A DNA stretch of 40,221 bases from Candidatus Aenigmatarchaeota archaeon (GTDB lineage: Archaea; Aenigmatarchaeota; Aenigmatarchaeia; QMZP01; QMZT01). The stretch spans positions 1 to 40,221 of the forward strand of contig QMZT01000005.1 in the NCBI GenBank assembly GCA_003663325.1. The letters are read 5' to 3'. Made by a program: the position numbers and the translations under genes. Shown piece after piece: positions 1 through 40,221 of the stretch. The notes beneath the pieces were generated by a model. That model was not told where the DNA came from, searched no databases, and saw only the letters and a program-made list of their open reading frames with translations. How positions within the stretch are numbered: the stretch's first letter is position 1; each line of letters opens with the position of its first letter.

Positions 1-3000
1 CAAACCAATGCTGACAAGCTCAAGTTCTATTTCGATAGCATACAGCAAACATTAGGATTTAATGGTAATATACCAAACAAGACCGCATATCTTCCTTCAT
101 ATCCTGTTCAAATTGGCAAGATGAATTATTATTTCTCCGGTATTATAGACCAAGTCCTAATCTATAATCGCTCCCTGAAGCCTTATGAGGTTAATGCTCA
201 TTATCTGGCAGCCATATCTAATAGGAGCAATTATGTTTATGCTTGGCTTTCTCCTGTCTTGGATGGTGGCAAACAAACAGCTGACTGGAAGGAGGTAAGC
301 TGGGAGCAAGAAATACCGGCAGGCACAAACATAACTGTACAATTCAGGGCTGGCAATAGCTCTAGCTATAATGCAAGCACATGGACAGATTGGAGCATAG
401 AATATAACACCAGCTCGGGTGTGGATATAAACTCAAGCTTCGATTACCGCTACCTTCAGCTTAAATTCAATTTCTATACCTATAGCCCAAACGTAACCCC
501 CGTATTGAAGAGCTTCACCGTTAACTATTCCATGGAAAAGGTACAAACAAACAATCTTGGCTGGCTACAATTTGCTATAAACGACACCTCTTTGCCGCAT
601 ACTTTTGAATGGGAATCACAAAATCTTAGCGGTGTGCTCAGAGTAAGGGCTTTGCAAATTATAGACCTCAGACCATTTGGCTTGCCAATAATTGATAATG
701 TAACAACAGCCAACCTTTCAATGAGCATAGCCATTAACGCTTCAACCTTGCAAGGAAGCTTAACCAATAGAAACATTAGCAGGGTTTGGGTTAATATAAC
801 AAAGCCCTCTGGAACGTGGGAAAATGTAACGCTAAGCGGGCCAGAAACGGGAGGAAAGTGGCAAGCAAGCTATGTTCCAGACCTACTCGGCCCCTATACA
901 ACCAAGTTCTATTGGGAAAGCACCGCTGGCGATACAGCAATCTTGAGAATGGGAGAATTTGAGGTAAGAACACTACTAATTGGTATAAGCTCGCCAGATA
1001 ATAAAGGCTATGATAAAATCGTCTTTGAGCCGGGAGACAAGTTTAATGTCACAGCATGCATTAAAGAATTCAATGGTAGCCATTACTTCAACGTTACCTC
1101 TGGCAACTTTGATATAAAAATAAGCACAGATAGCGGTTACGTTTATGGCAATCTAACATATGTTGATGGTTGCGAGTGGCGTGCCAATTTCACAGCTCCA
1201 ATGACAATAGGAACATATACAATCTATATAAACGGGACAAGCTATTTGGAAGGCATATACGGGAGCAATCAAACAAATTATCATGTGAATCAGAAACCAC
1301 TTTATCGAGAAGAAACAGTAACGGTAGAACCTGATATAAGCTACTACTACGATAACTTCACATTTAATATTTCAGTTAAAGATAATGAATGGAATGATGT
1401 AAATGTTACCCTCTTCGTCTCAACCGATAATAAAACAACATGGCAGTATAAAGGCTCAGTTCTTGTTACAGCTCCGGGAACATATAAAACAGCATCCATA
1501 ACAACGACATTCGCATATACAGATGTTGGAAGCGATAACTACTATAAATTCCAACTAGATGACAGCTATTTCAGAGTTAACACCACAGAATATGAGGGGC
1601 CAAGTGAGATAAGGAGCCAGATTGTTATAAACCTAACACAAGACCACTATTACATATACAGAAACGATAGCTTTAGCCCATACAACGTAACCTTTAACAT
1701 AAAGACAACGGATGCAAGCGATAACCTATTGGAAGGGATAAATGTAACCCTTTACAGAAACTCAACCTTCATAGGTAATTGCACAACGAATGCAAGTGGT
1801 GAGTGCAGGATAACCTATAATCCAGAATACTATCTAAGCGTTGGCAACTATAGCATATTGGCAAATGCAAGCGGCGCAGGCTATGATTACAGCACCACAA
1901 CATCTTGGCTTATACTAAATGGCAAGCTATACCCACAGATAGATAGTCCAGCAGCTAATAGTGTGTTGCTGAGAGGGGCAAGCTATAACTTCAACTCAAC
2001 AACAACAGATGATAATGGCACGTATCTAAGCGTTAACATAGACTGGCATCTTTTGAATTCTAGCTTGCAAACTGTAGATAGCTTTGGCCAAAACCAAGAA
2101 GACCTAATTTATACATTCGCAAGCAATCTAACTGCTGGCACCTACTATATAAAGATAAACGTAAGCAAGCCTTTCTATGATAATGCCCAACATAACATAT
2201 CAATAACAATAAAGTATAGGAGCGCTGTGAACATAACCCAAGGCCCAAGCCAAATATACAGAGGTAATAGCGGGGATTATTATGCAAGAGTATACGATTT
2301 TGATAACGATACGGTATTGCCAAGCTACACAGTAAGCTGGTACGTTGATAGCCAGTTTAAGCAATTCATCTTGACCGGGCCTACTGGCTATTCTATCTAC
2401 ACCTTCGATACAACAGGCTACAGCTTGGGTATGCATGAAATAAAGGCGGAGATAGGAAGCAAAGGTGATTATATACCATGGATAAACTCAAGCAATATTA
2501 GTATGGAAGTAAGAGGGATTCTGTACATAAACATCACCAGCCCAGGAGAGAATCAAATAGCTAACAGAGGGAGCTTTGTACAGCTAAACTCAAGCGTTTG
2601 GGATGATACCAACAATGAGCCAACAAATGCGTACAATGTTAGCTGGCTGTTAAATGGTATGCAAATACTAAACCAGCAAAACGGAAGCTACCAGATTCCA
2701 TGGACAAACCCAATAGGCTTAAATAATCTTAGTGCAACAGCTTATGGCAATTATTACGATAATGGCACAGATAGTATATTAATAAAGGTGTTTGGCTACT
2801 CAGAGCTTTATAACATAACCACAGATAAAACCATATATTTGAGCGGAGAGCCAATAATGGCTAATTGTTCTGTTAGAGATTCCAACACATCCATAGCCAT
2901 AGCAAACTATCCTGTTAAATTCTACTTTAACTATAGCTATCAAGGCACCAATTTAACCAATAGCTATGGAATAGCATTCTTTGAAATAAACACAAGTGGA

Positions 3001-6000
3001 GCAAACGCAGGCTTTTACAATATATCCTGCGAGCTAGAAGATAACGCTTCCCTCTTCTATAATGTGTCCAGAGGTTGGATTGATAGAGAGATAGAGATAC
3101 GAAGGTTGTTGGTAATAAAAAATGTTACAGCCCAGCCAGCAATTATTTACAGAAATAGCAGCGCATCGCCGCATGAAGCCAATATAAGTGTGGAGGTATG
3201 GGATGGCGCCATCAAGCCTATGCCTAACGCTATTGCTCATTTTTACCTACCAAATGGCTATGAGAATTGTACTACAAGCAGTAATGGTATATGCTCGATC
3301 TTGTGGGACCCACCAGATAACTATCTGCAAGCTAACTACACAATCTTCGTTAATGCAACAAAGCCTGGCTCAAACCCTAGCAGCACGGAAAATATAAGCG
3401 TGGAGGTTGTTACCAACCCAGTGCTTGAGCTAAATACCACAACCTTGTTATTCACACCAGCAAAGATGGGAGAAAACTCAACCCGTGGCCAAGTCTTTGT
3501 AATATTCTCCTTGGGTGATACCAACCTAACAAATATATCAATCTCATGCATCTCCGGCATAATATGTCAAAACTTCACAATAAGCCTTTCCAACAATAAC
3601 TTTGATTTAGAGATGGGCAAGAACAAAACAATAGAAATCAATCTGAGCGTGCCAGCTAACTTCAACAATTTCGGCGACTTTGATGGCATCCTAAGAATAA
3701 GGGCAGCCAATGTTAATAGAATAAATACTACCAAAACCACCAAGTTCATCAACATGAGTATACATGTATTTAAAGAAGAGACCATGCTAAGGCAAGAGCC
3801 CCAATCAATCACCGTGGGCAATATACAAGGCGATGTTATAACAAAGGTAATAAATCTAACGCTGGAAAACAAAGGCAGCGATAATATAACCCAAATTAAT
3901 TTAACACTGAGGTTTAACACAAGCTTCTATGGCTGCATAGACACATTAACATGCAATGATATGATTATTTACCCAAGCTATCAAAACTGCTCTCTCATAG
4001 AGCCCAATACTACTTGCAACAAAACATTCTACATAAACATATCTGCAACCACCGAGCCGTATGATTTTTACAAGATTGTTGGTAAGGCAAGCTATATAAA
4101 TCTTGATAATAGCTATGGTAGTGCTAAGAACATCACAAATCTGGATGTTAATCCAACATATGCCCTAAAGATAGCCCCAGACCAATTCTCTGGCGTGGTA
4201 AACCATGGTCAATCAAAGCAGATAGGTGTAATGAATATCTCCAATACAGGCAATACCGTTATTAGTAACGTTAATTTAATACCTTACGGAGGCAATTTAA
4301 CAGCAAGCTGGCTAACAATAACCCCTGACCATTATGCAGGCATAGATAAAGGTGCAACGAAACACTCAACCATAACCGTATCACTGCCTGCTGGCACTGC
4401 GCCGGGCAAATATTGGACATACATTAATGTTACATCCGACCAGGCAGAAACAAAGCAGGCTATGGTAAACATTACCGTGCCAATAGATTACTCTTGGAGC
4501 ATAAACCCGAGCTATACAGAGCGCAGTGTATGGGTTGATCTTCCCGGCACTTTCAATCTAACAATTAGCAATGAGGGGAATGTTAATCAAAGCTTTAGCT
4601 TAAGTTGTGCATCCCAAAACTCCTCCATACTAACGATAACGGGCTATCCGCAGGAGGTTAATGTAAGTAAGCAAGCAAGCGAGAACGCAAGCATCAATTA
4701 CTTTGCTGCAAGCTCTGGGAACACGATACTCCAATGTACAGTAACAAATAAGCAAAATAATGAGCAAAAAACAGCAACCTTTAACGTTACCGTTATCGAT
4801 ATTGCCCCCATATTATATGAACCGCCAGCATGGTATCAATACAGGGATATTAACTATGAATCCCAAGTAATAGAGATAAACATCTCCGACAATCACCAAT
4901 TACAGGATAATTGGGCATGGATAAATGTAACGGGGACTGAGGAGAAAGTTATTAACATGAGCATAAAGCAAACCCTTGGCAGCAATCCGCCAAACTACAC
5001 CTTTACTGGCAACTTCACCCCAACCATGGCTGGCTTGTACTATTTTGTTATATACGCAAAGGATGATGCAGGCTACACAAACCATACCGCACAATACCAA
5101 TTCTATGCTATACAATCAACAGACATGGAGATAGCAACAAACACATCCAGAGCAATAGCAGGAGTAACGCTAACTAATGGCAAGTGTTTTGATCAGGCAA
5201 TAAATATAACAAATCTTGGCAGTGGCGCCACAGGATATGGAGGAGCCTACTATACCAATCTAAGCATAACAAACCTTCCATCAGGATGGAGCGCAGACCC
5301 ACCCTTAGTTAGTTATGGAAAGGTTAAAGGAGGCGAAACAAAGAGCACAACAATACAAATATGTGTTCCCGCAGCAACACCAGCCGGCAGTTACTCTTTT
5401 GTTGTTAGGGTGGATTGGATAAATCCAAACAACTATGCAAGCTATAAGAGCGAGATAGTTGATGTTGATGTTTTACCAACGCCGCAATTAGAAGTTAGCA
5501 GTGTGCCACCAATAGATAACTTCACGCATGGCACCACAAGAGAAGCCAGCTACGTGTTATCCAATACGGGTAATGTAAAGGTTAATAACATCACGTTATA
5601 CAGGGCAGACAGCTTAACAATAAATACTACTATAGCTCCAGATTTCATCACAGCTTTATCTATGGGAGAAAGCAGCACAATATACGTAAACATTACCGTG
5701 CCTTTGGGCTTTTCCCCCGGTCCTTACCAAATTAAAATAAACCATGAGGGTGTAGAGGCAAGCGTGTTGCAAACAATATTCTTAACCGTTTTGGAAAGCA
5801 AGGAATGGAATATAAGCACAACAAAAATCTCAAAGCTTGTTGCTAGCAATACCTCTGGCAAGTTTGCTGAGATAAACCTAACAAATAACGGTAATGTGCA
5901 GCTAGACTTTAGCCTAAACATAACGGGCAACATCTCCAGCTACCTATCTTACCCAACATCGCTATCTGTTCAAAAACAGAGCACAGAGTTAATAGTTATA

Positions 6001-9000
6001 AACTTCTCATCACCTGCAACAAAGACAGATTATATGGGCAACCTGACTATTTCTTCACCAGGAGCAAACCCGGAGAATATGAGCATAGCACTAACCATGG
6101 GTGTCAGACCTTTAGAAATAGACCTTAAAAGCTACACAAACGAAACAAATGCCAGCGAGCCTATAAGCCTTGTTGTAAATCTAACCTATGATAATAAACC
6201 TGTTGATACCTCCAACTGGAATATAAAGGTGGGTGGGAAGGCATGCACCGAGCTTAATGCAAGCTATAATAGCAAGCTGTGGTACATAGCTTGCATTGCC
6301 CCCGAGCTAAAAGATGGCTATTACTATGATTTGGAGCTAAGAGCAGCAGCAATAGTTAACGGCAGCAATATAGAAGGCTTAGCCAATTATCCAAAAGCCA
6401 TTTACTATTATGACATCTCCCCGCCAGTCATAGAATCTATCTTGGCTGAGGAAAAAGAAGTTGCAAATGAGACAGCCAAAGCAAACCAAACAATAATTGC
6501 TAACATTACCGATGCAACAAAGGTAGCAAGTGCAGACATAGTAGTGGAGAAAGAAGGTAGTGTTGTTTATTCTGGTCCCATGACAAATATCTCAGGAAAT
6601 ACATATAGTGTAAATATAACTAACCTGGGCATAGGGGATTACGATTTCAGCATAACAGCAAGTGATGGCAAGTATGCAAACTCCACCAAGGGTTGGTTTG
6701 AGGTTTACATAGGTAATGTATACTTTACTGGCAATGCTAATGATGCTGCAGGCAATCCGTATACAACACAATTCAAATTCTACAGGCCAGGGAAGAACTT
6801 TTCTGCAAGCTATGAAATAAAAACTATAAGCTTCTCCGCTCAAGGATCATATAACAAAAAGGTGCATAAGAGGGTGTGTGACCTTATTGTTACAGGGTTT
6901 AATCACATAATAAAAATGAGGAACGTTAATATCGCTGATAGTGTAACAGAACCGTTAAGAATGGATGATATTGAAAAGCCTTTAGAGGATGGCGTGGAGA
7001 AGGCAAGCTATGCCGCAGAGCACGGAATAATATACTTCAAAAAGGTGCTGGGCATAGTAAGCAACCTAAACTTCTCATACGCTGAGCTGATCTTAAATAC
7101 AGGCAGCTATGATCCTAACACGCTCCTTGTTTATAAATGTGCTGACTGGAGCTTTAGCGAGAGGGAATGCGATGGGCAATGGACCGAGGTTACAGGCTTA
7201 GAAAGGGGCGCAAATACGATAAGCTTTACAATAACCTCCTTCTCCGCCTATGCTTTGGTTACGATAGAGTGTGGACTTGGGTATGTAACCTGTGGCAATA
7301 TATGCTATAGGCAGGAGGTGTGCCCATACTGCTGCAATGGTGTTTGTTCAAATACATCATGCACTGTGACCGGGACGGGGGCAGTAACAGGCGGCGGAGG
7401 CGGCGGAGGCGGTGGTTATATAGAACGGGTGGAAGAGAAAAAGGCCGTTTGTGGCAATGGGGTGTGCGAAGCCACGGAGAGCTGGGAGAACTGCCCAGAG
7501 GATTGCGAGCCGCCACTACCACCAAGCTCCGTTAGCTCTAATATAGTGGATGTTAAACTATATCCTGGGGAAAGCAAGACATATTCGATATGGATCACAA
7601 ATAATATGAACAGCTACCAGACAGCCACGTTATCTGTAAGGGGACCTGTATGGGAATTTGTGAGACTTGAAAAGGAAAGGATAAACGTAGCGCCGCTCTC
7701 AACGCGAACAGTAAAGGTTAAGTTTGTCACTGATACAACAACACAGCCAGGGGTATATACGGGAGATATATTGATAGCTATAGGTAACAAAACCCATACA
7801 CTTCCTGTAACATTAACCGTGCTACCGGAGCAGTACGCATTGTTGGATGTAAAGGTAGAGGCCTTAACAAAATACATCCTGCCTAGGGATGCTTTAAGGT
7901 TTTACGTATCCCTTTACAATCTTGGAATAAAGAAAAGGTTTGATGTTACACTCGACTACCAAATCAAAGAAATGGAGACAGAAAAAACAATAACGCATAA
8001 AATGGAAACAATGGCCATAGAAACCTCTCTATCCTTCGTAAAGATGTACGATCTAAGCAATATATCACTAACACCAGGAAAGTATTACATTACCGTTGTT
8101 GCTATGTATGAAAACAAAACAGCATCCTCTGCCGATATGTTTGAGGTTATTACGCCGCCATGGTGGTACAAGTACATACCATGGATAATAGCTGGCATAG
8201 TAGCGATAGCTGTTTTGATATATGTATACAAGTGGCACAAGAAAAAGGTGCTTGAAAGGCTTAGATACCTTACCCCGGTAGATTACAAAACCCTGCCAAC
8301 GGGAGGGTTGAGGATAGGGAAGATAGCAGAGACAGACAGAAAGGCATACCTAAGCAAGGATGATTTGGTTACGCACGTCATTACAGCCGGTGCTACGGGC
8401 TCTGGTAAGACAGTCTCGGCAATGGTTATTGTAGAAGAATGCCTGCTGCAAAAGATACCCGTAATAGTGTTTGATCCAACAGGACAATGGACAGGATTTG
8501 TAAAGCCGTGCCGTGATAGCAGGATGCTTTCAAAGTACCCTGAGTTTGGCTTGAAGGAAATACACGCAAGGAGCTTCCCGGGTATGATATACGAGGTTAC
8601 AGATCCAAATGTTAAGATAGACCTAAGGAAGTATATGAACCCGGGAGAGATAACAATATTTACCCTGAACAAGCTAAAACCAGGTGAGTATGATATTGCC
8701 GTCAAGAATATAATAGATTTGATATTTGAGCAGGGATGGGAAGAAAGCCCAACATTAAGAATGCTGATCGTTTTTGATGAAGTACACAGGCTGCTAGAGA
8801 GGTATGGTGGTAAAGGCGGGTACATAGTCTTGGAAAAGGCTGCCAGAGAATTCAGGAAGTGGGGTATCGGCTTAATAATGATATCCCAAGTGCTGAGCGA
8901 CTTCAAAGAAGCTCTTAAGGGTAACGTTCTAACAGAGATACAGCTAAATACAAAGCTATTGAACGATATAAAGAGGGCAAAGGAGAAGTATGGGGAGGAG

Positions 9001-9324
9001 TATGCAAAAAGGATAACGAGAGAGGAGGTTGGTGTTGGTATGATCCAGAATCCAAGGTATAACAGAGGTAAGCCCTATTGGGTAGCCTTTAGACCACTAC
9101 TGCACAGCCCGCACAAGATACCTAACAAGGAGTTAGAATTGTACAAGAGGTATGCAAAGGAGCTGGAGGAAATAGAGAAGGGGATAGAGAAAAGAAAGAA
9201 AGCTGGCAAAGAGGTATTTGACCTTGAGCTAGAATTCAGACTGGCAAGCCAGAAACTAAAGGCAGGGAAATTCAGGGTTGTGGATATATACATCCAATCC
9301 TTAAAGGCAAGACTAAAAGAATAG
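1..9324 (+). CDS. Giant surface protein (5' end outside window): LamG-like N-terminal fragment, many Ig/NEW3-like extracellular repeats rich in N-X-S/T, Cys-rich module, poly-Gly linker, one TM helix, C-terminal HerA/DUF87-like ATPase domain
   Basis: The frame of the 3067-aa ORF is open from base 1 (QTNADKLKFYFDSI...), so 121 is not the true start. LamG-like motif FSGIIDQVLIYNRSLKPYEV. TM WIIAGIVAIAVLIYVY near 8176-8230. Walker A GATGSGKT at 8389-8412 and Walker B MLIVFDEVH at 8761-8787. Confidence 0.88.
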   Translation, partial: QTNADKLKFYFDSIQQTLGFNGNIPNKTAYLPSYPVQIGKMNYYFSGIIDQVLIYNRSLKPYEVNAHYLAAISNRSNYVYAWLSPVLDGGKQTADWKEVSWEQEIPAGTNITVQFRAGNSSSYNASTWTDWSIEYNTSSGVDINSSFDYRYLQLKFNFYTYSPNVTPVLKSFTVNYSMEKVQTNNLGWLQFAINDTSLPHTFEWESQNLSGVLRVRALQIIDLRPFGLPIIDNVTTANLSMSIAINASTLQGSLTNRNISRVWVNITKPSGTWENVTLSGPETGGKWQASYVPDLLGPYTTKFYWESTAGDTAILRMGEFEVRTLLIGISSPDNKGYDKIVFEPGDKFNVTACIKEFNGSHYFNVTSGNFDIKISTDSGYVYGNLTYVDGCEWRANFTAPMTIGTYTIYINGTSYLEGIYGSNQTNYHVNQKPLYREETVTVEPDISYYYDNFTFNISVKDNEWNDVNVTLFVSTDNKTTWQYKGSVLVTAPGTYKTASITTTFAYTDVGSDNYYKFQLDDSYFRVNTTEYEGPSEIRSQIVINLTQDHYYIYRNDSFSPYNVTFNIKTTDASDNLLEGINVTLYRNSTFIGNCTTNASGECRITYNPEYYLSVGNYSILANASGAGYDYSTTTSWLILNGKLYPQIDSPAANSVLLRGASYNFNSTTTDDNGTYLSVNIDWHLLNSSLQTVDSFGQNQEDLIYTFASNLTAGTYYIKINVSKPFYDNAQHNISITIKYRSAVNITQGPSQIYRGNSGDYYARVYDFDNDTVLPSYTVSWYVDSQFKQFILTGPTGYSIYTFDTTGYSLGMHEIKAEIGSKGDYIPWINSSNISMEVRGILYINITSPGENQIANRGSFVQLNSSVWDDTNNEPTNAYNVSWLLNGMQILNQQNGSYQIPWTNPIGLNNLSATAYGNYYDNGTDSILIKVFGYSELYNITTDKTIYLSGEPIMANCSVRDSNTSIAIANYPVKFYFNYSYQGTNLTNSYGIAFFEINTSGANAGFYNISCELEDNASLFYNVSRGWIDREIEIRRLLVIKNVTAQPAIIYRNSSASPHEANISVEVWDGAIKPMPNAIAHFYLPNGYENCTTSSNGICSILWDPPDNYLQANYTIFVNATKPGSNPSSTENISVEVVTNPVLELNTTTLLFTPAKMGENSTRGQVFVIFSLGDTNLTNISISCISGIICQNFTISLSNNNFDLEMGKNKTIEINLSVPANFNNFGDFDGILRIRAANVNRINTTKTTKFINMSIHVFKEETMLRQEPQSITVGNIQGDVITKVINLTLENKGSDNITQINLTLRFNTSFYGCIDTLTCNDMIIYPSYQNCSLIEPNTTCNKTFYINISATTEPYDFYKIVGKASYINLDNSYGSAKNITNLDVNPTYALKIAPDQFSGVVNHGQSKQIGVMNISNTGNTVISNVNLIPYGGNLTASWLTITPDHYAGIDKGATKHSTITVSLPAGTAPGKYWTYINVTSDQAETKQAMVNITVPIDYSWSINPSYTERSVWVDLPGTFNLTISNEGNVNQSFSLSCASQNSSILTITGYPQEVNVSKQASENASINYFAASSGNTILQCTVTNKQNNEQKTATFNVTVIDIAPILYEPPAWYQYRDINYESQVIEINISDNHQLQDNWAWINVTGTEEKVINMSIKQTLGSNPPNYTFTGNFTPTMAGLYYFVIYAKDDAGYTNHTAQYQFYAIQSTDMEIATNTSRAIAGVTLTNGKCFDQAINITNLGSGATGYGGAYYTNLSITNLPSGWSADPPLVSYGKVKGGETKSTTIQICVPAATPAGSYSFVVRVDWINPNNYASYKSEIVDVDVLPTPQLEVSSVPPIDNFTHGTTREASYVLSNTGNVKVNNITLYRADSLTINTTIAPDFITALSMGESSTIYVNITVPLGFSPGPYQIKINHEGVEASVLQTIFLTVLESKEWNISTTKISKLVASNTSGKFAEINLTNNGNVQLDFSLNITGNISSYLSYPTSLSVQKQSTELIVINFSSPATKTDYMGNLTISSPGANPENMSIALTMGVRPLEIDLKSYTNETNASEPISLVVNLTYDNKPVDTSNWNIKVGGKACTELNASYNSKLWYIACIAPELKDGYYYDLELRAAAIVNGSNIEGLANYPKAIYYYDISPPVIESILAEEKEVANETAKANQTIIANITDATKVASADIVVEKEGSVVYSGPMTNISGNTYSVNITNLGIGDYDFSITASDGKYANSTKGWFEVYIGNVYFTGNANDAAGNPYTTQFKFYRPGKNFSASYEIKTISFSAQGSYNKKVHKRVCDLIVTGFNHIIKMRNVNIADSVTEPLRMDDIEKPLEDGVEKASYAAEHGIIYFKKVLGIVSNLNFSYAELILNTGSYDPNTLLVYKCADWSFSERECDGQWTEVTGLERGANTISFTITSFSAYALVTIECGLGYVTCGNICYRQEVCPYCCNGVCSNTSCTVTGTGAVTGGGGGGGGGYIERVEEKKAVCGNGVCEATESWENCPEDCEPPLPPSSVSSNIVDVKLYPGESKTYSIWITNNMNSYQTATLSVRGPVWEFVRLEKERINVAPLSTRTVKVKFVTDTTTQPGVYTGDILIAIGNKTHTLPVTLTVLPEQYALLDVKVEALTKYILPRDALRFYVSLYNLGIKKRFDVTLDYQIKEMETEKTITHKMETMAIETSLSFVKMYDLSNISLTPGKYYITVVAMYENKTASSADMFEVITPPWWYKYIPWIIAGIVAIAVLIYVYKWHKKKVLERLRYLTPVDYKTLPTGGLRIGKIAETDRKAYLSKDDLVTHVITAGATGSGKTVSAMVIVEECLLQKIPVIVFDPTGQWTGFVKPCRDSRMLSKYPEFGLKEIHARSFPGMIYEVTDPNVKIDLRKYMNPGEITIFTLNKLKPGEYDIAVKNIIDLIFEQGWEESPTLRMLIVFDEVHRLLERYGGKGGYIVLEKAAREFRKWGIGLIMISQVLSDFKEALKGNVLTEIQLNTKLLNDIKRAKEKYGEEYAKRITREEVGVGMIQNPRYNRGKPYWVAFRPLLHSPHKIPNKELELYKRYAKELEEIEKGIEKRKKAGKEVFDLELEFRLASQKLKAGKFRVVDIYIQSLKARLKE

Positions 9325-9333
9325 CCAAATAGT

Positions 9334-9858
9334 TTAGGTTTTCCATACCGTAAGCCTAAGCCTCACTATCTTTCCTTCGTATATACAATACCTCTCATTC
9401 ACAGCAACATAGCTTGCATTATTTGGCTTTTGACCTGCAACAATATCATAGCCCGTCTCGTTCTTTACTATAGAGGAATTTAGATACGTTAGCTCTATAT
9501 AAGCCTCATAGTTACCTGTACCCAAAGCTTTTTTTAGCTCATCATAGCCCATGCTCATCATCTCATTAACCTTTCCCCTATCCAATATATTCTCCTCCCT
9601 TGCCAGCCCTATAACCTCAACATTGCTCCTATTCCATTCAGCTGGGATGCCTGGTCTTCTCACGAGATAGTCCGATATAGACAATGCAAGCATATTCATT
9701 TCATATATCTGCTTGTTTGTGTTATAATCCTCTCCCACCCTGCTTATTGCGAAGAATACAAAAACAAATATCAGCAAAAACATGGTTATGGAAAACGCTA
9801 TATCCATAGACCATAACTGGCCACGCAGCCCCGAGCCCGGACCATTTTTATTGCCCAT
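9334..9858 (-). CDS. Pilin/pseudopilin-like protein with one N-terminal hydrophobic helix
   Basis: 174 aa; N-terminus GLRGQLWSMDIAFSITMFLLIFVFVFFAISRV followed by a soluble domain; clustered with two similar ORFs. Confidence 0.6.
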   Translation of the reverse strand: MGNKNGPGSGLRGQLWSMDIAFSITMFLLIFVFVFFAISRVGEDYNTNKQIYEMNMLALSISDYLVRRPGIPAEWNRSNVEVIGLAREENILDRGKVNEMMSMGYDELKKALGTGNYEAYIELTYLNSSIVKNETGYDIVAGQKPNNASYVAVNERYCIYEGKIVRLRLTVWKT

Positions 9859-9868
9859 ATCATCATCA

Positions 9869-10267
9869 TTAGCTATTTATCACAATACTACCATTAACAT
9901 TTTTTATAACATTCAGCCCCCTTTTAATATTTCCTGTTATATTTTTCACTGCCACACTTTTCATATATATACGCTGGGATATGTTAAGGATGATCAAACC
10001 ATCCTCAAGCTTGACAGAGTAATCCATACTATTTATCTTTTCTGGAACGCTAAGCATTATTGCAAACCCATCCCCTTCAATATACGCTATTTCTATAGCA
10101 TCTTTGATGTTTGCAAGCACACCGCCTGCCTCTGTCTCAATCTTTAAATCCCTTATTTCATTGATCTTATTCCATGAAAAAAAGAGGGCAACTATTATCA
10201 CTATTATTAACACAGCAAGGACAAGCATGAATTCAATAGCGGCTTGGCTAATACGATATCTGGACAT
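9869..10267 (-). CDS. Archaeal type IV pilin-like protein (class III signal peptide-like)
   Basis: MSRYRISQAAIEFMLVLAVLIIVIIVALFF; Q-A-A-I-E-F motif before a hydrophobic helix; start trimmed from ORF 9869-10285. Confidence 0.65.
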   Translation of the reverse strand: MSRYRISQAAIEFMLVLAVLIIVIIVALFFSWNKINEIRDLKIETEAGGVLANIKDAIEIAYIEGDGFAIMLSVPEKINSMDYSVKLEDGLIILNISQRIYMKSVAVKNITGNIKRGLNVIKNVNGSIVINS

Positions 10268-10649
10268 AGCTACCATTACACACAACCTTTACTTCATACA
10301 ACCCTTCGTTAGATGGTAAGGTGCCGCTAACGTTAGCCTGCGTCATTGCAATTACATTATTTATGCTGCTTTTATAAAGTACATCCAGCCTTATTGTGTT
10401 ATTTCCTACAGAGCCCCCCACAACCCCGCTTGGTATATAAAGCTTAATTGTTACACTTGCACCGCTGCCTTGGGAATATACAAAATCGGCAGCTTCCGCA
10501 AGCTTATCAACAGCAAGCTTTGCATAGGAAAGGTCAAGCTGATTGCTGGCTTCATTCCTCATTACCGTTACATAAATCCAGAGAGGAGCTATAAATGTCA
10601 GCACAAGCCCGATTATCAGCAAATACTCCATAGCAACCTGTAACTTCAT
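10248..10649 (-). CDS. Archaeal type IV pilin-like protein (class III signal peptide-like)
   Basis: MKLQVAMEYLLIIGLVLTFIAPLWIYVTV; Q-x-A-M-E-Y-L-L-I motif; start trimmed from 10703, which would overlap rtcA. Confidence 0.65.
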   Translation of the reverse strand: MKLQVAMEYLLIIGLVLTFIAPLWIYVTVMRNEASNQLDLSYAKLAVDKLAEAADFVYSQGSGASVTIKLYIPSGVVGGSVGNNTIRLDVLYKSSINNVIAMTQANVSGTLPSNEGLYEVKVVCNGSYVQISY

Positions 10650-10680
10650 ACTTATATTTTTGATAATATTCTTTAATAAT

Positions 10681-11724
10681 ATGATGAAGGAGACCATATC
10701 CATAGACGGAAGCTATGGAGAGGGTGGAGGTCAGATATTGAGAACTGCTTGTGCTCTTTCTGTTATAACAGCCAAGCCTGTAAGGATATTCAATATACGA
10801 GCAAATAGACCAAATCCTGGACTAAGAACACAACATATTAAGGTTATAGAATCACTTGCCCATATCTCATGCGGAAGATATGAAGGGGTAAAGCTTGGTT
10901 CCAAAGAGGTTTGGTTCTTTCCAGGAGAGGGTATAAGGGATAAGGTTAAGGTTAAGATAGAGACTGCAGGCTCAGCTGGGCTTGTACTTGAGAGCTTATT
11001 AATTGCTGCTATGAGGTGCAGGAAAAGGATAAGTTTGGAGATAGATGGTGGTGCAACCTTTGGTGCATTTGCCCCGCCCTTGCCTTACATACAGTACGTA
11101 ATACTTCCCATTCTCAGAAAAATGGGATACCATGCAGAAATAAACATAATAAGACATGGTTTTTATCCCGCAGGCGGCGCAAAGGTAAAAGCTACAATTA
11201 TCCCGCCAAAAGCCCTTGCTCCTGTAAGCTTTGAAAACCCATTTTCCGCGAAGCTCGTAAATATACTATCTGTTGCAAGCAAACACCTGAAAAAGGCAAA
11301 GGTTGCAGAAAGGCAGGCAAGGAGTGCAGAAAAACTGCTCAATGAATACGGCTGCGGGGTAGAGATAAAAACAATGTATGCAGACAGCATAAGCGTGGGA
11401 AGCGGGATAGTGCTAAGCAGTAAAACATTTAGTGGAAGCGTGGTGGGAAGTGATTCACTGGGAGAAAAAGGTAAGCTAGCTGAAGAGGTTGGTTACGAGG
11501 CTGCCCAAGGCTTGCTTGCTTGCCTGGATAAGGCAACACTGGATATACATGCCGCAGACCAAATACTACCATTCATTTCTTTCGCCAAAGGCACGTCAAT
11601 ATTCACAACACCAGAGCTGAGTATGCATGCAAAAACAAATATATGGGTCATAGAAAGGTTTCTGGGGAAATTATTCGCAATAAAACACAAAAACAATGTA
11701 TTTGTGGTGGAATGCAAACCCTAG
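10681..11724 (+). CDS. rtcA: RNA 3'-terminal phosphate cyclase
   Basis: ISIDGSYGEGGGQILRTACALS N-terminus; GGATFGAFAPPLPYIQYVILPIL; C-terminal MHAKTNIWVIERFLG. Confidence 0.93.
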   Translation: MMKETISIDGSYGEGGGQILRTACALSVITAKPVRIFNIRANRPNPGLRTQHIKVIESLAHISCGRYEGVKLGSKEVWFFPGEGIRDKVKVKIETAGSAGLVLESLLIAAMRCRKRISLEIDGGATFGAFAPPLPYIQYVILPILRKMGYHAEINIIRHGFYPAGGAKVKATIIPPKALAPVSFENPFSAKLVNILSVASKHLKKAKVAERQARSAEKLLNEYGCGVEIKTMYADSISVGSGIVLSSKTFSGSVVGSDSLGEKGKLAEEVGYEAAQGLLACLDKATLDIHAADQILPFISFAKGTSIFTTPELSMHAKTNIWVIERFLGKLFAIKHKNNVFVVECKP

Positions 11725-11969
11725 CTCCTCAATTCTTCAAGCTTTGATACATAACTCCAGATCTTTGTTCTTGCATATGCAGATATATTTGGGTCGCTTG
11801 ATGCCTCATCCAACATGGAAACTATTGTATTTATTCTTACATCTTCTGGCTCGTTTTCATTCTTAAGTATCTCTATACAATTTTCAATTAAACTCCTTAT
11901 ATTTCTTGGAACACCCCTATCGTGCAATATATCCTCTAGCAATGCCAATGCCTTTTCCACCTTTGTCAT
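11721..11969 (-). CDS. UPF0147 family protein
   Basis: 82 aa; KALALLEDILHDRGVPRNIRSLIENCIEILKNE...VRINTIVSMLDEASSDPNISAYARTKIW resembles the archaeal UPF0147 family. Confidence 0.85.
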   Translation of the reverse strand: MTKVEKALALLEDILHDRGVPRNIRSLIENCIEILKNENEPEDVRINTIVSMLDEASSDPNISAYARTKIWSYVSKLEELRS

Positions 11970-11977
11970 GGCATCAC

Positions 11978-12322
11978 CTACAAACCCATACCCTTAATCT
12001 TTTCTTTTAACTCTTCTAGCTTCTCTTTAATTTTCGCTTCCTGCCTCTCAAGTGTTTTAAGGCGCAGCTCAATTATATCCCTTCTTTCCTCCAGCTCCTT
12101 CATTACCTCTTCCTTATTACTTTTTATGAGCAATGGACCAGAGATCTTGTATACCTTCTCTTCCTCCGTTTTCTTTAGCTCATCCAATGCATTATTTATA
12201 TCTCTGAGCTCGAGTGAGAACGCATTCCTTTGCGCCAATACGTTTTGTGCTTGTTGTTGATAGGCCTGAAATTGCTCAAGTATTTGCTCCTGTTGCTTTG
12301 TTACGATATTATCACCTTGCAA
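11978..12322 (-). CDS. pfdB: Prefoldin subunit beta
   Basis: Coiled coil with LEQFQAYQQQAQNVLAQRNAFSLELRDINNALDELKKTEEEKVYKISGPLLIKSNKEEVMKELEERRDIIELRLKTLERQE; apparent TTG start overlapping the rpoP stop. Confidence 0.9.
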   Translation of the reverse strand: MQGDNIVTKQQEQILEQFQAYQQQAQNVLAQRNAFSLELRDINNALDELKKTEEEKVYKISGPLLIKSNKEEVMKELEERRDIIELRLKTLERQEAKIKEKLEELKEKIKGMGL

Positions 12323-12461
12323 TTATTCTTTTAGGTATCGATGGCCGCTTTTTCTCAAATATCCTAAACCCACAATATGGGCATATGAGCTTTTTTACCC
12401 TTTCAAGGTCTATCTCAACGGTTTTTTTGCAATTCATACACACATATTCGCTACTTACCAT
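12312..12461 (-). CDS. rpoP: DNA-directed RNA polymerase subunit P (Rpb12/RpoP)
   Basis: Hand-translated short ORF absent from the track: MVSSEYVCMNCKKTVEIDLERVKKLICPYCGFRIFEKKRPSIPKRIIAR*; CxxC...CPYCG zinc ribbon and R-I/V-x-K-x-R motif. Confidence 0.88.
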   Translation of the reverse strand: MVSSEYVCMNCKKTVEIDLERVKKLICPYCGFRIFEKKRPSIPKRIIAR

Positions 12462-12463
12462 TT

Positions 12464-12688
12464 TCACACCTTTCTTGGAACGTATGCAGAGCCTGCAAAC
12501 TTATTTCCACATTTCATACAAACCCATATACCACTGGCAACCCTTTTAATGTTTGTGCTTGTACACTTTTCACACCTATATACCTCTCTTCTCGTCTTTT
12601 CCAACCAGAGAACCCTTTTCCTAATACCGCTACCGTATCTTGCTCCTAAATTGCCTGTAACCAATACCTTTTTCGTTCGCTTTGCCAT
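12464..12688 (-). CDS. rpl37ae: 50S ribosomal protein L37Ae
   Basis: MAKRTKKVLVTGNLGARYGSGIRKRV...YRCEKCTSTNIKRVASGIWVCMKCGNKFAGSAYVP; zinc ribbon; start trimmed. Confidence 0.93.
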   Translation of the reverse strand: MAKRTKKVLVTGNLGARYGSGIRKRVLWLEKTRREVYRCEKCTSTNIKRVASGIWVCMKCGNKFAGSAYVPRKV

Positions 12689-12771
12689 ACCACCATCAAC
12701 CTTTTTGCGACCATCCTCCAATATTATTTACTTATTAAGTTTTTAATATTAAAGTATACCTATAACCATAC

Positions 12772-13548
12772 CTATACATTGCTCTTTATTATTTTTCTTA
12801 TCTCCTCCCCTCTTTCCACAGCCTTATCGAATATCTTCTCTATTGTTCCAGGCTTTATACCATGCATTCCGCCCTTTTGAATTGCGCATATGTTCCCATT
12901 CTGAGATGTGGCAATGCTTACCCTGGAATCCATTATGTTCTCCTCCTCTATTGTAGGATCAACGAGTACCTTGTCCCCTATGTTTATAAAGGTTGTCATT
13001 GCTATTATATCTTTTACCGGTAGCTTCTTTTTCTTTTCCTCATATATTACACTACCATCTTCATACTTCGGCATTTTTGTATTGAGCAACGCTGAAATAG
13101 CAGCCATGGCTGAAGCATCTATAAGGTTACCGTCATGGTTTATAGGCTGGATATCTACAAATATTATCCACACCTTTTCTCCTTCTTCTATGCATAATTT
13201 TTCCATGTCTATAGCTTTACCTTCCCTTATGCCCCTATCCACTATTCTTGCAAGCTCTATAGAATTTTCATCTGGCGGTCCTAGCTCAAAGGAAGAGGAT
13301 GCCATCGGGTAAAGCTCTGCATTTACTATAAGTATACCTTCATTCGGTGTGTCTGGAAATGGCTCGCCAACATCCATCTTAATACCAACCAAAACCTTTG
13401 TATCCCCTATGCTTACCATACTGGATCCTTCTGCCTGAGCAATTACACCGCTCTTTATTGTTATCTTTCTGTATTCATCCAAGCCTCTATTATCTAATCT
13501 TGTACCCTTATTTATCAAATCCATCATATACCTGTTTTGTATATTCAT
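12772..13548 (-). CDS. rrp42: Exosome complex RNase PH-like subunit Rrp42
   Basis: Archaeal Rrp42-like; MDVGEPFPDTPNEGILIVNAELYPMASSSFELGPPDENSIELARIVDRGIRE. Confidence 0.94.
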   Translation of the reverse strand: MNIQNRYMMDLINKGTRLDNRGLDEYRKITIKSGVIAQAEGSSMVSIGDTKVLVGIKMDVGEPFPDTPNEGILIVNAELYPMASSSFELGPPDENSIELARIVDRGIREGKAIDMEKLCIEEGEKVWIIFVDIQPINHDGNLIDASAMAAISALLNTKMPKYEDGSVIYEEKKKKLPVKDIIAMTTFINIGDKVLVDPTIEEENIMDSRVSIATSQNGNICAIQKGGMHGIKPGTIEKIFDKAVERGEEIRKIIKSNV

Positions 13549-14246
13549 TCTACCCCCTCTTTTAACCATTTTTCTTTTAAAACCTTTTTTTGCATTTCAT
13601 ACAGCTTTTTGCACGTATCTATTGCAAGCTTTATTATATTCTTCACATCCTCTTTTGGCAGATTACCATCCATTTGTAAAAGTGTTATCTTGCCTTCTCT
13701 CGGCATATATGCAAGAGGTATGTCAGCCAGCGTTACCTTTTCCTCATCACCATTCAGATCTATTACATACTCACCCTCTATCTTTCCAGCCGCTATAGCG
13801 CTAACCAAATCCCTCATAGGTATGCCAGCATCTGCTAAAGCTAAGCTCGCAGCATTAATGCCAGCTGTTCTCGTGCCTGCATTTGCTTGGGTTACAAGGA
13901 TGTATACATCTATGCTCGCTCTTGGGTATTCTTCGAGGAACAGGGCAGGCTCTATGGCTTCTTTTATAACCTTGGATATCTCTATGCTCCTTCTTGATGG
14001 CCCCGGTTTATTCCTTTCTGTTGTTGAGAAGGGTGCCATCATATAAGTGCATTTAAGTATCGCCTTTTCATTATCTTGCAAGTGTTTTGGATGCAACTCC
14101 TTTGGACCATACACAGCAGCTATTGCCTCTGTATTTCCAAATCTAACAAGTGCTGAACCGTCAGCATTCTTTACAACACCTACCTTCATTTCTACCGGCC
14201 TGATCTCGGTAGGCTTTCTTCCATCAACCCTTTTCATACTACTCAC
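13545..14246 (-). CDS. rrp41: Exosome complex exonuclease Rrp41
   Basis: RVDGRKPTEIRPVEMKVGVVKNADGSALVRFGNTEAIAAVYGPKE...GTRTAGINAASLALADAGIPMRDLVSAIAAG. Confidence 0.95.
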   Translation of the reverse strand: MSSMKRVDGRKPTEIRPVEMKVGVVKNADGSALVRFGNTEAIAAVYGPKELHPKHLQDNEKAILKCTYMMAPFSTTERNKPGPSRRSIEISKVIKEAIEPALFLEEYPRASIDVYILVTQANAGTRTAGINAASLALADAGIPMRDLVSAIAAGKIEGEYVIDLNGDEEKVTLADIPLAYMPREGKITLLQMDGNLPKEDVKNIIKLAIDTCKKLYEMQKKVLKEKWLKEGVE

Positions 14247-14916
14247 CCCTATCTAACAATCTTTCCACGGCCTCTGTGAGGCCTGTTGTGTGGGATTTCT
14301 CATTTACCATCATTATGGCTTTCACCGCCAGCTCCTCCTTTTCTCCCTGTAACCATATCCTCCCGTTTTGACCAACACTTATCCTGCATTTGGTCTTATT
14401 TTTTATAAGGTTTATCATCGAGCCGCCTTTACCAATAAGTCGTGGCACTTTAACAGGGCTTATCTCTACTATTCTACCGCCGGAGAATTTTCTTGTTTGC
14501 GGTTCTTTCATAGAAATGTATATTGTTTTCAATGCCGAAACAACAGAGATCTTCCCATATATAACATCCCCTGTGTTGTATATTTTTGAGATATCTGTTT
14601 TTAGGGAATCTACAAACTCCCTTATCCCAGAGATGGGCAAGAATGCCTGGTACGGTGAATTTATATCCACTATCCAACCGGAATATTGCACCTCTTTAAT
14701 CTCGCCAATTACCATATCTCCTACCTCTGGTATATATGGGCCGGCTAGCGGTACAACCTCTACAACCCTGCCCTTAAAGTATACCAATCCTAGCCTCTTC
14801 GAATATATACCATTACCTTCTCTAAAACAATTCCTTCCGGGAAGGTAATCCATACTTTCAACTACAAGCTCGCCCGGAAGGACCAAATCCCTTGTCTTTT
14901 TAAAAACCTTATTCAT
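14239..14916 (-). CDS. rrp4: Exosome complex RNA-binding protein Rrp4 (S1 + KH)
   Basis: LVLPGELV...GDMVIGEIKEVQYSGWIVDINSPYQAFLPIS S1 domain; PRLIGKGGSMINLIKNKTKCRISVGQNGRIWL KH domain. Confidence 0.94.
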   Translation of the reverse strand: MNKVFKKTRDLVLPGELVVESMDYLPGRNCFREGNGIYSKRLGLVYFKGRVVEVVPLAGPYIPEVGDMVIGEIKEVQYSGWIVDINSPYQAFLPISGIREFVDSLKTDISKIYNTGDVIYGKISVVSALKTIYISMKEPQTRKFSGGRIVEISPVKVPRLIGKGGSMINLIKNKTKCRISVGQNGRIWLQGEKEELAVKAIMMVNEKSHTTGLTEAVERLLDRGE

Positions 14917-14924
14917 TTCACCAC

Positions 14925-15626
14925 CTACAATACATTTTTAAGTATCTTTATTTGTACATTGCCAGATGTTATTTCATTGAGCTTTGAATATATTTCAGAT
15001 TGTATGCCAGCGGGAACCTCTATTAAAGCGATCCACGAATCTGCTGTCCACTCCTCCTTTTTAAGTTTTGCTATCCTCCTCATCTCAGAGCTAGCCTTTC
15101 CAGCATATTCTATAGGGACCTTTATAGCGATCTCTTTTCTTTCCAATGATATCGGTATTACAGACCTTATCTTCTCAACAACACCGCTCACCTGCTCTTT
15201 TGCTGGCTTAAAGGGATCTATCATAACATGTGCCTCTTTCATAGCGTTCAATATCCTTTGCAATGGATGCGGCAAGTTTGTTTTTGGGTCTATAGCTTGC
15301 CTAGCTATTATATTTGCCACCTCTTTCCTCTTATTTTCAATCATCTCATTCCTTTGCTCTGTGGTTATCTGTATCTGTCCTTCCTTTACTATCTGCTCAG
15401 CTATCTTGTATATATCCAATGTATGAAAAACCTTTTCCAACTCCTCTCTGCTTACCCTCTCCCCCTTTTTTGCATCCTTAAATATTTCTGGTGTTGCAAG
15501 CATACTTTCTATGCTGACCTCTTTACCTTGCCTTAAATCAAATGCCAAGACAGGATCAACAAGTATCTCAAAAACATTACCCATCTTTACAAGCCTACCT
15601 ATTACTGCCTCATTGACAGAAACCAT
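14925..15626 (-). CDS. sdo1: Ribosome assembly factor SBDS (Sdo1)
   Basis: FEILVDPVLAFDLRQGKE...LATPEIFKDAKKGERVS; PHPLQRILNAMKEAHVMIDPFKPAKEQV. Confidence 0.94.
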   Translation of the reverse strand: MVSVNEAVIGRLVKMGNVFEILVDPVLAFDLRQGKEVSIESMLATPEIFKDAKKGERVSREELEKVFHTLDIYKIAEQIVKEGQIQITTEQRNEMIENKRKEVANIIARQAIDPKTNLPHPLQRILNAMKEAHVMIDPFKPAKEQVSGVVEKIRSVIPISLERKEIAIKVPIEYAGKASSEMRRIAKLKKEEWTADSWIALIEVPAGIQSEIYSKLNEITSGNVQIKILKNVL

Positions 15627-15634
15627 AAAAACAC

Positions 15635-16333
15635 CTATGAATACTTACCTATATCTTTCCCAGAAAACTTCACAAACCTGCCTTTCTCTATTATCGCAAA
15701 CTCCATATCCCCTTCTTTCACATCCTTTTCCCCGCTTTTCAACGCCTTTAATGCAAGCTTTATACCATCTTTTACGCTCATACCATCCTTGTAAGATGAA
15801 ACGAAAACCTTTTTGGCTTTTTCCGAACCCCTTCCTATTGCTTGAGCCTTCCATTCAAGCAATGTGCCAGATGGGTCTGTTTCAAAAAGCCTGGGCTTGT
15901 TGTCAACACCGCCTATTAACAAGCCAACACCATAGGGCCTTACCCCAGCATACTGTGTAACCAAATGTATTTGGTTTGAAATGAACTTCGCTAAGCTTAG
16001 AACTGATATTGGCGTACCATATGTGATTCTATTTAGCTGTGCCTTTATCCTTGCAGCATGAACAAGTGTCCTTGCATCTGCCAATAACCCAGAGCTTACA
16101 GCGCCTATGTGCTCATCCAACTCGTATATCTTTTTGTAGGTATCGTTTACTGCAAGCTGTGCAGAGGTCTTTATCGCGCCCAATATTATCGCATCCTTTG
16201 TCCTTAAGCCAATACAAGTGCTGCCTCTCTTTACAGCTTGTCTTGCATATTCTACCTGTAATAATCTACCGTCTGGGGAAAATACGACTATGGTTCTATC
16301 ATACGCCATATAATTTTGCGGTACAGGTTGCAT
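15635..16333 (-). CDS. psmA: Proteasome subunit alpha
   Basis: YDRTIVVFSPDGRLLQVEYARQAVKRGSTCIGLRTKD; RPYGVGLLIGGVD. Confidence 0.95.
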   Translation of the reverse strand: MQPVPQNYMAYDRTIVVFSPDGRLLQVEYARQAVKRGSTCIGLRTKDAIILGAIKTSAQLAVNDTYKKIYELDEHIGAVSSGLLADARTLVHAARIKAQLNRITYGTPISVLSLAKFISNQIHLVTQYAGVRPYGVGLLIGGVDNKPRLFETDPSGTLLEWKAQAIGRGSEKAKKVFVSSYKDGMSVKDGIKLALKALKSGEKDVKEGDMEFAIIEKGRFVKFSGKDIGKYS

Positions 16334-16397
16334 AATATCACCTTCAAATTTATAATTCCAAATACATCCTCTTTAAGTATTTAATTAAAATCTTTTA

Positions 16398-16994
16398 TTA
16401 TTTCTTATCCTTTACCTCCTTGCCCTTCTCTTTTTCTTGCCCACCTTTATCATTTGCCTGCTCTTTACCCCCTTCCTTCTCCGCTACCTTTTCTTCCTTC
16501 TTCTCCGCGCCTTCCCTGCTCTCTTCTTTTTCTTCTTTAGAGGCTTTTTCTTTGCTTTCCTCTATCTTTGCCTTTTCCTTCTCTTCAGCCTTCTCTTCTT
16601 TTTTCTCTTCCTTTTCAACCTTTATACCAAACAATTCCTCAATACCCTTGCTCCCATATTTAACAACCTTTGTGTTGATCTGAACTATTTGATCAGAGAT
16701 AGTATTACCCCTGACTGTTTTCTTCTTTCTCTCGCCCTTTCTTTTAGGATGAAAACCTGGCGGTGAGCTTAAAAGCACCTTTTTTCTACCACTACCTTCA
16801 ACATCCCTTCTCATTGGGAATCCATCCCTATCACTCCCACCGGTTATTTCGAGCTCATAACCATATAAGCCAAGAAAATCGCCTTTTACCCTGTCACCTA
16901 TCTTTTTCCCTATAAGACCGGATTTAGCTTCGTCAACCTCTCTTTGATACGATTTTCTTGTTTTTGGATCAGACACAACAACCTTGAATACCAT
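16398..16994 (-). CDS. rps6e: 30S ribosomal protein S6e with a long Lys/Glu-rich C-terminal tail
   Basis: MVFKVVVSDPKTRKSYQREVDEAKSGLIGKKIGDRVKGDFLGLYGYELEITGGSDRDGFPMRRDVEG; GGAGGTGA Shine-Dalgarno upstream of the trimmed start. Confidence 0.93.
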   Translation of the reverse strand: MVFKVVVSDPKTRKSYQREVDEAKSGLIGKKIGDRVKGDFLGLYGYELEITGGSDRDGFPMRRDVEGSGRKKVLLSSPPGFHPKRKGERKKKTVRGNTISDQIVQINTKVVKYGSKGIEELFGIKVEKEEKKEEKAEEKEKAKIEESKEKASKEEKEESREGAEKKEEKVAEKEGGKEQANDKGGQEKEKGKEVKDKK

Positions 16995-17031
16995 TTCTTC
17001 ACCTCCCTCAGATTGCCCGAGATCGTTGTAG

Positions 17032-17043
17032 TTTATATATAAA
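17032..17043. promoter_or_regulatory. Palindromic TATA element TTTATATATAAA between divergent genes
   Basis: Perfect 12-bp palindrome; centre about 28 bp upstream of the plus-strand ATG at 17066 and about 43 bp from the minus-strand S6e ATG. Confidence 0.55.
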
Positions 17044-17065
17044 ATCAAAAGTTTAAAAACATTTT

Positions 17066-18070
17066 ATGGATATTTTTAAGGCCTTAATGAACAAGGAAGC
17101 CTATGATAACACCCCCAGGCATGTGAAGGTTATACAAACACACATCTCATGGGTTTTCCTAACGGGCAAGTATGCATACAAGGTCAAGAAACCCGTTAAT
17201 TTCGGATTCCTTGATTTCACTACGCTTAGAAAAAGGGCATACTATTGTAGGAGGGAATTTGAAATAAATAGGATGTTTAGCCCAGAGTTGTATATAAGCG
17301 TGTTACCTATTGTAAAGGAAGCGGGCGGCAGGGTAAAGATAAACGGGAACGGCAAGCTTATAGAGTATTGTATAAAAATGAAAGAGATTGAGCAAAGCAA
17401 AATATTGGCTCGGATAATAAAAAATAAAGGTATAAGCAAGAGCATACTTAACAAGATAATAAATATTCTTGTGAATTACTACGCTGTAGCCGAAGCTGGA
17501 AAGAATATAGATAAATATGGAAGCGTTAGCATAATAAGATACAATTGGGAGGAAAACTTTGAACAAACAAAAAGCTTTGTTGGCATAGCCATAGAGAAAA
17601 AGGACTTTGAACTTATAAAGAAAGAGGTTTACAAATTTATTAGCCATAACAAGCAATTGTTGAGAGAAAGGGTGAGGGAAGGAAAAATAAAATGGTGTCA
17701 TGGGGATCTTCATTCAGCTAATATATTTGTTGATAAGGGCAAGGTTTACATATTCGATGCGATTGAATTCAATAGAAGGTTTGCATGCTCTGATATAGCT
17801 TGTGACATAGCATTCTTCATTATGGATTTAGAGTTTAGAGGATTATATAAGGAAGCGAGCTACTTTTTAAACAAATTTATAAAAGCCACCAACGATAACA
17901 AGCTTGCCAAGCTAATAAATTTCTATAAGTGTTACAGAGCGTATGTTAGAGGAAAGGTAACGTCCTTTAAGCTCTACGATAATCATATAGGAAAAAAGGA
18001 AAAGGGGCTTGCAAAGATCACCGCAGCTAAATATTTTGATCTGGCTAAGAGATATGCAATGAACATGTAA
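17066..18070 (+). CDS. Aminoglycoside phosphotransferase-like kinase (COG2187-like)
   Basis: THISWVFLTGKYAYKVKKPVNFGFLDFTTLRKRAYYCRREFEINR; WCHGDLHSANIFV and IFDAIEFNRRFACSDIACDIAFFIMDLEF catalytic-type motifs. Confidence 0.82.
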   Translation: MDIFKALMNKEAYDNTPRHVKVIQTHISWVFLTGKYAYKVKKPVNFGFLDFTTLRKRAYYCRREFEINRMFSPELYISVLPIVKEAGGRVKINGNGKLIEYCIKMKEIEQSKILARIIKNKGISKSILNKIINILVNYYAVAEAGKNIDKYGSVSIIRYNWEENFEQTKSFVGIAIEKKDFELIKKEVYKFISHNKQLLRERVREGKIKWCHGDLHSANIFVDKGKVYIFDAIEFNRRFACSDIACDIAFFIMDLEFRGLYKEASYFLNKFIKATNDNKLAKLINFYKCYRAYVRGKVTSFKLYDNHIGKKEKGLAKITAAKYFDLAKRYAMNM

Positions 18071-18080
18071 TTTTGGATAT

Positions 18081-18124
18081 AATATTACCAAAAGCTTTAT
18101 AAATACTTGGTAATATTATTACCA
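18081..18124. promoter_or_regulatory. Inverted repeat AATATTACCA / TGGTAATATT flanking a TATA-like box, plus a third ATTACCA half-site
   Basis: 18081-18090 and 18108-18117 are exact reverse complements; TTTATAAAT lies between them; ATTACCA at 18118-18124; CDS ATG at 18127. Confidence 0.65.
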
Positions 18125-18126
18125 AT

Positions 18127-19308
18127 ATGGAAATATTGAATATCCTTAATCCCTGGTGGGAAAAGGATGGATGGGAAAGGGAAGATAAGCATTTGAGGGA
18201 GCTTAGTCTTATGAAGGTTCGATGGATCCCAAAATGGCTAAATAAGCTGTCCTTTAAACCCTTCTCCCTCAATTTTTTAGTTGGACCCAGACAGATAGGA
18301 AAAACAACAGGTATGAAACTTTTGATTAAACAACTTACAACAAGGGTAAATAAATACGCAGTTTTCTATTTGGATATTGAGATTTTAAGGGATTTGGAAG
18401 AACTAAGAGAGGTTATTCTTTTCTACCAAAAAATAAAAAAGGAAAACAGAATAAAACATGCCTATATTTTTCTTGACGAAGTCACATCCTTGAAAGAGTG
18501 GTGGAGGATCATTAAAGGTTTTATAGATTCTGGTGTTTTAAACAGAGACGTCATAACAGTTTCTGGTTCCTCAACCTTGAACATCCTCAAACAGAGAGAA
18601 GCGTTTCCTGGGAGAAGGGGTTTTGGAAAAGATATCGAAGCGTTACCATTATCTTTTCCAGAATTTTTAGAAATAAAAGGTGTGGATATTTCTAAGAAGT
18701 CTACTTTCAAGCATAAGATTCATAATTTGTTTTCAGAGTATTTGGAGGTTGGCGGGTATCCTAAAAGTATTAACAAAATTAATTTTTTTCCAGATCTTAT
18801 AAGAAGTATAGAAAGTGAAATAGAAAAAACTGGAAAAAGCCCAGAAACCTTAAAACAAATTATATCCATGCTTTATGATATGGTTCCAAGTGCAATGTCA
18901 TACAATACGATAGGAAGCAAGATAGGAATTTCTCATAAAACCGTAGAAAGCTATATTGAAGATTTACAAAACCTCTTTGCTTTAAAAATAGTTTATCACA
19001 AAGATAAAAGGGTCAACTTTAGGAAGGAAAAGAAAATATTGATCAGGGACCCATATTTAGCAAGGTCATTGGCCATCTGGTGCAATCGTGAATTAAGAAA
19101 AGATTTCCTCTTCGAATCTATTGTTCAAGAGCACCTCTATCGGAAGTTTGGAGAAATTTATTACTTCCGAAATTCATACGAAATAGACTGCATCGCTGGG
19201 GATATGAAGGTGGAGGTAAAAGCTGGTAAACCGCACAGGAAATATCCAAAAAATGTTTTAGTATTAGAAGAAAAGGAAATCCCAGAGTTTTTAATAAGCC
19301 TTAAATAA
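18127..19308 (+). CDS. COG1373-like AAA+ ATPase (DUF4143-type)
   Basis: LVGPRQIGKTTGMKLLIKQL Walker A; HAYIFLDEVTSLKEWWRIIKGFIDSG Walker B; SGSSTLNI; C-terminal EIDCIAGDMKVEVKAG nuclease-like motif. Confidence 0.88.
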   Translation: MEILNILNPWWEKDGWEREDKHLRELSLMKVRWIPKWLNKLSFKPFSLNFLVGPRQIGKTTGMKLLIKQLTTRVNKYAVFYLDIEILRDLEELREVILFYQKIKKENRIKHAYIFLDEVTSLKEWWRIIKGFIDSGVLNRDVITVSGSSTLNILKQREAFPGRRGFGKDIEALPLSFPEFLEIKGVDISKKSTFKHKIHNLFSEYLEVGGYPKSINKINFFPDLIRSIESEIEKTGKSPETLKQIISMLYDMVPSAMSYNTIGSKIGISHKTVESYIEDLQNLFALKIVYHKDKRVNFRKEKKILIRDPYLARSLAIWCNRELRKDFLFESIVQEHLYRKFGEIYYFRNSYEIDCIAGDMKVEVKAGKPHRKYPKNVLVLEEKEIPEFLISLK

Positions 19309-19369
19309 TCCTTCTTAAAGCTAGCTGAGATAATTAAACTTTTATTCCTAAAGAAGGACATTATTAAAT

Positions 19370-22300
19370 ATGAGGATTTTGGTTTTCATTTTGGCAATAT
19401 TAATTGTGTTGCCCACACCTTTGTTTGCCATGCAAATAAATCCACGGGTTCACGGTGATATTATAAAAATACTTCCATTTAAAGATTTCTATATAATTGC
19501 AAGCAGCAATGGTATTTTCGTTTTTAATAAAAACGGCAAGCTAATAAATTTTGTCGATATAAAGGATGTCTCGGATATAGGGATAAGCGATAGCATGCTT
19601 ATTGTAACAACCCATACCCAGCTAGTTCCAAACGTTCTCGCGTACAGCCTTTATGATCTAAACAAGCTATGGGAATTTGAGCCGAAGATGGAGGTTTTTG
19701 ATGAGTATCTGGTATGGGATGAGAAAGAGACAAGAAGCTGGTGTGTAAAGATATTCGGCAAAGATATTGGTATATGTTCTGGGCATACCTTTTATCTAAT
19801 GGATAAAAATGGGCACGTAGTGCGTAGCTTTAGAGCAGAGAATGATGTATGGGATGCTGAGAAGCTTGGTGATGAGTATTACCTTGCAACACAGGATGGC
19901 GATGTGTATATTTTGGATAGCAATCTAAAATTTAAATCAAAGATAAATGTTGTCAAGGAGTTCAAGCTTATTGATCCTGTGACAAATACAACGAGAGCTA
20001 GATTCAAAAGATCTACGTGGCAAACCCTTAGCTATAATGATGGTATAGCGGCTGCTTGTGAAGATGGACGTGTGGTGTTTTTGGAGAATAGCAGGGTTAA
20101 ATGGGACAGCGTGGTTGAGGAACAGAGCAAGAGCTTGCTTTATATGTACTATCAGGAGATAGACAGAGAGACGGGGTTTGGGGATAGAAATTTCAGGAAT
20201 GTAAAGATAATAAAGGCTGAAGATGGCATCGTGGTGTATACAAAAAACAAGATAGCATTGCTAAGGGATGGTGATATAGTATGGGAAAGAGATGTTAATC
20301 TTGAGCTTGCTAAAAACCTTTGCATTCATAATAACTTACTCTATGTACCTCAAAAACCAAAAAAGAGTGAAAGTATAGCGATCTATTGGGTACAGAATGG
20401 GAGCAAAAAGGGAACCATATTTATAGAGAATCCCGTGCAGGAGATTGAAAGCTATTATCTTTTCTGCGGGAAAGATGGGATTATTTTAGCCTCAGATAAT
20501 GAGATAAAATATCTTAGCTATAGGGAGGATGTTAAATGGTATTTCCCGAGGGCAAGGGAGTATGATGAGATTATAGACGGAGATATGATATTTCTTGTAC
20601 CAAAGATGAGAAGGAGCGAGGAGCCCCTTGATCCGTGGATAGCATATTTCATTATAGCCATGGATAAAGATGGGAACATAGTATGGGAATATACCCTGCC
20701 CTATGAGAAGAGGAAGAAAGGTGGTATAGCGGATATAGAGGTTTCGAAAAATTTTATAGCCCTGGCATATATAAGGAGTTCAGAAAAAGGCTACGATGAA
20801 CTCATAGTTTTAAACAGAACGAACGGTAGGGTTATTTATGAAGGCAATGTAACGAAAAGGGTTTATGCTGGCATACTTGATAAGTACCTTCTTAATAAAA
20901 CCCTTATGAGAATAGTAAGGAGCTTTGATTTTAGCGTGCTTGATAACATCCTATCAGAAATAAAGGAAGGAAGGATAGAGGATGCGATAAATATGTATGG
21001 AGAAGAGGAGGTAATGAGATGGATGAGCATGCTGGAAAAGCTTCCTTTAGATATAGAACTGCTTGAGAAGCTTAGAGGTATTGATTTTAAACGCATACAC
21101 GAGTATATGCTAAGAAAGAATATAAGGGATATAAGCGTGGGTGATATGAATGCCGATGGTGTTGCAGATATAATAGTCTCTGCCCGAGATTTCATGCTGG
21201 TTCTGGATGGAAGGAATTTAAAGGAAATAATGTTTAAAGACCCTAGGCGATGGAGATATAACGATATTGAGATAAACAGACCATTTGCGAGGAACTTTAC
21301 GGCAAACTGGTACGAAGAGGATGATACAATTGTTGTTCCTATAAATGATTTTAACAATGACAGCAAGCCAGAGCTTTTTGTTTATAAGCATGATAGATAC
21401 GGCCTGGTTGAGAGCTTTGGCAGGGATTACAGAAAGGTTTGGATGGAGAAGGGAATAGAGAATATAATTAGCGAAAGGACAAGGGTGGTGGAGGATATGG
21501 ATGGTGATGGCATGCAAGAGTTCATGATCTCCAGATGGAGGAAAAATCAGCCTGATATAATAGAAATAATAAGCATAAAAAGTAGAAGGAGGCTTGCAAG
21601 TATTGAAGGAAGCAAAGTACATATAAAATTTAACGCAGGGGATGTGGACGGGGATGGTAAGAATGAAAGCTTAGCGTTTTTTGATATGGAAGGAGGGATG
21701 GTAAAGATATTTAGTCCCACAAAAGTGATATGGGAGTACAAATACGTAGATGATTTCTGGGATGTGTGGAGAAGCTACGGGTACCTTTTCCCTATAGAGG
21801 TTGTAAGAGATGTGAATGGTGATGGGGTCAGGGATGTTGCAATTGGGTTGGTAAGGAGATGGGATAGTGGTGCTAAGATAATCTTTTTCGATGCAAAACA
21901 GAAAAACGTGATAAAAGAGGTGGAGATAGAAAAAAGCAAGAGATATGATGACGGGGATTGGACCTATGTAAATGAGATAGTAGCAAATGGTAATCTATTA
22001 GCTATAGCACTACCTGCGATTAACGGGAAATCTGGCAAGGTGATCATATATGATATGGAAAATGACAAGATAGTTGGCATAGTTCATGAAAGTGTTAGAA
22101 GGATTTTGAGACTTGGGAGCGGGTTTTTATTCATGAGGAATGATGGTGGGCTTGTACCGTTTGATGTGCCTGAGCCCATTGAGGTAAGTATTAAGACAGA
22201 GGGTAATAAAGCTCACATAGAATGGGATAGAGAGGGATATGCAAAGGTTTATGTTGATGGCGCGCTTGCTGGCAGGAGAAGGGGCAGAGGGATGGATATT

Positions 22301-22477
22301 GTATTGGATAATGGGGAGCATGAGATAACAGTAAGTGTACTTAGCAAGGGGTATGAAAACTTTGCAACAACCAAAGCTAAGATATTTGTTCCATCAAGCC
22401 TATCAACACTTAATATAGTGCTTGTACTAATCATAGCTACTCTGGTGGTGGTAAAGGTATGGGCAATGAAGAGATAG
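19370..22477 (+). CDS. Secreted, membrane-anchored beta-propeller protein with FG-GAP/EF-hand-like repeats and C-terminal TM helix
   Basis: Signal peptide MRILVFILAILIVLPTPLFA; Ca-binding-like repeats DMNADGVADIIVSA, DMDGDGMQEFMIS, DVDGDGKNESLAF, DVNGDGVRDVAIGL; C-terminal TLNIVLVLIIATLVVVKVW. Confidence 0.75.
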   Translation: MRILVFILAILIVLPTPLFAMQINPRVHGDIIKILPFKDFYIIASSNGIFVFNKNGKLINFVDIKDVSDIGISDSMLIVTTHTQLVPNVLAYSLYDLNKLWEFEPKMEVFDEYLVWDEKETRSWCVKIFGKDIGICSGHTFYLMDKNGHVVRSFRAENDVWDAEKLGDEYYLATQDGDVYILDSNLKFKSKINVVKEFKLIDPVTNTTRARFKRSTWQTLSYNDGIAAACEDGRVVFLENSRVKWDSVVEEQSKSLLYMYYQEIDRETGFGDRNFRNVKIIKAEDGIVVYTKNKIALLRDGDIVWERDVNLELAKNLCIHNNLLYVPQKPKKSESIAIYWVQNGSKKGTIFIENPVQEIESYYLFCGKDGIILASDNEIKYLSYREDVKWYFPRAREYDEIIDGDMIFLVPKMRRSEEPLDPWIAYFIIAMDKDGNIVWEYTLPYEKRKKGGIADIEVSKNFIALAYIRSSEKGYDELIVLNRTNGRVIYEGNVTKRVYAGILDKYLLNKTLMRIVRSFDFSVLDNILSEIKEGRIEDAINMYGEEEVMRWMSMLEKLPLDIELLEKLRGIDFKRIHEYMLRKNIRDISVGDMNADGVADIIVSARDFMLVLDGRNLKEIMFKDPRRWRYNDIEINRPFARNFTANWYEEDDTIVVPINDFNNDSKPELFVYKHDRYGLVESFGRDYRKVWMEKGIENIISERTRVVEDMDGDGMQEFMISRWRKNQPDIIEIISIKSRRRLASIEGSKVHIKFNAGDVDGDGKNESLAFFDMEGGMVKIFSPTKVIWEYKYVDDFWDVWRSYGYLFPIEVVRDVNGDGVRDVAIGLVRRWDSGAKIIFFDAKQKNVIKEVEIEKSKRYDDGDWTYVNEIVANGNLLAIALPAINGKSGKVIIYDMENDKIVGIVHESVRRILRLGSGFLFMRNDGGLVPFDVPEPIEVSIKTEGNKAHIEWDREGYAKVYVDGALAGRRRGRGMDIVLDNGEHEITVSVLSKGYENFATTKAKIFVPSSLSTLNIVLVLIIATLVVVKVWAMKR

Positions 22478-23400
22478 CAATAAAAACGGAAGGGTTGAGA
22501 AAGGTTTTTGGTAGATTCAGGAAAAGGATAGTAGCTGTTAAAGAGCTGAATATGGAGATAGAGAGGTCAACAATCCACGGATTTATTGGTCCTAATGGAG
22601 CTGGAAAAACAACAACAATAAAGATGCTTGTTGGTGCTATAAGGCCAACGAAAGGCAAAGCCTTTATATTTGATGAGCCCGTTGGAAGTGTAAAGGCAAA
22701 ACGTTATATAGGCTACTCCCCAGAGCATCCAAACTTTTACCCAATGAGTGCCATAGACTTCCTTATCTACATGGGTAGGATTTCGGGTATGAAAAGAGAA
22801 GAGGCGAGAAAAAGAGCAAAAGAGCTCATGGAATGGATAGGGCTGGAGGGCTTTGAGAATAAAAATGCACAGCGTTTTAGTGCCGGTATGAAACAGAAAC
22901 TTAGCATAGTGCAGGCATTGATCCATGACCCAGATATACTAATCCTGGATGAGCCTACAGCAAACCTTGACCCCATAGGCAGGTTTGAGGTTATAGGAAA
23001 GATAGGGGAGCTTGCGAGAAAGGAAAGGAAGACGGTATTCATAAGTAGTCATATACTTTATGAGCTGGAGAAGATAGTAGACCACGTTACTATAATAAAG
23101 CGTGGCAATGTCTTGCTTCAGAGTAGTATCGCATCCCTCAGGAAAAGATTTTCGGAGAATCATTTTATAATAGATACCTCCTCAAACAAGCAATTTATAA
23201 AAAGGCTGGAAGGTATTGGTAACGTAAAGAAGGTATGGATAAACCATGAAGGTAAAATAGAGGTTAATGTCTCCAACGGGGAAAGATTTAAGAAAGAGCT
23301 GATCGATTTAGTAAAAAATAGCAACATTATTATGAATGAATTCTCGCCTTACAAAATGTCACTAGAAAACATATTTATAAAGCTCGTGGAGAGTGAGTAG
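22459..23400 (+). CDS. ABC transporter ATP-binding protein
   Basis: GFIGPNGAGKTTTIKML Walker A; RFSAGMKQKLSIVQALIHDPDILILDEPTANLDP signature and Walker B; overlaps the preceding CDS. Confidence 0.95.
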   Translation: MGNEEIAIKTEGLRKVFGRFRKRIVAVKELNMEIERSTIHGFIGPNGAGKTTTIKMLVGAIRPTKGKAFIFDEPVGSVKAKRYIGYSPEHPNFYPMSAIDFLIYMGRISGMKREEARKRAKELMEWIGLEGFENKNAQRFSAGMKQKLSIVQALIHDPDILILDEPTANLDPIGRFEVIGKIGELARKERKTVFISSHILYELEKIVDHVTIIKRGNVLLQSSIASLRKRFSENHFIIDTSSNKQFIKRLEGIGNVKKVWINHEGKIEVNVSNGERFKKELIDLVKNSNIIMNEFSPYKMSLENIFIKLVESE

Positions 23401-24340
23401 TATGTCTGGTATTTATGTTGTATTTGAGAAGGCTCTGAAGGACAATTTAAAAATAAAGTATCTTGCAATATACATTGCCATAGCATTATTGCCATTTCTT
23501 ATGTTTGCAAATCTTTCTGAAGAAGCCAAGCTTTTCTCCACTCTGAATGTTGAGTTAAGAGCAGAGTATATTGCAGGCTTTTATACAATTTTCTCATTTT
23601 TTTGGTTAGCAGGCATTGCTTTAGCTGTGCTTGCTGTCTTTATTTGCTCAGGATTTGTTGCAGATGAGCTTGCCAATAGGACACTTTTGCTCATGTCAAG
23701 TAAGCCTATAAAGCGCACGCATTTCATACTGGCTAAATTTGCAGCCTTTTTCATAACAGCCTTGCTTTTTGCATTTCTCTCGTTCTTCTTTTCCATATAC
23801 CTTTGGGCCTCGCTCTTTAATTTAGATATTTTTTCATTCTCAAAATTCCTACCATTTATATTACCATTACTCTTCTACTCCGTCTTTGTTATACTCGTTT
23901 TTGGCTCCCTTGCCACCGCGCTATCTACAATATTCTCCACCAGAATGAAAGCCTTACTACCATTGATTGCAATAATCATGCTTGCATTCTTTGCATTCAT
24001 CCCAATAAGAAGCGCTGCTCAATCGCTTGGAGTCTATAATAAGTACTACCTGGATATGCTGGATTTGGGCTACGATCTGGGCAATATTTACATAAACATG
24101 CTAGATAGCTATGGAATAAAGCTCATACCACCAATGCAATCTGTAATGGGCACATTTACAGGCGTATATAAGATTCCAAGGCATGGTCTAAGGATTGATT
24201 ACGATCATGGCATAATATTGAGAGAGCTGGAAAAAACAAGGTATCACAGCCTTAAGCATTCAATGGTCAAATGGCTTATAGCTCCAGCAATCCTGCTCTT
24301 GATTGGCATATTTTTATTCAATAGGAAGGATGTACATTAA
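23393..24340 (+). CDS. ABC-2 type transporter permease
   Basis: About six hydrophobic segments; FVADELANRTLLLMSSKPIKRTHFILAKFAAFFITALLFAFLSFFF; overlaps the ATP-binding subunit by 8 nt. Confidence 0.88.
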   Translation: MSSMSGIYVVFEKALKDNLKIKYLAIYIAIALLPFLMFANLSEEAKLFSTLNVELRAEYIAGFYTIFSFFWLAGIALAVLAVFICSGFVADELANRTLLLMSSKPIKRTHFILAKFAAFFITALLFAFLSFFFSIYLWASLFNLDIFSFSKFLPFILPLLFYSVFVILVFGSLATALSTIFSTRMKALLPLIAIIMLAFFAFIPIRSAAQSLGVYNKYYLDMLDLGYDLGNIYINMLDSYGIKLIPPMQSVMGTFTGVYKIPRHGLRIDYDHGIILRELEKTRYHSLKHSMVKWLIAPAILLLIGIFLFNRKDVH

Positions 24341-24380
24341 TCCTTAAAAACCAATTTAAATCATTCATCTTATTTTAAAT

Positions 24381-24671
24381 ATGCTTAGAGTTCATAAAGA
24401 GATTATTAACGAGTTTAGAAGGCTTAAGGATGCAAAGATAGTGATATTTGGGTCCGTGGCCAGGGGTAATTACGGGCTTGATTCTGACATAGATATAGCT
24501 ATAATAAGTAATAATGATGTTAGGGAGAGAGCAAGAAAAATCGCTGATAGTATATTTGCCAAGTATGGTAAACTAGTTTCACTTAAATTTCTAAATGAAG
24601 AAGAATTTAAAAAAGGTAAAAGTCCTTTAGTGAAAGAAATAAGGAGAGGAATTATATGGAAGACGAGATGA
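24381..24671 (+). CDS. Minimal nucleotidyltransferase (MNT) domain protein
   Basis: IVIFGSVARGNYGLDSDIDIAII: GSx10DxD nucleotidyltransferase motif; 96 aa. Confidence 0.88.
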   Translation: MLRVHKEIINEFRRLKDAKIVIFGSVARGNYGLDSDIDIAIISNNDVRERARKIADSIFAKYGKLVSLKFLNEEEFKKGKSPLVKEIRRGIIWKTR

Positions 24672-25054
24672 AAGAGCTAATAAAGGAGGAGTTAAAGACA
24701 GCAAAGAGGAGGTTGGATGCAGCCAAGCTTTTATTTAGAAATAATATGCTTGAGGATGCGATAAGCAGGGTTTATTACGCCGTATTTTATGCTGCAAAAG
24801 CTATGCTTAACTCTGCTGGCTATGATGCAAAGACACATAAAGGGCTTATTTCGGAGTTTGGGCTAAGGTTTGTTAAAGAAGGTATTGTACCAAAAAGGTA
24901 CGGAGGTGTATTAAGACGTATTTTTGAGGCTAGAGAAAGTAGCGATTATGAAATTTATGCCATTTTCGAGAACACAGAGGTTAAAGAACTTTTAAAGCAG
25001 GCAGAAGATTTTATAAATATGGCGGAAAAGTTTGTTAGGGAAAGAATTTCATAA
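24656..25054 (+). CDS. HEPN domain protein (MNT partner)
   Basis: AKRRLDAAKLLFRNNMLEDAISRVYYAVFYAAKAMLNSAGYDAKTHKGLISEFG...EARESSDYEIYA; overlaps the MNT gene. Confidence 0.87.
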   Translation: MEDEMKELIKEELKTAKRRLDAAKLLFRNNMLEDAISRVYYAVFYAAKAMLNSAGYDAKTHKGLISEFGLRFVKEGIVPKRYGGVLRRIFEARESSDYEIYAIFENTEVKELLKQAEDFINMAEKFVRERIS

Positions 25055-25058
25055 AACC

Positions 25059-26006
25059 TCATGAACTTTTTATCCTGTAACTTGCATGCCCACTTTTCCT
25101 TAAAATCCCTTCTTCTTGATACAGCATAGTAATATATTTCATAGCGTTGAACAGACTCCTTCTACTACCAAATATGCGTTCAGCAACATCTGTTGGTCTC
25201 GCCTCCCCTTCTTCTTTTAGATACTTTATTATTTGCTCTTTCCAATAATCTTTTGATTTTCTATTGATACGGGGCGATACACTGGCATATAACTCAACAC
25301 CTTTAGTAGCATAATCGCTAAATAACTCACTATCCTCTTTGAATCTTTCAAATAACCTTTTCATTTCCTTTAGCTCGTTACCCCCTTTAACGGCATCCCT
25401 TAGCTTTCTTGTAAATTCATCCGCAAACACCTTACCTTTAGGTGTTAACTTAACATATGAGCTTTTTCTATGTTGTTCATATTCTATGAGCCCTGCGTCT
25501 TTTAATGCCAACAAAGTGTATACAAGAGATGAGTGAAGATCTAGCTCTCTTTCAATCTCTGCCTTGGTTTTATCCCCCTCTAATAACATCTCTAGTGTCC
25601 TAAACCTATTGTAAGGCGCCCTGCTGTCACCAGATGAGTTTGCAGAGCCAAGTATGCAGAACAAGGACTCATCAATATCATTTGCTGTTTTTAATGAATA
25701 CGCAGCTACAGGTTGACCAAATATTTCCCCCCTTTCCGATAGCGCATAATATTTGTTTCTTTTGTAGACACCTCTAAACACAAAACCTCCAGGTAATAAT
25801 GAGGATTCGATATAACCATCAATCACACTGCAGCTTGGTTTCCATGGGGTTTTTAGCAATTTATAAAGCCTTTCCGCAAGCTCACCCCTTCTTTGCGGAT
25901 ACCACTCCATTACCATCATCAGTACCTGCTTTGGCTCAACATTTGAGATGCGAGAAAGAAGCGACTCTAAGAGCATTTCACTTCTTAAGTACCTTCTTTC
26001 TACCAT
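25059..26006 (-). CDS. Winged-helix transcriptional regulator-like protein
   Basis: RFRTLEMLLEGDKTKAEIERELDLHSSLVYTLLALKDAGLIEYEQHRKSSYVKLTPKG wHTH; a second wHTH-like C-terminal region ARPTDVAERIFGSRRSLFNAMKYITML. Confidence 0.65.
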   Translation of the reverse strand: MVERRYLRSEMLLESLLSRISNVEPKQVLMMVMEWYPQRRGELAERLYKLLKTPWKPSCSVIDGYIESSLLPGGFVFRGVYKRNKYYALSERGEIFGQPVAAYSLKTANDIDESLFCILGSANSSGDSRAPYNRFRTLEMLLEGDKTKAEIERELDLHSSLVYTLLALKDAGLIEYEQHRKSSYVKLTPKGKVFADEFTRKLRDAVKGGNELKEMKRLFERFKEDSELFSDYATKGVELYASVSPRINRKSKDYWKEQIIKYLKEEGEARPTDVAERIFGSRRSLFNAMKYITMLYQEEGILRKSGHASYRIKSS

Positions 26007-26047
26007 ATTACTACTTAACAGAAGGAAACTTTAAATTTTTTTCTCCG

Positions 26048-26623
26048 TTACTTGATTAATCCCTTCTTTTTCATTAGCAAATATGGATAGCCCCTCTTAT
26101 CTGTTTTTGAGATATCAATCCCTAAGGATTTGGCAAATTCAAAAAGCTTTTCTCTTGCACTCTTTATGCCTCCAAAATCCTTTATTGCCTCAATCTCTAT
26201 GAAATAACCAAGCTCTTTAACCCTGTCTAACGCTATTTCAAATTCATCATTATAGAGGTAAACCTCCCTCTCCTTCACCACGGTGACCAATTTCTTAAAA
26301 TTTAGAGCAGAAAATATCTTAGCCAGAGCTTCATGGCTTTTGACCTCAGTTTCAAACTCATCACAATGAGTAGTTACTTCAACATTTTCAGGGTAATAAT
26401 GTTTGTAATTCAAAATAACCTTATCACCCCTTCTTCTTATACTTAGCCATTCAAATGGGAATTTGGGCCGTATAAAATTTCTATGAGCTGGAGTAAAGTA
26501 TTCATCTATTTGCTTTGTTTTCTTTACAAACTTTGCAATCCTTTTTATTTTACTCCTTACCCTTGAGAAGGTATTTTCATTAAGTGGGATCTTGATCTCA
26601 ATCTCTATATTATTGGTTGCCAT
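26048..26623 (-). CDS. CYTH domain protein (class IV adenylate cyclase / thiamine-triphosphatase-like)
   Basis: IEIEIKIPLNENTF N-terminal ExExK motif; DEYFTP; WLSIRRRGD; YFIEIEAI. Confidence 0.83.
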   Translation of the reverse strand: MATNNIEIEIKIPLNENTFSRVRSKIKRIAKFVKKTKQIDEYFTPAHRNFIRPKFPFEWLSIRRRGDKVILNYKHYYPENVEVTTHCDEFETEVKSHEALAKIFSALNFKKLVTVVKEREVYLYNDEFEIALDRVKELGYFIEIEAIKDFGGIKSAREKLFEFAKSLGIDISKTDKRGYPYLLMKKKGLIK

Positions 26624-26677
26624 AATTAATTAAATGATTAAAGCAATAAAATCTTTACCTTTCCTGAAATTTAACTT

Positions 26678-27880
26678 TTAGTAAGTTAGACCAAAAAGGT
26701 AAATGGAACGTTCTTTTCCCGACAAATTTACACCTTCTTTAACGAGATAAGCATTTTCTAGATCAAGAATTTGCCTTGAGCTTTTTGATTTACCACCTAC
26801 TTCGAATATGTAATTCCCAACGACAAAATCTGGTGTCCTTCTAATCTTTCCTGTTTTAAGATAAAAGCAATCACCAACATGCTGAACGAAAAAATCCTCT
26901 CTAATGCTTCCCTTCTCTGGCAAAATCCCATAATATGAGCACAAGGCACTTCTCAAAGAAAGCGGCATCAAAATCTTGTCCTCTTTCCTCACACTTTTCC
27001 TTCCCTTTGCATAAGGACCTATTTTATAAAGTATCCCAGACCTTTCTAGAGAGGATATAATCTCTTTAACAAGCTTTATACTTATTCCCAGATTTTTTGA
27101 TAGGCCCGAATAACTCAACTCAGCTGGCTTTGATATGGCTACACTTTTAATAATCTTATAAACAGCATCTATATAGTAATTATCGATCTCTCTGAGGTAT
27201 GCAAGATCGTATCTTATTGTTCTTTCAAGAATATTTATGTACACCTCCGGGTTCCTTTCAAAGAATGCAGCTGGCAGGGCGTCAAAATTCACATAAGAGG
27301 AGTAATAGGTTATATACGGCATTAGCATTCTCTCAAATTCCTTTACCTTGCCTTTAATAATGCTCTCAATATTCAATTTCGGGAGAAGTTTATTAGAAAC
27401 AAAGTATATATATTCTCTGAACGAGAGTGGTTTTATCTCATGAAACCTCGCTCTTCTCGAAAGCTCAGAACCTTTTGCCTTTAAGTATATAGCGGAGGAG
27501 CCTGATGCTATAATCTTTGAGCGGGTTTCGTCATAAAATATCTTTATGTCCTTCTCCCACTCTGGAAGCACATGAATCTCATCAATAAGAAATGTCTTGT
27601 AGCGTTTCGCATATGCATAATGAAGCAGCTCGAGAAGAGAAACTCCATGTTTCAAAACAATTTCACTATTGATAAATATCGCATCTTTCTCATTTTTATA
27701 GATCTCTGAAAGGAGTGTTGTTTTCCCGCTGCCTCTTATTCCTGAGATAACAGATATCCCGCTATATTCTTGTATTTCTTTTATAATACCTCTGCTCAAT
27801 GGTCTTAATCTCTTTACCATGCTTCTTTCAGCTATATTTGAAGACACGGTTACTATTGATGAAAAGCTTTTCTCGTCCAT
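26678..27880 (-). CDS. COG1373-like AAA+ ATPase (DUF4143-type)
   Basis: ISGIRGSGKTTLLSEIYK Walker A; KTFLIDEIHVLPEWEKDIKIFYDETRSKIIASGSSAIYLKAKGSELSRRARFHEIKPLSFREYI. Confidence 0.88.
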   Translation of the reverse strand: MDEKSFSSIVTVSSNIAERSMVKRLRPLSRGIIKEIQEYSGISVISGIRGSGKTTLLSEIYKNEKDAIFINSEIVLKHGVSLLELLHYAYAKRYKTFLIDEIHVLPEWEKDIKIFYDETRSKIIASGSSAIYLKAKGSELSRRARFHEIKPLSFREYIYFVSNKLLPKLNIESIIKGKVKEFERMLMPYITYYSSYVNFDALPAAFFERNPEVYINILERTIRYDLAYLREIDNYYIDAVYKIIKSVAISKPAELSYSGLSKNLGISIKLVKEIISSLERSGILYKIGPYAKGRKSVRKEDKILMPLSLRSALCSYYGILPEKGSIREDFFVQHVGDCFYLKTGKIRRTPDFVVGNYIFEVGGKSKSSRQILDLENAYLVKEGVNLSGKERSIYLFGLTY

Positions 27881-27910
27881 GAATATAATTTCTTTTTCTT
27901 AAAAATAAAA

Positions 27911-27960
27911 AACTTTCCTATTGGAAAGTTATTTTGAAGAAAAACTTTCCCAGGGGGAAG
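27911..27960. promoter_or_regulatory. Tandem inverted repeats: AACTTTCC-TATT-GGAAAGTT, then AACTTTCCCAGGGGGAAG
   Basis: 27911-27918/27923-27930 are an exact 8-bp inverted repeat; a second AACTTTCC at 27943-27950 starts a weaker palindrome; upstream of the minus-strand ATPase starting at 27880. Confidence 0.6.
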
Positions 27961-28084
27961 AAATAAATTTATTGGGAGCTTGTGCTGCTTCTCGGTACTG
28001 TGCTTTTAACTCTTCACTCAGACGAAAGTTTCATATATCATACCATCGTATGATTTATTATGTTAAAATTGGGGAAAGGGTAGT

Positions 28085-28792
28085 ATGTGCAGGAAAGAAA
28101 TAAAAATAAAGGAGATACTAAATAAATTAAAATCTCTTTCCAATCCCAAAGCGATAGAAGGCATGGCAAAATTTGGTATTACACCAAAGAAAGCTTATGG
28201 TGTTTCAATACCCACTCTTAGAAAAATGGCTAAAGAAATAGGGAAAAACCATAAACTTGCTTCACAACTTTGGGATATAGACACAAGGGAAACTCGAATC
28301 TTAGCAAGTATGATTGATGAACCAGATTTAGTAACAGAAGAACAGATGGAAAGATGGGTAAGAGATTTTGATTGCTGGGAGGTTTGTGACCAGGTGTGCC
28401 AGAATCTTTTTGCTCATACCAAATTTGCCTATAAAAAAGCTATTGAGTGGAGCAAGAGAAAAGAAGAATTTATTAAAAGAGCAGGGTTTGCTTTAATGGC
28501 ACAGTTAGCTTTTAAAGACAAAAGAGCTAGTGATGTAAAATTTGAAAAATTTTTTTCAATCATAAAAAAAGAATCAACAGACGATAGAAAGTATGTGAAA
28601 AAAGCAGTTAATTGGGCATTAAGGCAAATTGGAAAACGGAATCTTAGCTTGAATAAAAAAGCAATCGAGGTTGCTAGAGAAATTCAAAAGATAAACTCAA
28701 AGACTGTTAAATGGATTGCCCAGGATGCAATAAGAGAATTAACAAGTGAAAAGATTCAAGAAAGATTGAAAAAGAAGAAAAATAATAAATAG
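28085..28792 (+). CDS. DNA alkylation repair protein, AlkD-like HEAT-repeat family
   Basis: YGVSIPTLRKMAKEIGKNHKLASQLWDIDTRETRILASMIDEP...FDCWEVCDQVCQNLF...KAVNWALRQIGKRN. Confidence 0.9.
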   Translation: MCRKEIKIKEILNKLKSLSNPKAIEGMAKFGITPKKAYGVSIPTLRKMAKEIGKNHKLASQLWDIDTRETRILASMIDEPDLVTEEQMERWVRDFDCWEVCDQVCQNLFAHTKFAYKKAIEWSKRKEEFIKRAGFALMAQLAFKDKRASDVKFEKFFSIIKKESTDDRKYVKKAVNWALRQIGKRNLSLNKKAIEVAREIQKINSKTVKWIAQDAIRELTSEKIQERLKKKKNNK

Positions 28793-28826
28793 TTAGTGAA
28801 AAAGTGACAAGGTAAGGGGTGGGAAA

Positions 28827-29396
28827 ATGAAATTATCTAAAGAAGAAGTTGAATTGTTTTACAAACTATACCACTCACTGCTGCTTTACGTTAACGAGAA
28901 ATTTGATATAGTAAAGGGCATAAATTCTCCAAGGGACTTTAAGAGGTGTCCTATAGAAGAAATAAACAACATCAGAGATAGATTATACGAACATCCTGCA
29001 TTGATCAACTCATTTGTTATAGAGAATCCTCTAAACCTCTCCTCTGATGAATTAAAGATAATTAGCAATTGGAAAAATTTTGTTAAAGGAAGCTTTCTTA
29101 TTTTTCGTTATTTGAAAGATTATACAATTTTCCTTAGCCCAGACGAGCCGCCAAAAGCTTATGGTGTCTTAGCCCTTACTTCCACCTTTAAGGAAATGCT
29201 AGGACCCTATTTACCGATAATGGTTGAAGCGGTACTTTTACCATTCAACGATAAAATCGTATATGACAGCATTCTTATTCCTTATCCTGTTACTTTTGGC
29301 AGTGGTATTCGCCGAAGTTTTAACGAGGCTTATCAAAAAGCTAAATCGAGATTTGGTATTATTACATCCCTTCCGTTCTCATCAGAAAAGAGATGA
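28827..29396 (+). CDS. Conserved protein of unknown function
   Basis: 189-aa ORF; ends ...VTFGSGIRRSFNEAYQKAKSRFGIITSLP; coherent composition, no confident domain. Confidence 0.65.
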   Translation: MKLSKEEVELFYKLYHSLLLYVNEKFDIVKGINSPRDFKRCPIEEINNIRDRLYEHPALINSFVIENPLNLSSDELKIISNWKNFVKGSFLIFRYLKDYTIFLSPDEPPKAYGVLALTSTFKEMLGPYLPIMVEAVLLPFNDKIVYDSILIPYPVTFGSGIRRSFNEAYQKAKSRFGIITSLPFSSEKR

Positions 29397-29454
29397 AGAG
29401 TTAAAGCCATTCCAGAACTATTTAAACCTCTTTGCCAATTCTTTAATGATCGCA

Positions 29455-30546
29455 ATGGGACGTGAGGATATATTTTACGAGCTCAATGAAAAGGCATTAA
29501 AGCTGGAGAAGGAAGGTAAAAATATAATAAGGCTTAACATAGGAGAACCGGATTATAGGGTGGATAAGAGCATAATAAAGGCTGCAATAAAACGCTTAAA
29601 TGAGGGCAATGTAAAATATGGTTCTGCTGCAGGAGAATACTATTTGAGAGAGAAAATAGCTTGCATGCTTAACACCGATACGCAGGATATTGTTATTACA
29701 CCCGGGTCCAAGTTTGCAATCTACTCTATAATGAAGAATTTACTGAATAAAGGCGATAGAATAATGGTCTTTGCTCCATGTTGGCCTACCTATAAACTGA
29801 TTGCAGGCGATCTTGGAATAAAGGTATGCAAGCTGGAAATGAACGAGAAATGGGACATAGATACAGCCATACTCAATGAACACATGAATAATATTAAAAT
29901 GATCGTTGTTATAAACCCCAACAATCCCACAAGCAGCGTATTGAGCAATAAAAGAGTAAGAGAGATCGTTGAAATAGCAACAGACTACAATGCGTGGGTT
30001 TTATATGATGTTGCATATGCAGATCTAGCATTCCAGCCCGTTAAGAAAATTGTAGAGGATAACGTTCTGCTTGTTGATAGCTTCTCCAAATCCTTTTCAT
30101 TGAGCGGATGGCGTGTTGGATATGTTGCATGTAACAGAGATATATGTAAAAGGCTTATTAAATTCAACCAAATAACCATCAGCTGTGTGCCAGAATTTAT
30201 TCAGCGGGCTGTGTTTACAGGGCTGGAACATAAAGACAAAATTGTTAAGAAGGCGAGAAAGGTTTATAAAGAGCGGGCCGTCTTTGCATATCGCTATTTG
30301 AAAAGGCATGTAAAAGTATGCATGCCCTGCTCGGGATTCTATATATTCCCTCATATCGGCATGGATTCTGTTAAGCTCGCATTTAATCTGCTTGAAAAAG
30401 GTATTGCCATAGCTCCTGGCATTGTTTTTGGGGAGAAGTATAATGAATATGTAAGAATATCATTGGTAAGGGATTTAGAGGTATTGAAAGATTCAATGAG
30501 CGTTATGATAGATACTATCAACAAAACAAAGAGTGAAACAATATAA
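29455..30546 (+). CDS. Class I/II pyridoxal-phosphate aminotransferase
   Basis: NIIRLNIGEPDY; VVINPNNPTSSVLS; VLVDSFSKSFSLSGWRVGYVA with the PLP lysine; start moved from 29224 to avoid overlap with the 28827 ORF. Confidence 0.9.
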   Translation: MGREDIFYELNEKALKLEKEGKNIIRLNIGEPDYRVDKSIIKAAIKRLNEGNVKYGSAAGEYYLREKIACMLNTDTQDIVITPGSKFAIYSIMKNLLNKGDRIMVFAPCWPTYKLIAGDLGIKVCKLEMNEKWDIDTAILNEHMNNIKMIVVINPNNPTSSVLSNKRVREIVEIATDYNAWVLYDVAYADLAFQPVKKIVEDNVLLVDSFSKSFSLSGWRVGYVACNRDICKRLIKFNQITISCVPEFIQRAVFTGLEHKDKIVKKARKVYKERAVFAYRYLKRHVKVCMPCSGFYIFPHIGMDSVKLAFNLLEKGIAIAPGIVFGEKYNEYVRISLVRDLEVLKDSMSVMIDTINKTKSETI

Positions 30547-30567
30547 ATATAACGGTGTTATATTATT

Positions 30568-31698
30568 ATGAAAAAAAGATTCATCTATTTGGATAATGCA
30601 AGCGTAACAAAAGTTGATAGCAGGGTACTTAGAGCAATGAATATTTACCACACCAAGTATTATTCTGTGCCAACCGTTGAGTATGGTCATTCCTTTGGGT
30701 TAAAATCAAGAAAAGCGCTGGAGCAAGCAAGAGAAGCTATTGCAGAAAGTATAAACGCTAATAAGGATGAAATTATCTTTACCTCGGGCCAAACTGAGAG
30801 CAATAACCTTGCAATAAAAGGTTTCGTTGCTATGAATAACACAGCAAGGGTAATAACGACAAAGATAGAGCATGAATCCATATTAAATGTGTGTAAAGAT
30901 TACGGCAACGTTGCGTATTTAGATGTTGATAGAGAGGGTTTTATAAAATTCAATAGTCTTAAAAGATTGCAGGAGGAAGGGGCAATACTTAGCATACAGC
31001 ATGCAAATCATGAAATAGGCACCGTGCAGAATATAAAAAGAATAGGAAGATTTTGTAGAAAAGCAGGCATAACCTTTCATGTGGATGCAACACAAACATT
31101 TATGAAGCTTGACATAGATGTTGAGAGAATGAACATCGATTTGCTAACTATTTCACCGCACCTTATACATGGGCCGAGGGGTATTGGAGCTTTATACATA
31201 AGAAAAGGCGTGAAGATAAAGGCTATACTTAGTGGCGGGTATAATGAGTTTGGAATAAGACCGGGATTGGAGAACATTCCAGCAATAGTTGGATTTAGGA
31301 AGGCTGTAGAGATATTTGATAAGAAAGATGTAAGCAGGATGTTTAAGCTTAGAGACAGGCTTATGAAGAACCTTTTGGAGATAGACAACACTAAGTTGAA
31401 TGGGCCGTTAGGTAAAGACAGGCTGTGCAATAATGTGAATATAAGCTTCAGGTATGTTGAAGGTGAGAGCATGCTTCTCCATTTGGATCTCAGGGGCATA
31501 ATAGTAACCACAGGTTCATCTTGCTTTAGCACAGCTTTAAAGCCAAGCCACGTAATATTAGGTATTGGTGGCAGGCATGAGGATGCGCACAGCTCTGTAA
31601 GATTCTCGTTGAGTAAATACAATGATGTAGAGGATATAGATTATACGATAAAAAATGTTAATGAGGTTGTTAGCGAGCTAAGAAAAATAAGTATGTGA
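30568..31698 (+). CDS. NifS/IscS-like class V aminotransferase-fold protein lacking the usual PLP lysine
   Basis: IYLDNASVTKVD; FTSGQTESNNLAIKGF; EHESIL; FHVDATQTF; ISPHLIHGPRGIGALYIRK (canonical family motif is SxHKxxGPKG); Cys loop TTGSSCFST. Confidence 0.87.
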   Translation: MKKRFIYLDNASVTKVDSRVLRAMNIYHTKYYSVPTVEYGHSFGLKSRKALEQAREAIAESINANKDEIIFTSGQTESNNLAIKGFVAMNNTARVITTKIEHESILNVCKDYGNVAYLDVDREGFIKFNSLKRLQEEGAILSIQHANHEIGTVQNIKRIGRFCRKAGITFHVDATQTFMKLDIDVERMNIDLLTISPHLIHGPRGIGALYIRKGVKIKAILSGGYNEFGIRPGLENIPAIVGFRKAVEIFDKKDVSRMFKLRDRLMKNLLEIDNTKLNGPLGKDRLCNNVNISFRYVEGESMLLHLDLRGIIVTTGSSCFSTALKPSHVILGIGGRHEDAHSSVRFSLSKYNDVEDIDYTIKNVNEVVSELRKISM

Positions 31699-31702
31699 GA
31701 GT

Positions 31703-32347
31703 ATGTATTCAAAGAAGGTGCTTAAGTATTTTTTTCATCCAAAGAATGTCGGCATAATAAAAAACCCAACAGTAAAGGTCACAGAGGGTAGTTTAGCATG
31801 CGGCGATATGGTAACCCTTTACCTAAAAATAGATAAGGTATCGAGAAAGATAGTGGATATAAAATTTAAAAGCTATGGGTGTGCTGCGAACATAGCAACA
31901 ATGTCATTTCTCACAGAGCTTGTCAAAGGAAAAACAATAGAAAGCGTAGAAAAGCTAACGTACAAAATGCTTGAAAAGGAGCTTGGCGGACTACCACCGG
32001 CAAAAACCCATTGTTCTTTGCTGGCGATAAAAAGCCTAAAGTCTGCCATACGGCTTTATAAAGAGAAAATGGGAGAGATAGAGTATGAGAGCATAGATAA
32101 AGATTTTGTAATGAGCAGGCTCAGAAGCGTTATACATCCAGCCATAGGAAAGGATATAGTTTCCAGCGGTTTGGTAGCAATGGCTAATATAAGTGATGGA
32201 AAGGTAAATATAAAGATAAGAATAAAGGAGAAAAGATTTAGAAGGATTGTTCTTGAGGAGATAAAAGAGAGATTTTGCATACCACAAATAAAAAAAATAA
32301 GCGTAGAGTTTGTTGATAAGGATGAGAAAGCAAAAGATAAGGATTGA
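31703..32347 (+). CDS. IscU-type Fe-S scaffold fused to a C-terminal MIP18/DUF59-like domain
   Basis: LACGD, YGCAANIATMSF and THCSLLA give the three scaffold cysteines; C-terminal SRLRSVIHPAIGKDIVSSGLVAMANISDGKVNIKI. Confidence 0.85.
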   Translation: MYSKKVLKYFFHPKNVGIIKNPTVKVTEGSLACGDMVTLYLKIDKVSRKIVDIKFKSYGCAANIATMSFLTELVKGKTIESVEKLTYKMLEKELGGLPPAKTHCSLLAIKSLKSAIRLYKEKMGEIEYESIDKDFVMSRLRSVIHPAIGKDIVSSGLVAMANISDGKVNIKIRIKEKRFRRIVLEEIKERFCIPQIKKISVEFVDKDEKAKDKD

Positions 32348-32561
32348 TGTTAGAGGGGAAAAATGCCCTGTACCAATGGTAGAGACATTGAAAGCCTTGA
32401 GAAATGCTGATATAGGAAGTGTTATAGAGGTTATAGGCGATCATGCCCCATCAAAAAATGAAATAATTCTTGCCACAAAGGAGCTTGGATTAAAGCTTGT
32501 AGAGGTTAAAAATAGCAATGCTTGGCACATTATCATCAAAAAAACCAAGGCTGTGGCTTAA
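32310..32561 (+). CDS. TusA/SirA-family sulfur carrier protein
   Basis: KIRIDVRGEKCPVPMVETLKALRNADIGSVIEVIGDHAPSKNEI; CPxP motif; overlaps the IscU-like gene. Confidence 0.9.
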   Translation: MLIRMRKQKIRIDVRGEKCPVPMVETLKALRNADIGSVIEVIGDHAPSKNEIILATKELGLKLVEVKNSNAWHIIIKKTKAVA

Positions 32562-32641
32562 TTTTTTATAATATGAATATAGCGATAGATTTTTAAATAC
32601 TTTATATATATTTTAAATAGCAAACAAAAAGGAGGGATTAA

Positions 32642-32932
32642 ATGGCAACAGGTAAGAAAAAATACTATGTTATGAAGGTTGGAAACAAAGTCCATGTGTT
32701 TACAGGAAGAACACCAAGACAAGCAGCATTGAAAGCAGCAACAAGAGGATTTAAGGACATAAGGCTAAGAGAAAGGGGGAGAAGAAATAAAGACAAAACA
32801 TACAGTATCCACGTTTTCAAGGGAGACGTAAAGGTTGTAGATGCACCTGCAAACAGACCATCTTGGCTACCTGCAAAGGTAAAGAAGCCAATAGTTAAGA
32901 AAGTTGGCGTTGAGAGAGTAAAGAAGTTGTAA
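32642..32932 (+). CDS. Non-histone chromosomal protein MC1
   Basis: VFTGRTPRQAALKAATRGFKDIRLRERGRRNKDKTYSIHVFKGDVKVVDAPANRPSWLPAKVKKPIVKKVGVERVKKL matches the MC1 pattern; TATA-like and GGAGGG SD upstream. Confidence 0.92.
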   Translation: MATGKKKYYVMKVGNKVHVFTGRTPRQAALKAATRGFKDIRLRERGRRNKDKTYSIHVFKGDVKVVDAPANRPSWLPAKVKKPIVKKVGVERVKKL

Positions 32933-32947
32933 GCTTTTCTTTCTTTT

Positions 32948-33697
32948 TTATTTTTCTTTTATTTTGTTTATTATTTCTCTTAGCTTTGCTTCATTATTTT
33001 CTGCGATAGTGCCTGTAACGATTATATCAGCACCCGCTTCTATCTTCCTTTCTGCCGTTTCTGCATCCCTTATACCTCCGCCGACAATGAGGAACATGTC
33101 ATCTCCAATATTATCCTTAACCATTCTTATCATTTCCTCTGGTACAGAGTACTTTGCCCCAGAACCAGCCTCGAGATATACAAATTTCATACCAAAATAT
33201 TTTGCCGCTAAGGCATAGCCTACCGCAAACCCCGGTCTATCGCGAGGTATCTCCTTTGCATTACCCCCAAAGCCTGCAGATGTTTTTGTACCAGATTCTA
33301 TTATTAGATATGCCATAGGTAACGGCTCCAAGCCATATGCTTTAACAAGTACAGAACCCCTCATTTGCTCATCTATTATATATTGGGTTGTGGTTGAATT
33401 GAAAAGGGACATAAAGAATATCGCATCAGCATAGCGTGAAATCCCAGAATGTGATGATGGAAATAATATGACTGGCAAGCTGCATGCGCTCTTTATGCCT
33501 TTAACCACACTATCTAGATAAAGCACAGAGGTTGGTTGGCTTCCACCAACCATTATTGCATCGCTCCCGTACATTTCTACTTTCTTTGCAAGCTCTACTG
33601 CTTTATTAATCTCCTGTTTGTCAGGGTCTATCAATGTAAAGTGAAGTGTGCTGGACTTTCTTTTATCTTTTATATAGTTAAAAACCCTCCCATCCAT
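32948..33697 (-). CDS. Geranylgeranylglyceryl phosphate synthase family protein
   Basis: HFTLIDPDKQ; DAIMVGGSQPTS; LPVILFPSSHSGISRYADAIFFMSLFNS; YLEAGSGA; IVGGGIRDAETAERKIEAGADIIVTGT. Confidence 0.92.
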   Translation of the reverse strand: MDGRVFNYIKDKRKSSTLHFTLIDPDKQEINKAVELAKKVEMYGSDAIMVGGSQPTSVLYLDSVVKGIKSACSLPVILFPSSHSGISRYADAIFFMSLFNSTTTQYIIDEQMRGSVLVKAYGLEPLPMAYLIIESGTKTSAGFGGNAKEIPRDRPGFAVGYALAAKYFGMKFVYLEAGSGAKYSVPEEMIRMVKDNIGDDMFLIVGGGIRDAETAERKIEAGADIIVTGTIAENNEAKLREIINKIKEK

Positions 33698-33811
33698 GTA
33701 TAAAATAAAAAGGTAATAATTTAAATTTCTACCATCCAACAGAAAGCTTTTTCATTCTCCGGTTTTTTGGAGAGAAGCAAATATTTATTATTAAATGGGT
33801 AAAATTAAAGT

Positions 33812-34261
33812 ATGGATAGTAAACCTGTGATTCATGTAGAAGGTGCTAAAACTATAGATAAGCCATTTCCCGTATTTATAAAGGTTGAAAAGTACAAGGA
33901 TATTGTTAAATTTTTGCAGGATCTTCGCTCCTATGTGCTTAATCTTAGAGATGCACTCGATGCTATGGAAGACTTTCAAAGGGAGATTAAAAAGGGTTTT
34001 GTTATGGCTCAAAAAACGCTGGATGAGATAAACATGGTTTTATCATCTCTAGACTCATACTTTTTGAAGCCGGAGACGATTGATTACATAGATACAGCGG
34101 TAAAAGAAGTGAAGGAAAAGGAAGTCAAAAAACCCGAAAAGAAGAGTGTAATGAAAAAAGAAGAGATGGAAAAGTATGTAAAAGGTATATATGATCAGCT
34201 TGAAGAATTAAAGAGCCAATTGCAAGTTATTAGTTGGGATGAAACGAATAAAAACAAATAA
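33812..34261 (+). CDS. Hypothetical coiled-coil protein
   Basis: 149 aa; charged, heptad-like; no recognised domain. Confidence 0.55.
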   Translation: MDSKPVIHVEGAKTIDKPFPVFIKVEKYKDIVKFLQDLRSYVLNLRDALDAMEDFQREIKKGFVMAQKTLDEINMVLSSLDSYFLKPETIDYIDTAVKEVKEKEVKKPEKKSVMKKEEMEKYVKGIYDQLEELKSQLQVISWDETNKNK

Positions 34262-34322
34262 AAATGAACTATACTTATTTTATATTGAAATGCAGGGGAA
34301 GCCAAGTGGTCAAAGGCGGTAG

Positions 34323-34362
34323 ATCTTGAGCGCTGACTTATGGATGATTGCTCGGAGCTGAA
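34323..34362 (+). other. tRNA intron 1, position 30/31, 40 nt
   Basis: Central helix 34317-34320 (CGGT) with 34357-34360 (GCTG): C-G, G.U, G-C, U.G; bulges AG|A and AA|G; inner helix TCT/GGA then GAGC/GCTC. Confidence 0.8.
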
Positions 34363-34369
34363 GCTCAAG

Positions 34370-34390
34370 ATATACTAAGGGATATGGGCG
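34370..34390 (+). other. tRNA intron 2, canonical position 37/38, 21 nt
   Basis: Central helix 34364-34367 (CTCA) with 34385-34388 (TGGG): C-G, U.G, C-G, A-U; bulges AG|A and CG|A; outer helix is the anticodon stem; inner helix TAT/ATA. Confidence 0.87.
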
Positions 34391-34422
34391 ACCTACTCCC
34401 TTAGTGGGTTCCTGGGTTCGAA

Positions 34423-34493
34423 GCGCAAGAGGGCTTCAGAAGCTTTGCTTTCTCGCCCTCTTACCGCACTATCTCCCATGAAAGGCTTGGAAA
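34423..34493 (+). other. tRNA intron 3, T-loop position 59/60, 71 nt
   Basis: Central helix 34417-34420 (TTCG) with 34488-34491 (TGGA): U-A, U.G, C-G, G.U; bulges AA|G and AA|T; outer helix is the perfect T-stem; internal hairpin AAGAGGGC/GCCCTCTT. Confidence 0.85.
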
Positions 34494-34628
34494 TCCCAGC
34501 CCCTGCATTGAGCCTTTCTTTACGGGAGCTAACGCTTCCTCAAGAAACCCTCGGGAAAGAAATACGCATTGAGCCTTTCTTTACAGTGAACCTTTTTACA
34601 GCAGCTAACGCTTGCTCAAAAAGGTTCA
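34427..34628. repeat. Three related hairpins: 34427-34462, 34515-34547, 34587-34628
   Basis: AAGAGGGC-ttcagaagctttgctttctc-GCCCTCTT; TTTCTT-tacgggagctaacgcttcctc-AAGAAA; TGAACCTTTTT-acagcagctaacgcttgctc-AAAAAGGTTCA. Stems differ, loops share AGC-(TAAC/TTT)-GCTT-n-CTC. Confidence 0.7.
34505..34584. repeat. 19-bp direct repeat GCATTGAGCCTTTCTTTAC, two copies 61 bp apart
   Basis: Exact copies at 34505-34523 and 34566-34584; the first copy's GCA forms the tRNA 3' terminus. Confidence 0.9.
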
Positions 34629-34665
34629 ATCCAAAAACATGAAATTATACTTCCTCAAAAAGGCT

Positions 34666-36723
34666 TCAGGAAAAGAAGTATGAAAATATGGCTTTTATTT
34701 TATTTAGGATGTACTTTATGAAATTTATTAGTTTGTCGATGAGGCTTTCATTAAAGGTGTAGTGCCTGATTATCTCATGTTCTTTACCACCTTCATCCTT
34801 ATATAACACCTTTATCACATGTGTGCCTTCTTCAGCATCAAATTTCACTATCTTCTCCCCTAAAAAGCTACCTAACGTTTTTCGCTTACCATCAAAAAAT
34901 ATTTCTACGTCCCTAGCCTCATACCTTTCTACCTTTATCCTTATTACAGCCTTCTTGTTTATGTAAAAAGAATCAATAGCTATGAGTGGTAAATCATAAA
35001 CCTCCACAAATATTTTCTCCCTCTCCATCTCTTTACCATTCTCAACTACACTTACAGTTATTTGTTTGATTCCTGTTGAATTATAATAGAGGGTGAAATT
35101 AGTCTTATTATTGCTTGCCCTTCCCTCTAGCTCAACATTTTCGCTCTTAACCACCACCTTCCCACTGCCGCTTAGCTCAACACTAAGCAAAAGCTTTTCA
35201 CCAACCACCGCGTGCCTTTTAATACTAATATCCTTTATCTTTTTATGCTGCCTATCGCTAACATATTCAAACTCCCTTACCTCACCATAAGATGAGTAGA
35301 TAACAATTTTACCCTTTCCAGCCTTCTTTGGTATGAAACTAAATGAAATTCCTTCACGGCTTGCATCTTTTACTTCATGAATACCATCTGCAATAAAACC
35401 TATTTTCCCACTCTTCCTATTTGTCTCTATCCAAATATCTATGCTCTTGCCAAGAGAGACATTTAGCGAGGATACGAATACATTCTTTATATTACCGCCT
35501 GCTTTTTCTTTACCCGTTACCACTGATAGATTTATAGAGCGTAAAGAGAACAGCCTTGAGTTCAGGGTAAGAGGACATGTAAAGATATAACCCTTTGGCA
35601 AGCTCTCGTTTACATGAAGTTTCCAATAAATCACGCTTCTTTCACCCTTTTTTAAAATCAAGGTTTTTGTTTCATTATCCACACTGACAATATTGTACCC
35701 TTTACACGGCTTTAGCTCTAGCCTTTCAACCGCATACTCTTTAGGTGTGAGATCCATAATGACTAATACATCATCCCCAGGAAATGCCCTTTCTGTGCTC
35801 AATCCAAGCCTATATTCATTACTTCTATCCCTCAGCTCGTAATCAATTATACTTATATTTGGCCTGTCTTCTTCCCATGCTATGTTCCCTACCTCTAACC
35901 CAGAAACCCTTACATTATTGTTTGCCTGGTTATCCAAATGTTCACCAAACTTTATATGAGTCGCATCTATATATCCGACCTCTAGCCAAAGTATATCAAC
36001 TGGTACCCACTTACCGAGCCAGACCTCTGCATATGCATGTCTTTCCCAGCCTTCATCTCCAAATGCATATCCTGAGATATATTTTGTTGGTATACCTATA
36101 CTTCTTGCGAGAGCTGTAAATAGTGTTGTGTATTCAGCACACACCCCTCTTTTATTCTTCAAAACCCATAGTGCATCGTAATTCTTATCTGAACAAGCCA
36201 AATCGTATCTTATATTATTATTTACCCATATCGCAAGCTTTGCTACCTTTTCAAAATCATCCCCCGCATTAGCTGTTATTTCCTTTGCAAGCTTCCTTAT
36301 AATCTCTGCATTACTCTGTATATTCTCTGTGCCTTTGAGGTATTTCAATGCATAATCAGGAATGGAAGATGGTAGTTCAAGCTCGGAGGTGTGCCAATCC
36401 CTTGCGCTTACCTCAAAGCCTACAGTGTAGCTAAACACATTACTACTCATTTTTGATTCTATAACCCCTATTCTTCCTTCCTCAGTCTCTATTATTTTTA
36501 TACTTGTCTTAACATCCTGCCTGTCATTATCTTGTGGAATTGTCAGATTTATTGATATATTGCTTGGCTTGCCTTCCACACCTATTCTTCCGCTCATATT
36601 TATCAAAACTTTTATGTCCTTTACCAGAGCAGGGTTCTTTATTTCGTAAGCTTCAGCTACCTCTAAGTATAGCACGCAGAAAAGAAATACAATCACACCA
36701 ATAATTACTTCAGCTCTTCTCAT
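34666..36723 (-). CDS. Membrane-associated transglutaminase-like protein
   Basis: N-terminal signal VIIGVIVFLFCVLYLEVAEA; NKRGVCAEYTTLFTALARSIGIPTKYISGYAFGDEGWERHAYAEVWLGKWVPVDI with C/H/D catalytic-type positions; Ig-like repeats; C-terminal hydrophobic helix. Confidence 0.86.
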   Translation of the reverse strand: MRRAEVIIGVIVFLFCVLYLEVAEAYEIKNPALVKDIKVLINMSGRIGVEGKPSNISINLTIPQDNDRQDVKTSIKIIETEEGRIGVIESKMSSNVFSYTVGFEVSARDWHTSELELPSSIPDYALKYLKGTENIQSNAEIIRKLAKEITANAGDDFEKVAKLAIWVNNNIRYDLACSDKNYDALWVLKNKRGVCAEYTTLFTALARSIGIPTKYISGYAFGDEGWERHAYAEVWLGKWVPVDILWLEVGYIDATHIKFGEHLDNQANNNVRVSGLEVGNIAWEEDRPNISIIDYELRDRSNEYRLGLSTERAFPGDDVLVIMDLTPKEYAVERLELKPCKGYNIVSVDNETKTLILKKGERSVIYWKLHVNESLPKGYIFTCPLTLNSRLFSLRSINLSVVTGKEKAGGNIKNVFVSSLNVSLGKSIDIWIETNRKSGKIGFIADGIHEVKDASREGISFSFIPKKAGKGKIVIYSSYGEVREFEYVSDRQHKKIKDISIKRHAVVGEKLLLSVELSGSGKVVVKSENVELEGRASNNKTNFTLYYNSTGIKQITVSVVENGKEMEREKIFVEVYDLPLIAIDSFYINKKAVIRIKVERYEARDVEIFFDGKRKTLGSFLGEKIVKFDAEEGTHVIKVLYKDEGGKEHEIIRHYTFNESLIDKLINFIKYILNKIKAIFSYFFS

Positions 36724-36724
36724 A

Positions 36725-37423
36725 CTATCTCTTCTTTATCCATATCTCATCAAAAAATTCTTTCTGCCAGCAAGTGATTTTTTGCTGAGCGTCAAGGTGT
36801 ATAAGGGGGATGAAATTGTTCACAATCTCCTCTCTTTCCCACCTATCAACAATCCTCGAGAATCCTATCTCCTTGCCTTTTATCTTTTCCAAGATATTCG
36901 TTATCTTCTCATATAGTAGCTTTATTCTGAGATTTATGTCTTCTCTCTCAATTCTAATATTTTTTCTCATATCCTGTATTCTTCTTTTCCTTCGCTCACT
37001 CGTTTCAATAACTTTTTTTAACGCTTTAACCAGATCATTAACAACTATCTTTCTTACGGGGACCCTTTTTGGTGGCATTGTAATAGGGGTTATCTCCATG
37101 CCTTCTTCATCAAAGAGCTCCTCTTCAAAAGCCTCAATCTCAGCTTCTTCAACCTCCTCTTTACCTTCTTCCAGTTGTTCTTTAAATGATCTAAGATATT
37201 CCGATTTCATCTTTAAAAGCACAGCTGCAACCAACACATACTTTGCAGGTATCTTAAAATCCATCTCCTTTAGCCTTTCTAAATAGCGTAAAAATGCATT
37301 GGTAAGCTTAACTATATCTATATCCCATGGATTAAGACCCTCCCAACCAATAATTTGGTATATAACCTGCTCCCACGAATACTCCGATCTCAGCAATTCC
37401 AAAATTTTTTCTTCCCCGTTCAT
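36725..37423 (-). CDS. scpA: Segregation and condensation protein A
   Basis: GLNPWDIDIVKLTNAFLRYLERLKEMDFKIPAKYVLVAAVLLKMKSEYL; C-terminal FIPLIHLDAQQKITCWQKEFFDEIWI. Confidence 0.9.
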   Translation of the reverse strand: MNGEEKILELLRSEYSWEQVIYQIIGWEGLNPWDIDIVKLTNAFLRYLERLKEMDFKIPAKYVLVAAVLLKMKSEYLRSFKEQLEEGKEEVEEAEIEAFEEELFDEEGMEITPITMPPKRVPVRKIVVNDLVKALKKVIETSERRKRRIQDMRKNIRIEREDINLRIKLLYEKITNILEKIKGKEIGFSRIVDRWEREEIVNNFIPLIHLDAQQKITCWQKEFFDEIWIKKR

Positions 37424-37573
37424 TACTTTATATTATATATTGGAATGCTTATTAAAATAATAAATAAAGGAATTCGGGCTTTGCTAAAAAATTTTATCTT
37501 CAGTCTATCCTGTGAAAATATTAACAACTATTAAATAACAAATATAAATATTTATCCTGCATAGAGATGAGAT

Positions 37574-38308
37574 ATGAGAGATGTTATTAAGCATGATGTT
37601 GCATGGGTTATAGCAGGGGATGAGCTTGATGAAGAAGATATAAGAAGGCTTATGCTTAATTGTGATGTTTGTATATCTGATCTGGACGATACCGATGCAA
37701 ACTCCCCAGCAAAGTACTTAGCGTGTAACAAACTCTTCCACGATGAGCCTCTTAGTTCTTGTTTTATAAAGTGGTGCATACACACGGGCTTTGAGCTTAT
37801 GAAAAAAGGGAAAAGATGCGAGCTGGATCGGTGGAAGGAGTATGTCAGACTTTTTCTAAATACTGAAAAAGAGAGGGAAAAAGCCAGACGCCTTTTTACA
37901 CCAGAAATTGTTAATAAACTCATCTATCCAGGTGTTAAAGACTTCTATCGTTTGATTAAGGGAAGAAAAATATATGTGACGGGGAATATCGGTGAAATTG
38001 CTGAAGTCTTTGCAAAATACACGGGAGTTGATGAGATTAAACCGGAGGTATATGATAAGGCCAGAGTAATGGAAGAACTCTTAAGGGATGCAGGCTTTAA
38101 AAGGATCACGTTCAAAGGTGATTCCAACGCAGATGAGGAGGCACTTGATGTATTAAGATTTTATGAGAAGAGAGGGGAAGTAGAGTATGTCATAGCATGC
38201 GATGTGGCATGCAGCATAAAGCAAGGAGAAGATCATATTATGAATAAGGGTTATGATATAGCCATAGGACGTGATTATAGAGGGCTTGTTAGAGTGCTAA
38301 AAGGCTGA
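37574..38308 (+). CDS. HAD-superfamily hydrolase-like protein
   Basis: CISDLDDTDAN (DxDxT-like motif I), YVTGNIGEI, FKGDSNADEEAL. Confidence 0.65.
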   Translation: MRDVIKHDVAWVIAGDELDEEDIRRLMLNCDVCISDLDDTDANSPAKYLACNKLFHDEPLSSCFIKWCIHTGFELMKKGKRCELDRWKEYVRLFLNTEKEREKARRLFTPEIVNKLIYPGVKDFYRLIKGRKIYVTGNIGEIAEVFAKYTGVDEIKPEVYDKARVMEELLRDAGFKRITFKGDSNADEEALDVLRFYEKRGEVEYVIACDVACSIKQGEDHIMNKGYDIAIGRDYRGLVRVLKG

Positions 38309-38340
38309 TTCATTTTACTCAACTAAATAACAAACCCCAA

Positions 38341-39657
38341 TTAAAAACCAAATCCAAATTGTTTTAGGAGTGATGCAAATGGCCCTCGCTTTAGTGCTTT
38401 GCCACCTTTCATCATTTTTAAGAATTTTTTGATCTGCCTGTATGTTTTTATCAATTCCTTTATTTCCTCCTCCTTTACCCCAGATCCTTTAGCTATTCTC
38501 TTTATCCTTGAGCTGTCTAATATTTCTGGGTTTTCTCTTTCCATTTTTGTCATACTATCTATCGCATATCGCCACCTCTTCATTTTTTCCTCTTGCAAAT
38601 CTATAAGCTCTGATGGTATGTTTAGTTTTGGCAATCTTGGGAACATTTGCATTACCCTGGTAAGTGGGCCCATGCCCTGGATAGCCTTTATTTGTTCATA
38701 AAACTCCAAGAATGTGAATTTGCCTTCCATTATATTTTTTGCAGTCCTTTCTATACCCTGCTCTTTAGCCTTTTCTAACAATCCCTTTATATCCCCATAA
38801 CCAATAAGCATACCTACAAATCTCTCCGGCTCGTACCGCTCAAAATCTTCTATCTTCTCCCCTATTCCTATAAATTTTACCTTTGCTCCAGATACTGATG
38901 CAGCAGCAAGAGCTCCACCAGCTTTTGCGGTGCTGTCAAGCTTTGTAATTATAATACCTGTTATCCCTACCAGTTTATTGAACTCCTCTGCCTGCTTTCT
39001 TGCTATATGGCCTATATCTGCTGGCAACACAAGTAAAACTTCCTTTGGCTTCACGATGTTTTTAAGCTCTTTAAGCTCTTTAGCAAGCTCCTCATCCAGT
39101 GCATCCCTACCAGCGGTATCAAATATTAGAACAGCTTCCTTTGCCTTATTAATGGCATTTCTCGCAACCTCTATTGCGCTGGCCCCTTCATGGTACACAT
39201 TTACCCCTATTTTTTCCCCTATCTGAATAAGCTGTTCCTTTGCAGCGGGTCTGTGTGTATCGCATGCAACCATAGCTGGCTTCAAACCTCTTTTTTTAAA
39301 CCACAGAGCAAGCTTTCCTGTAACTGTTGTTTTTCCGGAACCAAATAAACCAATAACCATTATTCTTTGTGGCAAAAGCTCTAATTTACCAGGTTCGCTA
39401 CCTAAAAGCTTTACCATTTCCTCATAGAGCGTTTTTATTAATTTCTCCCTGAGTGTAAGACCTTCCATCTCTTTAGATTTCACGCTTGCCCTTATTTTAT
39501 TGGATAACTCAAAAACGAGCCTAACATCAACATCCGCTTGCAAAAGCGTTCTTTGTATGTCTTTTATTATTTCCTCTACCTTTTCCTTATCTGCTATACT
39601 TATACCAGAGATTTTATCAAATATCCCCCTAAGTCCAGAGCTCAACTTATCAAGCAT
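38341..39657 (-). CDS. srp54: Signal recognition particle 54 kDa protein
   Basis: MVIGLFGSGKTTVTGKLALWFKKRG; DTHRPAAKEQL; DTAGRDALDEELAKELK; TKLDSTAKAGGALAAA; C-terminal M domain. Confidence 0.95.
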   Translation of the reverse strand: MLDKLSSGLRGIFDKISGISIADKEKVEEIIKDIQRTLLQADVDVRLVFELSNKIRASVKSKEMEGLTLREKLIKTLYEEMVKLLGSEPGKLELLPQRIMVIGLFGSGKTTVTGKLALWFKKRGLKPAMVACDTHRPAAKEQLIQIGEKIGVNVYHEGASAIEVARNAINKAKEAVLIFDTAGRDALDEELAKELKELKNIVKPKEVLLVLPADIGHIARKQAEEFNKLVGITGIIITKLDSTAKAGGALAAASVSGAKVKFIGIGEKIEDFERYEPERFVGMLIGYGDIKGLLEKAKEQGIERTAKNIMEGKFTFLEFYEQIKAIQGMGPLTRVMQMFPRLPKLNIPSELIDLQEEKMKRWRYAIDSMTKMERENPEILDSSRIKRIAKGSGVKEEEIKELIKTYRQIKKFLKMMKGGKALKRGPFASLLKQFGFGF

Positions 39658-39801
39658 AACATATCACATTAATAATGTTTATAAATCTTTTCAATAAAAT
39701 AGTAGATCTGAAAATTGATAAATCTATAGCTGAGAAACTGGTAAGATTTTTTATGGAGTATAGTCCAAGAATTTGAAGAAAAATCCAATGGAGTTTGTTG
39801 A

Positions 39802-39873
39802 ATTTATACAACTCCCAAAGCTAGACACTATTTTCTGCTTGACGAAGTGCAGTGCGTAAAAGATATTGGATAA
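39802..39873 (+). pseudogene. Fragment of a COG1373-like ATPase (Walker-B region)
   Basis: Short open stretch IYTTPKARHYFLLDEVQCVKDIG* bounded by stops; resembles the Walker-B block of the intact ATPases in this window (AYIFLDEVTSLKEWW, TFLIDEIHVLPEW). Confidence 0.55.
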
Positions 39874-40096
39874 AAATAATGGCTGCGATATTTTCATCAT
39901 ACCTTTTGCAGATAGACAAAAGACTATCTTGAAATTATTAAAGGAAAAATCAAGAATAAGCGGAGCTCAATTATCTGAAAAATTAGGCATAAATCCGCCT
40001 GCTGTGCAAAAGCATCTTGAAAAATTAAAATCGCAGGGTCTGTTAAAAAAGTTAGCTACCAAAAGCGGCTACTGGGAAATCATAGAAAAAAAATAG
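39866..40096 (+). CDS. Winged-helix DNA-binding protein or remnant of a larger wHTH-containing protein
   Basis: DRQKTILKLLKEKSRISGAQLSEKLGINPPAVQKHLEKLKSQGLLKKLATKSGYWEII; TTG start; possible C-terminal remnant. Confidence 0.5.
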   Translation: MDKNNGCDIFIIPFADRQKTILKLLKEKSRISGAQLSEKLGINPPAVQKHLEKLKSQGLLKKLATKSGYWEIIEKK

Positions 40097-40113
40097 AATT
40101 TAAAGAAAGAATT

Positions 40114-40136
40114 CCACCAGTCTATTTGACTGGTGG
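40114..40136. repeat. Hairpin CCACCAGTC-TATTT-GACTGGTGG
   Basis: Perfect 9-bp inverted repeat with 5-nt loop. Confidence 0.85.
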
Positions 40137-40200
40137 TAAACAAAAACAAATACTAATTCTCAATCCAAGAATAAAACAAAACCTCTGGAAATAGAAGAGG

Positions 40201-40221
40201 GCAAGCCTTACTTAGGCTTGC
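40201..40221. repeat. Hairpin GCAAGCCT-TACTT-AGGCTTGC at the window edge
   Basis: Perfect 8-bp inverted repeat with 5-nt loop; may extend beyond the window. Confidence 0.8.

Follow-up and report, generated by a model that had tools for sequence, protein, structure and literature searches.

The first gene of the 40,221-nucleotide stretch of DNA analysed here (the window) very probably encodes a giant surface protein of the SPEARE type, an assignment for which the type proteins NAR1_1133 and SVXNc_0300 were compared by description. Its ectodomain is joined through a single transmembrane (TM) helix to a cytosolic ATPase whose sequence places it nearest HerA and CedD. SPEARE-type giants are widespread, and they almost always stand beside a previously undescribed partner gene encoding a coiled-coil protein. 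The giant protein is one of few conserved candidate machines by which DPANN archaea might attach to their hosts and trade material with these. Together, the partner gene, the affinity to HerA and the Ced system and the absence of the VirB4 N-terminal domain give the vague 'straw' idea the form of a testable two-component system.

The giant gene forms one open frame of 3107 codons (1..9324, + strand), in which about 201 stops would be expected in random sequence of equal composition. The source genome is a metagenome-assembled genome (MAG) of 735 kb that is 82% complete. Since the first base of the window is also that of contig C5, the 5′ end of the gene is cut by the contig edge and the N-terminus of the protein is missing; the first 400 bases match elsewhere in the genome over at most 28 bases, so that the missing part was not found on another contig. 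Contigs very often end inside giant genes, as at base 1 of the window and, for example, at L061 and L085-L089. Because contigs break in these genes, probably through repeats, the frame counts and lengths given below are underestimates.

A MAG contig that starts inside a gene invites the suspicion that two unrelated genes were fused during assembly. The probability of such an artefact is negligible, as dozens of assemblies made independently contain the identical join, in part on large contigs, and the complete relative L033 (1436 aa, with a signal-like N-terminus) shares 55% identity with the window protein over 1188 aligned positions. The alignment covers window residues 1924-3105 and crosses the join, spanning ectodomain, TM helix and ATPase. 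Misassembly was rejected on the strength of L033 and of the other relatives with the same join. The unbroken frame of more than 3100 codons, the fusion of ectodomain to ATPase, its topology and the HerA class of the ATPase, all part of the original prediction, are therefore borne out and conserved in relatives. That prediction had also named what would count against it, namely a frame misassembled or split in relatives, or an ATPase degenerate across homologues; neither holds, since relatives keep the frame unbroken and the catalytic lysine, aspartate, glutamate and arginine do not vary.

The ectodomain (residues 1-2724; 1..8172, + strand) holds 133 N-X-S/T sequons in residues 1-2450, compared with 44.7 ± 5.9 in shuffled sequences, and is probably N-glycosylated. 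It had been described as thousands of residues of beta-rich, sequon-dense repeats. The sequon density holds, while 'repeats' is a loose term for what is a divergent string of Ig-like/NEW3 modules, few of which are recognised by Pfam (NPCBM_assoc, 4e-13). At the contig edge, residues 7-64 (19..192, + strand) resemble the C-terminal part of a LamG domain, with a Laminin_G_3 match over profile positions 93-150 of 151 at E=0.0012, under the curated cut-off. To judge from their sequence, the putative LamG and the Ig-like modules are of an adhesive type. The window protein yielded no protease or toxin domain.

Towards the membrane, sequence inspection revealed two Cys clusters (residues 2424-2454 and 2484-2502; 7270..7506, + strand) with a G9 tract between them at residue 2464 (7390-7416, + strand), and hence both the Cys module and the poly-Gly tract that had been predicted (residues 2424-2502). 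Two conserved juxtamembrane Ig-like domains follow, with approximate limits of 7522..8160 (+ strand), defined by alignment and by strands 24-231 of an AF2 model. Hydropathy identifies a single TM helix, as predicted, at residues 2725-2743 (8173..8229, + strand), preceded by more than 2700 residues and followed by a Lys/Arg-rich segment. Among 63 homologues the mean number of Lys and Arg residues is 5.0 after the helix versus 1.1 before it, and the ATPase is therefore cytosolic by the positive-inside rule. Complete relatives carry a signal-like hydrophobic segment at the N-terminus.

The cytosolic HerA-class (DUF87) ATPase domain has approximate limits of 8266..9105 (+ strand), set from Pfam, comparison of sequence and fold, and the AF2 model. 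DUF87 and HerA_C both score over the Pfam cut-offs, and both predicted motifs are present: Walker A (GATGSGKT) from residue 2797 (8389..8412, + strand; catalytic K2803 at 8407-8409) and Walker B (LIVFDEVH) from residue 2922 (8764..8787, + strand; catalytic E2927 at 8779-8781). In HerA, K154, D176, E356 and the arginine finger R381 are critical by mutagenesis (PMC4351679). They align with K2803, D2825, E2927 and R2952, none of which varies among 56 homologues; R381 was located in the HerA chain by counting along the alignment from E356. R2952, the counterpart of the trans-acting arginine finger, is encoded at 8854..8856 (+ strand). Also invariant or nearly so in the 56 aligned homologues are the Walker A core, DPT, DE-x-HRL, REFRKWG and SQV. 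The C-terminal part was modelled with AF2 (pLDDT 88), and the nearest solved proteins by both sequence and fold are HerA; the model ends in a helical tail (9124..9321, + strand; model helices 557-621). All 56 members match the NCBIfam model CedD, although the score, 46.6 bits, lies far under the equivalog cut-off of 600. The matches to the TraC, TraD and VirB4 models are weak, and sequence and fold alike are nearer HerA than VirB4. The ATPase should assemble as a hexamer via the trans-acting arginine.

A search of related genomes for the same architecture found 84 further homologous genes, giving a non-redundant set of 85 with that of the window. The TM and ATPase unit occurs in 40 of 100 related genomes, mostly in frames of 2000 to 11262 codons or cut by contig ends. 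It is also present in 24 of the 34 genomes in the phylum to which a Ca. Nanohaloarchaea record belongs, where the longest frame has 12145 codons, and in 26 named contigs spanning several archaeal groups, with one match weak. The best named matches, to Ca. Aenigmatarchaeota MAGs, have 74% and 72% identity over the TM and ATPase. Ectodomain size ranges from almost nil to more than 11000 residues while the TM and ATPase stay constant, and ectodomain-poor copies include those of L059 (395 aa) and L039 (551 aa). At the other extreme, the frames in G127:C8 (12145 codons), G047:C2 (11262), G119:C54 (10914) and G102:C9 (10846) exceed the 9409-aa protein given as the largest in cultivated archaea (PMC10266531). 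ATPase genes are found as tandem copies at L055, L039 and L112, each with one coiled-coil partner gene after the last copy. The copy at L064 12068-13810 (G034:C1) has an in-frame TAG beside a masked stretch and is possibly decaying; the partner gene after it stays open. Outside DPANN, the protein was found in Ca. Hydrothermarchaeum profundi. This was rejected as proof of a general non-DPANN role, and the gene was probably acquired there, because only one of the 23 genomes of that phylum carries one.

The partner gene lies on the same strand no more than 3 kb downstream in 75 of the 85 non-redundant genes, and within 200 nt in 68. Its product is a predicted cytosolic coiled-coil protein in which the motif E-x-IGELR(S/T) is conserved and whose structure is predicted, with moderate confidence, to be all helical. 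Pfam gave scattered coiled-coil matches, no single family being found in more than 10 of 37 members, and a fold search of the PDB gave no match at E<=0.001. Among 100 genomes, 37 have both ATPase and partner, 3 the ATPase only, 4 the partner only and 56 neither (p=2.4e-19, a value made optimistic by shared ancestry). The distance matrices of the two proteins are correlated (Mantel r 0.755, reached in 0 of 999 permutations), partly through ancestry. A giant ORF followed by a coiled-coil ORF can thus serve as a genomic signature for finding the system. A search of the open-licence literature for the pairing returned only PMC10266531, and the partner goes unmentioned in the available parts of that paper and of PMC6642349.

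Further small genes accompany some of the loci. Immediately upstream of the giant gene, L050, L063, L066 and L067 have a gene for a small protein (~75-110 aa) with a TM segment and a coiled coil. In Ca. Hydrothermarchaeum profundi (L041, 11224-16568) the gene downstream of the giant encodes a small secreted protein with one TM segment that resembles the juxtamembrane domain; the coiled-coil partner comes next, then another coiled-coil gene and one for a CheR-like methyltransferase.

The genome of the window, at 82% completeness, has no clear partner gene: weak matches of a kind typical of coiled coils were obtained (E 5.7e-4 and 5.2e-5), none passing 1e-12. It seems that this lineage has lost or moved the gene. 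In its place stand three pilin-like genes outside the module (9334..10703, - strand; 9334-9858, DUF7287; 9869-10285; 10248-10703), the nearest of them convergent and ending about 10 bases from the giant gene. Conserved synteny with pilins, another check proposed with the original prediction, did not emerge, since among the loci fetched homologues of the window pilins occur at L059 (G064) only. Pilin synteny was rejected as a general feature, the usual neighbour being the coiled-coil gene. G064, also an exception with regard to the partner, has, at L059 5861-11024 and 16746-17930 (G064:C53), two ATPase copies flanking an apparent type IV pilus cluster that includes homologues of two of the window pilins; its pilins were recognised by this homology and its PilB/TadC-like genes by eye. 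The second copy there, the 395-aa TM and ATPase protein without an ectodomain, adjoins a proteasome alpha gene.

Elsewhere in the window there are two AAA_14/DUF4143-type ATPases within the 40-kb stretch (18127-19308 and 26678-27880), an FG-GAP protein of 1035 aa that seems to end in a TM segment, with the ATPase and permease of an ABC transporter encoded after it (19370-24340), a nucleotidyltransferase and HEPN pair in the typical layout of an MNT/HEPN toxin-antitoxin system (24381-25054), and a 685-aa predicted secreted or membrane protein with a transglutaminase core (34666-36723).

We tentatively favour a contact-dependent, membrane-anchored hexameric translocase with DNA as its likeliest cargo, an explanation that, taken whole, falls a little short of an even chance. 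The giant type I membrane protein would reach toward neighbouring cells with its LamG-like and Ig-like ectodomain, cross the membrane by its one TM helix and present a complete HerA-class ATPase in the cytosol. Protomers may come together at sites where the ectodomain has bound a partner cell, and their ATPases may close into a hexameric ring beneath the membrane through the trans-acting arginine, so that ATP hydrolysis could drive a polymer across the cell contact. In most relatives the downstream coiled-coil protein would serve as a scaffold or regulator. DNA is the likeliest cargo, since the nearest characterised motors, HerA and CedD, move DNA and nucleotide synthesis is missing from many host-dependent DPANN archaea; import is slightly favoured over export. 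A nutritional dependence on host nucleic acids has been argued for Ca. Nha. antarcticus (PMC6642349). A contact-dependent translocase with all cargoes taken together is about evenly balanced between true and false, and DNA as the cargo is less probable than that. Several observations weigh against the translocase. A hexamer with a single TM segment per subunit would have a thin pore, the HerA match is limited to the ATPase core, with neither a HAS barrel nor a NurA neighbour, the CedD score is far below its cut-off, ectodomain-poor copies exist and the window lacks a partner gene. The physical coupling of the two halves is uncertain as well: in the one proteome studied, that of Ca. Nha. antarcticus, the cytosolic peptides all came from below 315 kDa, in size fractions other than those with extracellular peptides (PMC6642349), and ectodomain and ATPase are thus possibly cleaved apart.

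Alternatively, nothing would be moved into another cell, and the protein would be an adhesin whose ATPase acts on its own side of the membrane, where it exports, clusters, retracts or anchors the ectodomain or signals contact via the coiled-coil partner. The constancy of the TM and ATPase beneath ectodomains of every size fits such a role, as do the single TM segment, a commonest neighbour that is a cytosolic coiled-coil protein and not a channel protein, and the CheR-like gene near the giant gene in one relative (L041). Yet the invariant HerA-type catalytic residues, the trans-acting arginine among them, suggest a translocating ring, and we know of no precedent for a HerA-class ATPase as an adhesin regulator; we regard this reading as improbable, if worth keeping in view. 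Far less credible is a membrane-tethered DNA translocase for internal work of the FtsK kind (chromosome positioning, division or repair) that gained its adhesive ectodomain by fusion. FtsK, HerA and membrane-anchored translocases have a common fold, and DPANN genomes keep a separate HerA-like gene (on contig C11 in the source genome), so a second motor could be specialised. A core chromosome function is nevertheless at odds with the patchy spread over 40 of 100 relatives and with genomes that carry several copies, and the ectodomain, often enormous, is always on the same side.

A type IV secretion ATPase resembling VirB4 is likewise unlikely, despite membership of the wide HerA/FtsK/VirB4 superfamily and the weak TraC, TraD and VirB4 matches. 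A further argument for it comes from two cultured nanohaloarchaea, in which a VirB4 gene with PF03135 lies downstream of the giant gene (PMC10266531). PF03135, the VirB4 N-terminal domain, is absent from the window protein and from all 100 related genomes (0/100, with a working control), no other VirB/Tra genes were found in the window, and the ATPase is closer to HerA. Contact-dependent transfer or secretion, as the original prediction put it, is a reasonable conjecture and not a new idea, host-interaction and secretion roles having been proposed earlier for this architecture (PMC6642349 and PMC10266531).

Compared with HerA itself, the window protein has the same ATPase core by sequence and fold and keeps the four mutagenised catalytic residues. 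It differs in having no Pfam match to the HAS barrel, its ATPase being preceded by a TM helix instead, and in a shorter distance between the two Walker motifs, 123-128 residues across 63 sequences; there is no NurA among the annotated window genes. Ced ATPases work with CedA-type channels and, to our knowledge, lack a giant ectodomain. CedD, a TM segment plus a C-terminal HerA/VirB4-like ATPase like that of the window protein, is required for DNA import in Saccharolobus islandicus (PMC11868833).

The closest likeness is to the SPEARE proteins of Nanohaloarchaeota, described with the same layout by Hamm (2019; PMC6642349), who also noted similar cytosolic sequences in Woesearchaeota, Aenigmarchaeota, Micrarchaeota and Altiarchaeales and defined a SPEARE protein as having at least one laminin-G domain. 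The mention of Aenigmarchaeota there and the homologues in 24 of the 34 genomes noted above lend indirect support to homology with NAR1_1133 or SVXNc_0300. As in SPEARE proteins and in the giant membrane-anchored proteins SVXNc_0300 and BNXNv_0298 (PMC10266531), the window protein has a giant exterior with adhesive modules, one TM segment near the C-terminus and a conserved cytoplasmic C-terminal part that is an ATPase, here of the HerA class with invariant catalytic residues. N-terminal beta-propeller matches, as in SVXNc_0300, also occur in relatives found here. The window protein differs in being N-terminally incomplete and in showing no protease or toxin domain. Its ATPase is read here as HerA/CedD-like and not as restriction-like or, as in the 2023 rereading of the cytosolic part as a VirB4/TraG-like ATPase with proposed secretion straws (PMC10266531), as VirB4; most relatives have a coiled-coil neighbour, in contrast to the VirB4 gene of the two cultured strains. 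It is conceivable, though rather doubtful, that SPEARE giants and their partner form a distinct two-gene, contact-dependent machine of HerA/Ced type, separate from type IV secretion and spread as a unit among DPANN phyla and occasionally beyond. The architecture is already known in outline, Aenigmarchaeota included; what is new is the affinity to HerA and CedD, the absence of PF03135 and the partner gene.
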